Part shown: one piece after another, positions 1 to 64,000 of the stretch | Position numbering within the stretch: the stretch's first letter is position 1 | Layout of the letters: every line of letters starts with the position of its first letter | Source: Lutibacter sp. A80 | GTDB lineage: Bacteria > Bacteroidota > Bacteroidia > Flavobacteriales > Flavobacteriaceae | DNA length: 64,000 nucleotides | Assembly (NCBI RefSeq): GCF_022429645.1 | Contig: NZ_CP092480.1 | Span: forward strand, 2,710,501 to 2,774,500 | Direction: 5' to 3' | Made by a program: the position numbers and the translations under genes | Notes under the pieces: model-generated | Seen by the model: only the letters and a program-made list of their open reading frames with translations | What the model was told of the DNA's origin: nothing | Databases searched by the model: none

Positions 1-85
1 TAACAATAGCCGGAAGCGAACCTCCTTCTCGCAAAGGATGTATATATTGAACAACATCAACCGTTCTAATATCAATTTTACTCAT
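1..85 (-). CDS. HipA_2-like kinase family protein, N-terminal fragment
   Basis: The first 28 codons of a gene that runs off the left edge of the window, starting at an ATG at 85. The visible protein begins MSKIDIRTVDVVQYIHPLRE and continues GGSLPAIV. This opening, a short strand followed by a PLREGGSLPAIV segment, is what I recall for the HipA-like kinase family (HipA_2), often found in Bacteroidota next to a DUF3037 gene. Nothing catalytic is visible, so the assignment rests on the N-terminus alone. It starts 12 bp after the stop of the upstream exported nuclease-like gene on the same strand, so the two may be co-transcribed. A DUF3037 gene just outside the window would support the call. Confidence 0.6.
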   Translation of the reverse strand, partial: MSKIDIRTVDVVQYIHPLREGGSLPAIV

Positions 86-97
86 AAAAAATAAAAA

Positions 98-1144
98 TTA
101 TTTTTTCTCTTTAATTAAATAGATATAAACCGGATAGTGATCGCTATAGCCATTAATAAAGTTACTACCTGCAAAACTTCTATGTGGATATCCTTTATAT
201 TTTCCAGTTTGAGTGGTTAAATATTGAGGGTTAAATACGTTTGCTTTATACATTTTATATGTAGAATAATCTTTTTTAGTAGTTAAAAGCGGAGAAGTAA
301 ACATAATTTGATCGAATAAATTAATCTTATCTCTATAAACCAATGTGTTTTGTCCACGTCTAAACATATCTTCCATTGGGTTGTAAATATCGCCTTCTTT
401 AACATCGGCTTTTTTAGACTTAGTTTTTAGTACTTTTTTTAAACTTGCGTTATGCGGATCGTCATTTAAATCGCCCATAATTATAACTTTAGGGTTTGGA
501 TCCGTTAATTTTATTTTTTCAATAATTTGCGTATTTAAATAAGCTGCTTTTTCTCTTTTAGAACTACTTTTTTCTTCACCACCTCGTCTAGATGGCCAAT
601 GATTTACAATAATATGAATCAATTCATCATCTAAATAACCAGAAACTAATAATTGATCTCTGGTGTAAATGCGCATTCCATTTTCATCCCAAAGTTTTAA
701 TTCAAAAACTTCATGGTGTGTTGGTCTAAATAAACTTGGTTTGTATAATAAAGCAACATCAATACCTCTTAAATCTGGAGAATCGTAATGAATAAAATCA
801 TATTGTTCATTTTTTAAATTGTCGGTTTTGAGTAAATCTTCCAGTACTTTTTTATTTTCAACCTCAGCAACACCAATTATTGCTGCCGAGCTTTTAGCTT
901 CTTTAGTCCCAATTTCTGAAAGAACTTTAGACATATTTGCTAATTTTTTTTGATACACTTCTTCGCGCCCTTCTTTCATTCCCATAATTGGACTAGCTTC
1001 ATCATTTTTTAAGGTATCGTTTACGGTATCAAACAAGTTTTCTAAATTGTAAAAAGCAACTGTTCTAATTTGGTAATTTTCTTGTGCAAAAAGTGCATTT
1101 GAAATTAAAAATAGAAGTAAAAATAATTTTAATATATGTTTCAT
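98..1144 (-). CDS. Exported endonuclease/exonuclease/phosphatase family protein
   Basis: 348 residues with an N-terminal signal peptide (cleavage probably after ALFA, residue 20). The rest is one endonuclease/exonuclease/phosphatase (EEP, DNase I-like) domain. Visible family motifs are NLENLFD at 33-39, the metal-binding Glu of VAEVEN at 94, NHWPSRR at 181-187, GDLNDDP at 224-230 and the catalytic SDH at 334-336. EEP enzymes are metal-dependent hydrolases of phosphodiesters (DNA, RNA) or of phosphate esters; the real substrate cannot be read here. It has a close paralog at 6902-7873 that lacks a signal peptide. It is divergent from the TonB receptor/DUF5689 pair, which suggests a role in degrading extracellular or periplasmic nucleic acids or phosphate esters. 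The last point is inference. Confidence 0.85.
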   Translation of the reverse strand: MKHILKLFLLLFLISNALFAQENYQIRTVAFYNLENLFDTVNDTLKNDEASPIMGMKEGREEVYQKKLANMSKVLSEIGTKEAKSSAAIIGVAEVENKKVLEDLLKTDNLKNEQYDFIHYDSPDLRGIDVALLYKPSLFRPTHHEVFELKLWDENGMRIYTRDQLLVSGYLDDELIHIIVNHWPSRRGGEEKSSSKREKAAYLNTQIIEKIKLTDPNPKVIIMGDLNDDPHNASLKKVLKTKSKKADVKEGDIYNPMEDMFRRGQNTLVYRDKINLFDQIMFTSPLLTTKKDYSTYKMYKANVFNPQYLTTQTGKYKGYPHRSFAGSNFINGYSDHYPVYIYLIKEKK

Positions 1145-1497
1145 CTGTTAGTTTTAGAGTTTTTACTTAAAAGTTTAAGGTTGCTAATTTACTAACAATT
1201 TTTAAGCCAAAATGTTAAGTCTTTAAAAAATGAAGAGAATTGAATAAATGATTTATAAGTTAAACTTTTTTTTGTATTTATAATTACTTTTAAATAGAGA
1301 TTTAATTCAACCTTCTTTTTATTAAAAAACAAGTAAAATAATACTCAATATTTTTCACCAAAATTATGTATCCTAAGTTACAAAAACACATTTAGTAAAT
1401 ATATAAAAATCTACTAATCAATATATTAATTTTTAAGTTTTAAAGGGTAATATTTTTAATTTTCAATATTTTTTTGTTATTTGTAAGAAAATTGCAA
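1145..1497. promoter_or_regulatory. Divergent promoter region between nuclease and TonB receptor genes
   Basis: 353 bp, very AT-rich, with no convincing ORF. It must hold the divergent promoters of the exported EEP gene (minus) and the TonB receptor (plus). A -7-like TTATTTG lies at 1477-1483, about 15 bp before the receptor ATG at 1498. I see no operator-like repeat or hairpin. Confidence 0.4.
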
Positions 1498-4251
1498 ATG
1501 AAAAAGCTAATAATCTTAGGTTTTTTGTGCTTCTTTTTTTGCTATGATTTAAGAGCGCAAATTACCACTTCCGTTAGAGGGAAAATTATTGAAAGTACCT
1601 CAAAAAAACCATTAAAAGGTGTTTCTGTAATTTTAGGTGACAATGTATTTTTTGCTAAAACAGATATACAAGGTGGTTTTGTTATTGAAAAAATACTTAA
1701 AGATTCTTATATTCTTTATTTGGATTTTAATGGGTATCAATCACAAAAAATCCCAATTATTATTGACGATAATACACCTTTAGATTTGGGAACTATTTAT
1801 TTGTCTAAAACATTGTTAGACGAAGTTGATAACAGTCTAATAATTTTAACTGATGATGATTTACTAGATGATGGAGAGCGTAGTTCAGATTATACTGCTG
1901 GCTTGTTTCAGTCTTCAAAAGATGCTTTTTTAAGAGCTGCTTCTTTTAATTTTAGTCAGGCTTGGTTTAAAGTGCGTGGGTACGATTCTAGTTATGGTTC
2001 CATTTTAATTAATGGTGTTGAAATGAATAAAATGTACGATGGAAGGCCACAATGGAGTAATTGGGGAGGTTTAAATGATGTGTTTAGGAATCAAGAATTT
2101 TCAAATGGAATACAAGCATCAGAAAATAATTTTGGTGGTATTTTAGGAACAACAAACTTTAATACTCGTGCATCGGAATATAGGCCAGGTGGCAAAATAT
2201 CATTTGCTTCGGCAAATAAAAGTTATACAGGGCGTATTATGGCAATGTATGCAACAGGATTTAATAAAAATAATTGGGCATTTGCTGTTTCTGCATCTAG
2301 AAGATACGCTCAAGAAGGTTATTTTGAAGGTTCATCATACAATGCTTGGGCTGCTTTTATAGCGGCTGAAAAAAAACTAAACAACAATCATAGTTTAAAT
2401 ATTACTGCTATTACTTCATTTAACAGAAGAGGTAAGTCTTCACCAAATACTCAGGAAGTCTATAATTTAAAGGGGATGCAATACAATGCGTACTGGGGAG
2501 AACAAGAAGGTGATAATAGGAACTCAAGAATTAAAGAAATTTTTGAACCAATTGTAATGCTGAGTCACTTTTACGAAAAAGAGCGAACTACTTTAAAAAC
2601 TACTTTAGCTTACCAATTTGGACATATTGGAAATAGTAGATTGGGTTATTTTAATGCCCCAAATCCAGATCCTACTTATTGGAAATATTTACCGAGTAGT
2701 TTTTTACGATTTGAAGATAATTTAGACTACACAAATGCTTATCTAACGGAGCAAGATTTTTTAAAAAATGGACAATTAAATTGGCAGGAAATGTATCAGA
2801 AAAATATTGATAACGGCAGTTCTCTGTATTATTTATATGAAGATAGAGTAGATGATAAGCAACTAACGTTAAGTTCTGTATTAGCAAAAAACATTAATGG
2901 TAATTTAAATTTACATGGAGGTGTTTCATATAAAAATTTGAGCTCTAATAATTATGGAAATATGTTAGATTTATTAGGAGGAAACGGTTTTGTAGATTTA
3001 GATCAATATGCTGAAGGAGATGCAAGACAAAACGATTTAAATAACTTGAATAGGCTTGTAACTGTTGGCGACAAATTTCAATATAATTATATTATAAACG
3101 CATCTGTTACAAGTGTTTTTGGGCAACTACAATTTTCTAAAAATAAGTTGGACTATTTTGGAGCTTTAAATGTTAAAAACACCAATTATCAGCGTAATGG
3201 TTTGTATAAAAATGGAACTTATTCAAATAATTCTTTTGGTAAAAGTGAAAAATTAACTTTTACAGACATAAGCGCAAAAGCCGGATTTACATATAAAATT
3301 ACTGGTAGACATTTAGTAAACGTTAATGCTGCGTACATTTCAAATGCACCAACAATTAGAACTGCATTTTCAAACTCTAGAGTAAACAATAATATTACAC
3401 CCAATTTAACCAGTGAAAATGTGAGTACGGCTGATGTAAATTATATTTTTAGAGGACTTAAAATACAAACTAGATTAACAGCTTTTTATACAAGTTTTAC
3501 AAATGCTGTAGAAACGTCTTTCTTTTTCGCTGAAGGATTGTTAGGAGATCAGGCAGATTTTGTTAATGAAATAACTACAGGCGTTTCCAAAAAAAATATA
3601 GGAGCAGAGCTTAGCTTCGAATATCAGGTTATTCCAGCAGTAAAATTAATTGCAGTGGGTTCATTTGGTGAATTTACATACAATAACAATCCACAATTGT
3701 TTTTACAATCTGAAAGTTTTATTGATGAGGATAGTGATTTTGGGACTGCATATTTAAAAGATTACCGAGTTTCTGGAACTCCACAAGAAGCTTATTCTTT
3801 AGGGTTTGAATATAGAGACCCCAATTATTGGTGGTTTCAATTAAATGGAAATTTATTGCGTAATAATTATTTAGATATTTCACCATTATTAAGAACCGAT
3901 AATTTTTATACAGATGCTGATGGAGTTCCTTTTTTAGATGATGAAACAGGTGTTGAAGTTACTCAAAACCAAGTTGATGCTTTATTAAAACAAGAAAAAT
4001 TTGAAGATGCTTTTTTATTGAATGCTGTTGGAGGAAAATCTTGGAAAATAGACCAATATTATGCAGGTTTTTTTATTGGAATAAATAATGTGTTGGGAGA
4101 AGTTTTTAAAACAGGTGGTTTTGAGCAATCTAGAAAATCGAATTATCCAGAATTAAAACAAGATAAACAGTTAGAAAAGCCAATTTTTGGTCCAAAATAT
4201 TGGTATGGAAATAAAGCTTCATACTATTTAAATTTTTATGTAAGATTTTAA
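1498..4251 (+). CDS. TonB-dependent receptor with carboxypeptidase-regulatory-like N-terminal domain
   Basis: 917 residues from the ATG at 1498. An in-frame TTG at 1474 would add eight residues before the signal peptide and would lie upstream of the -7-like element at 1477-1483, so it is rejected. A signal peptide ends at LRAQ. It is followed by a CarboxypepD_reg-like beta-sandwich (about residues 20-100), a plug domain (about 125-230, with KVRGYDSSYGSILINGVEMN) and a 22-stranded-type barrel ending in YVRF with a terminal Phe. TonB receptors import scarce nutrients across the outer membrane using ExbB/ExbD/TonB energy. The adjoining DUF5689 lipoprotein starts 10 bp downstream and is probably its surface partner, as SusD-like proteins are for SusC. 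The context suggests a nucleic acid or phosphate-related substrate, which is inference. Confidence 0.9.
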   Translation: MKKLIILGFLCFFFCYDLRAQITTSVRGKIIESTSKKPLKGVSVILGDNVFFAKTDIQGGFVIEKILKDSYILYLDFNGYQSQKIPIIIDDNTPLDLGTIYLSKTLLDEVDNSLIILTDDDLLDDGERSSDYTAGLFQSSKDAFLRAASFNFSQAWFKVRGYDSSYGSILINGVEMNKMYDGRPQWSNWGGLNDVFRNQEFSNGIQASENNFGGILGTTNFNTRASEYRPGGKISFASANKSYTGRIMAMYATGFNKNNWAFAVSASRRYAQEGYFEGSSYNAWAAFIAAEKKLNNNHSLNITAITSFNRRGKSSPNTQEVYNLKGMQYNAYWGEQEGDNRNSRIKEIFEPIVMLSHFYEKERTTLKTTLAYQFGHIGNSRLGYFNAPNPDPTYWKYLPSSFLRFEDNLDYTNAYLTEQDFLKNGQLNWQEMYQKNIDNGSSLYYLYEDRVDDKQLTLSSVLAKNINGNLNLHGGVSYKNLSSNNYGNMLDLLGGNGFVDLDQYAEGDARQNDLNNLNRLVTVGDKFQYNYIINASVTSVFGQLQFSKNKLDYFGALNVKNTNYQRNGLYKNGTYSNNSFGKSEKLTFTDISAKAGFTYKITGRHLVNVNAAYISNAPTIRTAFSNSRVNNNITPNLTSENVSTADVNYIFRGLKIQTRLTAFYTSFTNAVETSFFFAEGLLGDQADFVNEITTGVSKKNIGAELSFEYQVIPAVKLIAVGSFGEFTYNNNPQLFLQSESFIDEDSDFGTAYLKDYRVSGTPQEAYSLGFEYRDPNYWWFQLNGNLLRNNYLDISPLLRTDNFYTDADGVPFLDDETGVEVTQNQVDALLKQEKFEDAFLLNAVGGKSWKIDQYYAGFFIGINNVLGEVFKTGGFEQSRKSNYPELKQDKQLEKPIFGPKYWYGNKASYYLNFYVRF

Positions 4252-4261
4252 AAATAATGCT

Positions 4262-6328
4262 ATGTACGAATTCAAAAAATTAAAAATTATCGCATTTTTA
4301 TTCCTCATAATAAGTCTATATGTAGGTTGTGTAAAAGATGATGGTTTTTCAACTCCAAAAGTAGATTGTAACGAGCCCGAAATTACAGCAACAAACACCA
4401 TTGCACAAGTAAAAGACATGTATACTTTTGGTGGTGCAACAAAAATAGAAACCGATGTAATTATTGAAGGTTATGTAGTTTCTAGCGATAAATCGGGGAA
4501 TATTTACAAATCACTTTCTATACAAGACAAGCCAGAAAATCCAACTGCAGCTATAAAAATTTCTATTGATCAAACAGATATGTATACAACCTACAATGTA
4601 GGAAGAAAAGTGTATGTAAAATTAAAAGGTTTAGCTGTTGGTTATAGTTTTGGAAGCATTCAAATAGGGAAAGCAAGTGATACAGAATTAGGCAGAATTC
4701 CAGATTTGGAAGTTAAAAATCATATTATTCGTTCTTGTGAAGTTGTAGATATTATTCCTAAAAATGTTGCTATTGATAAGTTGGATGAGAGTATGTTAGA
4801 AATGCTAGTTCAAATAGATAATGTTCAGTTTAAAACTACCGAACTTGGAAATGCATATGCAAATATTAAAAATTCAACAACAGAAAATAGAGTTTTAGAG
4901 AGTTTTTCTAACAATTGTAATTTAACAGGTGAAGTATTGCTTAGAAATAGTGGTTATTCAGATTTTAAAAACGAATTATTACCAGAAGGGAAAGGAAGTG
5001 TTGTAGCTATTTTTAGTAATTATTACGAAGATTTTCAATTGTATATTAGAGATACAGATGATGTGAAATTTACAGAAACTAGATGTGATTATTCAAGTGT
5101 ATTAACACCAACTATTTCATTGTTAGAAGTTTCAGAAATGTATACTGGTAATACAGTTGAATTTGGAATTGATTCTAATTATGTTGTAGAAGGTTATGTA
5201 ATTTCTAGCGACGTTTCTGGGAATTTTAAAAATAGAATTATATTACAAGATGCTGTTGAAAATCCAACTGCTGGAATTCAATTACTTGTTGATAAGGATT
5301 TAATTTTTGAAGATTATAATAGAGGTGATAAAGTTTTTGTAAACTTAAATAAGTTGTATATGAATATGGTTGATGGCGTTTTAACAATCGGTTACCCAAA
5401 CGGGTCTGGAATTTCTAAAATTGAGACTTCACGGGTTGGTAGTTTTATTTTTAATAGTGGAGAAAATCATACAATTATACCTACCGAAATCGAAATTTCT
5501 GACATAAACAATTCAATTTATAAAAATACATTAGTAACTGTAAAAGATGTTCAATTAACAGCAAATGAACAAGGAAAAGCTTTTGCTTTTTATACTGGAG
5601 ATAGTGATGGAGTTAGAATATTAGAGTCGTGTAATCAGCCTTTAAAGTTAGGTGTATTTACAAGTGGAGAAGCTTCTTTTGCAAATGAAAAATTTCCTGA
5701 AGGTAATGGAACAATTACAGGTGTTTTAACTTCAAATATAGAAATAAGAAGCATAGATGATGTAGTTTTTAATAACGCTTATAAAGAGTGTCCAATTATT
5801 ATACCTAAAATAATGATAACAGAAGTTGCGGATCCAAATAATAGTGTTTCTTCTAGATTTGTTGAATTGTATAATGCAGGTACAACCGAAATAGATTTAA
5901 CGGGGTGGACATTAAACAAGTATGTAAACGGATCAACTTCAGTTTCTAGCTCTCCAGTTGTACTTTCTGGAATTACAATTAAGGTTGGCGATTTTGTTAT
6001 TATTGCAAATACTGGATTTGAAGAGTTGTTTTCTTTAGTTCCTGATGTGGTGTCTACCTATATTTCAGGGAATGGAGATGATGTTTATGAGTTGGTCGAT
6101 AATTCGGGAAACAGAATTGATATTTTTGGTGTAATAGGAGAAGATGGTAATGGAACTAATTGGGAATATTTAGACGGACAAGCTGTTAGAAATTTAAATA
6201 TAAATGAACCAAATAAAATATTTACAAATAGCGAATGGAGTTGTTATTCAAAAGCTAATAATATTTTGATTTCTAACCCAAATACGCCGAAAAATGCTCC
6301 AAATGATTTCTCTCCAAATTTAAGATAG
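4262..6328 (+). CDS. DUF5689 surface lipoprotein with lamin-tail domain
   Basis: 688 residues. A lipoprotein signal peptide ends with the acylated Cys23 (VGC), followed by VKDD; acidic residues just after the Cys are the surface-export signal known for flavobacterial lipoproteins. Two similar DUF5689 repeats follow, at about residues 40-270 and 280-500; both contain an EGYV(V/I)SSD motif and a downstream NPTA segment. After them comes a lamin-tail domain (about 520-660, opening IMITEVADPNNS and containing DLTGW). Lamin-tail and OB-like DUF5689 modules occur on many secreted nucleases of this phylum. The gene lies 10 bp after the TonB receptor, so the pair is an operon and probably a receptor/surface-binding pair. 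Its ligand is not known. Confidence 0.85.
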   Translation: MYEFKKLKIIAFLFLIISLYVGCVKDDGFSTPKVDCNEPEITATNTIAQVKDMYTFGGATKIETDVIIEGYVVSSDKSGNIYKSLSIQDKPENPTAAIKISIDQTDMYTTYNVGRKVYVKLKGLAVGYSFGSIQIGKASDTELGRIPDLEVKNHIIRSCEVVDIIPKNVAIDKLDESMLEMLVQIDNVQFKTTELGNAYANIKNSTTENRVLESFSNNCNLTGEVLLRNSGYSDFKNELLPEGKGSVVAIFSNYYEDFQLYIRDTDDVKFTETRCDYSSVLTPTISLLEVSEMYTGNTVEFGIDSNYVVEGYVISSDVSGNFKNRIILQDAVENPTAGIQLLVDKDLIFEDYNRGDKVFVNLNKLYMNMVDGVLTIGYPNGSGISKIETSRVGSFIFNSGENHTIIPTEIEISDINNSIYKNTLVTVKDVQLTANEQGKAFAFYTGDSDGVRILESCNQPLKLGVFTSGEASFANEKFPEGNGTITGVLTSNIEIRSIDDVVFNNAYKECPIIIPKIMITEVADPNNSVSSRFVELYNAGTTEIDLTGWTLNKYVNGSTSVSSSPVVLSGITIKVGDFVIIANTGFEELFSLVPDVVSTYISGNGDDVYELVDNSGNRIDIFGVIGEDGNGTNWEYLDGQAVRNLNINEPNKIFTNSEWSCYSKANNILISNPNTPKNAPNDFSPNLR

Positions 6329-6471
6329 TGTAAAAAAGTAACTAATAACGCTTGTAATTTTAAAATAAAACTAATAAAAATCGTAAAAACTTATTAAATA
6401 TGTAATTTTAAAAAAATTCTTTAAATTTTTGTGAAATTTTTTAAAAGCTAAAAAATAACCTAAAATTGTTA

Positions 6472-6479
6472 TAAATTTG
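6472..6479 (+). promoter_or_regulatory. -7 promoter element (TAAATTTG)
   Basis: Exact match to the Bacteroidota -7 consensus TAnnTTTG, 40 bp upstream of the small exported protein at 6520. No clear -33 TTTG is found at the usual distance. Confidence 0.5.
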
Positions 6480-6519
6480 AGTAGATAAATAAATGAAATA
6501 ATCCTTAAAATTAAATAAA

Positions 6520-6846
6520 ATGAACAAGTTTAGATTATTAGCAATTGCATTAGTATTTGGTACAACAAGTTTGTTTGCAAGTACAATTATTACACCAGAT
6601 GTTTCTAAAGATGAAATTAGAAAACAAATTGTAGAATTAGTTGAAAACACAAATAATACAATTGAAAATCAAGTTCTAGTAAATGTTACTTTTACGTTTA
6701 GCACAGAAGGAGAAATAGTAGTTTTAAAAGTAAATTCAAGAGATAAAAAGGTATTATCTTTTATTCGTGAAAATTTAAATAATAAAGTTTTAGAAAATCC
6801 AGGAAGAGCTAACAGACATTATACAATGTCAATTAACATTAAGTAA
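6520..6846 (+). CDS. Small exported protein of unknown function
   Basis: 108 residues with a clear signal peptide (cleavage near SLFAS, residue 21). The mature part is a helix (about 28-48) followed by two or three predicted strands: VLVNVTFTF, EIVVLKVNS and YTMSINIK at the C-terminus. This helix-strand-strand order and the VTFTFSTEGEIVVLKVNS segment recall the C-terminal domain of TonB-type energy transducers, but the protein is too short for the family and has no membrane anchor, so I do not assign it. It has its own -7 element and ends at a strong bidirectional terminator. It lies behind the TonB/DUF5689 operon and in front of the second EEP gene, which is convergent. Confidence 0.65.
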   Translation: MNKFRLLAIALVFGTTSLFASTIITPDVSKDEIRKQIVELVENTNNTIENQVLVNVTFTFSTEGEIVVLKVNSRDKKVLSFIRENLNNKVLENPGRANRHYTMSINIK

Positions 6847-6864
6847 GTAGGTTTTAAAAATTGT

Positions 6865-6897
6865 AAAAAACCCAAGTTTTTAAGCTTGGGTTTTTTT
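6865..6897. terminator. Bidirectional intrinsic terminator
   Basis: Stem ACCCAAG/CTTGGGT with an 8-nt loop, flanked by A6 on the left and T7 on the right, so it works in both directions. It separates the convergent small exported protein gene (stop 6846) and the EEP gene (stop 6902). Confidence 0.85.
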
Positions 6898-6901
6898 ATG
6901 C

Positions 6902-7873
6902 CTAATTCTTTTTTAGATAAACATAAACTGGAAAGTGATCACTAAAACCACCCTGATACCATTTACCTATATAAGTTCTAAATGGGTTTCCTTTATATTT
7001 TCCATTCCATTCTTTTAAAAAATACCGATCAAAAACTTCTGCATATTTAAAAGAATGCTTGTTTTCTTCTACAGCTATAAAATTTTTAGAAAAAATTATT
7101 TGATCAAATAAATGCCAGGTTTTTTTATAATTTAATGTTCCCTTACCTGTTGTAATTAAGCGTTCCATTGGGTTGTAAAAAGTATTATTTACTAAATGTT
7201 TTTTAACACTTTTACTTGTTGGGTCATCATTAAAATCGCCCATTATAATAATTTTAGCATCATCTATTTCTTCAGAAATATTAGCGGTAATATTAGCAAC
7301 TAATTCAGCAGCTTTTATTCTGTTTTTTTCAGTAAAATCTTCTCCACTTCTTCTAGATGGCCAATGATTTACTAGAATGTGAATTAATTCGCCATTTAAA
7401 TTCCCTTTTACCAACAAAACATCTCGTGTATAATCTCTTTCTCCATTTTCAGAATTTATATAAAGTGGAAATGTTTCAGAATATAATAATTCAAATAATT
7501 CTTTTTTATAGAGTAAAGCAACATCAATACCTCGTTCATCGGGTGAATCGTAATGCACAATTCCGTAATGTTCATTTTTTAGGTTTTTTGTGTTTACTAA
7601 ATCGTCTAAAACCACTTTATTTTCAACTTCAACAACTCCAATAATAGCTGGTGTATGATAAGATTTTTCTTTTCCAAGTTGATGAAGTACATTGCTTAAT
7701 TTTGTAAGTTTTCTTTTATATCTTTTGTAATTCCAATTTTTTCTGCCTTTTGGAGTAAAATCATCATCTAATGTATTTGGATTGTTTTTGGTGTCAAATA
7801 AATTTTCAAGATTGTAAAATGCAATGGTATATGCTTGTTTGTTTTGTCCTTTAGATTTAAAATATGAAAACAT
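6902..7873 (-). CDS. Endonuclease/exonuclease/phosphatase family protein, no signal peptide
   Basis: 323 residues, paralog of the protein encoded at 98-1144. The same motifs are present: NLENLFD at 21-27, VVEVEN, the NHWPSRRSG segment, GDFNDDP and SDH at 311-313. The N-terminus (MFSYFKSKGQNK) is charged and has no hydrophobic stretch, so unlike its paralog it is not obviously exported by Sec. A metal-dependent phosphodiesterase or phosphatase activity is expected from the family. The two copies flank the TonB receptor/DUF5689 operon, so one may act outside the cell and the other in the cytoplasm on imported products; this is inference. A different start giving a signal peptide was looked for and not seen. 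Confidence 0.85.
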   Translation of the reverse strand: MFSYFKSKGQNKQAYTIAFYNLENLFDTKNNPNTLDDDFTPKGRKNWNYKRYKRKLTKLSNVLHQLGKEKSYHTPAIIGVVEVENKVVLDDLVNTKNLKNEHYGIVHYDSPDERGIDVALLYKKELFELLYSETFPLYINSENGERDYTRDVLLVKGNLNGELIHILVNHWPSRRSGEDFTEKNRIKAAELVANITANISEEIDDAKIIIMGDFNDDPTSKSVKKHLVNNTFYNPMERLITTGKGTLNYKKTWHLFDQIIFSKNFIAVEENKHSFKYAEVFDRYFLKEWNGKYKGNPFRTYIGKWYQGGFSDHFPVYVYLKKN

Positions 7874-8025
7874 AAAAAATGAAGTATATTTAAGTGATTT
7901 GCTAAAATACGGATTTTTAATTTTATTAAAAATAATGACAATTATTAGTTTTAAAAATCAATAAAAATGTTAAATTGCTAATTACGAGTGCTTTTATTTC
8001 TAAAAAAGCAATTAATTAGAGTTTA

Positions 8026-10062
8026 ATGAAATTATTTAATCAAAATAAAACAACTTATTTTTTATTGTTTTTCCTGTGTTTTATAATTAAAACATTATAT
8101 GCTCAGGATTATAATGATAGTATTAAAAGAAAATTAGTTATAGCTAAAAATGACACTGTTAAAATTCAGCTATTAATTGATTATGGTAATGCTATATATT
8201 ACTCGTCTATAGATTCATCTATTGTATATTATAAGAAAGCTTTACAATTGTCAAAACAATTAAAGAATAAAAAACTTGAGGCACTTTGTTTATTAAATTT
8301 GGGCTATTCTTTAGACGACAAGGGGCTTTATAAAGAGGCTTTAACTTACTATACAAAAGCTATAAATAGTTATAAATCTGTAAATGACGAACAAGGCATT
8401 GCACGGTGTTATAATTATATTGGTTACAGTTTTAGTTATTTAAATTCCGTTGATAAATCAATTGAATATTATTTAAAATCTCTCAATATTTTTAAAAAAT
8501 TGAATGATAGTATTGGAATTGCAGACGTTAACAATGGTTTTGGCAGTTTATACTATGATAATGAGAATTATAAAAAAGCAGAAAAGAATTACTTAGTATC
8601 TGAAAATATTTACAGAAAAATTAATAGTAAAGAAGGCTTAATATCTGTATACATAAATTTAGGTAATGCAATTTCTGAACAAGGAAGAATTGACGAAGGT
8701 TTAGATTACTATTTTAAAGCTATAGAGATTTCAAAAAAAGTAAAAGACATTGAGGCTCTTGCAATTTGTTATAATAGTATTGGAGATTGTTATTTAATAA
8801 AAAAAGAACATACTAAAGCTTTAGATTATTTGAATAAAGCATTTAAAATAACAGACAGCATGGCTTTTAAAAGCTTAAAGCCTTTAATACTTAAAAATAT
8901 AGCTAATACTAAATTAAGTTTAAAGGAATATGATTCTGTAATTATTTATGTAAATAGAAGTTTAAAGGCTTCGGAGGGTTTACCATATTTATATTTTGAA
9001 TACGAAAATTATAATTATTTAAGTAGTGCATATGAAGCTAAGGGAGATTATAAAAAGGCATTACTTAATCATAAACTTTATAAAAAAAATAGCGATAGTG
9101 TTTTAAAATCTAGAAAATATGAACAACTAGCAAAACTAGATGTAATTTACGAGATTGAAGAAAAAGAAAATACAATTACTTTATTAGAAAATAATAAAGA
9201 GATTGCCGCACTAGAATCAAAGAATAAATTAGCTGTAATTTATGTACTTATAATTTTCAGTATTTTCTTTTTAGCATTTATTTATTTTTTATACCAACAA
9301 AAAAAAGAACGTAAAAAAGCGTTTAATTTACTGTTGCTAGAAAAAGAAAAAGCAGAAGAAAGTGATCGTTTAAAATCTGCATTTTTAGCCAATATGAGCC
9401 ATGAAATTAGAACTCCAATGAATGCCATAATGGGTTTTTCTAATTTTTTAAAAAATACAAATTTAGAAATACAAAAAAGAAACCATTTTATAGATATAAT
9501 TAATATATCTGGAGAACGGTTAATGTCTATAATTAATGATATTATTGATATTTCAAAAATAGAATCTAATCAATTAAAAATAGAATCTAAAAAATTCAAT
9601 TTTGAGCTAGTATTAAGTGAAATTATTGAAATTCATAAAGAAACAAATAGATTAGTTGCTAAAAAAGAGTTAGTATTTAAAATGTTTCCTTCTCAAACAA
9701 TGTTAAATAAGTTTATTGTTTCAGATCAAAATAGGTTTTCTCAAATTATTAATAATTTAATAAATAATGCCGTAAAATTTTCTCCAAATAAAGGAAGTAT
9801 TGAAATAGGATATTATTTAAAACATTATAAAAATAAAAAATATATAGAATTTTATGTAAAAGATGAAGGAAACGGCATTCCTAAAAGCAAGTTTAAATTA
9901 ATTTTTGATCGTTTTTTTCAGGCAGGAGATGGTGATTTTAAAGTTGGGAATGGTTTAGGTTTAAGTATTTGTAAAGGATTAGTTACCTTGTTAAAGGGTA
10001 AAATTTGGTTAGAATCCGAAGAAAATAAGGGAACAACTTTTTATTTTACACTTCCTTATTAA
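8026..10062 (+). CDS. TPR-domain membrane sensor histidine kinase
   Basis: 678 residues. A signal peptide (residues 1-27, ending LYAQ) is followed by a periplasmic array of about six to seven TPR repeats (about 50-350, with repeated YYxKAL patterns), a short coiled coil, one membrane segment (about 403-423) and a cytoplasmic kinase core. HisKA carries the phospho-accepting His459 in NMSHEIRTPMN. The HATPase domain has its N-box near 569 and the G2 box GNGLGLSICKGL. There is no receiver domain, and no response regulator gene adjoins, so its partner is elsewhere. TPR-fronted kinases of this layout are common in Flavobacteriia. hflX starts 49 bp downstream with its own promoter-like element, so there is no sign of a shared role. 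Confidence 0.9.
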   Translation: MKLFNQNKTTYFLLFFLCFIIKTLYAQDYNDSIKRKLVIAKNDTVKIQLLIDYGNAIYYSSIDSSIVYYKKALQLSKQLKNKKLEALCLLNLGYSLDDKGLYKEALTYYTKAINSYKSVNDEQGIARCYNYIGYSFSYLNSVDKSIEYYLKSLNIFKKLNDSIGIADVNNGFGSLYYDNENYKKAEKNYLVSENIYRKINSKEGLISVYINLGNAISEQGRIDEGLDYYFKAIEISKKVKDIEALAICYNSIGDCYLIKKEHTKALDYLNKAFKITDSMAFKSLKPLILKNIANTKLSLKEYDSVIIYVNRSLKASEGLPYLYFEYENYNYLSSAYEAKGDYKKALLNHKLYKKNSDSVLKSRKYEQLAKLDVIYEIEEKENTITLLENNKEIAALESKNKLAVIYVLIIFSIFFLAFIYFLYQQKKERKKAFNLLLLEKEKAEESDRLKSAFLANMSHEIRTPMNAIMGFSNFLKNTNLEIQKRNHFIDIINISGERLMSIINDIIDISKIESNQLKIESKKFNFELVLSEIIEIHKETNRLVAKKELVFKMFPSQTMLNKFIVSDQNRFSQIINNLINNAVKFSPNKGSIEIGYYLKHYKNKKYIEFYVKDEGNGIPKSKFKLIFDRFFQAGDGDFKVGNGLGLSICKGLVTLLKGKIWLESEENKGTTFYFTLPY

Positions 10063-10099
10063 AAAAAAATCATTTTATGTTTTCAAATAAACTAATTTG

Positions 10100-10107
10100 T
10101 AAATTTG
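10100..10107 (+). promoter_or_regulatory. -7 promoter element (TAAATTTG) abutting the hflX start
   Basis: Exact TAnnTTTG match ending only four bases before the hflX ATG at 10112. Transcription from it would start at or next to the start codon, implying a leaderless mRNA. Confidence 0.4.
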
Positions 10108-10111
10108 CAAT

Positions 10112-11332
10112 ATGATAGAAGAGAAAAAAGTAACATCTGAAGAGGCTGTTTTAATTGGAGTTGTAACACAACATCAAAATGAAGATCAATCTAACGAATA
10201 TTTAGATGAGTTAGAGTTTTTAACTTTAACTGCTGGTGGTAAAGCTGTAAAAAGGTTTACGCAGAAATTAGAAAACCCACATCCTAAAACATATATTGGT
10301 ACCGGAAAATTGGAAGATGTAAAAGCCTATATGACTGCTAACAATATAGAAACTGCCATTTTTGATGATGAACTTTCATCTTCGCAATTACGTAATATAG
10401 AGAAGGTACTCGATTGTAAAGTACTTGACAGAACCAACTTAATACTTGATATTTTTGCTGGTAGAGCGCAAACAAGTTATGCACGTACACAAGTAGAATT
10501 AGCCCAATGTCAATATCTATTACCTCGATTAACTAGACTTTGGACTCACCTGGAAAGGCAAAAAGGGGGAATTGGTATGCGTGGACCTGGTGAAACAGAA
10601 ATTGAGACAGATAGACGTATAATACGTGATAAAATAACCTTGCTTAAAAAGAAGTTAAAAACTATAGATAAGCAAATGGCAGTACAACGCAAAAATCGTG
10701 GTAAAATGGTACGCGTTGCTTTAGTTGGTTATACAAATGTTGGTAAGTCTACGTTAATGAATGTTGTAAGTAAGAGTGACGTATTTGCAGAAAACAAATT
10801 GTTTGCAACTTTAGATACAACGGTTAGAAAAGTTGTAATTAAAAATATTCCATTTTTATTAACCGATACCGTTGGTTTTATTAGAAAATTACCAACACAA
10901 TTGGTAGAGAGTTTTAAATCTACTTTAGATGAAGTTAGAGAAGCTGATTTGTTATTACATGTTGTAGATATTTCGCATCCAAATTTTGAAGATCATATTA
11001 CATCTGTAAATAAAATTTTAGACGAAATTAAAAGTGTAGATAAACCTACAATAATGGTTTTTAATAAAATTGATGCCTATAAACACCAAACTATAGATGA
11101 AGATGATTTAGTTACTGAAAAAACAAAAGCACACTATACCTTAGAAGATTGGCAAAAAACGTGGATGAATAAATTAGACGAAAATAATTGCTTATTTATT
11201 TCAGCTTTAAATAAAGAAAATATGGAAGAATTTAGAGCAAAAGTTTTTGAAGAAGTGAAAAAAATACACATTACCCGTTTTCCGTATAACGACTTTTTAT
11301 ACGATGAATATACAGAAGAAGGTACTAAATAA
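10112..11332 (+). CDS. hflX: GTPase HflX
   Basis: 406 residues, usual length for the family. It has the N-terminal HflX domain, including the EVELAQ-type segment seen here as VELAQCQYLLPRLTRLW and the conserved GxGMRGPGETEIETDRR loop. A helical linker follows, then a TRAFAC G domain with G1 GYTNVGKST near 205-213, G3 DTVGF near 251 and G4 NKID near 318. HflX binds the 50S subunit and splits or rescues stalled ribosomes, often under heat stress. The start is the ATG at 10112, preceded by a -7 element almost abutting the codon. The gene ends in a strong terminator shared with the convergent LytTR regulator gene. Confidence 0.95.
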   Translation: MIEEKKVTSEEAVLIGVVTQHQNEDQSNEYLDELEFLTLTAGGKAVKRFTQKLENPHPKTYIGTGKLEDVKAYMTANNIETAIFDDELSSSQLRNIEKVLDCKVLDRTNLILDIFAGRAQTSYARTQVELAQCQYLLPRLTRLWTHLERQKGGIGMRGPGETEIETDRRIIRDKITLLKKKLKTIDKQMAVQRKNRGKMVRVALVGYTNVGKSTLMNVVSKSDVFAENKLFATLDTTVRKVVIKNIPFLLTDTVGFIRKLPTQLVESFKSTLDEVREADLLLHVVDISHPNFEDHITSVNKILDEIKSVDKPTIMVFNKIDAYKHQTIDEDDLVTEKTKAHYTLEDWQKTWMNKLDENNCLFISALNKENMEEFRAKVFEEVKKIHITRFPYNDFLYDEYTEEGTK

Positions 11333-11337
11333 TAGTT

Positions 11338-11374
11338 AAACCTAACAGGTGAGTAAGCTTGTTAGGTTTTTTTT
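11338..11374. terminator. Intrinsic terminator after hflX
   Basis: Stem CCTAACA (11341-11347) with TGTTAGG (11360-11366), extended by AAA/TTT and followed by T8 on the plus strand. It overlaps the stop of the convergent lytTR gene by a couple of bases and may serve both. Confidence 0.8.
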
Positions 11375-12086
11375 AAGATAAAAAATTCTTATTAACAAAC
11401 TGCTGAAATTCTTCTTTATGTTGTTCACTTATAGGGATGTATGCCTTGTCAAAAACAATTCTGTTGCGTTCAATAGTTGTAATCATTTTTAAATTTACAA
11501 TATACGATCGGTGTACACGCATAAAGCTATCACTAGGTAATTGTTGTTCTACAGCTTTCATACTTAACAAGGTCATAATTGGTTTTTCATTGGCTAAATG
11601 AATACGCACGTATTCTCGCATTCCTTCAATATATTTTATATCATTTAATTTTACACGTAAAATTTTATATTCAGATTTTATAAATAAAAAATCATCATTA
11701 CTATTAATTTGCTCAGGTTTAGAGTTTTGTAGGTTAAACCAAGATTTTGCTTTATTCGAAGATTTTAAAAAGGTAGCATAATCAATTGGTTTTAATAAAT
11801 AATCTAAAGCATCAACTTTAAAACCTTCCAAAGCATACTCACTGTAAGCAGTTGTAAAGATAATTTTAGGCGGATTTTCTAACGATTTTACAAAGTCCAT
11901 TCCATTTAAATCCGGCATATTAATATCTACAAACATTAATTCTACACTATTTTTTTCAAGGTAGCTTAATGCTTCAATAGCACTTTCAAAACTCTGTTGA
12001 AGCTCTAAAAAAGGTGTTTTTTCAATGTAGCTTGTAATTTGTCTTAAAGCTAAAGGTTCATCATCTATTGCAATACAGTTTATCAT
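11373..12086 (-). CDS. LytTR-family response regulator
   Basis: 237 residues. The N-terminal receiver domain (1-120) has the acidic pair IDDEP at 7-11, the phospho-accepting Asp in MFVDINMPDLNG, and later KPID. A C-terminal LytTR DNA-binding domain (about 140-237) has the family motifs FLFIKSEYKI, FMRVHRSYIVN and IPISEQHK. LytTR proteins bind two direct repeats about two helical turns apart. The start overlaps the stop of the upstream kinase gene by 4 bp, so the two form a classic LytS/LytR-type two-component operon. Five promoters in the next 9.7 kb carry 21-bp-period direct repeats that fit the binding mode of this regulator; this link is inference from the sequence. Confidence 0.93.
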   Translation of the reverse strand: MINCIAIDDEPLALRQITSYIEKTPFLELQQSFESAIEALSYLEKNSVELMFVDINMPDLNGMDFVKSLENPPKIIFTTAYSEYALEGFKVDALDYLLKPIDYATFLKSSNKAKSWFNLQNSKPEQINSNDDFLFIKSEYKILRVKLNDIKYIEGMREYVRIHLANEKPIMTLLSMKAVEQQLPSDSFMRVHRSYIVNLKMITTIERNRIVFDKAYIPISEQHKEEFQQFVNKNFLS

Positions 12087-13192
12087 AACGGAATTTTTAA
12101 GTTAACTTTATAGAGTTCTTTTGTTTCAGAAATTTTAAAATCGAAATTATTTTTAAATAATAAAGTCAATCTTTTTTTGGTGTTTTCTATCCCAATTCCT
12201 GAAGCTTCATCGTCTTTTTTAGGATGATTACTGTTCTCTATTTCAAACACTAATTTATCTTCAGTAAAGTGCATTAAAATATTTATAAAAGAAGGTTTGT
12301 TATAGCTAATTCCGTGTTTAAAAGCATTTTCTAATAATGAAGTAAATAACAGTGGAGGTATTAGTTTATCTGGAATTTCTGAAGGAATATTTACATTAAT
12401 TTTTACTTTACTTGAAAAACGAAGTTTCATTAATTCAATATAACTTTCAATAAATTCAATTTCTTTTTTTATTGAAGTTGATTTTCCTTCAGAATCGTAT
12501 AATAAATGACGCATTAAATTAGATAATTTAATAATCGATTTTTTAGATTCTTCGGTATCAATATCAACTAATGCATGTATATTGTTAAGTGTATTCATAA
12601 AAAAATGTGGACTAATTTGGTTTTTTAAAAAGGCCAATTGATTTTCTACACTTTCTTTTTGAATTTTAAATTTTTCTTGCTCTAAATTTGCCCAACGCAT
12701 AGAGATCTGTAAACCAGCATTAAACCCAACTAATAGCACTGCTAAAATTAAAAAATTAGCAAATAACGGTATAGGTTTGGGGCTGTTGCTTAATCTTTGA
12801 TCTGATGGAGGTGGAAAATTTCTTCCTTGATGCATAGGAGGAGGATTTCCCTTTTTAAACTCCATTGTTTGAGGTTTTATATTAGGAATATCATTGTTTT
12901 TATCAAAAGCATAAATTCCAGTTGCTATAATTAAAATAACGAATGAAGTAACAACAAAGTACAATAGTTTTTTACTCTTAAAAAAAAGCTTAGGAAGTAG
13001 TATAAACCTATTTATTAAAAACAAGCCTAATAAAGGTAAATAGTTTATCCAAACCATAAAAACTTGATCCCATTCTATTTGTTTTTCATAACGACCAAAC
13101 AATAAAGGTGAAGCAAATAATAATGCCCAAAAGGCAATAATTATAAAAGGCTCAAAAGATGCAAAATTGTAATTTTTCTTTAAAAGTTTCAT
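12083..13192 (-). CDS. LytS-like membrane sensor histidine kinase
   Basis: 369 residues. Four membrane segments lie at about 13-33, 46-66, 76-96 and 143-163. They are followed by the His_kinase domain with the phospho-accepting His196 in QISPHFFMNTLNNIHALVD, and a HATPase with NAFKHG and GIGIENTKKRL. The loop between TM3 and TM4 (97-142) should be periplasmic and is unusual: it is rich in Pro, Gly, Asn, His and Arg (GNPPPMHQGRNFPPPSDQR) and could be the sensing element. It is the partner of the overlapping LytTR regulator gene. No LytTR-type repeat was found in its own promoter, so it is probably not autoregulated through that site. The CotH gene lies upstream, behind its own terminator. Confidence 0.92.
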   Translation of the reverse strand: MKLLKKNYNFASFEPFIIIAFWALLFASPLLFGRYEKQIEWDQVFMVWINYLPLLGLFLINRFILLPKLFFKSKKLLYFVVTSFVILIIATGIYAFDKNNDIPNIKPQTMEFKKGNPPPMHQGRNFPPPSDQRLSNSPKPIPLFANFLILAVLLVGFNAGLQISMRWANLEQEKFKIQKESVENQLAFLKNQISPHFFMNTLNNIHALVDIDTEESKKSIIKLSNLMRHLLYDSEGKSTSIKKEIEFIESYIELMKLRFSSKVKINVNIPSEIPDKLIPPLLFTSLLENAFKHGISYNKPSFINILMHFTEDKLVFEIENSNHPKKDDEASGIGIENTKKRLTLLFKNNFDFKISETKELYKVNLKIPL

Positions 13193-13275
13193 TTTTTATG
13201 GTGTACTTACTAGTTTTTTTAATAGAGAAGAGTTTCTAAAACAAGTTCAGTTTAACAATGTTAAGTTGTAAACAA

Positions 13276-13330
13276 TCAAAAAAATATCTTTGTTTATGTT
13301 GTTTAAATAGTAAACACAAACAAAGATATT
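13276..13330 (-). terminator. Intrinsic terminator of the CotH gene
   Basis: A perfect 13-bp stem, AATATCTTTGTTT (13283-13295) with AAACAAAGATATT (13318-13330), with further imperfect pairing inside. On the minus strand it is followed by a T-run. It lies 10 bp after the CotH stop. Confidence 0.85.
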
Positions 13331-13339
13331 AAAACTAAA

Positions 13340-14800
13340 CTAATTCAAATAATTATTTACAGCAGATGCTCTGCTTGCAGCATGTGCTTTTAATGTTGTA
13401 ATTGCAGAATAAAAAGAATTGCTATTACTTAAAAATGAATATCCGTTTAACTCTGTAGTAGCATAAGGTTCAACTAAGCTTGAGTATGTGTCATAAACTT
13501 CTTGAATGTAACTTGTTTCAAAAGGTCCATTAATTGTTGCTTGCACATAGCTATCGTATTTAGCTCTATATACTTCATCATTATATAAATATTCAATTAA
13601 AGGCCAATCTCCACTTGAAAGGTCAGAAAAGTCTAGGTTTAAAGAACCGCCTAGTTTTCCTTCTTGTAAAGCTTCATTATTATCCCAAGGAATCCACGTT
13701 ATTAAATTATTCTCTGGATTGTTGTATAAATAATAGTTGTGTTCCATTCTACCGTAAGTATCCCAGTTTTGAACAATGGTGTTAACGGCTAAATAATTTA
13801 AAAATGTATCTACATCGAAAACTGCTTCTAAATCTGTTCTCCAACTTTCGGCATCTGTAGTTCTTGTTGTTGCGTGTAAGGCTGAGAATACATTTTTAAT
13901 ATCTGTCCAGTCGGCATCATCTTCATTGGTTTTTTTCACAAAACCATCTTCATTAAAAGTACCTTCAGCAAAACTAGCTCCATAATCTTCAGGCTTGTAT
14001 AAATTACCATCGTCACTAGAAAATTGTGTGTCAATTACAGTTCCATCAACCTCTTCAACCAAAGTATATAATCCAAAATATTCTGGTCCATCTCCGTGAT
14101 CTACATAAAGTGTATAAAATGATGTATTTGATACTGCTAATCCAGCATTTTTAAATACTTCAGCAGTTACTTTTTCTCTTAAGAAAGAACTGTCATCATA
14201 ATTATTTTTTAGACTAAATTTTTTGAAACCATAAAAACGTTGGTTTTTTATTTGAGGGTAATCATCTTCAAATTCGTCAAAATCCATTTTAAAAGCTAGC
14301 TTTAAAATACCTGCTTGCCAAGCACTTTGTAAACTAGAATTTCCTTTAAAACGCAAACCTACTTTGTACCATTCTTTACCGTTGTAATACACAGAACCTG
14401 GAACAAAAACAGGGTCTTCATCTGAAAAAGTTGAAGTTGTTGTTCCTCCACCAGGAAGGTTTCCACCTGGGCCAGAGTTACTACCTCCAAAATTTCCATA
14501 TAAATCGGTCATATTATTTAGCATTGCTTCCCAATTGTCTTCAGAAATAACAAAATCAAACCTTTTTACTTCGGTATCACTAAAAACTTCATCAAAATTT
14601 GGATCTGCATTTTTACTATGTGTTTCTTCTGTCCAGTCGGTAGGTTCAAAATCTAAATCTGTAATTTGTACTTCTGTATTTGTACCTTCTCCAATTTCTG
14701 TTTCTATATCTGCAACTGTATTCGCATCATCTGTACAACTAACTAAAAAGTAAGTAGACAATACTAAAAGGCTTGTTTTTATTAAAAATGTTGTTTTCAT
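13340..14800 (-). CDS. CotH kinase family surface lipoprotein
   Basis: 486 residues. A lipoprotein signal peptide ends at Cys22 and is followed by TDDAN, an acidic stretch of the kind that directs flavobacterial lipoproteins to the cell surface. A Gly/Ser/Thr-rich linker (about 98-118) precedes the CotH domain. Visible family features are GLRFKGNSS, an SLKNNYDDSSFLREK segment, the FGLYTLVEEVDG segment, EHNYYLYNN and the WIPWDNNEAL segment. CotH proteins are atypical protein kinases first described on spore coats; bacterial non-sporulating homologs are frequent but poorly understood. The gene has its own promoter with a 21-bp-spaced direct repeat shared with four neighbouring units, and its own terminator. 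Partner proteins or substrates may be the co-regulated lipoproteins and Spy-like proteins, which is inference. Confidence 0.88.
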   Translation of the reverse strand: MKTTFLIKTSLLVLSTYFLVSCTDDANTVADIETEIGEGTNTEVQITDLDFEPTDWTEETHSKNADPNFDEVFSDTEVKRFDFVISEDNWEAMLNNMTDLYGNFGGSNSGPGGNLPGGGTTTSTFSDEDPVFVPGSVYYNGKEWYKVGLRFKGNSSLQSAWQAGILKLAFKMDFDEFEDDYPQIKNQRFYGFKKFSLKNNYDDSSFLREKVTAEVFKNAGLAVSNTSFYTLYVDHGDGPEYFGLYTLVEEVDGTVIDTQFSSDDGNLYKPEDYGASFAEGTFNEDGFVKKTNEDDADWTDIKNVFSALHATTRTTDAESWRTDLEAVFDVDTFLNYLAVNTIVQNWDTYGRMEHNYYLYNNPENNLITWIPWDNNEALQEGKLGGSLNLDFSDLSSGDWPLIEYLYNDEVYRAKYDSYVQATINGPFETSYIQEVYDTYSSLVEPYATTELNGYSFLSNSNSFYSAITTLKAHAASRASAVNNYLN

Positions 14801-14871
14801 TTTACGCTTGTTTATTGTTATTATTAATTTAGAGCGAAATTCTATTTTTTAGATATAATTTTAAAAAAGAA

Positions 14872-14901
14872 TCAATGAACTGGCGTTTTTTATCTACGAA
14901 A
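14872..14901 (-). promoter_or_regulatory. Putative LytTR operator upstream of cotH
   Basis: Plus-strand half-sites ATCAATGAA (14872) and ATCTACGAA (14893) are exactly 21 bp apart, with TGGC between them. The edge lies 71 bp from the CotH start codon and 28 bp from a degenerate -7 element (14836-14843). The reverse complement of the second half-site, TTCGTAGAT, resembles published LytTR half-sites. Confidence 0.65.
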
Positions 14902-14915
14902 ACATAAATAAGCAT

Positions 14916-14954
14916 TAAAAAAAAACTCCAATAATTAAAATATAATTATTGGAG
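14916..14954 (-). terminator. Intrinsic terminator of the first Spy-like gene
   Basis: Perfect 12-bp stem, CTCCAATAATTA (14927-14938) with TAATTATTGGAG (14943-14954), loop of 4. On the minus strand it is followed by T9. Confidence 0.88.
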
Positions 14955-14993
14955 CCTTAACTTAACCTAAACATTTATTAATTCAAACTTACT

Positions 14994-15413
14994 TTATGAT
15001 CTTCTTTTTTTAGTATTCTTTTTTAGATAAGCTGTGTACAGTTTTTGTTGATCTTCTGTTAAAACAGCTTTAACGTTATCTTCAAAATCTTCTTTTAGTG
15101 CTTGCATTTCATCTCTATCTGGTCTTCCAGAGCTTGATTTACTTTCAATTTCTTCAAAGTATTCTTTATACAACACTAGAATTTTCGATTGTTGATCTTC
15201 TGATAATAGAATTTCGTTTGATAATTCACTTACCATTTCTTCAATTTGTTCTGTAGTTGGAGCTGCTGGACGTGCTTGTTGTGTTTGTTGTCCTCCACGT
15301 TGACCACCTCTTTCGCCACCTCTTTGGCCACCTCTTTGTTGTGCAAAGGCAGATGTTGAAACTATTAGGGCAATAATTAAAACTTTCCAAACTTTTCTTT
15401 TACTTATATTCAT
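14994..15413 (-). CDS. Spy-like (LTxxQ) small exported protein with RGG-rich linker
   Basis: 139 residues. A signal peptide ends at AFAQ (residue 25). It is followed by a low-complexity segment of GGQRGG/GGERGG repeats and QTQQ (about 26-50), then a helical domain containing two LTxxQ-like motifs, LLSEDQQ and VLTEDQQKLYTAYLKK. This is the signature of the Spy/CpxP refolding chaperone group, although the protein is short and the family call is from motifs only. It is a paralog of the protein at 16884-17288. It has its own promoter with the 21-bp repeat operator and its own terminator. The Arg/Gly-rich linker is unusual for Spy proteins and recalls the low-complexity segments of its neighbours. 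A periplasmic location is expected. Confidence 0.75.
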   Translation of the reverse strand: MNISKRKVWKVLIIALIVSTSAFAQQRGGQRGGERGGQRGGQQTQQARPAAPTTEQIEEMVSELSNEILLSEDQQSKILVLYKEYFEEIESKSSSGRPDRDEMQALKEDFEDNVKAVLTEDQQKLYTAYLKKNTKKRRS

Positions 15414-15493
15414 AATTAATTTTTTAAATTATAATTCTATTCTTATTAATCTTACTTCAAATTAACAACAACTTATTATTGTTAAAAAATAAA

Positions 15494-15523
15494 ATCAATG
15501 AATAGGCTAATTTCATCTACCAA
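15494..15523 (-). promoter_or_regulatory. Putative LytTR operator upstream of the first Spy-like gene
   Basis: Plus-strand half-sites ATCAATGAA (15494) and ATCTACCAA (15515), 21 bp apart, with AGGC between. It lies 80 bp from the start codon. A -7-like element (plus-strand CAAATTAA, 15458-15465; read on the minus strand as TTAATTTG) is 28 bp away. Confidence 0.65.
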
Positions 15524-15542
15524 ATAGATGATTTATTTGTTT

Positions 15543-15585
15543 GAAAAAATAAAGTCTCGTTATTTATACTAAAAATAACGAGACT
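15543..15585 (-). terminator. Intrinsic terminator of the Spy-like/DUF1566 operon
   Basis: Perfect 13-bp stem, AGTCTCGTTATTT (15553-15565) with AAATAACGAGACT (15573-15585), followed on the minus strand by a T-rich tract. Confidence 0.87.
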
Positions 15586-15615
15586 AAACCTAAAACAAAC
15601 AATTATAAACCAAAC

Positions 15616-16875
15616 TTAATTTATATCTCTAACCAATCTTACATAATTAAAATAACGTTCAGCATCTTCTCCAGCAGGACCATCTTCATCTTTAGTGTCA
15701 AATCGAACTCCTCCAGCACCATGAAAATCTTCACCATCAGCATTTACAGCTCTACCAAATGCAACATACCAAGCATAATAATAAGGTTGTCCGCTTGTAA
15801 AGTTAGCTGACGTACTTGTCCAATAATAACCATAATCATCATATCCAGCTTCACTTGTCATTTCTGTACAATTAAATATTGGATCTATTGCAGGTCCAAC
15901 ATTTGCTGGATCAGTTGCAGTTGGAGAACGTGAGTAATCTACAATACCTTGTAGTTCTTTAACATTAGGTAAACGCCAGTCTGTATAACCTGCTAATTCA
16001 GAATTTTCGGCATACGCTAATGCGTCTTCCCAATCCAATACTACACCATCATCATCTTTAGCCCACATTAAGCCCGTATTATTATCTGAAATAGTATTAT
16101 TTCCATTATCTACAAAATTATTAGTACCATAAGTATCTCCTCTTACTGCGCGTACATATTTTGCTAAAGGATTACCAGTTGGAATACCACTTCCGTCAGC
16201 TGGAGGAGGAGTTCCAGTATCAGGAGGAGTTCCAGCATCTATACCTCCATCTGCTGGCATTGAAGCTGCGTAGGCTTTAATATGTCCGGTTACAATATTA
16301 ACACCAAAGGCAGCGTTTGATCCACCTTCAACGGTAACACCAACATATAAATTACTGGACCAAAATTGTTCATCTTTAGAGATTTCTCCACTTGCTAATG
16401 CAAAATAATCAGTATCTATATATGGCCAGCCCTTGCCAAAATCGGCAACTGAATAGAGTTCTTTTAAGCTTGGCAATCTCCAATCATCATAACCTCCTAA
16501 TTCAAGATTTTCGCAATATTCTTTAGCTTCTTCCCAAGTAAACTCATCAGTTGTAGGTATTTGTTCCCACATTAAGCCTGTATTATTATCTGTTATAGTT
16601 CCATCGTTATTATCTTTAAAAGACATAGTTGCCCCTTTTTGGTAATTAGCATCTTGTCCATAAAAGCGATCTCCAGTATTTAAACTACTTAATACTTCAC
16701 CATCATTATTGTATAATGTTGTTTGTCCTGTAGCAATTTGGATGTAATTATTTATGGTTAATTCTGAAGTAGAATCTGTGTCAGTACCCGTAATTTCATC
16801 TTCGCTACAACTTGTGAATGAAATAAACAAAAATACAAGCGCTAGTAAACTAAATTTTTTCATTGTTGTTTTCAT
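15616..16875 (-). CDS. DUF1566 (Lcl-type) surface lipoprotein, copy 1
   Basis: 419 residues. A lipoprotein signal peptide ends at Cys23, followed by SEDE, an acidic surface-export-type signal. Two DUF1566/Lcl C-terminal-type domains follow, at about 90-205 and 250-415. Each has the signature DNxTGLMW, an ExxxxxELGGYxDWRLPSLKEL-like core and a WSS/WTST strand. The linker (about 205-235) is Gly/Pro-rich (GTPPDTGTPPPADG). DUF1566 domains relate to C-type-lectin-like folds in some structures, but the role is unknown. The gene is 8 bp downstream of the second Spy-like gene and lacks its own operator, so the two are one operon. A paralog with the same two-domain build lies at 17488-18780. Confidence 0.85.
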   Translation of the reverse strand: MKTTMKKFSLLALVFLFISFTSCSEDEITGTDTDSTSELTINNYIQIATGQTTLYNNDGEVLSSLNTGDRFYGQDANYQKGATMSFKDNNDGTITDNNTGLMWEQIPTTDEFTWEEAKEYCENLELGGYDDWRLPSLKELYSVADFGKGWPYIDTDYFALASGEISKDEQFWSSNLYVGVTVEGGSNAAFGVNIVTGHIKAYAASMPADGGIDAGTPPDTGTPPPADGSGIPTGNPLAKYVRAVRGDTYGTNNFVDNGNNTISDNNTGLMWAKDDDGVVLDWEDALAYAENSELAGYTDWRLPNVKELQGIVDYSRSPTATDPANVGPAIDPIFNCTEMTSEAGYDDYGYYWTSTSANFTSGQPYYYAWYVAFGRAVNADGEDFHGAGGVRFDTKDEDGPAGEDAERYFNYVRLVRDIN

Positions 16876-16883
16876 TATAATAA

Positions 16884-17288
16884 TTAATTTCTTTCCGGTC
16901 TTCTTCTTTTATTATTCTTTATTAGATAAGCTGTATACAATTTTTGTTGATCCTTTGTTAAAACAGTCTTTACATCAGTTTCAAAATCATCTTTTAAAGC
17001 TTCCATATCTTCTCTTTTTGGCATACCAGAACTCGTTTTACTTTTCACCTCTTTAAAGTGTGCTTTGTAAAGTGCTAGTATTTCTGTTTCTTGTTCTCCT
17101 GATAATAAAATCTCTTTTGATAATTCACTAACCATTGTTTTAATTTCCTTAGAATTTGGCACTTCTGGTGGACCTTGTTGATTACCTCCTTGACCATTTT
17201 CTGGACCTCTTTGTTGTGCAAAAGTTGTTGTTGTAATTACCAATGCTAAAACAACTATAGCCCAAATTTTATTCGTTTTTAATTTCAT
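16884..17288 (-). CDS. Spy-like (LTxxQ) small exported protein, second copy
   Basis: 134 residues. A signal peptide ends at TFAQ, then a short Gly/Pro/Gln/Asn-rich linker (RGPENGQGGNQQGPPEVP) and a helical domain with LLSGEQE and VLTKDQQKLYTAYLIK, aligning along its length with the paralog at 14994-15413. The linker keeps the Gly-rich character but has lost the Arg repeats. Spy/CpxP-like periplasmic chaperone or stress-sensor activity is a guess from the LTxxQ motif. It heads a two-gene operon with the first DUF1566 lipoprotein (8-bp gap) and carries its own LytTR-like operator and -7-like element. Confidence 0.75.
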   Translation of the reverse strand: MKLKTNKIWAIVVLALVITTTTFAQQRGPENGQGGNQQGPPEVPNSKEIKTMVSELSKEILLSGEQETEILALYKAHFKEVKSKTSSGMPKREDMEALKDDFETDVKTVLTKDQQKLYTAYLIKNNKRRRPERN

Positions 17289-17366
17289 AATTTAAAGTTT
17301 TTTATTTTTAATGATCTCTAATTCTTTATTCAAAGTAACGCAAGTTTTAGCGTGTGAAGAACTAAA

Positions 17367-17396
17367 ATCAATGAACTGGCATATTTTATCAATGAA
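17367..17396 (-). promoter_or_regulatory. Putative LytTR operator upstream of the second Spy-like gene
   Basis: A perfect direct repeat: ATCAATGAA at 17367 and again at 17388, 21 bp apart, with TGGC between. It lies 78 bp from the start codon. A -7-like element (plus-strand CAAAGTAA, 17331-17338; minus-strand TTACTTTG) is 28 bp away. This is the cleanest of the five sites. Confidence 0.7.
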
Positions 17397-17421
17397 TAAA
17401 ATTTTATAGTTAAAATATGAT

Positions 17422-17458
17422 TAAAAAAAGCTTGTTATTTCCATAGAAAACAACAAGC
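17422..17458 (-). terminator. Intrinsic terminator of the second DUF1566 gene
   Basis: Stem GCTTGTT (17430-17436) with AACAAGC (17452-17458), followed on the minus strand by T7. It lies about 30 bp past the stop at 17488. Confidence 0.78.
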
Positions 17459-17487
17459 CTTTAACAATATTAACCAAATAATTGTTA

Positions 17488-18780
17488 CTAATTTATATCT
17501 CTAACCAAACGTACATAATTCAATATTCTAATGGCATCTCCTTGTGGGCCATGTCCATCTGAAAATTCACTTGGATCACCATCTTTTGGATCGCTTCGTT
17601 GAGCTCCTGCTCCATGAACATCAGTCCAAATATCGGTTCCCATATTACCCATACAACGACCAAATGCTAAATAAACTCCCCATCCACCTTCCATGTCATC
17701 AGACTCAGCTTCGTGGGTTGTACTACTCCAATACCAAGGATAATCATCTTCACCAGCTTCATTCTCAATTACTGTGCAATTAAACACATCATCAATAGTT
17801 GCGGAATTCGTTGTTGCTGGAGATTTTGTATAATCTACAATTCCTTGTAATTCTTTTGCGTCAGGTAAACGCCAATCACTATAACCGCCAAATTCAAAGT
17901 TCTCTGCGTAACTTAAGGCATCTTTCCAAATCATACTTGTAGCACTATCATCTTGCATCCACATTAAACCTGTTGCATTATCAGATATGGTACCATCGCC
18001 ATTGTCGGTATATTCATTAATTCCATAAGTTTCACGACCACGAACCAATAAATAATTAAACATTTTGTCTCCATTCATTTCGGTTCCGTATCCTTTAATA
18101 CGTCCATCAGCTAGATTAACTCCAAAAACAGTTTCATCAACTTCATCACTTACATAAATAGCTGTAGTTGCACATTGTACATCAATTAAACGTTCCATGG
18201 CTTTAGTATCACCATAATCAAATTCAAAGTAATCTGTATTTATAAAAGGAATTAAACCTGTTGTATCATCCCCTTGAACAGAACTTATATCACGACCATT
18301 AAACATCATAAGGGAATACATTTCTTTAATTGTAGGCACACGCCAATCGGTATAACCTCCAGTAGAAGCAGTATTTACAACCTCAAGAATATCGTTATAT
18401 GATAATTTATCATCGGCATTAATACTACCGTCTCCATTGTGATCGAAAGATTGTTCCCACATTAAGCCTGTAACCATATCGGTTACTGTACCATCTCCAT
18501 TATCTTCGTAGCTTGGTGTTGTTCCAGGGTAATTTGCATTTTGCCCATAAAAGTCATCACCTACAAATTGTGTAGTGGTTTCAGTTGTATTATTAAAAAA
18601 TTTTGATTGATTAGTACCAACAATAGGAAATCCTGAAATATCAGGTAAATTTTCTGAAGTTTCTTCTGTCCCGTCGGTTGTATAAGTTATTGCATCGTCA
18701 TCTTCACAAGCTATTATTGTAAAAGCCATGCATACACTAAAACATAGTAAGCTTAATTTTTCAAGTGTCATTGTTTTCAT
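17488..18780 (-). CDS. DUF1566 (Lcl-type) surface lipoprotein, copy 2
   Basis: 430 residues, paralog of the protein at 15616-16875. A lipoprotein signal peptide ends at Cys25, followed by EDDDA, a strongly acidic surface-export-type signal. Two DUF1566 domains follow, each with GLMW, a GGYxDWR(V/L)P core and a WSSTT-type strand; the first also has an acidic, Ca-binding-like loop (FDHNGDGSINADDKLS, EF-hand-like spacing). Function is unknown. It is a single-gene unit with its own LytTR-like operator and terminator, placed between the redox module and the Spy-like/DUF1566 operon. Two diverged copies in one regulon suggest two forms of one surface component. Confidence 0.85.
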   Translation of the reverse strand: MKTMTLEKLSLLCFSVCMAFTIIACEDDDAITYTTDGTEETSENLPDISGFPIVGTNQSKFFNNTTETTTQFVGDDFYGQNANYPGTTPSYEDNGDGTVTDMVTGLMWEQSFDHNGDGSINADDKLSYNDILEVVNTASTGGYTDWRVPTIKEMYSLMMFNGRDISSVQGDDTTGLIPFINTDYFEFDYGDTKAMERLIDVQCATTAIYVSDEVDETVFGVNLADGRIKGYGTEMNGDKMFNYLLVRGRETYGINEYTDNGDGTISDNATGLMWMQDDSATSMIWKDALSYAENFEFGGYSDWRLPDAKELQGIVDYTKSPATTNSATIDDVFNCTVIENEAGEDDYPWYWSSTTHEAESDDMEGGWGVYLAFGRCMGNMGTDIWTDVHGAGAQRSDPKDGDPSEFSDGHGPQGDAIRILNYVRLVRDIN

Positions 18781-18856
18781 ATTTATTAAATTTAGGGTGA
18801 CTTATTTTTTTATTATGAAGCAAAGAAAGAGTGGATAGTCTTAAATAAAAATTTGA

Positions 18857-18886
18857 ATCAACGTATTGGAGGTTTTTGTCTACCAA
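18857..18886 (-). promoter_or_regulatory. Putative LytTR operator upstream of the second DUF1566 gene
   Basis: Plus-strand half-sites ATCAACGTA (18857) and GTCTACCAA (18878), 21 bp apart. It lies 76 bp from the start codon. A -7-like element (plus-strand CAAAGAAA, 18821-18828) is 28 bp away. The half-sites are the most diverged of the five. Confidence 0.6.
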
Positions 18887-18943
18887 AGGTGTTTATTTAA
18901 TAATGGATATTTTTAATCATCAAATTAGTAAGGAAAACTTCTA

Positions 18944-18987
18944 ATAAAAAAAGAAAGAATCGACTAATAATGTTGTCGATTCTTTCT
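18944..18987 (-). terminator. Intrinsic terminator of the redox operon
   Basis: Perfect 13-bp stem, AGAAAGAATCGAC (18952-18964) with GTCGATTCTTTCT (18975-18987), followed on the minus strand by T6. It lies 39 bp past the flavoprotein stop. Confidence 0.88.
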
Positions 18988-19026
18988 AAGAAAATGAAAA
19001 AAGGGCTATTCTTAATTTTTTTAAAC

Positions 19027-20796
19027 TTATACTGGCCAAGTATTAAAAGGTTGCTTTTCAAACTGCATAGTGCCATCTTCACCCTTAAATATATTTAGCC
19101 AAACTTGCCAGTTTTTAGTATCCATTTCTGGGTAATCTAATCGGTAATGACTACATCTACTTTCTGTTCGCATAATAGATGCTTTCAGTTTCATTTCAGC
19201 ACTAATAATCATATTTTTTGTTTCATGTGCTAAACGTAACTCGTGCATATTGGAAGCCCTTAACATGGGTATATGATGATCTCTTAATTCTTCTACATAA
19301 GCTAAAGCAGCTTTTAATAAATTCTCTTTTTTTATGTAAATAATAAAATTAGGAATCATAATACCTTGTAAAGTTTGTGTTACCCAAGCAGGACTATAAC
19401 CTGCTTCAAGTTTTAAAGGTGTTAATATTCCTTCTTCAATTTCTTTTAATTTTGAAGCTGATATATTAACAGATTTTATGTTTTTAGAGTATTTAGCGGC
19501 CGCTTCACCTGCAACACCTCCTTGTACAGCCGAACCAGCTAAGGATGATCCAATTTGAGTATAAATTGCACCAGCCATATAGGAGCCTAATGCATCTCCA
19601 GCAGCATATAGTCCTGGGATAGTAGATTCACATTGATCGTTTATTGGTACTAATCCTTCAGATTTATGTATTGCCATTCCTGCAGAAGAGCCACCAACTA
19701 TACTTCCTCCCATTCCTGGAGGTGCTCCTTCTCCTTTACCTCCTTTTGGTGGGCCTCCTTTTCCACGTTTTGGTGGTCTTCCACCTTCTTTTCTTCCTGG
19801 TGGAGTATCATTTTGACGCGTAAATTCTTCTGGTGTATAAGGGCCTCCACTAACATCGGTTTGTTCTCCTGATCCTGGAGGTCCCATTTTTAAAGGACTT
19901 CCATTTTTATAAGCTACATAATTCATATCTACACCTAAATCGTGACGAATTTCTACACCTGTTGTACTTGGTTTTTGTTCAAACATATCTCCCCAACCAT
20001 CGTAACAAGCTGCTGCATTTTCTGATTTTCCTGGATGACCATCATTCCATTCTTTACCTGTAACTTTTGCCCCAATATTATAGGCCATTATTGTGCCGTC
20101 GTGGGTAAGGTCGCAAATTGGAAAACCGTTTGGTTTAAAACCTCCAGCGCCAGTACATAAAATAACACTTTTTGCTTCATAAAACACTATTTTTTGTGTG
20201 TCTATACTAAAACCTGCAGCACCAACAACCTTAGCGTTTTCTTTTATTAAATGTGTAATAGTAATACGTTCTTGTACTGGTATATTTCTTTCTTCAATAG
20301 GTTTGCTAAAGCTTTTATTATACAATGATGAATCAAAAAATCCCCACTCTTTTAATTCATTTACGCGAGTCAAAGAATGCTGAGCCATTTGCTTGGTGTA
20401 AGCATTATTATTTGTTCCTAAAGCTGAACGAGAAACTTTTGCAACAAATTCATCTAAACTTAGGTTTTCTTTTTCTGGATCAAAGGCAAAAATACCTTTA
20501 GCAAAAGGAGTTTGACCAGAGGCACCTAATCTTCCTTTAGAAACCATTATTACTTTTGCACCAGCATCATGTGCTTTTACTGCTGCAAATAAACCTGCCA
20601 TTCCACTTCCTATTACCAATACATCGGTTTTAATTTTATCTGTATTTAAAGAATCAACATCAATTTCAGGATTATTTAAAGCCCAGTCTACTGGCATTCC
20701 TATTGCCGACATTGCAGCTAAACTTGCAGCAGCTCCACCCGCTAAGCTTATAAATTTTCGTCTAGACATTTCCTGTTTTTTGTTTGGCTTTTTCAT
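19027..20796 (-). CDS. Tat-exported FAD-dependent oxidoreductase (fumarate reductase flavoprotein-like)
   Basis: 589 residues. A twin-arginine signal (SRRKFISLAGGAAASLAAMS, 11-30) sends it, folded with FAD, across the inner membrane. The FAD_binding_2 fold shows the dinucleotide motif GSGMAG (63-68), LTHDG (230-234) and GLYAAGDALGS (395-405). The C-terminal ESRCSHYRLDYP (545-556) is characteristic of succinate dehydrogenase/fumarate reductase/AprA flavoproteins. An unusual insert (about 304-365) is rich in Gly, Pro and Lys (PPKRGKGGPPKGGKGEGAPP). The start overlaps the stop of the membrane gene by 4 bp, so it is the last gene of a three-gene operon with a bis-heme membrane protein and an 8Fe ferredoxin. 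It is probably a periplasmic reductase or dehydrogenase; the substrate is unknown. Confidence 0.87.
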   Translation of the reverse strand: MKKPNKKQEMSRRKFISLAGGAAASLAAMSAIGMPVDWALNNPEIDVDSLNTDKIKTDVLVIGSGMAGLFAAVKAHDAGAKVIMVSKGRLGASGQTPFAKGIFAFDPEKENLSLDEFVAKVSRSALGTNNNAYTKQMAQHSLTRVNELKEWGFFDSSLYNKSFSKPIEERNIPVQERITITHLIKENAKVVGAAGFSIDTQKIVFYEAKSVILCTGAGGFKPNGFPICDLTHDGTIMAYNIGAKVTGKEWNDGHPGKSENAAACYDGWGDMFEQKPSTTGVEIRHDLGVDMNYVAYKNGSPLKMGPPGSGEQTDVSGGPYTPEEFTRQNDTPPGRKEGGRPPKRGKGGPPKGGKGEGAPPGMGGSIVGGSSAGMAIHKSEGLVPINDQCESTIPGLYAAGDALGSYMAGAIYTQIGSSLAGSAVQGGVAGEAAAKYSKNIKSVNISASKLKEIEEGILTPLKLEAGYSPAWVTQTLQGIMIPNFIIYIKKENLLKAALAYVEELRDHHIPMLRASNMHELRLAHETKNMIISAEMKLKASIMRTESRCSHYRLDYPEMDTKNWQVWLNIFKGEDGTMQFEKQPFNTWPV

Positions 20797-21434
20797 TTTT
20801 TTGAAGTTTTAAATAAATAAGTTTTTAGCAAATAGTATGTTCCGCTTACCACCATTAATACATAATAAATTGCGAATGAAGTATTGCTATGGCGTCCCAT
20901 ATTTACTACATGCCAAGTAGCAGTTATTACAAATAACAAGGTTAAATAGCCATGTAAATTTCTCCATGTTCTATATTTTAAATACAATTTAAATCTGAAA
21001 AATGAAGTAACTAAAATTATAAGCATGGAAGAGTAGGCGATTAAACCAAGTATAATTCCTAAACTACTAAAGGTTGTAATTAATTTTAAAAAAGCATCTG
21101 TAGGTGTAACTCCATTGTCGAAAAACTTTGGAACAATAATAAAAAACGGATGTAATAATAAAATTGAAATAAATAAATAACCAATAAATTTATGAATTTT
21201 TAAAACATTAACCATTCTAATACTTTTAACTAAATCTTTATTGATTCTTGTTAAAAAAAACTGAGATAAAAGCAAGGTAAACCCTAAAATGGTTATTAGT
21301 GAAAGTGCTTCCATAAGGTAACCTCTCTTTGGAAAATTACCTAAATTGTATAAAATAATTGGTGTAATAATAAAAGCAACAACCAATAGTATTATTTTTT
21401 TTATATAATTTTTATTTTTCATAACTAACCCCAT
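20793..21434 (-). CDS. Ferric-reductase-like bis-heme membrane protein
   Basis: 213 residues with about six membrane segments. Four His sit in two pairs: His81 and His95 in one helix and His161 and His175 in another, each pair 14 residues apart. This is the spacing that coordinates two stacked b hemes in the ferric reductase/NOX transmembrane domain, and the RNLHGYL and TWHV segments fit that family. There is no FAD/NADPH domain attached, so it likely passes electrons across the membrane between the ferredoxin and the exported flavoprotein encoded beside it. The start used gives a 10-bp overlap with the ferredoxin gene; the in-frame ATG at 21422 would remove it and leaves MKNKNYIKK before the first helix. 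Both are possible. Confidence 0.85.
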   Translation of the reverse strand: MGLVMKNKNYIKKIILLVVAFIITPIILYNLGNFPKRGYLMEALSLITILGFTLLLSQFFLTRINKDLVKSIRMVNVLKIHKFIGYLFISILLLHPFFIIVPKFFDNGVTPTDAFLKLITTFSSLGIILGLIAYSSMLIILVTSFFRFKLYLKYRTWRNLHGYLTLLFVITATWHVVNMGRHSNTSFAIYYVLMVVSGTYYLLKTYLFKTSKK

Positions 21435-21640
21435 GATACAATTACTGGTATAGATTTATCTGGTGTGATTGTAATAGCGTCAACAGGACAATACATACGA
21501 CAGAGGTGACATATTTGACAATCTTCCGGATATAAAATTTCGGCTTTTTTTGAATCAGGATTTAACCTAATTACATCTGTAGGACAGCTTTTAATGCATT
21601 CCTCGCAACCAATACATCCATTAATACTTTTAATTGGCAT
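21425..21640 (-). CDS. 2x[4Fe-4S] ferredoxin
   Basis: 71 residues with two complete CxxCxxCxxxCP motifs: Cys9, 12, 15, 19 and Cys41, 44, 47, 51. It resembles the AprB/dicluster ferredoxin type in its first part. There is no signal peptide, so it is cytoplasmic. It heads the operon ferredoxin, bis-heme membrane protein, Tat flavoprotein, and its promoter carries three 21-bp-spaced LytTR-like half-sites. It probably feeds electrons from a cytoplasmic donor to the hemes; the direction of flow is inference. It is not a general housekeeping ferredoxin, judging by context. Confidence 0.9.
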   Translation of the reverse strand: MPIKSINGCIGCEECIKSCPTDVIRLNPDSKKAEILYPEDCQICHLCRMYCPVDAITITPDKSIPVIVSWG

Positions 21641-21712
21641 AATTCTTTTTTTATAAAATTAAACTCTAATTTAAAGACAAGGTAAAAATTATTGTATTCT
21701 ACGTAAATAAGA

Positions 21713-21763
21713 ATCAATTAGTCCTAGATATTTATCAATGAATTGGTTATATCATTCAATGAA
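21713..21763 (-). promoter_or_regulatory. Putative triple LytTR operator upstream of the ferredoxin operon
   Basis: Three plus-strand half-sites in register at exactly 21-bp steps: ATCAATTAG (21713), ATCAATGAA (21734) and TTCAATGAA (21755). It lies 72 bp from the ferredoxin start codon. A degenerate -7 (plus-strand CAAGGTAA, 21678-21685) is 27 bp away. The extra repeat may allow stronger or cooperative binding. Confidence 0.65.
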
Positions 21764-21806
21764 TTATTTAAAAAATTCAGAATATAAATAGCTAAATATT
21801 ATAGCA

Positions 21807-21837
21807 TAAAAAAAGACGCTAATTAAAGCGTCTTTTT
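21807..21837 (-). terminator. Intrinsic terminator of the endonuclease I gene
   Basis: Stem AAAAAGACGCT (21810-21820) with AGCGTCTTTTT (21827-21837), loop of 6. It lies 21 bp past the stop at 21859. The A/T flanks make it look bidirectional. Confidence 0.87.
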
Positions 21838-21858
21838 AAAAATCTATTTTTAAAACGA

Positions 21859-24753
21859 TTATTCTTTTATAATTTTAAGTAAAACAGGACTATCTAAATA
21901 TACTTTGGCAAAGTATAAACCAACAGTATTGTTGGATAGGTTTAATTGAACTTTACCATTTACTACCTCGTAATTTTTTGTAGATATTAGTTGAGATTGT
22001 GTATTATAAATTTCAATTTTCATAGTGCTTTGTGAAACAGGAACAGCAATTTCAAAGGTACCTTTTGTTGGATTAGGATATGCTGTTATACTTTCAACTA
22101 AATTCATGTTTTTAGAAAACACACCTTCACAGGTTACACTACTTTTAATCTGAATACTATCTCCATATTTAGCATTTATAGTAAATGAGGAGTCTAATGT
22201 TTGTAAAATTAAAGTGTCATTTACAAATACATTAAAAGGAGCTGTTCCTTCTGAAATATTTATTGAAACTTTACCAGAACTAACGCTTGCTTTACCAGAT
22301 ATTATTGTTCCTTCTTCTATAACAACATCAAAACATTGTTCATAATCTTCACCTGCTACTTCAATACAAATTGTATAATTTCCAGGCTCTAAATCTTTAT
22401 TTTGTAAAGTAGCGGCAGTACCATTTAATGTAACGTTATATGTATAATCTTCTTGGGCAGTTATTAAAATTTGACCGTTGTTTTTATCAGGGCACGTTTC
22501 ACTAATAGTTTGAATGCTAAAGTTATTTGCTGGCAATGTAAAACAACCAGAAGTATTAACACTTGAACCAGGTGTTGAATTTTCACATAAATCAATATTA
22601 TTCATAACACCATCTCCGTCATCGTCTAATTGACTGTCTGAACAACCGTTTTCATCAACAGTTTCTCCAGCAGGAGTATCTGGACAGGTATCTATATTGT
22701 TCATAACACCATCATTATCATCATCTAATTGACTGTCTGAACAGCCATTTTCATCAACAGTTTCACCTTCAGGAGTATTTGGACAAGTATCTACATTATT
22801 TACAACACCATCTCCGTCATCATCTAATTGACTGTCTGAACAACCGTTTTCATCAACAGTTTCTCCAGCAGGAGTATCTGGACAGGTATCTATATTGTTC
22901 ATAACACCGTCAATATCATCATCTAATTGACTGTCTGAACATCCATTTTCATCAACAGATTCACCTTCAGGAGTATTTGGACAAATATCAATACTATTTT
23001 CTACACCATCTTCATCATCATCTAATTGGCCATTTGAGCAACCATTTTCATCAACAGGTTCACCAGCAGGCGTATTTGGACATAAATCATCTTCATTTAA
23101 AACACCATCTTCATCAATATCATCACTAATTTCAGCAGTAATTTCAAAACTATCAACAGTCCATCTTGTTGGACTTCCATTAGAATAGTATTTAAATGCT
23201 ATATAAACAGTTCCAGTAATTGAACTAATATCTACATTTGAAAACGAATAAACCTCTTCTGTTGAACCTCCATTTGAATGTGTAGGAATGTTAATATTAG
23301 GCATTGCAGTCCATGTAAAATCACTAGGATTACTTGATCCATCGTAATTTGAAGAATAAACCAATTCTAAAGTTGAACTTCCATAAGCGGCATCGGTGTA
23401 AAAACTTAATTTTTCAGCTGTACTTTCGTCAAAATTTATTGGAGAAGTTGTAATTAACCAATCTTTGCTCGTTACATCTTCGTTAAATCCATTCATACCA
23501 TAAGATCCAGAATTATTTTCTCCAAAAACAGTACTGCATTCCCAATTTTTGTTACTTTCTTCATTATATGCAACAAATTGAACATTTGCACAATTTTCAA
23601 AATCTTCATTTATTAAATAATATGGCCCTTCTAAAGTTGTAAAACTAACTTCTCCTTCACCGGATAAATTAGATGCTACATCTCTAGCTTTTATAGTTAC
23701 TGTATAATTAGTTGAAGCATTTAATCCTGAAATTATTGTTGAATTTGTAGTTGAATTTTCAGATTGTAAGTACTCTCCATTTAAATAAATTAAATAATCA
23801 TATATCGCAACATTATCTGTTGAAGCATCCCAAGTAATTACAGTGCTTTCGTTGGTAGTATTAGATGTTATTAAATTTGAAGGTGAAGTTGGAGCTTCGT
23901 TATCAGAAGTATTATCAGACCACCATTTGTCTTCAGCTTGCAAACCTCCCCAAATTAAGGTTGCTAAATATGGATTGTCTATAAATGGATTTCTATTACC
24001 TTGTATGCCGGCTAAAACCTCGTTTCTATTAGCTTCAAAATCAGATACAGGATCTTCTACATTCCATTTTAAAAATAAGTCAACCATATTTTCATCAACC
24101 GTTAATGTAGTTCCAAAACCAACATTAATAGGTAAACAATTTGTTTGAGAAATTTGATTTCCAGCGCCATGGTATCTGGTGTACATATACATTACAATTC
24201 TAGCAATATCTCCTTTCCACTCATCTCCAGGATACCAACCTCCATTACTAGAAACTGTACCAGAATTACCAGATCCATCTGTAAATTTTCTATTACTCCT
24301 ATCTGAATTTCTTTCTGAATCTGCAGGTCGTAAATTGTGTACATCAGTTCCAGGACCAGGTTCATCAGTTCCTAAACCTGGGTTTGCTAAAGATTTTGCA
24401 AATACGTGTTCTCTGTTCCATCTTTCAGGGTCACCACCTCCAGTATCTTTTAAATCTTTATCTCTAGATCTATCTGTATTAGGAATTCCATCGGTATCGT
24501 TATATCCATAAATTAACAATACATTATCTGCATTATCTGGATCTTCATCAGCACGTCTACAAGCCTCCCAAACATCTATAGAAGGTCCTGTATATGGAAT
24601 AGCTGAATGTGTACTTTCTAATTTTTCAGAAAGCTCTAAAAATAGTTCGTTACCAGTTTTTTCTAAATCTAAATCAAGATAATAACTTTGAATTTGCCCA
24701 TAAAAAGGGATAATTGTTATAAATAGCAGTATTGAGAGTGTAGTTTTTTTCAA
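21859..24753 (-). CDS. Endonuclease I family exoprotein with TSP3 repeats and T9SS sorting domain
   Basis: 964 residues. Signal peptide (1-19, ending FYG). Endonuclease I domain (about 35-275) with the catalytic His116 in RWNREHVFAKS and the DVHNLRPADSERN segment (137-149); enzymes of this family cut DNA without strong sequence preference. Next come a fibronectin type III domain (about 286-375), a choice-of-anchor J-type beta-sandwich (about 376-540), five to six Asp-rich thrombospondin type 3 repeats of 33 residues (about 545-735), an SprB-like or Ig-like module and a C-terminal T9SS type A sorting domain (AYPNPTKG, ending LLKIIKE). It is secreted by the type IX system and possibly kept at the surface. 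About the last 230 residues closely match the C-terminus of the metalloprotease encoded upstream. A role in extracellular DNA degradation is likely. Confidence 0.93.
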   Translation of the reverse strand: MKKTTLSILLFITIIPFYGQIQSYYLDLDLEKTGNELFLELSEKLESTHSAIPYTGPSIDVWEACRRADEDPDNADNVLLIYGYNDTDGIPNTDRSRDKDLKDTGGGDPERWNREHVFAKSLANPGLGTDEPGPGTDVHNLRPADSERNSDRSNRKFTDGSGNSGTVSSNGGWYPGDEWKGDIARIVMYMYTRYHGAGNQISQTNCLPINVGFGTTLTVDENMVDLFLKWNVEDPVSDFEANRNEVLAGIQGNRNPFIDNPYLATLIWGGLQAEDKWWSDNTSDNEAPTSPSNLITSNTTNESTVITWDASTDNVAIYDYLIYLNGEYLQSENSTTNSTIISGLNASTNYTVTIKARDVASNLSGEGEVSFTTLEGPYYLINEDFENCANVQFVAYNEESNKNWECSTVFGENNSGSYGMNGFNEDVTSKDWLITTSPINFDESTAEKLSFYTDAAYGSSTLELVYSSNYDGSSNPSDFTWTAMPNINIPTHSNGGSTEEVYSFSNVDISSITGTVYIAFKYYSNGSPTRWTVDSFEITAEISDDIDEDGVLNEDDLCPNTPAGEPVDENGCSNGQLDDDEDGVENSIDICPNTPEGESVDENGCSDSQLDDDIDGVMNNIDTCPDTPAGETVDENGCSDSQLDDDGDGVVNNVDTCPNTPEGETVDENGCSDSQLDDDNDGVMNNIDTCPDTPAGETVDENGCSDSQLDDDGDGVMNNIDLCENSTPGSSVNTSGCFTLPANNFSIQTISETCPDKNNGQILITAQEDYTYNVTLNGTAATLQNKDLEPGNYTICIEVAGEDYEQCFDVVIEEGTIISGKASVSSGKVSINISEGTAPFNVFVNDTLILQTLDSSFTINAKYGDSIQIKSSVTCEGVFSKNMNLVESITAYPNPTKGTFEIAVPVSQSTMKIEIYNTQSQLISTKNYEVVNGKVQLNLSNNTVGLYFAKVYLDSPVLLKIIKE
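22550..23125 (-). repeat. Tandem 99-bp repeats encoding thrombospondin type 3 modules
   Basis: Six in-frame copies (the last degenerate) of a 33-codon unit with the core DDDxDGVxNNxDTCPxTP. Copies three and five are almost identical in DNA, so a 198-bp higher-order unit has been duplicated. TSP3 modules bind calcium and form a stiff spacer. Confidence 0.9.
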
Positions 24754-24858
24754 GATATGTAGTTTTTAGTACTTATTCAATAATAAATAGTGTTACAAAT
24801 TTATTATTAATTTTTGATTTTTAGTGTTAATCTTAATTCTTATAACATTAAGTTAATT

Positions 24859-24892
24859 TAAATAAAAACACCTTCAAACAAGTTGAAGGTGT
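24859..24892 (-). terminator. Intrinsic terminator of the metalloprotease gene
   Basis: Perfect 10-bp stem, ACACCTTCAA (24868-24877) with TTGAAGGTGT (24883-24892), loop of 5, followed on the minus strand by a T-rich tract. Confidence 0.87.
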
Positions 24893-24924
24893 ATATTTTA
24901 ATATTAATAACGTTTTAAAGGCTC

Positions 24925-27900
24925 TTATTCTTTAATAATTTTAAGAACTATAGGCTCTTCTAAATAAACTTTTGCAAAGTATAATCCTGTAGCATTATTA
25001 GCTAAATTTAATTGAACCTTATTATTAGTTACCGTATAATTTTGTACAGAAATTAATTGTGACTGTATATTGTACACTTCAATTTTTACAGTGTTTACAG
25101 AAACTGGTAACGCAATTTCTAAATTTCCTTTTGTAGGATTTGGGTATGCAATAATTTCATCGAACAAATTAATTGTTTTTGCAAAAACACCTTCACAAGA
25201 AACACTAGATTTTATTTCAACTTTATCTCCGTGGTTTACATTAATTGTAAAAATTGGAGCAGCAGTTTCTAAAGTTATTTTATTGTTTACATAAACTATA
25301 AATGGACCAGTACCTTGTTCTATTTCTATAGCAGCTTTTCCAGAATCGATAGCTACTTTTCCAGAAATTGTAGTTCCTTCATCTATAACCACATCATAAC
25401 ACTGTTTATAATTTTCATCTTCTTCAACACCAATACAAATAGTATAATTTCCAGGAGGTAAATCCGTATTTTGTAACGCAGCTGCAACTCCATTTAATGT
25501 TACATTGTATGTATATGTTTCTTTAGCTGAAATTAAAATTTGACCATTATCTTTGTTTGGACAAGTTTCACTAATAGTTTCTATTGTAAAATTATCTGCT
25601 GGTAAAGAGAATATTGGGCATCCTGAACTATCTACAGTACTTCCTAAAGGAGTTTCAGGGCAAATATCATCTTCATTAAAAACACCATCTTTATCATCAT
25701 CGTTACTATTTACAGCCACCCCACAAATTTCTATGCTCCAACTATTAATAGAACCTGTATCTTCTGGCCCGGCATCAATAGCTTGCAATATCCAATCTCC
25801 ATAAGATTCTTCTTCATTAAAAGCGGCTAAATTACCTTGAGGTTTAAAAGTTCCTGTAAAAGGAGGGGTTCCAGAAGTTATGGATACTTCAGCACTATCA
25901 TCAAAATTTGTATTTGTATAATTTAGCCCCTCATTTCCATTGTTTGCAGATAATAATACTTTTGTGCCTGTTGGGCTAATTAAATATAAAGATAAATCTC
26001 CAACCCACTCGTGAGGAGCAGTTACTGTAACATTTACATCTGTAATAATTTTATTGGTTGTTATACTTATATTTGAATTTGCTCCTGTGGTATTATTATC
26101 AGGTATATTTATTGGTTTATTTATTGAAGTATATGAATCGCAAACAACATTTGCTGTTGTAAAGCTGTAGTAATTTGAAAAAGCACTTTCACTACAGTTA
26201 TTAGTTCCTTTTATTCTCCAATAATAAGTGGTGTTAAATTCTAAAGATTGAGGTTCGAAATATGAGGAATTTAAGGTTGCAGTTTCTAAAACAGTTTCAA
26301 ATAATGCATCTGATGCTATTTCGATAATATAATTTTTAATATTTTCATCTTCGTTCCAGCTTAAATTATAAGGTGCTAATAATCCGCTACTTTCATTTTC
26401 TGGAAAACTTAATATTGGAGTATTTATTTGAGATGAAAATATATTTAATTCAATAGCTGTGTTCTTAGTTGTTGAAGTAGAAGTACCTGTTACAGTTATA
26501 TTGTAAAAACCAACATTATCGTTATCTATTCCTGTTATCGTCATTTCAACAGCAGTATTATTTGCAGTTGCAGTTGTAGGGTTAAAACTTACTGAGGTAC
26601 CATCAGGCAGGCCTGTTGCAGAAAATGTAGTTTCTTCATTAAAATCTAAAAACGTATTGTAGGTCATGTTGTAAACAACATTATCTGGAGCACAAGCATC
26701 TAAATTAAAGTTTTCAAAATTCATAATAAATTCTGAAGATTGTACTGAAATATTTGCAGTGTTTACGTTAAAAAAGATATTACCAACACTTTCAATTTTA
26801 ATTCTTCCGGTTGTTGTTGTAATATTAGGGCTTACAATAGTATGTGTACCATTATTTAGCACATTAGAAGCTAAGGTAATAGGATATGTTAATCCCCCAT
26901 CTTCAGAAAATAAAATATTTACATGAGAGCAATTTATAGGTGAACTATCGGTATTAGCAACATCCCAGTTAATTATTTGTGCTGTACCTGCATCCCAACT
27001 TTCTTGGGTAGTCTGTGTTGTTAATTTAAAAGCTTCTGCTTTATCTGAAAATGTTATTTCTGTTATATCACTGGCGGTTTGCCCTCCGTTTTCGTTATTA
27101 TCTCTAACAGTAACCGCAAACGTCATTGTTCGTGAAACAGAAGGTAAAACCTCCCATTGATTAGATGTATTACCACCTAAAATAGTTGACATATTAGGAA
27201 ATGTTCTTTCGGGGTTTTCATTTGGTTCTAGAGATCTAAATGCCGGACCTCCAGTTGCAGTAGAAACAAGGGGATGTGTTGCGGATTCAGTATCTATTTG
27301 TTCCCAAGTATATGTTAAAAGATCATTATCTGCATCTGAAGCAGTTGCGGATAAAACAAAAGGTGTAGAAACAGGGATTGTATAATTTTGAAGGCTTTCA
27401 ATTACCGGAGTGTTATTATTGGTATTAGAAATTTCAGCACAAGCACTACTATTTCCTTCAGTAATATTTGCCCACATTTCTTGAATACTTACATAGTGAA
27501 AATAAGCATCACTTGCATTTTGAATATTTTGAGGAGAGCATAAACCAGCGTATGCCATAATAGTTGAGCCACTTCCTGGTTCAACAGCAGTACCTTGATT
27601 AATGTTACCATTACAATTTCCAGAACTTGTATTAAATGTATGATGCGCCCCAAATTGATGTCCCATTTCATGTGCAACATAATCAATATCATAAGTATCT
27701 CCAATAGGATTGTTAGAACCTGTAATTCCACTGGCTTTTCCATTAGAGGTACAAGGTGAATTTAATTGAGCTAAACCTCCACCTCCAGTACTAAAAGTAT
27801 GTCCAATATCATAATTATCGGTTCCAATGGTGCTGTTTATTATTGATTGACTTTGATCAATTAATTCTTCAGAATCATCGTTTGTAAAACCATCTGTTGT

Positions 27901-28755
27901 TGCATCTAAAAAAATAATGTCTGTATTGTTATCAACTAAAACCATTGTTAAAGCCACATCTCTTTCAAAAATACCATTAACACGTGTCATAGTTGTTGCT
28001 ATAGCAGATAATACGGCAACCTTTTTAACAGAATCGGTTTCGGTTTCAGCAATTCCTTGTTGTGATAAATGAAATTGAGCATATTCACCAGTTGTAGCAA
28101 TGGCTAATCTGTAGGTTCTTAATTTTCCATCATTTGCATTTTCTGCTTTTGATGATGTATTTGAAGTTGTTTTAGTTCTATGCTTAATTTCAGTATTATA
28201 ATCATCGAATTTACAAACAAACTCCTCTTCTGGTTCAGGCGTATCAGTTTTTTTATATACTAAATACGATGTTTTATTTTTGGTATAAGGATCTATAAAT
28301 GTTGATTCTCCAGAATTTATTAATGTCATAGCATTTAAACCAGCAGCTGTAACACTAAATCGTATAGTTGTCCCCGGATTTTTAACACTTTTTCCGATGT
28401 AAGATTTAATTGTTGGGTATTTTTTTTGAAGTTTATCAGATAAAATAGGTGTTTCAAAAATCTCATAATTTTCTAATTCACCATTGCCATTTGGAAAATT
28501 TAAAGTAACACTAGAGTTTTTTAAATCTTCTTTTCTTTTTGGAGCATTTTTTAACTTGTTTTTCAAAGTTTCTAAATCTAAATCGTACAGTGTATATGCT
28601 TTAGGTATAGATTTTCTTGCTAATTTTGAAGCTGAACCTTTTTCTGAAATAGATTTTTTAGACCAAAGATTATCCGATTTTTGAGCAGAAGCAGAAAAAT
28701 ATTGAGTGGTAACAATTATAATTATTAATAAAAATCTAATATTTAAATACCTCAT
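24925..28755 (-). CDS. Secreted reprolysin-type zinc metalloprotease with P-domain and T9SS sorting domain
   Basis: 1276 residues. Signal peptide (ending SASA, about residue 24), then a propeptide-like region (to about 200). The catalytic domain (about 210-440) has the metzincin zinc site HEMGHQFGAHH with His362, Glu363, His366 and His372, and a Met-turn segment STIMAYAG. Ig-like domains (about 450-780) and a fibronectin type III domain (about 785-880) follow, then a proprotein-convertase P-domain (about 885-1030, with HEWVGDLSLYLISPTGT and WILQAIDAGPEDTG), one TSP3 unit, an Ig-like module and a T9SS type A sorting domain. It is exported by the type IX system and degrades extracellular protein. 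Its C-terminal module is nearly shared with the endonuclease I protein next door. Confidence 0.93.
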   Translation of the reverse strand: MRYLNIRFLLIIIIVTTQYFSASAQKSDNLWSKKSISEKGSASKLARKSIPKAYTLYDLDLETLKNKLKNAPKRKEDLKNSSVTLNFPNGNGELENYEIFETPILSDKLQKKYPTIKSYIGKSVKNPGTTIRFSVTAAGLNAMTLINSGESTFIDPYTKNKTSYLVYKKTDTPEPEEEFVCKFDDYNTEIKHRTKTTSNTSSKAENANDGKLRTYRLAIATTGEYAQFHLSQQGIAETETDSVKKVAVLSAIATTMTRVNGIFERDVALTMVLVDNNTDIIFLDATTDGFTNDDSEELIDQSQSIINSTIGTDNYDIGHTFSTGGGGLAQLNSPCTSNGKASGITGSNNPIGDTYDIDYVAHEMGHQFGAHHTFNTSSGNCNGNINQGTAVEPGSGSTIMAYAGLCSPQNIQNASDAYFHYVSIQEMWANITEGNSSACAEISNTNNNTPVIESLQNYTIPVSTPFVLSATASDADNDLLTYTWEQIDTESATHPLVSTATGGPAFRSLEPNENPERTFPNMSTILGGNTSNQWEVLPSVSRTMTFAVTVRDNNENGGQTASDITEITFSDKAEAFKLTTQTTQESWDAGTAQIINWDVANTDSSPINCSHVNILFSEDGGLTYPITLASNVLNNGTHTIVSPNITTTTGRIKIESVGNIFFNVNTANISVQSSEFIMNFENFNLDACAPDNVVYNMTYNTFLDFNEETTFSATGLPDGTSVSFNPTTATANNTAVEMTITGIDNDNVGFYNITVTGTSTSTTKNTAIELNIFSSQINTPILSFPENESSGLLAPYNLSWNEDENIKNYIIEIASDALFETVLETATLNSSYFEPQSLEFNTTYYWRIKGTNNCSESAFSNYYSFTTANVVCDSYTSINKPINIPDNNTTGANSNISITTNKIITDVNVTVTAPHEWVGDLSLYLISPTGTKVLLSANNGNEGLNYTNTNFDDSAEVSITSGTPPFTGTFKPQGNLAAFNEEESYGDWILQAIDAGPEDTGSINSWSIEICGVAVNSNDDDKDGVFNEDDICPETPLGSTVDSSGCPIFSLPADNFTIETISETCPNKDNGQILISAKETYTYNVTLNGVAAALQNTDLPPGNYTICIGVEEDENYKQCYDVVIDEGTTISGKVAIDSGKAAIEIEQGTGPFIVYVNNKITLETAAPIFTINVNHGDKVEIKSSVSCEGVFAKTINLFDEIIAYPNPTKGNLEIALPVSVNTVKIEVYNIQSQLISVQNYTVTNNKVQLNLANNATGLYFAKVYLEEPIVLKIIKE

Positions 28756-28906
28756 GCGTTTATTTTTTGTGTATAAGAAACTTACAAATATATATTATAA
28801 TATGTTGAACACAATTATAATGTCTTTTTAATTATTCAATTTAACTCTGATTTAATTAAATACAGTATTTTTGCTACTTTATAACAATTAATTTAGTTTT
28901 CTTATT

Positions 28907-29851
28907 TTGAAAATTTTCAACAATTTATCTAAATTTAAATCAATCAATAAAACTTTTGTTACCATTGGTACTTTTGATGGTGTTCATATTGGACATCAAA
29001 AGGTAATTAAAAAATTGATAAAAAGTGCTAAAAATAATAAAGCAACGTCTGTATTGCTTACTTTTTTTCCACATCCACGTATGGTGTTGCAAAAAGATTT
29101 AGACATTAAATTAATTAATACTATTGAAGAACGAACAAAATTATTGGAAAATTTAGGGTTAGATATTTTAGTAATTCACGAATTTTCAAAGAGTTTTGCT
29201 AAACTTTCGGCTTTAGATTTTGTAAGAAATATTTTAGTAAATACGCTAAATATTTCAAGATTGGTAATTGGTTACGATCATCATTTTGGAAAAAATAGAG
29301 AAGGTAATTTTGAACAATTACAAGATTATGGATATACCTATAATTTTAAGGTAAAAAAAATAACGCAACAAGAAATTAGCGATATTACTGTTAGTTCAAC
29401 AAAAATTAGGAAAGCCATAGAAAACGGGGAAATTGTAAAAGCTAATAGTTATTTAGGATACAATTTTATGTTAACCGGAACGGTGGTGAAAGGTAAAAAT
29501 TTAGGTGAAAAAATTGGGTTTCCAACAGCAAATATACATATTCCAGAAACCTATAAATTAATTCCTAAAACGGGTGCATATATTATAAAATCAAAGATAG
29601 ATGGTGAAGAAGTGTTTGGAATGATGAATATTGGGTTTAGACCAACTGTTGGTGGTAAAAATCAAACTATTGAAGTTCATTTCTTTAATTTCGATAAGCA
29701 AATTTATGATGAAAAAATTCAGATTGAAGTATTGAAATTTTTAAGAGAAGAACAAAAATTTGATGCTATAGAAGTATTAAAAAATCAATTAATAAAAGAC
29801 AAAAACACTTGTTTAGAGTATATTAATAATAACTTTTTAAATGAAATTTAA
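28907..29851 (+). CDS. ribF: Bifunctional riboflavin kinase/FAD synthetase
   Basis: 314 residues from a TTG start; the alignable N-terminus MKIFNNLSKFK starts there and no ATG fits. The FAD synthetase nucleotidyltransferase domain (1-185) has GTFDGVHIGHQK and the FFPHPR motif. The riboflavin kinase domain (190-310) has GKNLGEKIGFPTANI and a GMMNIGFRPT segment. It converts riboflavin to FMN and then FAD in the cytoplasm. It is followed 3 bp later by a small lipoprotein gene. No FMN riboswitch was recognised upstream. Confidence 0.95.
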   Translation: MKIFNNLSKFKSINKTFVTIGTFDGVHIGHQKVIKKLIKSAKNNKATSVLLTFFPHPRMVLQKDLDIKLINTIEERTKLLENLGLDILVIHEFSKSFAKLSALDFVRNILVNTLNISRLVIGYDHHFGKNREGNFEQLQDYGYTYNFKVKKITQQEISDITVSSTKIRKAIENGEIVKANSYLGYNFMLTGTVVKGKNLGEKIGFPTANIHIPETYKLIPKTGAYIIKSKIDGEEVFGMMNIGFRPTVGGKNQTIEVHFFNFDKQIYDEKIQIEVLKFLREEQKFDAIEVLKNQLIKDKNTCLEYINNNFLNEI

Positions 29852-29854
29852 CCT

Positions 29855-30376
29855 ATGAGAAATCTATTAATAGTATGTGCTTTTTTAATGATTTCTTGTA
29901 AATCTAATTACACTGTAAGTCAATATATACAACAAGAAGTAGAAACTTGTCCCGAAAATGGTGTTTGTTCAATTGAGCTGTTTCCTAATAAAGCAATTGT
30001 TTTTAAAACAGATAATATAGGTATTATGTACCCAGAAATTTCTGAAGGATCTAAAACAATTTTAAAATATACCTATACCAAAAACACTATAAAAAACATA
30101 CAAGATAGCAGTTATACCGAAATTATATATGCTGAATTTGATGCAGATATTACTCCAATGGAGTTATCTGATGAAACATTACAAAATGTAAAATTATATT
30201 TTGGAAGGCTGTGTTATTGTAAGGGTGAAACAGGATATTTTCCAGTAAAAAATGGAGAATTAAAACTTACTAAAATCAATAAAAATTCGTTTAAATTAGA
30301 TTTAAATTTTTCAATTTCTGAAGTGCCACAAATAATTTCAAAAATTTCAGAAACTATTTCTTTAAAATCAAATTAA
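29855..30376 (+). CDS. Small lipoprotein of unknown function
   Basis: 173 residues. A lipoprotein signal peptide ends at Cys15 (MISCKSN); the residues after it are not acidic, so an inner-leaflet outer-membrane location is more likely than surface display. The rest looks all-beta, with Cys32, Cys38 and a later LCYCKGETGYF segment that could form disulfides. I do not recognise a family. It starts 3 bp after ribF and is followed by serS with its own promoter, so it is probably co-transcribed with ribF. No function is inferred from that. Confidence 0.7.
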   Translation: MRNLLIVCAFLMISCKSNYTVSQYIQQEVETCPENGVCSIELFPNKAIVFKTDNIGIMYPEISEGSKTILKYTYTKNTIKNIQDSSYTEIIYAEFDADITPMELSDETLQNVKLYFGRLCYCKGETGYFPVKNGELKLTKINKNSFKLDLNFSISEVPQIISKISETISLKSN

Positions 30377-30380
30377 ACTA

Positions 30381-30414
30381 TTTGGTTTCTTTTATCAGCA
30401 ATTTATTAAATTTG
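30381..30414 (+). promoter_or_regulatory. Promoter of serS
   Basis: TTTG (30381-30384), a 22-bp spacer and TAAATTTG (30407-30414): a full match to the Bacteroidota -33/-7 promoter. The -7 ends 23 bp before the serS ATG. Confidence 0.7.
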
Positions 30415-30437
30415 CCATTCAATAAAAGGAAAAAACA

Positions 30438-31712
30438 ATGTTACAAGTTGCATTTATTAGAGAAAACACAGAAGCTGTTTTAAAGGGTTTAGAAAAAAGA
30501 AATTTAAAAAACGCTGCTGATTTGGTTGCACAAACCATTGCTGCTGATGAAAGTAGAAGATCAATTCAAACTGAATTGGATGCTGTATTGGCAGAATCTA
30601 ATAAATTATCGAAAGATATTGGGCAATTATTTAAATCTGGTGAACGACAAAAAGCCGAAGTTTTAAAGCAAAAGACAGTTTTATTAAAACAAAAATCTAA
30701 AGATTTAGCTGACAACCTTCAAAATAAGGCAACAGAATTACAAGAATTATTGTATTTAATTCCAAATATTCCTAATGAAATTGTTCCTGCAGGTTCTACA
30801 GAAGAAGATAATTTAAATGTATTACAAGAAGGTGAAATTCCTGTATTACACGCAGATGCTTTACCACATTGGGAATTGGCAAAAAAGTACGATATTATTG
30901 ATTTTGAACTTGGAAATAAAATTTCAGGAGCCGGTTTTCCAGTATATAAAGGTAAAGGTGCAAAATTACAACGCGCTTTAATCAATTATTTTTTAGATAA
31001 AAACACCGAAGCTGGATATAATGAAGTGCAAGTGCCACTTTTAGTAAATGAAGCTTCAGGGTTTGGAACTGGGCAATTGCCAGATAAAGAAGGGCAAATG
31101 TACCACGATGCACAAGATAATTTATATTTAATTCCTACGGCAGAAGTTCCAGTAACTAATATTTATAGAGATGTTATTTTAAAAGAAAGTGATTTTCCTA
31201 TATTAAATACCGCATATACACCTTGTTTTAGACGCGAAGCTGGTTCATACGGAGCGCATGTACGTGGTTTAAATAGATTGCATCAATTTGATAAAATTGA
31301 AATAGTTAGAATTGAACACCCATCTAATTCTTATAAAGCTTTAGATAGTATGGTTGCACACGTAAAAGGAATTTTAAACGAATTAAATTTACCTTTTAGA
31401 ATTTTACGTTTATGTGGTGGAGATATTGGATTTACATCTGCATTAACGTACGATTTTGAAGTGTTTTCAACAGCACAAGATCGTTGGTTAGAAGTAAGTT
31501 CTGTTTCTAATTTTGAAGCATTTCAGGCAAATCGTTTAAAACTTCGTTTTAAAAATAGTGAAGGAAAAAGCGAATTAGCACACACACTTAATGGAAGTTC
31601 TTTAGCATTACCACGCGTGTTAGCAGGTTTGTTAGAAAATTGCCAAACACCTGAGGGAATTAAAATCCCTAAGGTGCTAGTTCCATACTGTGGATTTGAG
31701 CTTATTAACTAG
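30438..31712 (+). CDS. serS: Seryl-tRNA synthetase
   Basis: 424 residues, the normal length. The N-terminal tRNA-binding long coiled-coil arm spans about 1-105. The class II catalytic core follows, with motif 2 FRREAGSYGAHVRGLNR and motif 3 LNGSSLALPRVLAGLLE near the C-terminus. It charges tRNA-Ser (and tRNA-Sec where present) with serine. A complete -33/-7 promoter lies just upstream. The TAG stop overlaps the TAG of the small convergent gene in a shared CTAG. Confidence 0.97.
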   Translation: MLQVAFIRENTEAVLKGLEKRNLKNAADLVAQTIAADESRRSIQTELDAVLAESNKLSKDIGQLFKSGERQKAEVLKQKTVLLKQKSKDLADNLQNKATELQELLYLIPNIPNEIVPAGSTEEDNLNVLQEGEIPVLHADALPHWELAKKYDIIDFELGNKISGAGFPVYKGKGAKLQRALINYFLDKNTEAGYNEVQVPLLVNEASGFGTGQLPDKEGQMYHDAQDNLYLIPTAEVPVTNIYRDVILKESDFPILNTAYTPCFRREAGSYGAHVRGLNRLHQFDKIEIVRIEHPSNSYKALDSMVAHVKGILNELNLPFRILRLCGGDIGFTSALTYDFEVFSTAQDRWLEVSSVSNFEAFQANRLKLRFKNSEGKSELAHTLNGSSLALPRVLAGLLENCQTPEGIKIPKVLVPYCGFELIN

Positions 31713-31849
31713 TTAACACTAACGGTTATCATTTTTTTGTATTTATTCATTTCAATTAAGGCATCAAAATAATTATTTATTTGTCCTTTTTTCATGAATA
31801 TTAATGCTTTATTTTTTGCTGTTTCGTATTGTTTTATTAATTCTTTCAT
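31709..31849 (-). CDS. Small conserved flavobacterial protein (46 residues)
   Basis: Begins at the ATG at 31849 (MKELIKQYETAKNKALIF) and ends IEMNKYKKMITVSVN. An in-frame ATG at 31897 would add 16 residues without any family look. I recall very similar short proteins, with a helical KxAIxxMKxGQIxxYxxALxEMNxYKxLM pattern, in other flavobacteria, hence the call as a real gene. It is helical and basic, with no membrane segment, and the function is unknown. It converges on serS; the two stop codons share the palindrome CTAG. Confidence 0.65.
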   Translation of the reverse strand: MKELIKQYETAKNKALIFMKKGQINNYFDALIEMNKYKKMITVSVN

Positions 31850-31958
31850 AATAAAAAATTTAGTTGTTTTATATGTTAAAGACAATTTTTGTGCCAAAAT
31901 GTTACAGCCATATTTCTAAAATATAAGGTAATTATAAAAACTTTAACACTTGTTTGGT

Positions 31959-31966
31959 TATATTTG
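31959..31966 (+). promoter_or_regulatory. -7 promoter element (TATATTTG) of the TPR gene
   Basis: Exact TAnnTTTG match ending one base before an ATG at 31968. Transcription should start about 5-8 bp downstream, so the usable start codon is the ATG at 31986. Confidence 0.55.
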
Positions 31967-31985
31967 AATGAATTTAATAGAGAAA

Positions 31986-33761
31986 ATGCGTAAAATTTTA
32001 ATCTTACTTATATGTTGTTTTTCCTTGCAAATACATGCGCAAGAATCTTCACTAGCCTATTTATATCTTAGAAATGGTGAGTATGAAAAAGCAGCTGCTA
32101 TTTATAAAAATTTACACGAAAAAAATCCATTAAACAGTAATTATCTAACTAATTTAATAGAGAGTTATCGACAACTAGAAAAATTTAATGAAGTAGCTTT
32201 ATTAATAAATACACAATTAAAAAAAATACCAAATCAATATTATTTATTGGTTGAGTTAGGGTATAATTATCAGTTGCAATACAAACAAGACAGCGCCTCT
32301 TTTTTTTATGAAAAAGCATTAAATTCAATAGAAAAAAAGCGAAATCAAGGCTATTTAATAGGTAGATCGTTTCAACAAAACCATTTGCTAGATTATGCAC
32401 TTGCAGCTTTTCAAAAATCGATGGAAGTAAATCCGAATTCGAATTACAACCTACAAATTGCAGCCATTTATGGTGAAAAGGGCGATTTAGAAAATATGTT
32501 TAATACCTATTTAAATTTGGTTGAAACCAATGTAAATTATTTACCAACTTCAAAAACTTATATTGGGAAGTATATTACCGATGATGCTGAAAATGAAGCT
32601 AATATTTTTCTGAGAAAATTATTAATTAAAAGATTGCAAAACAATCCGCAAAATAGTTGGAATCAACTATTGAGCTGGTTATATACCCAACAAAAAGAGT
32701 ATGGTAAAGCTTTAATACAAGAAAAAGCATTATTTAAAAGAGATCCAAATAGTTTAAAAGGTATTACAGATTTGGGTGAAATTGCTTATGCAGATAAAGA
32801 TTATTTGGTGTCTAAAAACTGTTTTAACTATGTTATTTCGCACACAAAAAATTTAGAAGATCAATTAAGAGCAAAATTATATTTATTACAAATAGCAATT
32901 GAAACGGAGAATGAAGTTTCTGTTATAGAACAACAATTTCAACAAATTTTTATGGAGTATGGCAAAAATGAACATACAATTGCCGTACAAATTGTGTATG
33001 CAGATTTTTTAGCATTTAGGAAAAATGAATCAAAAAATGCAATTTCATTATTAAAAGAAGCTCTTAAATTACCTATAAACGAATTTCAGAAAGGAAATTT
33101 AAAAACGAAATTAGCAGATATTTTAGTTTATTCTAATAAATTTAATTCGGCTTTAATTTATTACACACAAGTTCAAAACAATTTAAAAAATAATAGTATT
33201 GGACAAACAGCACGATTTAAAATTGCACAAACTTCCTATTTTAAAGGAGATTTTGAATGGGCACAATCACAATTAAAAGTATTAAAAAATTCAACATCGC
33301 AATTAATAGCAAATGATGCATTGGACTTAAATTTATTAATTACAGATAATATTGTAAAAGATAGTTTAAAAATTGCATTAAAAACATATGCAAAAGCCGA
33401 TTTATTGGCCTTTCAAAATAAAAACCAACAAGCAGTAGATACATTACAAGTAATTTTAACAAATTTTAAAGGACATTCATTAGAAGATGAGGCGTTATTT
33501 AAACAAGCTAAATTATTGGAGAAATTAAATGATTTTACACGAGCAGAAAATAATTATATACAAATTATAGCACTTAATAAAGAAGATATTTTAGTAGATG
33601 ACGCAGTCTATTATTTGGCAGAATTGTATTTAAATAAATTAAATAATATTGAAAAAGCTAAAGCATATTATCAAAAAATTATTTTTGAATATCCTTCAAG
33701 TATATATTTAGTTGATGCACGAAAAAAATATAGAAAATTACGTGGAGATACACTTAATTAA
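31986..33761 (+). CDS. Exported tetratricopeptide repeat protein
   Basis: 591 residues from the ATG at 31986. The in-frame ATG at 31968 sits right behind a -7 element and would not be on the mRNA. A signal peptide ends at IHAQ, followed by TPR repeats through most of the length, including YLYLRNGEYEKAAAIYKNL at the N-terminus and several YY-containing copies at the C-terminus (YYLAELYLNKLNNIEKAKAY). No catalytic domain is seen. It is a periplasmic or outer-membrane-associated scaffold of unknown partner. It is divergent from the small gene downstream of serS, and a DUF4286 gene with its own promoter follows. Confidence 0.85.
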   Translation: MRKILILLICCFSLQIHAQESSLAYLYLRNGEYEKAAAIYKNLHEKNPLNSNYLTNLIESYRQLEKFNEVALLINTQLKKIPNQYYLLVELGYNYQLQYKQDSASFFYEKALNSIEKKRNQGYLIGRSFQQNHLLDYALAAFQKSMEVNPNSNYNLQIAAIYGEKGDLENMFNTYLNLVETNVNYLPTSKTYIGKYITDDAENEANIFLRKLLIKRLQNNPQNSWNQLLSWLYTQQKEYGKALIQEKALFKRDPNSLKGITDLGEIAYADKDYLVSKNCFNYVISHTKNLEDQLRAKLYLLQIAIETENEVSVIEQQFQQIFMEYGKNEHTIAVQIVYADFLAFRKNESKNAISLLKEALKLPINEFQKGNLKTKLADILVYSNKFNSALIYYTQVQNNLKNNSIGQTARFKIAQTSYFKGDFEWAQSQLKVLKNSTSQLIANDALDLNLLITDNIVKDSLKIALKTYAKADLLAFQNKNQQAVDTLQVILTNFKGHSLEDEALFKQAKLLEKLNDFTRAENNYIQIIALNKEDILVDDAVYYLAELYLNKLNNIEKAKAYYQKIIFEYPSSIYLVDARKKYRKLRGDTLN

Positions 33762-33841
33762 GTCGAAAAACAAAATACAGATAAAAAAGAAGATTATAAC
33801 GTTGCTTTAGACTAAATTAATTAGTTGTAAAGAAACCTTTG

Positions 33842-33849
33842 TATCTTTG
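33842..33849 (+). promoter_or_regulatory. -7 promoter element (TATCTTTG) of the DUF4286-rsmA-mgtE operon
   Basis: Exact TAnnTTTG match, 51 bp upstream of the DUF4286 start. The -33 element is not clear (GTTG at 33824-33827 gives a short spacer). Confidence 0.55.
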
Positions 33850-33900
33850 TCACATTAAACCTATAAACTTTATAACCCTTAACCTTTTAAACTAAAAAAA

Positions 33901-34233
33901 ATGTATATATATAACGTAACAACAAATGTTGATGAATCGGTTCATCAGCAATGGTTAAAATGGATGAAAGAAGTACATATACCAAATATGCTTTCTTTAG
34001 GGAAATTTACCAATGCAAAAATGATTCAAGTTATGGTAGATGAAGAAATGGGAGGCACAACATATGCTGTACAATACACAACAGATAGTATAGAAACTCT
34101 TCAAGAATATTACCAAGAAGATGCCGAAAAATTAAGAGCAGAAGCAATGCATTTATTTAAAGATAAAATTGTAGCTTTTAGAACCGAATTAAAAGTTGTT
34201 AGTGAACAATTTAGTATGAGTGTGAAAAATTAA
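33901..34233 (+). CDS. DUF4286 family protein
   Basis: 110 residues without signal peptide. The N-terminal [18 protein letters not shown], followed by the [13 protein letters not shown] segment, is typical of the DUF4286 family, a ferredoxin-like (alpha-beta) fold. The family function is unknown. It starts a tight operon: rsmA begins 4 bp downstream, and mgtE overlaps rsmA. In Bacteroidota this family is often found beside rsmA, which fits the layout here. Confidence 0.88.
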
Positions 34234-34237
34234 TTTT

Positions 34238-35014
34238 ATGAGTGTAAGAGCAAAAAAACACCTAGGACAACATTTTTTAAAAGATGAATTAATAGCGCAA
34301 CAAATTGCCGATAGTTTAACCGAAAATGGTTATAAAAATGTTTTAGAAATAGGGCCTGGAATGGGTGTTTTAACAAAATATTTGCTTAAAAAACCACTTA
34401 AAACGTATGTAATTGAAATTGATACAGAATCGGTTGAATATTTACAGACTCATTATTTAAATTTAGCTGATAGAATTATTTCAAAAGATTTCTTAAAAAT
34501 TAATCTTGAAACTTATTTTATAAAAGAACAAGTAGCAATAATTGGAAATTTTCCGTACAATATTTCAACTCAAATAGTATTTAAAACACTTGAAAATCGA
34601 CATCAAATACCGGAGTTTACCGGAATGTTTCAAAAAGAAGTTGCTAAAAGAATTGCAGAAAAAGCAGGAAGTAAGGTTTACGGAATACTTTCAGTTTTAA
34701 CCCAAGCTTTTTACAACGTAGAATATTTATTTACAGTACCACCAACTGTTTTTAATCCACCTCCCAAAGTAGATTCTGGAGTTATTAGACTTATAAGAAA
34801 AGAGAATTATACGCTGCCTGTAGATGAAAAATTATTTTTTAAAGTAGTAAAAACGGCTTTTCAACAACGTAGAAAAACACTTCGTAATAGTTTAAAAGTG
34901 CTTAATTTATCGGATAGTTTAAGAGAAGATAGTATCTTTGGTCAACGTCCAGAGCAATTATCGGTTCAAGAGTTCATTAATCTTACTTCTAAAATAGAAA
35001 AAGATGTCAGTTGA
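34238..35014 (+). CDS. rsmA: 16S rRNA (adenine1518-N6/adenine1519-N6)-dimethyltransferase
   Basis: 258 residues, complete. Rossmann methyltransferase with the SAM motif [14 protein letters not shown], the catalytic NFPYNIST motif (N-F/L-P-Y) and the C-terminal helical domain with [12 protein letters not shown]. It dimethylates two adjacent adenines in helix 45 of 16S rRNA during 30S maturation. It lies in an operon with DUF4286 upstream (4-bp gap) and mgtE downstream (11-bp overlap). Confidence 0.97.
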
Positions 35015-36356
35015 AATTTCAAAACAGTTTATAGAAGATATTCAGTTATTAATTGCTGAAAAAAACAATGAATCTTTATTGATTTTATTGGAAGAATTCC
35101 ATTATGCAGATATAGCAGAGGTTATTGATGATTTATATACTGATGAAGCAATTTATTTAATTCGACTTTTAGAAAGTGATGTAACTTCAGAAGTAATTGC
35201 CGAATTAGATGAAGATGTTCGTGAAAAAATTCTTAACGAACTTTCTAGTAAAGAAATTGCAGAAGAAATTGACGAGCTAGATACCGATGATGCAGCAGAT
35301 ATTATTTCAGAACTTCCAGAAAATCAAAAAGAAGAAGTAATTGCGCATCTAGAAGATATTAAACACGCCAAAGAAATTGTTGAGCTTTTACGTTACGATG
35401 AAGATACTGCAGGTGGTTTAATGGCGAAAGAGTTAGTAAAAGTAAACGAAAATTGGAATGTTTTAACGTGTGTAAAAGAAATGCGGGCGCAAGCCGAAGA
35501 GGTTACCAGAGTACATTCTATTTATGTTGTAGATGATGATAATAAACTAATAGGAAGGCTTTCTTTAAAAGATTTGTTAACCACCTCTACAAAAACTGCA
35601 ATTAAAGATGTTTTAATAAAAAAAGTAGATTCGGTAAATGTAAATGACCAGGCTGAAGATGTAGCTAGAGTTATGCAAAAATACGATTTGGAAGCAATTC
35701 CTGTAGTAGATGAAATTGGACATTTAGTTGGTAGAATTACTATTGATGATATTGTAGATGTAATTAGAGAAGAAGCTGAAAAAGATTACCAATTAGCAGC
35801 GGGTATTTCTCAAGATGTTGAAGCAGATGATACCATTTGGGAACTTACTAAAGCGCGTTTACCTTGGTTAATTTTAGCATTGTTTGGTGGTTTTATTAGT
35901 GTTTCGGTATTGGGCGGTTTTGGAGATGCAATGAGACAATTTCCTGAACTATTTTTCTTTACACCATTAATTGCCGCAATGGCAGGAAATGTTGGAGTAC
36001 AATCATCTGCAATTGTTGTGCAAGGGTTGGCAAACGATAGTTTAAGAGGTTCGCTTTGGAATAGACTTGTTAAAGAAATATCACTTAGCTTATTAAATGG
36101 TTTTGTTCTTGCCATATTATTAATGTCTGCAGGAATGTTTTTTCTTGGTTTTGACTTTAAAGTAGGATTAACAGTATCTATTTCGTTAGTTTCTGTTATT
36201 ATTATTGCTTCAATTATAGGCACTTTTGTTCCAATTATTTTAGATAAAAGAAATATAGATCCTGCCTTAGCTACAGGTCCATTTATAACTACAAGTAACG
36301 ATATTTTGGGGATTTTAATTTACTTTTTAATTGCAAAATTAATTTTAGGATTTTAA
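35004..36356 (+). CDS. mgtE: Magnesium transporter MgtE
   Basis: 450 residues. N-terminal superhelical MgtE_N domain (about 20-130, with [15 protein letters not shown]), two CBS domains (about 135-260) and five membrane helices (about 285-450) with the [14 protein letters not shown] pore segment. A homodimeric Mg2+ channel gated by Mg2+ binding to the N and CBS domains. The ATG overlaps the rsmA 3' end by 11 bp, so translation is coupled. Confidence 0.96.
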
Positions 36357-36410
36357 GTGGTTTTGACTTCTAATAATCTTTTTTGAATTAAATTTTGCTA
36401 ATTAAAAAAT

Positions 36411-36905
36411 ATGGATAATACCCTAAATCAAATTAAAAAAGCAGTTTACAGTAAATGTAATTTAAATATTTCTGATTTTAATTTAGATCCAGAAAGTAGA
36501 GCATATAATGCTTGTAGTTTTAAACTCAATGGAAAAATTATTATTAGTAGAAATGCTAAAGTTACACCTAAAAAAGTTGGCCAATTTGTAACTTTTTGGA
36601 AACGGAATACAGACGGAATAATTGAGCCTTTTAACGAAACCGATACAATAGATTTTTTTATTGTAAACGTACATACACCAAATGAATTTGGGCAATTTGT
36701 TTTTCCAAAATCTATACTGATTAAAAAAGGAATACTATCAACAGTAAACAAAGAAGGAAAGAGAGCATTTAGAGTGTATCCGAGTTGGGACCTTACAAAA
36801 AATAAACAAGCTCAATTATCTCAAAAATGGCAATTGAATTATTTCTATAAAATTAATGCATCAACCAATTTTAATGAGGTTTCTAAATTGTATAATAATA
36901 AATAA
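36411..36905 (+). CDS. MepB family protein
   Basis: 164 residues. The layout matches the MepB family: an N-terminal ESRAYNACSFKLNGKIIISR segment and a central VGQFVTFWKRN, followed by DFFIVNV and GQFVFPKSILI and a FRVYPSWD motif near the C-terminus. MepB was named from the staphylococcal mepRAB multidrug efflux locus, but its role is unknown. No MepA or MepR homolog adjoins here. It lies 54 bp after mgtE and is convergent with the TrmH-type methyltransferase gene. Confidence 0.85.
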   Translation: MDNTLNQIKKAVYSKCNLNISDFNLDPESRAYNACSFKLNGKIIISRNAKVTPKKVGQFVTFWKRNTDGIIEPFNETDTIDFFIVNVHTPNEFGQFVFPKSILIKKGILSTVNKEGKRAFRVYPSWDLTKNKQAQLSQKWQLNYFYKINASTNFNEVSKLYNNK

Positions 36906-36929
36906 CGGTGTGTAAAGTATAATCTAATA

Positions 36930-37460
36930 TTAGAATTTAAACTTTTTAAACAAATCCCAAAGTACAACACCACAACTTACCGAAATATTTAAAGAGTGTT
37001 TGGTTCCAAATTGTGGAATTTCAATACAATAATTACTTGCAGAAACTACTGCTTGTTGCACTCCTTTTACCTCATTTCCCATAACAACAGCATATTTTTG
37101 GTTGGGTTCTAGCGTAAAATCTTGCAACATCGTACTGTTTTCAGCTTGTTCAATAGCTAAAATTTTAATCTTTTCATTTTTTAATTTCTCAACTAAAGTT
37201 AAGGTATCTTCAGCATATTCCCAAGCTACAGATTCCGTAGCTCCCAATGCAGTTTTATGAATTTCTTTATGAGGAGGTTGCGCTGTAATACCGCATAAAT
37301 ATATTTTTTCAATTAAAAAAGCATCACTTGTTCTAAAAACTGATCCAATATTATTTAAACTTCTAATATTATCTAGAATTACAATTAGTGGAATTTTTTC
37401 AGTTTTCTTAAAGTCTTCAACATTTAATCTTCCAAGTTCACTGTTTTTTAGTTTTCTCAT
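36930..37460 (-). CDS. SpoU/TrmH-family RNA methyltransferase
   Basis: 176 residues. A short SPOUT enzyme with the three SpoU motifs: the N-terminal LDNIRSLNNIGSVFRTSDAF (motif 1), VMGNEVKGV (motif 2) and IPQFGTKHSLNISVSCGVVL (motif 3), forming the trefoil-knot SAM site. It methylates a ribose 2'-OH in tRNA or rRNA; which position is not visible. There is no additional RNA-binding domain. A second small SPOUT gene lies at 41681-42139. Confidence 0.9.
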   Translation of the reverse strand: MRKLKNSELGRLNVEDFKKTEKIPLIVILDNIRSLNNIGSVFRTSDAFLIEKIYLCGITAQPPHKEIHKTALGATESVAWEYAEDTLTLVEKLKNEKIKILAIEQAENSTMLQDFTLEPNQKYAVVMGNEVKGVQQAVVSASNYCIEIPQFGTKHSLNISVSCGVVLWDLFKKFKF

Positions 37461-37495
37461 TATCTTGTTTTAATTAAGTGGGGTTTTAAATGTGT

Positions 37496-38698
37496 TTAAA
37501 AAATTGAATATCCAAAAATTATAGAGAGACTTTTGTAATATGCATCATTAGTCATCTTTTCTAAAAGATTTCTATTTGTATAGTATCTAATTTCTGCACT
37601 ATATTTTTTGGTGCTATATCCTGCTCCTATTGCAAAATTGCTATTAGGGCTTGAAGTATTTATATCTTTACTAAATTCATAATCTAAATAAGAGCCAAAA
37701 TTAAAATCAACAACCCAAGAAGTATTAATAAATAATTTTGAATTTTTATTTAAAAACATATAATGCCTAACTCCAATTGGTAATTCTATGGAATTGTAAT
37801 CAATTTTAACAGATTGTTTAGTTCCAAAACTAATTGTTGAGGTTTCTGATTTGAAATATTGATATGTTGGTTCAATTATAATAGCCCATTTATTTTTGTT
37901 AAAAGGTAAAATTAATTCATTCTCAATCCCTATTCTAAAGCCTATTTTATTATCAAAATTAGCATCTTTTACTTTAGTGTAATCACCACGAAGTGTAAGA
38001 GATGAAATATTTAAACCAGGTCTAATTGTTAAATTATATAAATCTTTTTTTTGTTTTGTATTATAATTAACAAATTCAGAATTAGTGCATTTATTGTATT
38101 TTATAAAAAAGTCTACTAATTTATTTGTTCTGTAATCAAGGTGTTCAGTATCTTTTATTGAAATATTTTGGCACTTTAAATTTGCCCTAAGTTGATATAT
38201 ATAAGTGTTGTTTTTAGCTATTTGACCACTAGAAGTTAAGTAACTTTTATAAATTAATTGTTGAATATTAATTGTGTCAGTTTTATAAAAGTATCTTTTT
38301 AAATTCTTTTTTTCATAAAAGAATAAATCAGCGTTACCTTCTATTAGTACTTTTAAAAAAAGTGTTTCTTTCTTATAATTCGGACTTCTATCTTGATTTA
38401 AACTGTTTATACTTTCATTAGACATATCAATGTCAACAGTATAACGTTGGTATTTAGCAATATTATAAATTCCAAATTCTTTAACAACTTCAATAGTTGC
38501 TTCTTTTTGGTTATCATTTTTTGATAATTTATAATTAAAATGACTGGGGTTATTTTTCCAATCAATATTTTTAATGAAGCATTCTATTTTTTCACCAGAA
38601 TTTTTAATAAAATATCCTTTTTTAAAAGAGATTTGCGAATAACTGCTAAGATAGAAGAGAGTAATTACAATGAGCAGGAATTGTTTTTTCATATTCAA
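37496..38698 (-). CDS. Outer-membrane beta-barrel-type protein of unknown function
   Basis: 400 residues. Signal peptide ending SSYS (about residue 21). The N-terminal half (25-190) is a soluble mixed region with KKGYFIKNSGEKIECFIKN and FGIYNIAKYQRYTVDI. The C-terminal half (about 215-400) has alternating hydrophobic strands typical of a PorT/OmpX-like barrel and ends SIIFGYSIF with a terminal Phe. This two-part build occurs in many flavobacterial hypothetical proteins. No function is assigned. MNMKK offers two near starts (38698 and 38692). Base composition matches the neighbours. Confidence 0.75.
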   Translation of the reverse strand: MNMKKQFLLIVITLFYLSSYSQISFKKGYFIKNSGEKIECFIKNIDWKNNPSHFNYKLSKNDNQKEATIEVVKEFGIYNIAKYQRYTVDIDMSNESINSLNQDRSPNYKKETLFLKVLIEGNADLFFYEKKNLKRYFYKTDTINIQQLIYKSYLTSSGQIAKNNTYIYQLRANLKCQNISIKDTEHLDYRTNKLVDFFIKYNKCTNSEFVNYNTKQKKDLYNLTIRPGLNISSLTLRGDYTKVKDANFDNKIGFRIGIENELILPFNKNKWAIIIEPTYQYFKSETSTISFGTKQSVKIDYNSIELPIGVRHYMFLNKNSKLFINTSWVVDFNFGSYLDYEFSKDINTSSPNSNFAIGAGYSTKKYSAEIRYYTNRNLLEKMTNDAYYKSLSIIFGYSIF

Positions 38699-38858
38699 TT
38701 TATTTGTTTTTAGATATTAAAATACCCCTATTTAGAATCAATTTTAAAGGTATAAAACAATTATTGATTTATAATATACTTCTGTCCTAAAATTGAAATG
38801 AGTTTTGAATTAACCCTTTTTTAAATCATCAAATTTTTCAATCTTTCAATATAAAATG

Positions 38859-38866
38859 TAACTTCG
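38859..38866 (+). promoter_or_regulatory. Probable -7 element of mutS (TAACTTCG)
   Basis: One mismatch to TAnnTTTG, 26 bp upstream of the TTG start. A T-rich stretch lies upstream in place of a clear -33. Confidence 0.35.
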
Positions 38867-38892
38867 CAAATCTAACTTAATTTCCTAAAAAA

Positions 38893-41502
38893 TTGGCAGC
38901 AAAATCAAAGAAAGTCACACCATTAATGAAACAATACAATGCAATAAAGGTAAAATATCCTGATGCAATGTTATTATTTAGAGTGGGCGATTTTTACGAA
39001 ACTTTTGGTGAAGATGCTAAAAAAGCAGCCCATGTTTTAGGAATTATTTTAACCAAACGTGGCGCAGGTAGTGAAACAGAAACTGCCTTAGCTGGTTTTC
39101 CACACCATTCTTTAAATACCTACTTACCAAAATTAGTAAAAGCCGGAATGCGTGTTGCAATTTGCGATCAGTTGGAAGATCCAAAAATGACCAAGAAAAT
39201 TGTAAAACGTGGAGTTACAGAATTGGTAACACCAGGAGTTGCTTTAAATGATGAAGTGCTACAGTCTAAAACAAATAACTTTTTAGCATCGGTGCACTTT
39301 GGAAAAAAACAACTTGGTATTTCTTTTTTAGATGTTTCTACAGGAGAATTTTTAACAGCGCAAGGAACTAGTGAGTATATTGATAAGTTGCTTCAAAATT
39401 TTAATCCGAGCGAGGTATTGGTTCAAAAACAACATAAAAATAAGTTTCAAGAACTGTTTGGAGATCGTTTTTATACATTTTATTTAGAAGATTGGATATT
39501 TCAAGTAGAATACGCTTTGGAAACCTTAACAAATCACTTTAAAGTAAAAACATTAAAGGGTTTTGGTGTAGATGATTTAAATGAAGGTGTTATTGCTGCA
39601 GGTGCTGTATTGTATTATTTAAGCGAAACACAGCATAATAAATTAGAGCATATTTCTGTAATTAATAGAATTTCGGAAGATAATTATGTGTGGATGGATC
39701 GATTTACCATTCGTAATTTAGAGTTATACAATTCTACTTCGGTAAATGCTGTAACGCTTTTAGATGTTATAGATAAAACAATTTCGCCAATGGGCGGACG
39801 TTTATTAAAACGCTGGTTGGCATTGCCTTTAAAAGATATTAATCGTATAAAAAAGCGCCATGATATTGTTAAATATTTTATTGATAATGATGATTTTCTA
39901 GAAACTGCAACCTACCAAATTAAACAAATTAGTGATATTGAGCGTTTGGTTTCTAAAGTGGCAACAGGAAAAGTAAATCCGCGTGAAGTTGTTTTGTTAA
40001 AAAATTCTTTAAATGCTATTATTCCAATTAAAGAAGCCGCCGAACAAAGCAACAATCAATCGTTAAAAATTATAGGAGAGCAATTACAAAATTGTAATAC
40101 ACTCCGCGAAAAAATTACAAAAACTATAAACGAAGACGCTCCTGTAAATATTAACAAAGGAAATGTTATTGCAAGTGGAGTTTCAAAAGAATTGGATGAA
40201 TTAAGAGCAATTTCAACTTCAGGAAAAGATTATTTAGATGCTATGCTGGCTCGTGAAACTGAACGCACTGGAATTTCATCGTTAAAAATAGCTTTTAATA
40301 ATGTATTTGGATATTATATTGAAGTTAGAAATTCGCATAAAGATAAAGTTCCAGAAGATTGGATTCGTAAGCAAACCTTGGTAAATGCCGAGCGTTATAT
40401 TACTGAAGAATTAAAAGAATACGAAACAAAAATTTTAGGGGCTGAAGAAAAAATCGGAAAACTTGAACACGAGCTTTTTGCGGAATTAATTAGCAATTTA
40501 CTAGATTATATTCAGCCAATACAATTAAACGCGCAATTGATAGCGCAAATAGATTGTTTGTTGTCTTTTGCTGAATTGGCTAAGTACAATAATTATATCC
40601 GTCCACAAATTGATGAAAGTAGCGATTTGGAAATAAAAAACGGGAGGCATCCTGTTATTGAAAAACAATTACCAATTGGTGAAGAATACATTGCAAACGA
40701 TGTGGTTTTAAACAGAAATTTGCAACAAATAATTATGATTACCGGTCCTAATATGAGTGGTAAATCCGCTATTTTACGTCAAACTGCTTTAATAGTTTTA
40801 TTAGCCCAAATGGGAAGTTATGTTCCAGCACAAAATGCTAGAATTGGAATTGTAGATAAAATATTTACCCGTGTTGGTGCAAGTGACAATATTTCTATGG
40901 GCGAATCTACTTTTATGGTAGAAATGAATGAAACGGCTAGTATTTTGAACAATATTTCAGAACGGAGTTTGGTATTGTTAGATGAAATTGGACGTGGAAC
41001 TAGTACCTACGATGGGATTTCAATAGCATGGGCAATTGCAGAATATTTACACGAACATCCTTCAAAAGCTAAAACACTTTTCGCTACACATTATCACGAG
41101 TTAAACGATATGACCAATACGTTTGAACGTGTTAAAAATTATAATGTTTCAGTAAAAGAACTAAAAGATAAAGTTATTTTTTTACGTAAATTAGTTCCTG
41201 GTGGGAGTGAGCATAGTTTTGGTATTTATGTAGCTAAATTAGCCGGAATGCCAACTTCGGTTATTCATAGGGCAAGTAAAATGCTGAAACAATTAGAAAA
41301 AAACCATACAAATGCTGAAGTAAAAGAAACGTTGAAAAATACTCAGGAAGAAGAGATGCAATTGAGTTTTTTTCAGTTAGATGATCCTTTGTTAGAAGAT
41401 ATTAAAGAAGAAATTCTTGCAACAAATATTGATGCACTTACACCTATTGAAGCATTGATGAAATTGAATGAAATTAAACGTATGTTGACTAAAAAGAAAT
41501 AA
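38893..41502 (+). CDS. mutS: DNA mismatch repair protein MutS
   Basis: 869 residues starting at TTG (38893). The mismatch-recognition FxE motif is present as [11 protein letters not shown] (domain I), followed by the connector, lever, clamp and ATPase domains. Walker A is GPNMSGKSA (starting near 618) and Walker [10 protein letters not shown] (near 697), followed by the ATHYHEL switch. The C-terminus has the usual helix-turn-helix and a short dimerisation tail. It recognises mismatches and recruits MutL. The alignment start [19 protein letters not shown] fits the family without an ATG. Confidence 0.97.
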
Positions 41503-41523
41503 TTTAGAGATTAAATAAAGCCG

Positions 41524-41651
41524 TTATTCTGAACTTGTTTACTCACATTCATTTAATCTATTTTTTAAAGGAATTCGTGAATCATCGATTTCAGGTTCTC
41601 ATAATGATAGGTAACTTGTATGATGAGATTCTGAAACAAGTTCAGAATGAC
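41524..41651. repeat. Intergenic inverted repeat with TTCTGAACTTGTTT arms
   Basis: Arms TTATTCTGAACTTGTTT (41524-41540) and AAACAAGTTCAGAATGA (41634-41650) face each other about 93 bp apart. A partial copy of the same word (GAGATTCTGAAACAAGTT) lies at the right end. The arms resemble short intergenic palindromes dispersed in flavobacterial genomes. It lies between mutS and the SPOUT gene and contains no gene. Confidence 0.7.
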
Positions 41652-41680
41652 GTATTTTTTAAAAGTCTTAAAATCTATAA

Positions 41681-42139
41681 ATGATAAACAATCTAGAACA
41701 AGGTTTTTTTGGTATTGGAATTCAAAATGGTAAAACTCCTGAAAATTTAGGTGTTTTATGGCGTTCAGCTCAAAATATGGGAGCAAGTTTTATTTTTACC
41801 ATTGGAAATAGGTATGCAAAACAAGCTTGTGATACCCATAAAGCAACGGGAGCAATGCCTTATTTTCATTATGCAACTTTTGATGATTTTTATAATAATT
41901 TACCAAAAGGAGCACAGTTAGTTGGTGTTGAATTAGATGAAAAAGCAGTGCAACTGGAAACATTTAAACACCCAAGGCGTTGTGTATATTTGTTAGGAGC
42001 AGAAGACCACGGATTGTCTAAAGCTGCCATAGAAAAATCGCATTTTTTAGTAAAATTTAAGTCCGTTTTAAGTTTAAATGTTTCTGTAGCAGGTAGTATT
42101 GTAATGTACGATAGACAAGCTAAAGCTTTTAAATTGTAA
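41681..42139 (+). CDS. SpoU-family RNA methyltransferase (TrmL-like size)
   Basis: 152 residues. SPOUT domain only, with GIQNGKTPENLGVLWRSAQ (motif 1), YLLGAEDHGLSKAAIEK (motif 2) and LSLNVSVAGSIVMYDR (motif 3). The minimal size resembles TrmL-type tRNA 2'-O-methyltransferases, but the substrate is not certain. It follows the intergenic inverted repeat after mutS. Confidence 0.88.
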   Translation: MINNLEQGFFGIGIQNGKTPENLGVLWRSAQNMGASFIFTIGNRYAKQACDTHKATGAMPYFHYATFDDFYNNLPKGAQLVGVELDEKAVQLETFKHPRRCVYLLGAEDHGLSKAAIEKSHFLVKFKSVLSLNVSVAGSIVMYDRQAKAFKL

Positions 42140-42194
42140 TTTTTTAACTTAAACAAGTATAAGCAACATCATTTAAATTATAACGTTTTTATAC

Positions 42195-42202
42195 TATCTT
42201 TG
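42195..42202 (+). promoter_or_regulatory. -7 promoter element (TATCTTTG) of the tatA-like gene
   Basis: Exact TAnnTTTG match, 18 bp upstream of the ATG at 42221. Confidence 0.6.
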
Positions 42203-42220
42203 TAATCTAAATATTTAAAA

Positions 42221-42538
42221 ATGTATCTATTTATTAGCGGAGCCGAAATATTTGTAGTACTAGTTATTGTTGTAATGCTTTTTGGTGCAGATAAATTACC
42301 AGAAATTGCACGTGGCCTAGGAAAAGGTATGCGTCAAGTTAAAGATGCAACAAACGATATTAAACGTGAAATAAATAATAGTGCCGAAAAAAATAATATA
42401 GATCTTGATGTTGCTTCAAGTATTAAAGAAGAAATTAAGAAAGTAACCGATGATATTCAAGACTATAGCAAACCTGTAAAAAAAGTAAAAGACACTATTG
42501 TTGATGAAATTACAGGGCCTATTAAAAGAAATAAATAG
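42221..42538 (+). CDS. Sec-independent protein translocase TatA/TatE family protein
   Basis: 105 residues. One N-terminal membrane helix (about 5-22, ISGAEIFVVLVIVVMLFG), the hinge ADKLPEIARGLGKGM, and a long amphipathic then charged helix. The FG hinge and helix order are those of TatA/TatB. The charged tail is longer than in minimal TatA. A Tat-dependent substrate is present in this window (flavoprotein at 19027-20796). It is followed 2 bp later by the PAP2 gene, probably co-transcribed. Confidence 0.9.
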   Translation: MYLFISGAEIFVVLVIVVMLFGADKLPEIARGLGKGMRQVKDATNDIKREINNSAEKNNIDLDVASSIKEEIKKVTDDIQDYSKPVKKVKDTIVDEITGPIKRNK

Positions 42539-42540
42539 TT

Positions 42541-43101
42541 TTGGAATTTCTTGGTTCACTTATTGAATACGATAAGCAATTATTACTTTTTTTACATTCT
42601 AAAGGTATTGAATTTTGGGATGGATTTTGGTTGTTTGTTACCTATCCGCCACATTGGATTCCACTGTTTTTTTTATTATTTTATTTGGGATATAAAGCTT
42701 TTGGATTAAAAAAAGCTCTGTATATTTTAATATTAACAGCGTTAAGCGCAGGAACTTCATTAGTTATTGTAAATATTATTAAAAATATTTTTCAAAGATT
42801 AAGACCTATAAATGATGTTTCTATAAATAAGTCTATTCGAATTTTAGTTGAAGCGAATGATTTTAGTTTTGTTTCTGGTCATTCAGCAGTCTCTTTTACT
42901 ATTGCTTTTTTTTCATTTTGGGTATTAAAAAAACAATACAAAGGAGTATTATTAATTTTTATTTTCCCTTTATTTTTTGCTTATAGTAGACTTTACCTGG
43001 CCTTACATTATCCTATTGATATTTTTGTAGGGATGCTTCTAGGCTTATTTATTGCAATTGTATTTTACAAATTAGCACGTTTATTAGTGTTAAAAAGCTA
43101 G
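42541..43101 (+). CDS. PAP2 superfamily membrane phosphatase
   Basis: 186 residues from a TTG start. Five to six membrane helices with the PAP2 signature spread over KNIFQRLRP, the FVSGHSAVSFT segment and RLYLALHYPIDIFVG, giving the catalytic His residues and Arg. Such enzymes dephosphorylate undecaprenyl pyrophosphate or phosphatidic/phosphatidylglycerol phosphates at the outer face of the membrane. The choice cannot be made here. It starts 2 bp after tatA and ends 2 bp before the convergent O-methyltransferase stop. Confidence 0.9.
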   Translation: MEFLGSLIEYDKQLLLFLHSKGIEFWDGFWLFVTYPPHWIPLFFLLFYLGYKAFGLKKALYILILTALSAGTSLVIVNIIKNIFQRLRPINDVSINKSIRILVEANDFSFVSGHSAVSFTIAFFSFWVLKKQYKGVLLIFIFPLFFAYSRLYLALHYPIDIFVGMLLGLFIAIVFYKLARLLVLKS

Positions 43102-43103
43102 TA

Positions 43104-43745
43104 TTATTTTACTCTTGTTATGGTTAACCCATCTCTAATTGGAAGTAAAATAGTTTCAACTCTAGCATCTGAGTTTAGTAATTTATTGTATTCAAGTAGT
43201 GTTTTTGTATCGATATCTTTCGGATTGAGTTCTTCAACAATTTTACCGCTCCACAATACATTATCAGATAAAATAACACCTCCAGAGTTCATTTTATCGA
43301 TTATTAAATTAAAGTAATTTATATAGTTAGATTTATCGGCATCTATAAAAACCAAATCAAATTTTTTGTTAAGTGTTGGAATTATATCAACTGCATTACC
43401 TATAAGTTGTTTTATTTGATTTTTATAATTAGAATTATTAAAATATTTTTTAGCAAAATTTTCTAATTCTTCATTTTTATCAATGGTAATTAATTCTCCG
43501 TTATTTTGAATTCCTTCGGCTAAACACAATGCAGAATAACCAGTATAAGTTCCAATTTCGAGAATATTTTTTGGATTGGTTAATTTTGAAATTATACTTA
43601 ATAATCTACCTTGGTAAGCACCACTTAGCATACGTGGATTTAAAACTTTTTGCCAGGTTTCTTTGTTTAATTGTTGTAATAATTCTGGTTCTTTCTGTGA
43701 ATGATTAACAACATAGTCTTCAATTAGTTCAGGTAAAAAATCCAT
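43104..43745 (-). CDS. Class I SAM-dependent O-methyltransferase (Methyltransf_3)
   Basis: 213 residues, complete. Catechol O-methyltransferase-like Rossmann domain with ILEIGTYTGYSALCLAEG (SAM motif I), FIDADKSNYINYF (metal/SAM region) and the SDNVLWSGKI segment. Members methylate hydroxyl groups of small molecules with Mg2+. It is the third gene of an operon with an ECF sigma factor and an anti-sigma-like protein: its ATG follows the upstream stop with no gap. An association with the sigma factor's regulon is possible but is not shown by the sequence. Confidence 0.9.
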   Translation of the reverse strand: MDFLPELIEDYVVNHSQKEPELLQQLNKETWQKVLNPRMLSGAYQGRLLSIISKLTNPKNILEIGTYTGYSALCLAEGIQNNGELITIDKNEELENFAKKYFNNSNYKNQIKQLIGNAVDIIPTLNKKFDLVFIDADKSNYINYFNLIIDKMNSGGVILSDNVLWSGKIVEELNPKDIDTKTLLEYNKLLNSDARVETILLPIRDGLTITRVK

Positions 43746-43994
43746 TTAAAGTTTTTCTTTTAACTGTTTGTTCATGGCTTTTTTTTCTTCTTCACATAAA
43801 CAGTCATTTTTAGTACATTCTGTTAGTCTTTTTGTTTCATAACATTTAGACATAAAACTGTTTTGTTTAGAATATTTACCACATTTTTTGCATAAAAGAA
43901 GATGTAATCTCAACTTTATTATTTCCCATAAAGTTGCTTCATTATACTGGCTTTTATCACAAATTGTTGTAGCTTCATCACATGTTAATTTCAT
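43746..43994 (-). CDS. Small zinc-finger anti-sigma-like protein
   Basis: 82 residues, no membrane segment. The HLLLCKKC motif gives His31, Cys35 and Cys38 in the HxxxCxxC arrangement of zinc-binding anti-sigma factors, and further Cys pairs follow (TECTKNDCLCEE). It starts 10 bp after the ECF sigma gene and is probably its soluble regulator. Most ZAS proteins have a transmembrane tail; this one does not, so redox or metal sensing in the cytoplasm is a possibility (inference). Confidence 0.78.
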   Translation of the reverse strand: MKLTCDEATTICDKSQYNEATLWEIIKLRLHLLLCKKCGKYSKQNSFMSKCYETKRLTECTKNDCLCEEEKKAMNKQLKEKL

Positions 43995-44004
43995 CTGTAA
44001 CTCT

Positions 44005-44571
44005 TTAATTTTTAAACCAATTATCTTCCATACATTTTCTAAGTTGTGTTCTGGCTCTATGGATTATTACCCAAAGATTAGACGAACTAATTTCCAATTC
44101 CTTACATATTTCTTCTGTTTCAAATTGTTGTATAGTTTTCATTCTAAATACCATAGCATATTTTTCAGGTAAGTTGTTTATGCATTTTTCTAAAGCAGTA
44201 TTTAACTCTTTATTTTCAATATTTTTTTCTATTTCGTTATTCCAATCAGAAGGAACTCTTTCTTCTATCCAATCACCTTCATTTTCACCATCTGAATAAA
44301 AATTCATTTTTACTTCAGCCTTACCTTTTACAGAATTTATTTTTCTATAATAGTCAATAATTTTTCTTTTTAATATTGAAATTAACCAAGTTCGCTCACT
44401 TGCTTTTCCTTGAAAATTATCTTTAGCATTTAGACCCGCAAAGAAGGTGTCTTGTACTAAATCTTTTGCTAAATCGTGGTTGTTAACTCTACTAATAGTA
44501 TAGTTAAACAGGTAATCTGCATGAAGTGTAACCCATTGCTCGGGATTTAAAATATGTTTTTTAGTACTCAT
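44005..44571 (-). CDS. ECF-type RNA polymerase sigma factor
   Basis: 188 residues. Region 2 (about 18-85, with the DLVQDTFFAGL segment and the ERTWLISILKRKIIDYYRK recognition part) and region 4 (about 128-180, NNLPEKYAMVFRMKTIQQFE and a helix-turn-helix with ISSSNLWVIIHRARTQLRKCM). No sigma-70 region 1 or 3. A Cys-rich HxxxCxxC partner gene follows 10 bp downstream. The C-terminal ending CMEDNWF is common in flavobacterial ECF sigmas of this type. Which promoters it reads cannot be told from this window. Confidence 0.92.
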   Translation of the reverse strand: MSTKKHILNPEQWVTLHADYLFNYTISRVNNHDLAKDLVQDTFFAGLNAKDNFQGKASERTWLISILKRKIIDYYRKINSVKGKAEVKMNFYSDGENEGDWIEERVPSDWNNEIEKNIENKELNTALEKCINNLPEKYAMVFRMKTIQQFETEEICKELEISSSNLWVIIHRARTQLRKCMEDNWFKN

Positions 44572-44652
44572 TAAGTTTAAACTTAGAGCTAAATTAATTA
44601 TTTAAATTAGAAATAACTCTAAATTTAATCTTAATTAATGTGTATTCATAAT

Positions 44653-47600
44653 TTATTTTTCGCTAATAAGGTTTGCGTAGTGATTTATTAGTTCAAATAT
44701 TTTTTTTCTATCGATAGGTTTTGTTAAATAATCATCAAATCCTTTATTTAATGCATTTTCTTTATCAGATTCCATAGCAAAAGCAGAAAGGGCAACTATT
44801 GGTAAATTAGGTTTTTCTTGTTTAATTTTAAGCATTGCTTCGTTACCATTTATTATTGGCATTTTAATATCCATTAATATTAGGTTAATTTCTGGGTTTG
44901 ATAAAGCAATATCAATAGCTTCTTTACCATTTATGGCTTCAACAATTTTATAAGGTGTTGTAGAGAATAACTCATTAATATATAACATGTTATATTCTTC
45001 GTCTTCTGCTACTAATATTGTAATTTCTTGATTAATTGATGGGTTGTTTTTTGTTGTATCTAGTTCGCTTTTCATAACTTTTGGGTTTTTTATAACTTTT
45101 TTAAATGGAATTGTAAAAAATATTGTTGTTCCATTCTTATTAGATTCTATCCAAATTTCACCGTTAAATAATTCAATAAACTTTTTGGATATTGACAAGC
45201 CAAGTCCTGTACCTTTCTTTTGTTTATTTAAGTCTAAATTACCTTGAATAAATCTATTGAAAATTGTAGTATGCAATTTTTTATCAATTCCAATACCTGT
45301 ATCTTTTACATAAAAGTGTAAGTTGTTGTTTATGAGTTTATAACCTACTTCAATACTCCCTTTATCTGTAAACTTAAATGCATTTGATATTAAATTGGTT
45401 AGTATTTGATGTAATTTAGTTTTATCTATTTTAATTATACAATCGGTGTCGTTTAAACCTTTTTTACATATAAATTCTAGGTTTTCTTTTTTGGCAATTG
45501 GAGCATAAAAAGCGTAAATACCATCTAGTAACTTATTAATATTTACGTTTGTATAATTTAGTTGAATTGCTCCAGCTTCAATTTTTGAAATATCTAAAAT
45601 ATCATTTACAATTGAAAGTAGTTGCTTACTACTATTTATTACAATTTCAGCATATTTTTTTCGAACATCTTCTGGTAATTCTGAATTTAAAAACAGTTCT
45701 GAGAAACCGATGATACCGTTCATTGGTGTTCTTATTTCGTGACTCATGTTTGCTAAAAATGCAGATTTTAACTTGTCTGATTCCTGTGCTTTTATGAGTG
45801 CTTTTTTAAGGTCGTTAGCTGCATTATTTTTTTCAATAGCGATACTAATTTGGTTTGCAACAAACTCTAATAATTGTAAATCGTTTTGATTGTATGCATT
45901 GCTATCTTTATAACTTTGTACACCTATTGCTCCAAATACTTCAGTTTGTGTTTTAAGCGGTACTCCTGCCCATATTTTGGCTGGTTCACCAATCATATCA
46001 ACAATGCCTTTTTCAATTAATTTATTGTGGGTTTCTGTATCTACTAATAATGGTTTTTCTGTTTTTATTACATAACCTGTTAGCGATCTTTCTAAAGGAA
46101 ACTCCTGTGTTCTATCTTTTTCATCAACAACAAAAGGTAAGCTAATGGTCTTATTTTCTTTATTGTATAAGGCAATGTAAAAATTAGTAGTATCAATTAT
46201 TTTATGGAGATTATTTTTAATAAAAGTGCTAAATTCATTAAAATCATCTATAGTTAACGCTGCTTTTGAAATATCATATAAAACACTTTCTAATTCCTCT
46301 TTTTTTACTCTTTCAGAAATATCTTTAATAACAGCATGAATTCTTGTTATATTATCATTTTCTTCAATTTTTGTTAATGAAACTTCAGCTGGAAAAATGC
46401 TTCCATTCATTTTTTGATGGTACCACTTAAACCTTACACTGCCTTTATCTAAAGCAATTTTCATAAATTTATTAAATTCATCGTAAGTATTTTTCCCATC
46501 AGGCTGTTTTAGTGGTGAAATATCTGCAGGATGTAATTTTAGCAGTTGTTTTTTATCTTGATATTCAAAAACTCTTAAAGTAGCTTTATTACAATTGGTT
46601 ATAATTCCATCTTTAATAATTACAACAGCATCCATCGATTTTTCAAAAATATCTCGGTATTTTTTTTCAGATTTTTCTAAAAGTTTTTTTGAATTTAAAT
46701 TTTCGGTAATATCATTACCCATAGATGCTACTCCGGTTATATTTCCTTCAGAATCTTTTAAGGTAACATTATACCAATCGCAAATAATTTCTTTTCCACT
46801 TTTTGTAATATTTTTATTGGTATTTCTATAGCCTCCTTTTTGCTGCAATAATTTATTCCATATTTTATCAATTTCATCGATGTAACTTTTATCGATAATT
46901 AAATCTTTTATATGTTTACCAAAGGCTTCTTTTGCTGTAAATTCAAAAATTCTTTCGGCTGCATTATTCCATTTAATTACTTTAAAGTCTTTATCCCAAA
47001 TAATTGAAGCTAAAGGTGTATTTTCAAACTGATCTTGTAATCTTTGGTTACTCTCATAAAATAAATCTTGTGTTCTTTTTTTATCAGTAATATCTTCAAC
47101 AACTGCTTGAATGTAGGTAATGTTTTTATTGATATCTTTTGTGAAATCATACCTTGCATCAATCCATTTAATCGCTCCTTTTTTTGTAATTATTCTAAAG
47201 GGTTTAGCTTTAAATCCTTTAGTTTTTTTATGTTTTATTTTTTTGAATATTTTACCTCTAATCATTGGTAAATCTTCAGGATGTACTAATTCGTGAACAT
47301 TTATTTTTCCGTTTAAAAGTTCATTTTGTGTATATCCAAAAAGTTTTTCTGAATTTTCAGATGCAAATATTACAGGAAAATTAAATTTATTCTCACAAAG
47401 TATTGCAATTGTAGGGCTTTTATTTATAATATTATAAGCTTCCTTAATAGTGTTTTCCGAGTTTTTTTTGTCTGTTATTTCGTGGAAAAAAATTAAAATC
47501 TCATTTTTTGATGGAATTATTCTATTTTCAAACCATCTATTTTTAGGTGCAAAGTAGCTTTCAAAACTTACTGGTTTTTTTGTTTTTAAAGCTTTTTTGT

Positions 47601-48702
47601 ATTCTGTATAAAATTTATCACCTTTTTTTACAGGAAAATTTTCCCAAATGGGTTTTCCTATAAGTTTATTAGCTTGTTTCCCTATTATATTTTCAGCTTT
47701 AGTATTTAAATATAAATAAGATGAATTATTATCTAATATTACAAAGCCATCCTTTATTCCAGAAAGTGTGTTTGATAATAGGTTTTTTGTTGTGTTTAAT
47801 TTTTGTTCAAAAAAAACATTCTCGCTTATATCTTGTACAATACCAATAATTCTAGATAATTTAGATTTTTCAAAAATTACATTTCTTTTTTCAAAAATAT
47901 ATTTAAGGTTATTGTCTTTTGTTATAATGCGGTATTTTAATTCTTGATTAGATTTACCTGATAGATTTTCAAAATTGTAGTTTATTACTTTTTCTCTATC
48001 ATCTGGATGTATATATTGAGTAAAATAATCAATATCAAATTTTTTATTAGTTGGCGTTTCTCCAATTATTTTAAAAATTTGATTTGTGCATTCAATTTCT
48101 TTTGTTTTTATATTATAAAACCAACTTCCAATTTTAGCAACTATTTCAGACTCCTTATACCTATTTTCACTATTTATTAAAGCCCTCCGTGCAGCTATTT
48201 TTTTAGTAATATTTTCTACAGATAAAATTACACAATCACTTTTTAAATTGTTATTTTCAATTAAATTAAATTTAATATGAACATCAAATTCCTTTCCATC
48301 TAGTGTTTTGTTTACAGTCTCTATTTCTGTTTCACTTACTCCAGTTAAAATATCGAGTATTAATTTTTGATACTCTTTACTAGACTTTTCTGGGTATACA
48401 TTTTTAATGTTTTCTATTAAATCTTCTCTGTTTTTTGCATTGTAGAGTTGTACAGCTTTTGCGTTTACATCTTTTATTTTTGTTAATGAAACTATTTTAT
48501 TAATTACATCTGGATTTTCTTTAATGTAGGTTTCTAAATCAATGTTTTTTTTTGAAACAATTGATTTAATATATTTTTTAGCATCCGAAAAATCTTCAAT
48601 AATTAAAGCAACTGGAGAATATTCGAAAAATGAAAAATACGTATCAGTATTTTTACTAATATCGTTTTCAGATTTTATGTTAGTTAGATGGTCTCTGGTC
48701 AT
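44653..48702 (-). CDS. Large soluble hybrid histidine kinase with multiple PAS, a GAF and a receiver domain
   Basis: 1349 residues with no membrane segment. About six PAS domains (from about 22 to 800; several PAC-type ends such as VENITKK, VQDISEN and VVEDITDKKRT), a GAF domain (about 810-955, with GAIGVQSYKDSNAYNQND), HisKA with phospho-accepting His988 in SHEIRTPMNGI, a HATPase (KGTGLGLSISKKF) and a C-terminal receiver with Asp1278 in ILMDIKMP. The architecture is a signal-integrating hybrid kinase; ligands are unknown. It is an orphan: no response regulator adjoins. A second small kinase lies directly upstream on the same strand (96-bp gap). Confidence 0.92.
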   Translation of the reverse strand: MTRDHLTNIKSENDISKNTDTYFSFFEYSPVALIIEDFSDAKKYIKSIVSKKNIDLETYIKENPDVINKIVSLTKIKDVNAKAVQLYNAKNREDLIENIKNVYPEKSSKEYQKLILDILTGVSETEIETVNKTLDGKEFDVHIKFNLIENNNLKSDCVILSVENITKKIAARRALINSENRYKESEIVAKIGSWFYNIKTKEIECTNQIFKIIGETPTNKKFDIDYFTQYIHPDDREKVINYNFENLSGKSNQELKYRIITKDNNLKYIFEKRNVIFEKSKLSRIIGIVQDISENVFFEQKLNTTKNLLSNTLSGIKDGFVILDNNSSYLYLNTKAENIIGKQANKLIGKPIWENFPVKKGDKFYTEYKKALKTKKPVSFESYFAPKNRWFENRIIPSKNEILIFFHEITDKKNSENTIKEAYNIINKSPTIAILCENKFNFPVIFASENSEKLFGYTQNELLNGKINVHELVHPEDLPMIRGKIFKKIKHKKTKGFKAKPFRIITKKGAIKWIDARYDFTKDINKNITYIQAVVEDITDKKRTQDLFYESNQRLQDQFENTPLASIIWDKDFKVIKWNNAAERIFEFTAKEAFGKHIKDLIIDKSYIDEIDKIWNKLLQQKGGYRNTNKNITKSGKEIICDWYNVTLKDSEGNITGVASMGNDITENLNSKKLLEKSEKKYRDIFEKSMDAVVIIKDGIITNCNKATLRVFEYQDKKQLLKLHPADISPLKQPDGKNTYDEFNKFMKIALDKGSVRFKWYHQKMNGSIFPAEVSLTKIEENDNITRIHAVIKDISERVKKEELESVLYDISKAALTIDDFNEFSTFIKNNLHKIIDTTNFYIALYNKENKTISLPFVVDEKDRTQEFPLERSLTGYVIKTEKPLLVDTETHNKLIEKGIVDMIGEPAKIWAGVPLKTQTEVFGAIGVQSYKDSNAYNQNDLQLLEFVANQISIAIEKNNAANDLKKALIKAQESDKLKSAFLANMSHEIRTPMNGIIGFSELFLNSELPEDVRKKYAEIVINSSKQLLSIVNDILDISKIEAGAIQLNYTNVNINKLLDGIYAFYAPIAKKENLEFICKKGLNDTDCIIKIDKTKLHQILTNLISNAFKFTDKGSIEVGYKLINNNLHFYVKDTGIGIDKKLHTTIFNRFIQGNLDLNKQKKGTGLGLSISKKFIELFNGEIWIESNKNGTTIFFTIPFKKVIKNPKVMKSELDTTKNNPSINQEITILVAEDEEYNMLYINELFSTTPYKIVEAINGKEAIDIALSNPEINLILMDIKMPIINGNEAMLKIKQEKPNLPIVALSAFAMESDKENALNKGFDDYLTKPIDRKKIFELINHYANLISEK

Positions 48703-48798
48703 TTTAAAAATTCTTCTAGGGGTTCTTCCGAATATTTAAAGATACACAATTTTTATTTTTATTACTATATTTAAAAGAAGTGTAAATAAAATTACTGC

Positions 48799-49596
48799 TT
48801 AAACACTTTTCGGTAATGTTAATTTTACTGTAGTACCTTCATTTAAAATACTTTTTATTGAAAGTGTACCGTTGTGTTTTTTTATTATTTTTTGAGCTAG
48901 AGGAAGACCTAGACCTATACATTTTTTTCTTTCTAAATCGTATTTATCTACTGTAAAAAAATCTTTAAAAACATTATCTAAATTTTTTTCAGAAATACCA
49001 ATACCTTTATCGGTTATTACGGTTTCAATACTTGTATTAGTTGTGGTTATAGCAATAGTAACGTTAGATTCTTTGTTTGAAAAACGCACAGCATTATCTA
49101 TTATTTGTTTTAGAGCTAATGCAATTTTTTCATCATCTATTGTTATTTCAAATGCATTTTTTGCGGTTTCTTCAGTTAAAATTGTAATATTCCTTTGTGT
49201 ATTGTTACTTATTTTATCTTTAGTTTCTTCAACCAAATCAGTATAAGTTGTTTTTTTGAAACTGTATACACAGTCGGGATTATTTATACCTTGAAAAATT
49301 GAAAAATTATTTAATAAATCAATCGCATATTTGGATGTGTCTTTTATAATATTTAGATGTTTTTCAAGTTTTTCTTGAGTATATACATCTAAATCTTCTA
49401 GCATCATTTCCGAAAAACAAAACGCATTACCAATTGGGTTTTTTAAATTATGTGTTAGTTTATTTAGTAATTGGTTATGCTTACTGTTGTTTGTTTCTAA
49501 TAAACTTGTTTGTTTTTTTAACTTTAAACTTAAGTCAATAATTTTATCTTCAAGTTCTGTAATGTATGCTTCAGAATTTTTAGTGGGGTTTTTCAA
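48799..49596 (-). CDS. Small soluble histidine kinase
   Basis: 265 residues, no membrane segment. An N-terminal coiled coil (about 9-35) leads into a HisKA domain with His49 in NKLTHNLKNPIGNAFCFSEM, followed by the HATPase (about 150-262, IIDNAVRFSNKE, TDKGIGISEKNL and CIGLGLPLAQKI). No input domain is seen beyond the coil, so it probably senses through a partner. It lies just upstream of the large hybrid kinase, on the same strand, and could act with it. Confidence 0.87.
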   Translation of the reverse strand: MKNPTKNSEAYITELEDKIIDLSLKLKKQTSLLETNNSKHNQLLNKLTHNLKNPIGNAFCFSEMMLEDLDVYTQEKLEKHLNIIKDTSKYAIDLLNNFSIFQGINNPDCVYSFKKTTYTDLVEETKDKISNNTQRNITILTEETAKNAFEITIDDEKIALALKQIIDNAVRFSNKESNVTIAITTTNTSIETVITDKGIGISEKNLDNVFKDFFTVDKYDLERKKCIGLGLPLAQKIIKKHNGTLSIKSILNEGTTVKLTLPKSV

Positions 49597-49791
49597 ATCA
49601 GTTAAATTTTTGCAAAATTAATTTTAATATATTTACTATCAAAGTTTTACCTTTAATTTTATCAATATCCGAACTATTACCTGTTAAAAGTACATTTTAT
49701 TTAGTTTTTTTTATTAATACTACTGTTTAATCTTCATACTAATAATCTTAATTTTCATTACTTTTACCCTTTACTTAAAAATTGAACAAAA

Positions 49792-50610
49792 ATGTCAACT
49801 GCAAAAAAAAGTTACAAAAAGATTACAACAAAATCATTAACTGATATGAAAAAAAATGGCGAGAAAATTGCCATGCTAACTGCTTACGATTATACTATGG
49901 CTAAAATTGTAGATAATGCAGGAATAGATATAATTTTAGTTGGTGATTCTGCTTCTAATGTAATGGCTGGTCATGAAACCACTTTGCCTATTACTTTAAA
50001 TCAAATGATTTATCATGCTAGTTCTGTTGTTAGAGCAACTAACAGATCTCTTGTTGTTGTAGATTTACCTTTTGGTAGTTATCAAGGAAATTCTAAAAGT
50101 GCCTTAGATTCTGCCATAAGAATTATGAAAGAATCTGGAGGACATTCTGTTAAATTAGAAGGTGGTAGTGAAATTGCTGAATCTATTTCAAGAATTTTAA
50201 CTGCAGGAATTCCTGTAATGGGACATCTTGGATTGACACCACAATCTATTTATAAGTTTGGAACTTTTACTGTTAGAGCAAAAGAAGAACAAGAAGCAGC
50301 TAAACTTTTAGAAGATGCTAAATTATTAGAACAATTAGGTTGTTTTGCATTGGTACTTGAAAAAATACCTGCAGCTTTAGCCGAAAAAGTAGCTAAAAGT
50401 ATTTCTATTCCAGTAATTGGAATTGGAGCTGGAAATGGAGTTGATGGTCAAGTATTAGTTACTCATGATATGTTAGGAATGACCCAAGAATTTCATCCAA
50501 GATTTTTACGAAGATATTTAGATCTTTATGATGAAATGACTGGAGCTTTCCAAAGCTATATTTCAGATGTTAAAAGTAAAGACTTTCCAAACGATAAAGA
50601 ACAGTATTAA
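49792..50610 (+). CDS. panB: 3-methyl-2-oxobutanoate hydroxymethyltransferase
   Basis: 272 residues, complete. TIM-barrel enzyme with [19 protein letters not shown], the [20 protein letters not shown] motif, GHLGLTPQ and [15 protein letters not shown] near the end. It makes ketopantoate from 2-oxoisovalerate and methylenetetrahydrofolate, the first step of pantothenate synthesis. It is followed 2 bp later by a hydroxyacid dehydrogenase gene; no panC or panD adjoins. Confidence 0.96.
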
Positions 50611-50612
50611 TT

Positions 50613-51554
50613 ATGAAAATTCTTCATTTAGATACAAATCATCCATTATTGATTACTAAACTAAACGATTTAGGATGTCAAAATGTTGAAAATTATACTG
50701 CTTCTAAAACTGAGATAGAAGCAATAATTTCTGATTATGATGGTATTGTAATTAGAAGTAGATTTAAAATTGATAAAACTTTTATAGATGCTGCTACTAA
50801 TTTAAAATTCATTGCTAGGGTAGGAGCAGGATTAGAAAGTATTGATGTTGAGTATGCTCATAAAAAGGGAATCCATTTAATTTCTGCACCTGAAGGTAAC
50901 AGAAACGCTGTTGGAGAACAAGCGCTTGGTATGTTATTGGCTTTGTTTAATAATTTAAAAAAAGCCGATCTAGAAATAAGAAATGGAAAATGGTTACGAG
51001 AGGATAATAGAGGTATAGAATTAGAAGGTAAAACTATAGGTATTATTGGTTACGGTAATATGGGAAAAGCTTTTGCTAAAAAATTAAAAGGTTTTGATGT
51101 AGAGCTTATTTGTTATGATATTAAAGCTAATGTAGGAGATGATAATTGTACCCAAGTTCCGCTACAAGAGTTACAAGCAAAAGCGGACGTTTTAAGCTTA
51201 CATACTCCATTTAACAAGCTATCGCATAAAATGGTAGATTTAGACTTTATAAATGCTTTTAAAAAGCCTTTTTACCTTATAAATACCGCTAGAGGTTCTG
51301 CTGTAGTAACAGATGATTTAGTAGAAGCATTAATTTGTAAAAAAGTTTTGGGTGCTTGTTTAGATGTACTAGAATACGAAAAATTATCTTTTGAAAATTT
51401 ATTTGAAAATGATAACCTACCAGAAGCCTTTAATTATTTAATTAATGCTAATAATGTGTTATTAACACCGCATATTGCTGGTTGGACAGTTGAATCTAAA
51501 ATTAAACTTGCACAAACCATAGTTGATAAGATTTACGAAACATTTATTAAATAA
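50613..51554 (+). CDS. NAD-dependent D-2-hydroxyacid dehydrogenase (phosphoglycerate dehydrogenase-like)
   Basis: 313 residues. The catalytic and NAD-binding halves are typical of the family: the Rossmann motif GIIGYGNMGKAF (near 144), the catalytic Arg in NTARGSAVV, a Glu in LDVLEYE and the final His in LLTPHIAGWT. It resembles phosphoglycerate dehydrogenase without the regulatory ACT domain. It starts 2 bp after panB. Since panB makes ketopantoate, a reductase for it could be wanted, but ketopantoate reductase (PanE) belongs to another family, so I do not assign that. Confidence 0.88.
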   Translation: MKILHLDTNHPLLITKLNDLGCQNVENYTASKTEIEAIISDYDGIVIRSRFKIDKTFIDAATNLKFIARVGAGLESIDVEYAHKKGIHLISAPEGNRNAVGEQALGMLLALFNNLKKADLEIRNGKWLREDNRGIELEGKTIGIIGYGNMGKAFAKKLKGFDVELICYDIKANVGDDNCTQVPLQELQAKADVLSLHTPFNKLSHKMVDLDFINAFKKPFYLINTARGSAVVTDDLVEALICKKVLGACLDVLEYEKLSFENLFENDNLPEAFNYLINANNVLLTPHIAGWTVESKIKLAQTIVDKIYETFIK

Positions 51555-51670
51555 CTTAAACAAGAGCCAAGTACTACACTAAGTTAAACTATACTATCTC
51601 TAAATTTAAGCTTTAAGTTACTTAATTTTTATATTACTAAAATAAACGCTTTTTATTAAATAACAAGCAA

Positions 51671-51701
51671 AAAAAAGGCTACCAAATTGGTAGCCTTTTT
51701 G
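51671..51701. terminator. Bidirectional intrinsic terminator
   Basis: Stem AAAAAGGCTACCAA (51672-51685) with TTGGTAGCCTTTTT (51687-51700). A- and T-runs on both sides serve the plus-strand dehydrogenase gene and the minus-strand barrel gene. Confidence 0.85.
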
Positions 51702-51723
51702 TAATATAGTAATATCCCACAAG

Positions 51724-52593
51724 TTAAAATTTGAACCCAACTTTAAAGTTATATTGAGCAAACATTGAAAATGTACTATTTTCTACTTCTAAATTACTTA
51801 GTTCAGGAGCAGGAGACTTAACGCTAGTAGCGTAAGTATAAGATAATGGTTTTATTTCAAAACCAATAAATAATCCTTTTGCTACATAGTAATCTACACC
51901 AGCAATAGCTTGTGCACTATATGCAACAACTTCGTAATGACGAGACCCAGTATCAGGAATAGAAACATTTCCATTTGTATCAATAGAAGCTGGTGTAAAC
52001 ACAGACCCTCTTGCATAATCAAATGGTAAGTTTACCCCAACATAAGGAAATAATCTCTCATTTTTTGTTTTTAATAAAAATTCAGCACCAATAGAGAATT
52101 GCGCTTGAGTTTCCTCAGTTGCATCAACAGCACCATAATTTGGAATAATCCAATTACCAGTAGTAGGATCTTGTACTCCAGGTACATTAACTTGGAAAGG
52201 TGTATCTCTTAAAATAAGAGCACCACTCGCTTTTAATGCAATTTTATCACTCACATAATATCTAAATTCAGCACCAGTCATATTAGTAATGCTGTTTTCA
52301 TTAGCGCTAACCTCTTTAACATAAAGTTGGCTACTATAAACAGTATTAGAACTAGATGAGGTTGGATTAGAAGCATTTGACCCAGGCACATACAAACTGT
52401 AATTTGCAAAATTACCTTGTCCAAATAACATTTGAGCTGTAAAATCTCCTTTTTTTGGAGCAAACCTTGGAGCGTCTTTACATTCTTTACACTCTTGTTT
52501 ATCCCCTTTTTTGTGTGAATCTTTATCTTGAGCACTCATACCTACAACGGTAAACGTTGCCAGTAAGATGCTTAAAATTATTTTGTTTTTCAT
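51724..52593 (-). CDS. Outer-membrane beta-barrel protein
   Basis: 289 residues from the ATG at 52593. The longer in-frame start at 52662 would put 23 charged residues before the signal peptide, so it is rejected. Signal peptide ending GMSAQ (about residue 22), a short Lys/Asp/Cys segment (KKGDKQECKECKDA), then a barrel of alternating hydrophobic strands ending FKVGFKF (terminal Phe). It is the kind of small porin-like barrel found widely in Bacteroidota. It follows the Ala-rich coiled-coil lipoprotein gene, separated by an 11-bp hairpin, and probably shares its promoter. Confidence 0.82.
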   Translation of the reverse strand: MKNKIILSILLATFTVVGMSAQDKDSHKKGDKQECKECKDAPRFAPKKGDFTAQMLFGQGNFANYSLYVPGSNASNPTSSSSNTVYSSQLYVKEVSANENSITNMTGAEFRYYVSDKIALKASGALILRDTPFQVNVPGVQDPTTGNWIIPNYGAVDATEETQAQFSIGAEFLLKTKNERLFPYVGVNLPFDYARGSVFTPASIDTNGNVSIPDTGSRHYEVVAYSAQAIAGVDYYVAKGLFIGFEIKPLSYTYATSVKSPAPELSNLEVENSTFSMFAQYNFKVGFKF

Positions 52594-52633
52594 ATTATTA
52601 AAGTTCTTTAAGATTCGACTAATTTGTTTAATA

Positions 52634-52659
52634 AAACTGGAGAGCGAACTCTCCAGTTT
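52634..52659 (-). terminator. Intercistronic hairpin with UUCG loop
   Basis: Perfect 11-bp stem, AAACTGGAGAG (52634-52644) with CTCTCCAGTTT (52649-52659), and a 4-nt loop reading TTCG on the minus strand. Only a short T-run follows, so it may be a leaky terminator or an mRNA-stabilising hairpin between the lipoprotein and barrel genes. Confidence 0.65.
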
Positions 52660-52683
52660 CAATATTTCTTAAAAAAACTTTAA

Positions 52684-55446
52684 TTAGTTTAATAAAGCAT
52701 TAATTCTAGCTAATAAACTAGCAGCAGCAGTTTCGTAACCTTCGATTTCTGTTTCTAAAAGAGATAATCTACGTTCGTATTCAGCTACCCAAGCTTCAGC
52801 TGTATCTTTATCAACAATTCCTGTTGCAACTAATCCTTTTTGGATTTCAATGTCTTCTTCTAATTCAGCTATATCTTCTTTAGATTGCTCAATATCTTCA
52901 GCAACGTCTTCCATAAAGTCAGCTACGTTTGTACCATCAGTTACAAAATCTCCACTTTGTACAAAAGCATAAGCATCAATTAAGTTTTCAAGGTCTTCAA
53001 TTTGAATTGCTAAACTTACAAATTTTGCGTTAACAGCACTATAAGCTTCTACAGCATCTAAGTATTCAGCGTATAAAGGCAAGTTATATAAAATACCTGC
53101 TTCTTCATATCCCATATCTCCTTCGAAATCCCAAGCTGTAGTGTCAAATCCAAATTCAGCAAGTAATGCATCATATCTAGCTTGTAAATCAGCAATTGCT
53201 AAATCGTGAGCTGGTAATAAAGCATCTAATTCTTCTAATTCAGTTTCTAAATCATCAATTTTACCTTGGTTGTAAGCAACTGTACCTAAGGCATCTAATT
53301 TTTGTTTAGCAATTGACCAGTTAATTAAAGCGTTTTCAACTTCTTCAAATAATGTATTTGGATCACTGTCATTTAAATCATTACTATCAACTGAAGCATT
53401 AGATCCTAAAGCAATCCAATCAGCTGGGCTATCAAATTTATTAAATGTAGTTCCAATAGCAGTCATTGCTTCATTTACAGCGTTTTGAGCTTCATTTTCA
53501 GCTTCATTTGCAGCAGTAGCAGCGTCACCTAATTCAACAATATAAGCTTCAACAGCTAAAATATCAGAGGCATCTAAAGTTCCATCAGTAGGGAATTCAT
53601 AACCTAAAGCAGCATAAGCTTTAACAACTTCTTCAAGAGCCTCATCTCTATCTTCAGTAACATCAGAAACACCATCAACTTCCATATCTAAATTAGCTTG
53701 CGCATTATAAGCAGCTTCTCTAGCATTTAATAATCTCCAGAAGTTTGGAGTTGAAGAATCATCTGCTTCAACGTTGAACCATTCACCAACCATAGTACCA
53801 TCAATAACAGTAACAGCTGGGAAAGGAGCAGTTGTAACACCTGATACAGCTACAGAAGTAACTGTTTCATCAGCTGGAGTAAGAGGATCATCAACAACAT
53901 CTTCACCTAATTGAACAGAAGCAAAAGCATCATAAGTAACAGTTCCAAAAGTAGGACCTGATAAACCATAAGAAACAACTTGAACCCAAGTTTCACCAGT
54001 AGTTGTTTGGTTTTCACCGGCAACACCATCATCACCAGCGTCAATAGTAAATCCATCAGGATCAGCAATCCAAGCAGCTTGTGCAGCAACCTCTTCAGCT
54101 AATGCATCAGCTAATGCAGCCTCTAAGTCAGCAATAGGTGTACCAGGAACATAAGTAGCAAGAGCATTTTCAGCACTAGTATAAGCATATTCTAAATCTA
54201 CAACATAAGGAACCCCTGGATATTGAGGAGTGTAATAATAATTTGCTTGTGATAAAGCGTAATCAGCAATTTCTTCATCAATAGCAGCGTTAAACCACTC
54301 ATCGTATAAAGTTACAGCAGGATCAATTTTATCATCATCATAAGCTGGCCATACGAAAGGATCTCCAAAAGTATCTTCTTGAGTTCCTAAAGCATCTTGA
54401 GCAGCTTCTAAATCAGTAATAGTTCCAGTGTAAGCAGTTACAGCATCAGTAACAGCTTGTTCAGCATTTGGAATTTTAACATCAATAATATTTTGGTATG
54501 TTGCAATAGATGCAGTATCAGCAGCCATTTGGTCTGTATGTGCTTTTTTAGCAGCAATAGCAGCTTTTAAAAGATCTTCAGCATCAATTACTTCATTATA
54601 CTCAGCTGTAGAAGCTTCCCAAGCTTCACGAGCTTGATCTTTAGCATTTATAGCTTCAGCATGCTCAATTACAACAGCATCATATTGCTCTTTTAAAACA
54701 GCAATTTGAGCCTCTAAATCTGTAATAGCTTGTGCAGGAGCTCCAGCATCAGCTTCAGTAATAGCTTCTAAGGCAGCTAAGTTAGCTTCTTCAGCTACTA
54801 ATTTACCTTCTAATTCAGCTAATTCAGCTTCTAACATTGCTTGGTAATAAGCCCTAGAAACCATATCAACAGGGTTATTAATTGCAACCAACATTAATTC
54901 TTTTACAGCAAGATCATGTTCAGCTTCGATTTTGTCTTCATACAATTCTTGAAGTTCAGCAGTTACAGTTGCATAATCACCATAGTAACCTAAAATAAGT
55001 GCATCTTTAGCAGCTGCTACAGCTTCACCTAAATTAACCATTGCAACTTCATACTCGCTTTGTGCAGCTTGCAATAAATTCATTTGTGTTTGTAATGCTA
55101 CTTCTAATTTAGCTTCTTCTTCAGCTAAGAAAATAACATTTTTTTGTGCTTGAAGCGCATTTGCTTCAACTTGAGCTTCGTTTTGAAGCAATTGGTTTTC
55201 TGTCATAGCATCAATCCCAGCAGCTCTTGCTGTTTCAACTGCAGCTAACGCATCTTGGTAGGCAGCTTCTGCTACAACTTTTTGAGCATCTGCTTCTTTT
55301 AATGCAGCTTGTGCTTTAAGGAATTCTGCTTGCGCCAAGTATACTTGGTCTACAGCGTCAGAAACTCCGTCATCAATACATGATGTGAAGTTAAAACTTA
55401 GTAAAGTAGCAAATAATACTACCGACAATTTTTTTAAATTTTTCAT
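52684..55446 (-). CDS. Large Ala-rich coiled-coil lipoprotein
   Basis: 920 residues. A lipoprotein signal peptide ends at Cys23 (FTSC), followed by IDD. Two long coiled-coil regions, about 30-345 and 600-920, consist of Ala/Glu/Gln/Leu-rich helices with AQ, EAA, LEA and ALA repeats. They flank a less helical central segment (about 345-600) with Gly/Pro/Tyr/Trp and Asp. It is strongly acidic. No enzyme motif is present. The length and make-up suggest an elongated spacer, filament or tether, anchored in the outer membrane by lipid. It is transcribed first in a unit with the barrel protein gene. A full -33/-7 promoter lies upstream. It is not recognised as a known family. Confidence 0.8.
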   Translation of the reverse strand: MKNLKKLSVVLFATLLSFNFTSCIDDGVSDAVDQVYLAQAEFLKAQAALKEADAQKVVAEAAYQDALAAVETARAAGIDAMTENQLLQNEAQVEANALQAQKNVIFLAEEEAKLEVALQTQMNLLQAAQSEYEVAMVNLGEAVAAAKDALILGYYGDYATVTAELQELYEDKIEAEHDLAVKELMLVAINNPVDMVSRAYYQAMLEAELAELEGKLVAEEANLAALEAITEADAGAPAQAITDLEAQIAVLKEQYDAVVIEHAEAINAKDQAREAWEASTAEYNEVIDAEDLLKAAIAAKKAHTDQMAADTASIATYQNIIDVKIPNAEQAVTDAVTAYTGTITDLEAAQDALGTQEDTFGDPFVWPAYDDDKIDPAVTLYDEWFNAAIDEEIADYALSQANYYYTPQYPGVPYVVDLEYAYTSAENALATYVPGTPIADLEAALADALAEEVAAQAAWIADPDGFTIDAGDDGVAGENQTTTGETWVQVVSYGLSGPTFGTVTYDAFASVQLGEDVVDDPLTPADETVTSVAVSGVTTAPFPAVTVIDGTMVGEWFNVEADDSSTPNFWRLLNAREAAYNAQANLDMEVDGVSDVTEDRDEALEEVVKAYAALGYEFPTDGTLDASDILAVEAYIVELGDAATAANEAENEAQNAVNEAMTAIGTTFNKFDSPADWIALGSNASVDSNDLNDSDPNTLFEEVENALINWSIAKQKLDALGTVAYNQGKIDDLETELEELDALLPAHDLAIADLQARYDALLAEFGFDTTAWDFEGDMGYEEAGILYNLPLYAEYLDAVEAYSAVNAKFVSLAIQIEDLENLIDAYAFVQSGDFVTDGTNVADFMEDVAEDIEQSKEDIAELEEDIEIQKGLVATGIVDKDTAEAWVAEYERRLSLLETEIEGYETAAASLLARINALLN

Positions 55447-56053
55447 TTTGTAACTTTTTAATTAATATTCTTTAAAATTTAAATAGGTTAATAAACTTGT
55501 GTTATTACAATTAGTTAACAAAACTACATAATTTTTTTTATTATGCAATAATTGAATTGCTAAAACTAATTTTTTTTTAGCATCCTATAACTTTAATTGT
55601 TGTTTTAAGTGTTTAATATGTTAATATACAATATATTACACTAGTTTAAGTTTGGTAATTAATGTGTTTTTCTTAATATTATGGAGCTTTAAAATTGATG
55701 ATATTTCATGTTTTTTAGCTTTTTTTTGAGATAAAATAAGTGTTTTTACTGCTATAACAAGCAAATTCTTACTTTTTTAAGCTTTTTTTTAACCCGAAAA
55801 ATGTTTTTTGCTTGTTAAAAAAGCACAGCTAATTGTTAATTCTATTTTGTTGCTAATATAGCTGCTGTAATTGTAACTACTGTTAAACACCTTATAATTA
55901 TTTAAGTTATTATTATAGATTCTAGCTGTTAAATTTCTTTCATTAATAATTTCTTTTTTTGGTTTACGTACTACATTTCTTATTGTGCAGTGTTATTTAT
56001 TATTAGTTGTGTTTTTACAATTATTAAAAGCTGCTAAAATTTAAATTAATAAC
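55447..56053. other. 607-bp intergenic region without a gene
   Basis: Highly AT-rich (T-rich on the plus strand). The right-hand part of the lipoprotein promoter lies here. A perfect 10-bp inverted repeat, AACAAGCAAA (55756-55765) with TTTGCTTGTT (55807-55816), has a 41-nt spacer, and a weaker CAGCTA/TAGCTG pair follows. No convincing ORF or known RNA family was seen. Confidence 0.5.
55519..55548 (-). promoter_or_regulatory. Promoter of the coiled-coil lipoprotein gene
   Basis: On the minus strand: TTG (55548-55546), a 19-bp spacer and TAGTTTTG (55526-55519), a full match to the Bacteroidota -33/-7 pattern. It gives a leader of about 70 nt before the ATG at 55446. Confidence 0.65.
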
Positions 56054-56088
56054 AACACAAAAAGAGTATCAAATCGATACTCTTTTTT
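56054..56088 (-). terminator. Intrinsic terminator of ssb
   Basis: Stem AAAAGAGTATC with GATACTCTTTT (about 56060-56086), A- and T-flanked. It lies about 20 bp past the ssb stop. Confidence 0.82.
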
Positions 56089-56107
56089 ATTTTTATAACT
56101 ATTTTTT

Positions 56108-56446
56108 CTACTGTTTATTTCCTAACATTAAAAGTTCATTAACAAGCACTTCTGTTATATATTTTTTAGTACCTTCTTTGTCCTCGTAGTTTCGTGTGGT
56201 TAGTTTACCTTCAATGGCAACTTCTTTTCCTTTTTCTAAATATTTTTCTACAATTTCGGCTGTTTTTCCCCAAGCAACTAAATTATGCCATTGTGTTTCT
56301 GTAACTTTTTCGCCCTGAGCATTTTTAAAGCTTTCGTTGGTAGCAAGAGAAAACTTTGCTAATTTTTTACCAGAGTCTAATGAAATAATTTCTGGGTTGT
56401 TTCCTAAATTTCCAATTAACTGTACTTTGTTTCTTAACGTACTCAT
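56108..56446 (-). CDS. ssb: Short single-stranded DNA-binding protein
   Basis: 112 residues. One OB-fold SSB domain with LRNKVQLIGNLGNNPEI, TQWHNLVAWGKTAEIVEKYL and AIEGKLTTRNYEDKEG. Unlike the main bacterial SSB (about 150-180 residues) it lacks the Gly/Pro-rich linker and the acidic DDDIPF-type tail that recruits partner proteins; it ends MLGNKQ. It is probably a secondary SSB (phage-, competence- or stress-linked types are known), with the main copy elsewhere. It has its own terminator. Confidence 0.92.
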   Translation of the reverse strand: MSTLRNKVQLIGNLGNNPEIISLDSGKKLAKFSLATNESFKNAQGEKVTETQWHNLVAWGKTAEIVEKYLEKGKEVAIEGKLTTRNYEDKEGTKKYITEVLVNELLMLGNKQ

Positions 56447-56635
56447 AAGATAAGTTTTTATACGTTGAATATCATTTGGTCAACTCAACGGTGCAAATAT
56501 TTAAAACCAATCTATTTTTATTCGGTTGTTATATAGTTACTTTCGGATGTAAATGTTTGTAGTCGTTTGTGAACGGATAATTTTTAGTATATTGGTGTTT
56601 GAAAAAAGGTACAAAGTGCTATAAAAGTTTAAGTT

Positions 56636-56986
56636 ATGGAAAAGAAAACTTGTTTAGAATGTAAAGAACCAATCCACGGAAGGATTGATAAAAAATTCTG
56701 TTCGGATTATTGTAGAAATTCTTACAATAATAGAGTAAATAAGGATAGTAAAAATTTAATTAGAAACGTAAATAATAGGCTTCGTAAAAATTACAAATTG
56801 CTTTGTGAGTTAAATAGTTCGGGGAAAACCAAGGTATCTAGAACCAAATTATTAGATGGTAACTTTGATTTTAATTTTTTTACTTCAATTTATACTACCA
56901 AAACAGGAAATACCTATTATTATATATACAATCAAGGTTATCTTGCTTTAGAAAACGATTATTATCTTTTAATTAAAAAAGAATAA
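56636..56986 (+). CDS. Zinc-ribbon protein of unknown function, conserved in Bacteroidota
   Basis: 116 residues. A treble-clef-like zinc site at the N-terminus: Cys6, Cys9, Cys22 and Cys26 in CLECKEPIHGRIDKKFCSDYC. A basic helical part (KNLIRNVNNRLRKNYKLL) and a C-terminal segment, FTSIYTTKTGNTYYYIYNQG, follow. I recall the same arrangement in many Bacteroidota hypothetical proteins, so it is a real gene. Likely nucleic acid binding, but no role is known. It is divergent from ssb. Confidence 0.82.
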   Translation: MEKKTCLECKEPIHGRIDKKFCSDYCRNSYNNRVNKDSKNLIRNVNNRLRKNYKLLCELNSSGKTKVSRTKLLDGNFDFNFFTSIYTTKTGNTYYYIYNQGYLALENDYYLLIKKE

Positions 56987-57008
56987 GTATTATTTAATAC
57001 TAGTATAT

Positions 57009-57056
57009 AAAAAAATTACCTACAGTAATAGTTTATATTAACACTACCGTAGGTAA
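57009..57056 (-). terminator. Probable terminator of the DUF4837 gene
   Basis: Stem TTACCTAC (57016-57023) with GTAGGTAA (57049-57056) and a 25-nt loop with weak inner pairing. On the minus strand it is followed by T7. Confidence 0.55.
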
Positions 57057-57089
57057 ATTTTTAGGTTTATTGTATAGGATTGTAATTGA

Positions 57090-58064
57090 TTAATTTATTT
57101 TTAAAGTTTTTAAAATACCTTCTAATTCAAACATATAATCGCGTTTGTTAATAGAAGGGGCAAATGTTAAACCTTCAACAACAACCAATCTGTTATTTGG
57201 TTTATCTACAACGGTATAGCTTAAAAACGGACCTGCCATATATACATTTTTAACTTCCCATTTTCCACGAGTTTCAAAAGCTTTTTTTCCATCTACTTCT
57301 ACTTCAAATATATGAGGAGAGTAGGCTTCTTCAGTCATCATATACGAATCATCAATTTGACCAGGAATGTTCTTTTTTCCAAAGGCATTGCGTATTGCTA
57401 CAATATTGTTACCATTTTCATCATCTTTAGAAGTAATAGGAACCGTGTAAGCCATTAATTCCATACTATTATCTCCGTTTAAATGATAGCGGTACCATAC
57501 AAATTCTCCGTTGTCTTCAACTTTTCTGTATTTTTTTGGAATTTTAAGAGAAAATCCTTGTTTTGTAAATGTTTCAATTTGAGTTGGATCCCAAAAGTTT
57601 TTTAAAATATTTTTTTGAACAGAAATTATATCAGCATCTTTATAAATCTTGACAATTTTTTCACTATTTTTTTGAATTTCAGCAATTAAAGCTTCTTTAT
57701 TTTCTCCAATAATAGTAATTATTTGTTGAGGAGCTGCATATACATTTGAACTTACAGAAAAAGAAGTTTCTTCTCCAATACCAACATTTAATACATTTCT
57801 GGTGGCTCTAAACATACTAGAAAAACTGTCTGGTGGTACTTGTGTTACCTCAAATTGAGATTCTGGTTGTGGTAAACCCAATACAGGTTCTGCAATAATT
57901 TTACGAAGTTCGTCACCTAATTGACCTTGCCATTCGCTATTTTTCATAACTACTAATAAGTGATTAATTCTTCCATTTGCTTCTTTTAATGTTTTTTTGG
58001 ATTCACCTGATCCACAAGAAATAAATAAAGCAGTAATTACAAGTACTAAGCTAATTTTTTTCAT
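57090..58064 (-). CDS. DUF4837 family lipoprotein
   Basis: 324 residues. A lipoprotein signal peptide ends at Cys17 (LFISCGSGES). The body shows the DUF4837 features: GRINHLLVVMKNSEWQGQLG at the start, LPQPESQFEVTQVPPDSFS, RNVLNVGIGEE, and later GKWEVKNVYMAGPFLSY. The domain function is unknown; in Bacteroidota the gene is often found beside cell-wall or OmpA-type genes, as here. The transglycosylase gene lies upstream on the same strand with a 70-bp gap. Confidence 0.9.
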   Translation of the reverse strand: MKKISLVLVITALFISCGSGESKKTLKEANGRINHLLVVMKNSEWQGQLGDELRKIIAEPVLGLPQPESQFEVTQVPPDSFSSMFRATRNVLNVGIGEETSFSVSSNVYAAPQQIITIIGENKEALIAEIQKNSEKIVKIYKDADIISVQKNILKNFWDPTQIETFTKQGFSLKIPKKYRKVEDNGEFVWYRYHLNGDNSMELMAYTVPITSKDDENGNNIVAIRNAFGKKNIPGQIDDSYMMTEEAYSPHIFEVEVDGKKAFETRGKWEVKNVYMAGPFLSYTVVDKPNNRLVVVEGLTFAPSINKRDYMFELEGILKTLKIN

Positions 58065-58134
58065 TTTTAAAAGTTTGTTTTATTATTTTGGTTGCTATTT
58101 AACTATCTAAGTTTAAATAATCCTGAAAATCAAA

Positions 58135-59694
58135 TCAAATTTTAAAAATTTTTAATTTGGTTCCTGGCTTCAAACTTTTTACACTCCAAATATTGTTCCA
58201 ATCTTTAATATTTTGAACAGAAACATTCGAATATTTTTGAGCTATTAACCATAACGAATCTCCGGATTGTACGGTGTAAATTTCATGCGGCCCTATTGGT
58301 AATGGTTTTTTAGTTGTTTTTTGGGGTTTAGAATTTGTAACAGTATTTACTCTTTTAGGATAAATTGTTAAGCGTTGTCCAATTTTTAAACGTGTTGAAC
58401 GCATATTATTCCATCGTTTAATATTGCTTACAGAAACACCAAATTTTTCTGAAATTTTGCCTAAATAATCACCACTTTTAACTCTATAAGTAGTTCTTGA
58501 ATTTTCTTCTACATATTGTGGTAATGGTTTTTCTCGTTTGGCATCTTCAACATCGGCAAAAGCATAGATTTCTTTTTCGTTACTTAAAAATTTACCGATG
58601 TCTTTTACGGGCAATGTAAGTGTGTAATTTCTGTCTTTTACATAAGGAATAATGTCTAGCTTATATTGTGGGTTTAAAAATTGAAGCACTTCAATATCAA
58701 CATTTATAGTTTCGTAAAGTTGTTCAAAAGTTAATTGTCTTTTTATTTGAACAGTATCGGTTTCAAAATATGCAAGTGTACTTTCTTTAGCTTTTATATT
58801 GTGTTCGTTAGCATATTCGAAAATATACAAAGTAGCATAAAAAGCAGGTACGTAATTAGCCGTTTCACGTGGTAAATTATGTCTAATATTCCAATAATTA
58901 GTATTTCCTCCAGAACGTCTAATTGCTTTGCTAACATTTCCAGGACCCGAATTGTAGGCGGCTAAAGCTAAATCCCAATCGCCAAAAATTTTATATAAAC
59001 TGGCTAAAAATTTACAAGCAGCTTCTGTTGCTTTATAAGGGTCTGAGCGTTCATCTACATAAGAGCTTACATTTAAATTAAATTGTTTTCCGGTTTGGTA
59101 CATAAATTGCCATAAACCAGTTGCCCCAACTCTAGAACGTGCTCTTGGTCTTAAAGCAGATTCTACAATTGCTAAATATTTCATTTCTAAAGGAATATCG
59201 TAATTATCTAGTTGCTCTTCAAACAAAGGGAAATAGAAACGTGCACGCTCCATTAAAGTAGAAAAAGATGATTTTCTTCTTTTTAAATAAGTTTTAATTA
59301 TTTGTTCTAATTCTGGATTGTATTCTATATGAAAAGGTGTTTTACTATCTAATAAAGCTAATCTTTCTTTTAGTAATTCGGTAGGTAATTCTTCTAATTC
59401 AGTTATTAAAATTTCATCATCTTTTAACACATACTGTATGGTATCATACAAAGGAGATTTTATTAATTCGTGTAACCATAAACTATCTATTAATGTAGCT
59501 TCTACGTGTTCTTTAAACCCTAAAGTGTCTGTATTTTTTAACAATAATGTGTCTCCATTAGAAAATAATACTTTAGAATCTTCAAAAGATTGAAGCTTTA
59601 TAGTATCTGGTTCTAACTTTATTGTGTCGGATTTTATTTGAGAAAATCCGACACTAAAATAAAGTAGTAATGCAATATTTAATAGCTGCTTCAT
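58135..59694 (-). CDS. MltD-like lytic transglycosylase with two LysM domains
   Basis: 519 residues. Signal peptide (ending VGFSQ, about residue 19). SLT catalytic domain (about 155-300) with the catalytic Glu178 in AIVESA, followed by RSRVGATGLWQFM and LALAAYNSGPGNV. Two LysM domains at the C-terminus (about 398-442 and 472-518, each with SGDxLxxIxxK and a WNN motif) bind peptidoglycan. It cleaves the glycan strand between MurNAc and GlcNAc with formation of anhydroMurNAc. It is placed 7 bp after the OmpA-like lipoprotein gene and ahead of DUF4837, a cell-envelope cluster. Confidence 0.93.
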   Translation of the reverse strand: MKQLLNIALLLYFSVGFSQIKSDTIKLEPDTIKLQSFEDSKVLFSNGDTLLLKNTDTLGFKEHVEATLIDSLWLHELIKSPLYDTIQYVLKDDEILITELEELPTELLKERLALLDSKTPFHIEYNPELEQIIKTYLKRRKSSFSTLMERARFYFPLFEEQLDNYDIPLEMKYLAIVESALRPRARSRVGATGLWQFMYQTGKQFNLNVSSYVDERSDPYKATEAACKFLASLYKIFGDWDLALAAYNSGPGNVSKAIRRSGGNTNYWNIRHNLPRETANYVPAFYATLYIFEYANEHNIKAKESTLAYFETDTVQIKRQLTFEQLYETINVDIEVLQFLNPQYKLDIIPYVKDRNYTLTLPVKDIGKFLSNEKEIYAFADVEDAKREKPLPQYVEENSRTTYRVKSGDYLGKISEKFGVSVSNIKRWNNMRSTRLKIGQRLTIYPKRVNTVTNSKPQKTTKKPLPIGPHEIYTVQSGDSLWLIAQKYSNVSVQNIKDWNNIWSVKSLKPGTKLKIFKI

Positions 59695-59701
59695 TAGGTT
59701 T

Positions 59702-60652
59702 TTATTCCTTTAATAGTTTAGAGATTTCATCTAAATTAGGAGCTAAAATAATTTCAATTCTTCGGTTTTTAGCTTTTCCTTCAGCAGTAGTATTATCGCT
59801 AATTGGTACAAATTCGCTTCTACCTGCAGCTGTAATTTGTGTTGGATCTACGCCTTTGTTTTTTAATATTCTAACAATTGCAGTTGCTCTCTTTACAGAT
59901 AAATCCCAATTGTCTATTAGAGTTGTGCCTTTGTAAGGTACGTTATCTGTATGTCCTTCAATAAGCACATTTATATCTGGATTTTGAGATAAAACACTTG
60001 CCAACTGTTCTACGGCATTTTTACCTTCTGTACCAACAGCCCAACTTCCAGAGCTAAATAATAATTTATTTTCCATAGAAACGTAGATTTTTCCGTTTTT
60101 ATGAACCACCGTTAAACCATTTCCTTCAAAATTGTGTAATGCACTTGAAATTGCATTTTTTAATTGTTGCATTTGAGCTTCTTTAGCATCTATTAAAGCT
60201 TGCAATTCATCAATTTCTTGAGAGCGTTTGTCTAACTCTTTTTGCAAGTTTTCTAAGCGTTCACTTTCTAAAAATAATTTGCGTTCTTTTTCTTCTAATT
60301 GCACTAATAAATCTTGATTTGTTTTAGATTGTTCTGCTAGTTTTTGTGAACTTTGAGTTGCTAATGCAGCATACGATTCGTCTAAATTTTTATATTTATT
60401 TTGAAGTGAAGCGTATTCATTATCCAATGATTTTTTTTCATTTTTTAATGTTTCATATTCATCTTTAAGTGTTGCTAATTCTGCTTCCAAACCTTGTTTA
60501 GCAGTTAATAAAGCATCTTTTTCTTTAATTAATTCTGAATTAGAAGTTCTTAATTTATTAAATTTTGTTTCTAATTCTTGATATACTTTTTTTGAAACAC
60601 ATCCATTTAATGTGAATGTTATAACCAATAAAATTGCTACTTTTTTTAACAT
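59702..60652 (-). CDS. OmpA-family lipoprotein with coiled coil
   Basis: 316 residues. A lipoprotein signal peptide ends at Cys18 (LNGCVSK). A long coiled coil (about 25-165; runs of Leu, Glu and Lys) leads to an OmpA/MotB C-terminal domain (about 185-310) with the peptidoglycan-binding NVLIEGHTDNVPYKG and NRRIEI motifs. It tethers the outer membrane to peptidoglycan. The 7-bp gap to the MltD-like gene suggests coupling of an OM-peptidoglycan link with wall remodelling. Confidence 0.93.
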   Translation of the reverse strand: MLKKVAILLVITFTLNGCVSKKVYQELETKFNKLRTSNSELIKEKDALLTAKQGLEAELATLKDEYETLKNEKKSLDNEYASLQNKYKNLDESYAALATQSSQKLAEQSKTNQDLLVQLEEKERKLFLESERLENLQKELDKRSQEIDELQALIDAKEAQMQQLKNAISSALHNFEGNGLTVVHKNGKIYVSMENKLLFSSGSWAVGTEGKNAVEQLASVLSQNPDINVLIEGHTDNVPYKGTTLIDNWDLSVKRATAIVRILKNKGVDPTQITAAGRSEFVPISDNTTAEGKAKNRRIEIILAPNLDEISKLLKE

Positions 60653-60671
60653 TATCTTATTTTTTTAATTT

Positions 60672-61433
60672 TTATGATTCTATTTCTACTACAATTGGGC
60701 AATGATCTGAATGTTTTGCTTCAGGTAAAATGTATGACCTTTTAATACGGTCTTTTAAAGGAGCGCTTACCATATGATAATCTATACGCCAACCCTTATT
60801 GTTATTTCTGGCGTTTGCTCTGTAACTCCACCACGAATAATGATTCGGTTCTTTGTTTAAATAACGGAAAGAATCTATAAATCCACTATCAATAAAATTA
60901 CCTATCCATTCACGTTCAACAGGTAAAAACCCTGAAACACCTTTCATTTTTGGATTGTGAATGTCAATTTCTTCGTGACAAATATTATAATCTCCACAAA
61001 TAATTAAGTTTGGAATTTCTTTTTTTAGGTTATTTACATATTCTTGAAATTCGGCCATGTAATTTAATTTAAAGTCTAAACGAGCATCATTAGTTCCAGA
61101 AGGTAAGTATAAACTCATTACAGAAAAATCATCAAAATCTATGCGTAAATTTCTACCTTCTACATCCATAGATTCAATACCTGTTCCATATTCTACATGG
61201 TTTGGTTTATGTTTCGATAAAATTGCAACACTACTATATCCTTTTTTTTCTGCTGAAAACCAATAATGATAGGGATAACCTGCTTTTTCAAACAATTCTA
61301 AATCTAATTGTTCTTTATGTGCTTTAGTTTCTTGAATACAAAGCACATCTGGATTTGCAGCTTCTAACCATTCAATAAGTCCTTTTTTTAAGGCAGCTCT
61401 AATGCCATTTACGTTATATGATATTATTTTCAT
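60672..61433 (-). CDS. xth: Exodeoxyribonuclease III
   Basis: 253 residues, the usual length. EEP fold with ETKAHKEQL (catalytic Glu), GDYNICHEEID, RIDYHM and the final SDHCPIVVEI. It removes nucleotides from 3' ends and cuts at AP sites in base excision repair, in the cytoplasm. It is distinct from the two EEP paralogs at 98-1144 and 6902-7873, which carry the NHWPSRR motif. The inverted repeat at 61464 lies just before its start. Confidence 0.95.
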   Translation of the reverse strand: MKIISYNVNGIRAALKKGLIEWLEAANPDVLCIQETKAHKEQLDLELFEKAGYPYHYWFSAEKKGYSSVAILSKHKPNHVEYGTGIESMDVEGRNLRIDFDDFSVMSLYLPSGTNDARLDFKLNYMAEFQEYVNNLKKEIPNLIICGDYNICHEEIDIHNPKMKGVSGFLPVEREWIGNFIDSGFIDSFRYLNKEPNHYSWWSYRANARNNNKGWRIDYHMVSAPLKDRIKRSYILPEAKHSDHCPIVVEIES

Positions 61434-61463
61434 TATTTTAATTTTCTATAAACTTTTTTAATC

Positions 61464-61532
61464 TTGTCATTCCTGTGAAAACAGGAATCCATACAGTATG
61501 AAAATGGATTCCTGCCTGCGCAGGAATGACAA
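61464..61532. repeat. Nested palindromic intergenic repeat
   Basis: Outer arms TTGTCATTCCTG (61464-61475) and CAGGAATGACAA (61521-61532); inner arms CAGGAATCC (61482-61490) and GGATTCCTG (61506-61514). Two smaller hairpins can also form within each half. The arms resemble a widespread dispersed repeat; the high GC of the stems stands out in this AT-rich region. It may also act as a terminator for the ligase gene. Confidence 0.75.
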
Positions 61533-61536
61533 ACAT

Positions 61537-63354
61537 TTATTTTTTTAAATATAGTTCTCTTAATTTTCTCCGCATTATTTTATTTGATGCCGTTCTAGGT
61601 AATATAGTAATTTTTACTAAATCTGTTAATTTAAATAATGGATTTAATTGTTTTTTAATACAATTTTTAGCTAGTTGAAAACGCTCATTAGTATTAATTT
61701 TCGAAGAACTTTCAACATAATAAACAACTAATTTACTTAAACCGCCATTTTTTGGAGCTACTGCAATTGCAGCAGATTCTTTTATAAAATCTAATTTATT
61801 TACTACGGCTTCAATTTGAACAGAACTTACTTTTATTCCTCCTAAATTCATTGCATCATCTACTCTTCCAAGCATTTTATAATAACCGTTTTCTAATTGT
61901 TCTAATTGATCGCCATGCCTACGTAACAATTTACCGTTATATTTTGGTGTATTTTTATAATACACGTTATAATGATTACTATTAAGTAACGTAGTTGATA
62001 GCCCCATTATTGGAGGAATTAGAAATAATTCTCCTTTTTTAGCTTTGTTATTGTCGGTATTTAATAAAATAAACTCGCCACCTAATGCCTGGCTAGAAAA
62101 TGTACTTGCAATATTTGGTTGAATTACTGTACTTGTTACATAACCACCTCCAATTTCTGTACCTCCGCAATACTCTATAACAGGTTTATTATTTGCTAAT
62201 TGCATTAGGTATGTCATTTCAATTGGATTAGATATTTCGCCAGTTGAGCTAAAACATTGTATTTTATTCCAATTAAATTGTTCCATACACTTAGAACTTT
62301 TCCAATATTTTACAAAACTTGGAATTACACCTAACATGGTAACATTTGCATTTTGCACAAATTCACCAAAATTAGCATCGGTTGGTGTTCCATAATACAA
62401 TGCTATTGTAGCTTTATTTATTAATGAAGCAAAAACGAGCCAAGGTCCCATCATCCAACCTAAATTTGTTGGCCAACATACCACATCATTTTTATGAATA
62501 TTTTGATGGTAAAATGCATCACTAGCACATTTTATAGGCGTTGTGTGTGTCCACGGAATTGCTTTTGGAGCTCCTGTAGTTCCAGATGAAAATAGAATTG
62601 TAATAATATCTTCAGGTTTTTGAATTACAGTTTTAAATGTTGTTTTTGAACTTAAAAAAGCACTCCAAAAAACATCATTTTTTCTTAAAGAAACATCGTT
62701 TTTTAATGTTGGTACAACAACTGTTTTTGGAGCATTTGCTTCTACTACTTTTTGATAAAGTTGTATTTCTTTTTCACCTTTTTTTAAGATGTCTTGTGTA
62801 AAAATTACTTTAGGCGAAGTTATTTTTAAGCGAACTGCAATTTCATTAGGTGTAAAGCTATCTGCAATAGTAACTATTGGCATTCCAGCCTTAATACCTG
62901 CTAAATAAATGGCAACAGCCTCTAAGGTCATTGGCATATTAATAGCAATTTTATCGCCTGTTTTTAAACCTAAATCTAACAATCCGTTAGCTATTTGGTT
63001 TACTAAATTTAAGAGTGCTTTTTGTGAAACTTTTTGTGCTTTTTCACCTTCTTTTTGAAAAATTAATACTGTGGCATTATCCTCGTTCTGAAAACATGAA
63101 TCAACAATATTGAGCGTAGCATCTTTTAACCAAGCTGCATTTTCTACACCTTTAGAAACATCTAAAATTGCAGTATAATTTTGCGCTAATTTAATTTTTA
63201 AATTTTCTACTGTTGCTTCCCAAAAAGCTGCTTTATTTGTTACAGACCACTTCCAAAAATCTTGGTAATTATCAAAACCATAATGTAGCATCATCTTATA
63301 AATGTTGCTACTTTCAATTATGTCTTTTGAAGGTTTCCAAGCGGTTTTGTTCAT
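61537..63354 (-). CDS. Acyl-activating enzyme, ANL superfamily (AAE17/18-like)
   Basis: 605 residues. AMP-binding domain with SSGTTGAPKAIPWTHTTPIK (P-loop region, around 255), the GWMMGPW, ECGG-like EYCGGTEIGGGYVT and GRVDDAMNLGGIKVS motifs, and the C-terminal acylation Lys in TASNKIMRRKLRELY. The IPWTHTTPI segment resembles the plant AAE17/18-type acyl-activating enzymes rather than acetyl-CoA synthetase proper, and the protein is a little shorter. It should form an acyl-adenylate and CoA thioester; the acid is unknown. An acetyl- or acetoacetyl-CoA ligase is the alternative. It starts 8 bp after the PBP gene stop. Confidence 0.8.
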   Translation of the reverse strand: MNKTAWKPSKDIIESSNIYKMMLHYGFDNYQDFWKWSVTNKAAFWEATVENLKIKLAQNYTAILDVSKGVENAAWLKDATLNIVDSCFQNEDNATVLIFQKEGEKAQKVSQKALLNLVNQIANGLLDLGLKTGDKIAINMPMTLEAVAIYLAGIKAGMPIVTIADSFTPNEIAVRLKITSPKVIFTQDILKKGEKEIQLYQKVVEANAPKTVVVPTLKNDVSLRKNDVFWSAFLSSKTTFKTVIQKPEDIITILFSSGTTGAPKAIPWTHTTPIKCASDAFYHQNIHKNDVVCWPTNLGWMMGPWLVFASLINKATIALYYGTPTDANFGEFVQNANVTMLGVIPSFVKYWKSSKCMEQFNWNKIQCFSSTGEISNPIEMTYLMQLANNKPVIEYCGGTEIGGGYVTSTVIQPNIASTFSSQALGGEFILLNTDNNKAKKGELFLIPPIMGLSTTLLNSNHYNVYYKNTPKYNGKLLRRHGDQLEQLENGYYKMLGRVDDAMNLGGIKVSSVQIEAVVNKLDFIKESAAIAVAPKNGGLSKLVVYYVESSSKINTNERFQLAKNCIKKQLNPLFKLTDLVKITILPRTASNKIMRRKLRELYLKK

Positions 63355-63362
63355 AGTTATAT

Positions 63363-64000
63363 TTAAAATTCAGGATCTTCATCTATAGAATCAGCTTCGT
63401 TTAGTTCTGTATCTTCAGATTTTGAGCAATCAATTTCAATACTTAAATCTTCAGGTTTATCAAAAGCTTCCATGCTCACATTTAATTTTGGATCGGCATA
63501 TAATTTTTTATAGTACAAAGCCCAAATTGGAAGTGCCATAGTTGCACCTTGACCAAATGTAATACCTGCAAAATGCGTTGCTCTATCTTCACCTCCAACC
63601 CAAACTCCAGTTGCTAAATTTGGTACAATTCCCATAAACCAACCATCGGATTGATTTTGAGTTGTTCCAGTTTTACCTGCAATTGGATTGGTAAATTGAT
63701 ATGGATACCCTGTTGAAACATCTTGTGGATATTTTCCCCATCTACTACGTAAACGAATCCCTGAACCCGATTGCGTTACACCTTCTAATAGATTAATAAT
63801 TACATAAGCAGACTCTTCACTTAAAACCTCTTTTGAATCTGGTGTAAATTGTTCTAAAACTGTACCGTTTTTGTCTTCAATTTTTAGAATCATCATAGGT
63901 TCTACACGTAGTCCTTTATTTGCAAAAGTTGCATAGGCACCAACCATTTCATATAACGATAAATCTACAGAGCCCAATGCAATTGATGGAACTTCTGGTA
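63363..64000 (-). CDS. Class A penicillin-binding protein, C-terminal part
   Basis: The last 211 codons of a gene that enters from the right edge. The frame is open to the edge: the visible reading begins PEVPSIALGSVDLSLYEM, continuous with the known PBP1 sequence, so an in-frame TTG at 63977 is internal and not a start. It contains the end of the transpeptidase domain with the KTG box in AGKTGTTQNQSDGWFMG. The glycosyltransferase domain and the active-site Ser lie outside the window. It ends with an acidic tail (EDTELNEADSIDEDPEF). It synthesises and crosslinks peptidoglycan. The acyl-activating enzyme gene follows 8 bp later. Confidence 0.93.
   Translation of the reverse strand, partial: PEVPSIALGSVDLSLYEMVGAYATFANKGLRVEPMMILKIEDKNGTVLEQFTPDSKEVLSEESAYVIINLLEGVTQSGSGIRLRSRWGKYPQDVSTGYPYQFTNPIAGKTGTTQNQSDGWFMGIVPNLATGVWVGGEDRATHFAGITFGQGATMALPIWALYYKKLYADPKLNVSMEAFDKPEDLSIEIDCSKSEDTELNEADSIDEDPEF

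Follow-up and report, generated by a model that had tools for sequence, protein, structure and literature searches.

Three minus-strand genes stand head to tail, in the order ferredoxin, membrane cytochrome and flavoprotein, at 19027-21640 of the window (the whole 64,000-nucleotide stretch of Lutibacter sp. A80 DNA that was analysed). The locus raises the question of whether their products form a single electron path across the membrane, on which side of it the ferredoxin works, and what kind of molecule the flavoprotein acts on. A ferredoxin, a membrane protein of bis-heme type and a twin-arginine flavoprotein were what the original prediction had read here, and Pfam domains and sequence motifs place all three as follows.

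21425..21640, minus strand: ferredoxin, 71 aa, 2x[4Fe-4S] (Fer4, E 6e-11; two CxxCxxCxxxCP motifs)
20793..21434, minus strand: membrane protein, 213 aa, predicted six-helix FRD-type di-heme b cytochrome (PF01794)
21420-21422, minus strand: probable conserved start codon of the cytochrome, M5 (a conserved Met among relatives)
19027..20796, minus strand: Tat-signal flavoprotein, 589 aa, FrdA/AprA superfamily (PF00890, PF02910)

The genes had been described as overlapping by a few bases. This holds for the cytochrome and flavoprotein genes, which share 4 bp, but the 10-bp overlap of the ferredoxin and cytochrome genes depends on the annotated start, and becomes a 2-bp gap if translation begins at M5. 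As predicted, a Pfam search showed the FMN_bind domain (PF04205) to be absent from all three proteins, and covalent flavinylation was rejected on that ground.

Synteny was looked for in other genomes, and the order ferredoxin-cytochrome-flavoprotein was conserved in every locus uncut by a contig end, across at least five phyla, so the trio is not a chance arrangement. A contig scan recovered 25 loci with flavoproteins 66-93% identical. Carriers on the Bacteroidota side are Lutibacter, Winogradskyella, Mariniflexile, Jejuia, Maribacter, Aureibaculum, Ancylomarina, Carboxylicivirga and Puteibacter; further carriers are Desulforhopalus, Desulfogranum and other Desulfobacterota, Calditrichota and Verrucomicrobiota, and plasmid p599725 of Paracoccus seriniphilus has a copy whose flavoprotein is 63% identical. 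Occurrence is patchy, with the flavoprotein found in 9 of 38 genomes of the genus and in 4 of 395 sampled genomes of the phylum. The cytochrome is present in the same nine genus members, and the three proteins have correlated pairwise distances (r 0.79-0.85), which together with the conserved order means that the trio is inherited as a unit. Flavoprotein identity over all orthologues is 63-94%, about 70% across phyla, and those that belong to FRD modules fall into a single clade with 100/100 support. In this clade the copy on the Paracoccus plasmid and that of a Verrucomicrobiota MAG are grouped together, amid Bacteroidota sequences. Given this identity across phyla, the single clade and the patchy occurrence, the module has probably spread horizontally. 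Two module copies are present at unrelated sites in one Desulforhopalus sp. (G453; loci L022 and L062/L077). Another complete module (L044; G159:C4 14001-34000) lies in a genome of 1.8 Mb that has magnesium-chelatase-like genes and may be that of a green sulfur bacterium.

The membrane protein matches Ferric_reduct (PF01794) with an E value of 7.9e-11 and 42.5 bits, above the gathering score of 28. The ferric-reductase spacing claimed for its two His pairs was confirmed: H81/H95 and H161/H175 are 14 residues apart within each pair, and in the alignment all four are invariant in 25/25 relatives despite only ~39-80% identity to the query. Their codons are listed below, with the membrane side of the hemes predicted from topology.

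21192..21194, minus strand: His81, predicted inner-heme ligand with His161
21150..21152, minus strand: His95, predicted outer-heme ligand with His175
20952..20954, minus strand: His161, predicted inner-heme ligand
20910..20912, minus strand: His175, predicted outer-heme ligand

In the structural model (pLDDT 79), H81 lies in helix 74-93 and H95 at the start of helix 95-107, the two forming one kinked segment, and H161 and H175 are both in helix 154-179. Nearly the full length of the model could be aligned with cytochrome b561 at Z 14, with bacterial NOX (SpNOX) at Z 13 and with STEAP at Z 11-12, although Z values of 11-14 for a helical bundle are supportive rather than proof. The paired histidines would be expected to hold two hemes in series, in support of the original prediction. 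Hemes in series in FRD proteins are usually fed from the cytosolic side. With its six helices and two His pairs the protein resembles the ferric reductase domains of NOX and STEAP, but it has no NAD(P)H or FAD domain; an NAD(P)H-fed NOX was rejected, as the window protein consists of the membrane domain only.

The flavoprotein contains FAD_binding_2 (PF00890, E 1.2e-22) and Succ_DH_flav_C (PF02910, E 3.8e-12). Two of its regions are referred to here.

20689..20796, minus strand: N-terminal Tat signal region MKKPNKKQEMSRRKFISLAGGAAASLAAMSAIGMPV, with an SRRKFI twin-arginine motif and no obvious cleavage site
19702..19809, minus strand: loop of variable length, rich in Pro/Gly/Lys/Arg, in the capping (substrate-lid) domain region, from the alignment

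The export predicted for this protein is borne out at the level of motifs, since R12, R13 and F15 are invariant in 25/25 sequences, the RR motif is found in all modules with an intact flavoprotein N-terminus, and tatC was found in the Lutibacter sp. A80 genome. Segments rich in Pro, Gly, Lys and Arg were also seen in ECF-linked Spy-like proteins and in two unrelated types of linked sensor kinase (L035 15378-16493; L095 5321-6781; L043 6870-7427; L018 6110-6637), and a crude count, which includes a few doubtful ORFs, found segments of similar composition in 16/383 ORFs within 7 kb vs 0/106 beyond.

The flavoprotein had also been called fumarate reductase-like, and this is correct as far as the fold goes, but no further. 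In place of GSNRLGGNSL, with its substrate-binding Arg, the flavoprotein has GAIYTQIGSSL in the alignment, and T413 and Q414 at the dicarboxylate-Arg site are invariant in 25 flavoproteins. As the dicarboxylate-binding Arg is absent, the alignment indicates that the protein is something other than a fumarate reductase. The reading as a fumarate reductase or succinate dehydrogenase of the classical kind, moved to the periplasm, could draw on the two Pfam domains and on His254, which aligns with an SdhA His in the substrate region that is the substrate His of that enzyme. It is nevertheless highly improbable, given the altered Arg site, the lack of a three-cluster FrdB in the trio and scores far under the family cut-offs; all NCBIfam matches fall far below their thresholds, with the best complex II score at 157 bits against 718. 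Activity on fumarate or succinate was rejected on the missing Arg and the low family scores. Q95 occupies the position of the His used elsewhere for covalent FAD, so the FAD should be non-covalent. The nearest solved relatives of the flavoprotein are AprA, SdhA and PAPS reductase alpha, although its own model is poor (pLDDT 51) and the PDB search made with it counts as supporting evidence only.

AprA and PAPS reductase alpha flavoproteins are cytoplasmic and are not known to have a membrane cytochrome. Both the AprA-like fold (with archaeal PAPS reductase alpha, PDB 8a8o, among the best or near-best matches) and an associated 2x[4Fe-4S] ferredoxin gene are present here, and the alpha subunit of APS reductase works with a ferredoxin-like beta subunit (PMC8097209). 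The window proteins differ from AprAB in that the ferredoxin is only 71 aa long and ends in SWG, and both family cut-offs are missed: the flavoprotein scores 70.7 bits against 641.75 for aprA (TIGR02061), and the ferredoxin 26.4 bits against 135.65 for aprB (TIGR02060).

The ferredoxin itself is well conserved. Its orthologues are 70-100% identical and present in every complete locus, its C-terminal tail IPVIVSWG is conserved, and it diverges least of the three proteins, by 0.19 on average against 0.27 for the flavoprotein and 0.51 for the cytochrome. Among 30 distinct sequences, 25/34 positions are invariant in the second-cluster half vs 16/37 in the first half. Five distant relatives were examined (L071, L075, L080, L081 and one in Ilyobacter), and in all of them a ferredoxin gene lies near the flavoprotein gene; no FRD cytochrome occurs in the available sequence around these flavoproteins. 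The L075 flavoprotein is complete and has no Tat signal, with the ferredoxin gene 3 bp downstream; those of L071, L080 and L081 have truncated N-termini. The distant AprA-like flavoprotein and ferredoxin pairs of L080 and L081 adjoin genes of TAXI-type TRAP transporters. On plasmid pILYOP01 of Ilyobacter polytropus (L096 2422-10717), a ferredoxin ending in LVLSWS is followed by three related flavoproteins, two without a Tat signal and the third with one, and tatA-tatC-tatA comes directly after, possibly as a Tat system dedicated to flavoproteins of this family. The same run includes a NapH-like protein (FMN-binding, Fer4_5) as membrane partner and a Spy-like protein. In a 2013 survey, Ilyobacter had the only plasmid-borne tatC (PMC3827258).

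The ferredoxin and the flavoprotein are therefore the constant pair, while the membrane module varies, and the ferredoxin is probably the flavoprotein's own AprB-like electron-transfer subunit rather than a separate cytoplasmic donor; its ancestral partner would be the flavoprotein, since such pairs occur where no FRD cytochrome is in view. The original prediction had placed the ferredoxin in the cytoplasm. That placement was an inference from a sequence in which a signal peptide is absent, and the donor role it implied is doubtful in the light of these pairs. Co-export of the ferredoxin with the flavoprotein is possible by analogy with the 8-methylmenaquinol:fumarate reductase (MFR, SdhABE) of Wolinella, in which a Tat-signal flavoprotein of the same superfamily is exported together with its signal-less Fe-S subunit, so that the flavoprotein's signal takes the hydrophilic subunits through Tat (PMC2680327). 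MFR differs from the window system in its anchor, the heterodisulfide-reductase-related SdhE instead of a six-helix di-heme cytochrome, and in that it reduces fumarate.

The reading preferred here, which we hold with about even confidence, is of one membrane-bound, periplasm-facing oxidoreductase in which an AprAB-like ferredoxin and Tat flavoprotein sit on a di-heme FRD anchor and receive electrons moving outward. Its catalytic unit would be an AprAB-like heterodimer of the Tat-signal FAD subunit and the 2x[4Fe-4S] ferredoxin docked on it, the latter probably carried through Tat with the flavoprotein. The two-heme cytochrome would anchor this unit and link it to menaquinol or a cytosolic donor. 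Electrons would most likely pass from the donor to the inner heme, the outer heme, the [4Fe-4S] clusters and the FAD, and then to a periplasmic substrate, making the complex a reductase of a non-dicarboxylate molecule.

In the main alternative, the ferredoxin stays in the cytoplasm and reduces the inner heme, and electrons cross the two hemes to the exported flavoprotein, or run in reverse. The lack of a signal on the ferredoxin fits this arrangement, as does the FRD architecture, which in MsrQ/MsrP and NOX carries electrons from one side of the membrane to the other. A ferredoxin in the cytosol could also be the donor that FRD hemes usually have on that side, which counts against the preferred reading. 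In every FRD module, moreover, the ferredoxin gene adjoins the cytochrome gene and not that of the flavoprotein, which also speaks against co-export; a further point against co-export is that the Ilyobacter ferredoxin may serve its two flavoproteins without a Tat signal. Such a cytoplasmic donor would, however, require the flavoprotein to have gained a new direct heme-docking site, and it leaves aside that the same ferredoxin type, YPxDCQ motif included, accompanies related flavoproteins that have no FRD cytochrome in view and that, if their N-terminus is complete, carry no Tat signal. We regard it as a serious possibility, though a tentative one and somewhat improbable on balance.

Either wiring could in principle run inward, with a periplasmic dehydrogenase oxidising an extracellular substrate and passing electrons via the cytochrome into the quinone pool; this differs from the other readings in direction only. 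Both directions are known in the superfamily, occurrence as patchy as this would suit a catabolic accessory trait, and the module on the Paracoccus plasmid has sulfatase and transporter genes around it. Catabolic neighbours are not consistent across phyla, however: in the loci examined, no transporter, pathway or catabolic gene was consistently next to the module. Those members of the superfamily that are exported and have been characterised act as reductases (PMC8238504), and outward electron flow is the usual case for FRD proteins. For these two reasons the reductase direction is favoured, although sequence alone leaves it undecided, and the dehydrogenase is considered unlikely.

The surroundings of the module bear on its role. 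Downstream of the trio, at 11373-18780 on the minus strand of the window, are genes for a CotH-family protein and a His_kinase/LytTR two-component pair, together with two small Spy-like proteins and two lipoproteins of the Lcl_C/DUF1566 type. Many Bacteroidota have this set close to the module, and relatives add VTC, DUF4956 and DUF2490; other neighbours in this phylum include an EF-hand protein and either a LytTR two-component system or an ECF sigma factor paired with a Spy-like protein. Such surroundings suggest a regulated envelope role in Bacteroidota. A set of CotH, polyphosphate polymerase and DUF4956 is known from one paper to occur next to Gram-positive Pel clusters. Two genes upstream on the minus strand of the window encode large secreted proteins. 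One (21859-24753) is an endonuclease I that carries thrombospondin-3 repeats and, for sorting, a Por_Secre_tail domain; the other (24925-28755) is a putative zinc metalloprotease (HEMGHQFGAHH, recognised by eye).

These neighbours raise the further alternative that the enzyme, in either wiring, is an envelope-stress or repair reductase like MsrPQ that acts on damaged or modified envelope molecules and has no part in respiration. The Spy-like proteins, the ECF sigma factor or LytTR system, CotH, VTC, DUF4956 and Lcl_C would all be in keeping with such a role, as would the sensor kinase/regulator pair beside the Paracoccus copy. Strong-scoring CotH is present in 9/9 carriers of the genus vs 3/29 non-carriers, although these are related genomes and not independent observations. 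Most Desulfobacterota loci have no Bacteroidota-type neighbours, however (L024 has a DUF4956 gene nearby), which implies that the module can act alone, and we judge a dedicated repair function improbable, if still worth keeping in mind. Because the recurrent Bacteroidota set is missing from most Desulfobacterota loci, assignment of a substrate from the neighbours was rejected.

Each part of the system belongs to a known family, and modular MsrQ-like and NapH-like units and exported fumarate-reductase-like enzymes have already been described (PMC8238504). MsrPQ likewise has a PF01794 di-heme membrane protein that feeds a periplasmic oxidoreductase, but MsrP is a molybdopterin enzyme and the system has no ferredoxin or FAD subunit, whereas the partner in the window is an FAD protein. 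In the flavinylation-associated systems, which include MsrQ-like, NapH-like and fumarate-reductase-like types, interchangeable membrane modules feed exported enzymes, PF00890 proteins among them (PMC8238504, PMC11334425). The NapH-like FMN-binding partner in Ilyobacter is a point of likeness to these, but the window trio has no FMN_bind domain, with a ferredoxin in place of covalent FMN. The earlier view that the trio fits no complex that could be named was upheld, and no description of this gene combination was found in the open-licence literature.

The trio may represent a new class of respiratory or repair enzyme, in which a Tat-exported AprAB-type heterodimer on a NOX/MsrQ-type di-heme anchor acts on a new periplasmic substrate and has been exchanged horizontally among marine and sediment bacteria, a proposal that we rate just short of evenly balanced. 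It would add a new wiring of complex-II/APS-reductase-type flavoenzymes to the membrane exterior, by a NOX-type di-heme anchor alongside the known multiheme cytochromes, covalent FMN and SdhE subunit. If the ferredoxin is co-exported, this would be a further case of Tat co-export as in the Wolinella MFR. The trio is compact and present in cultured type strains, so the substrate can be sought directly.
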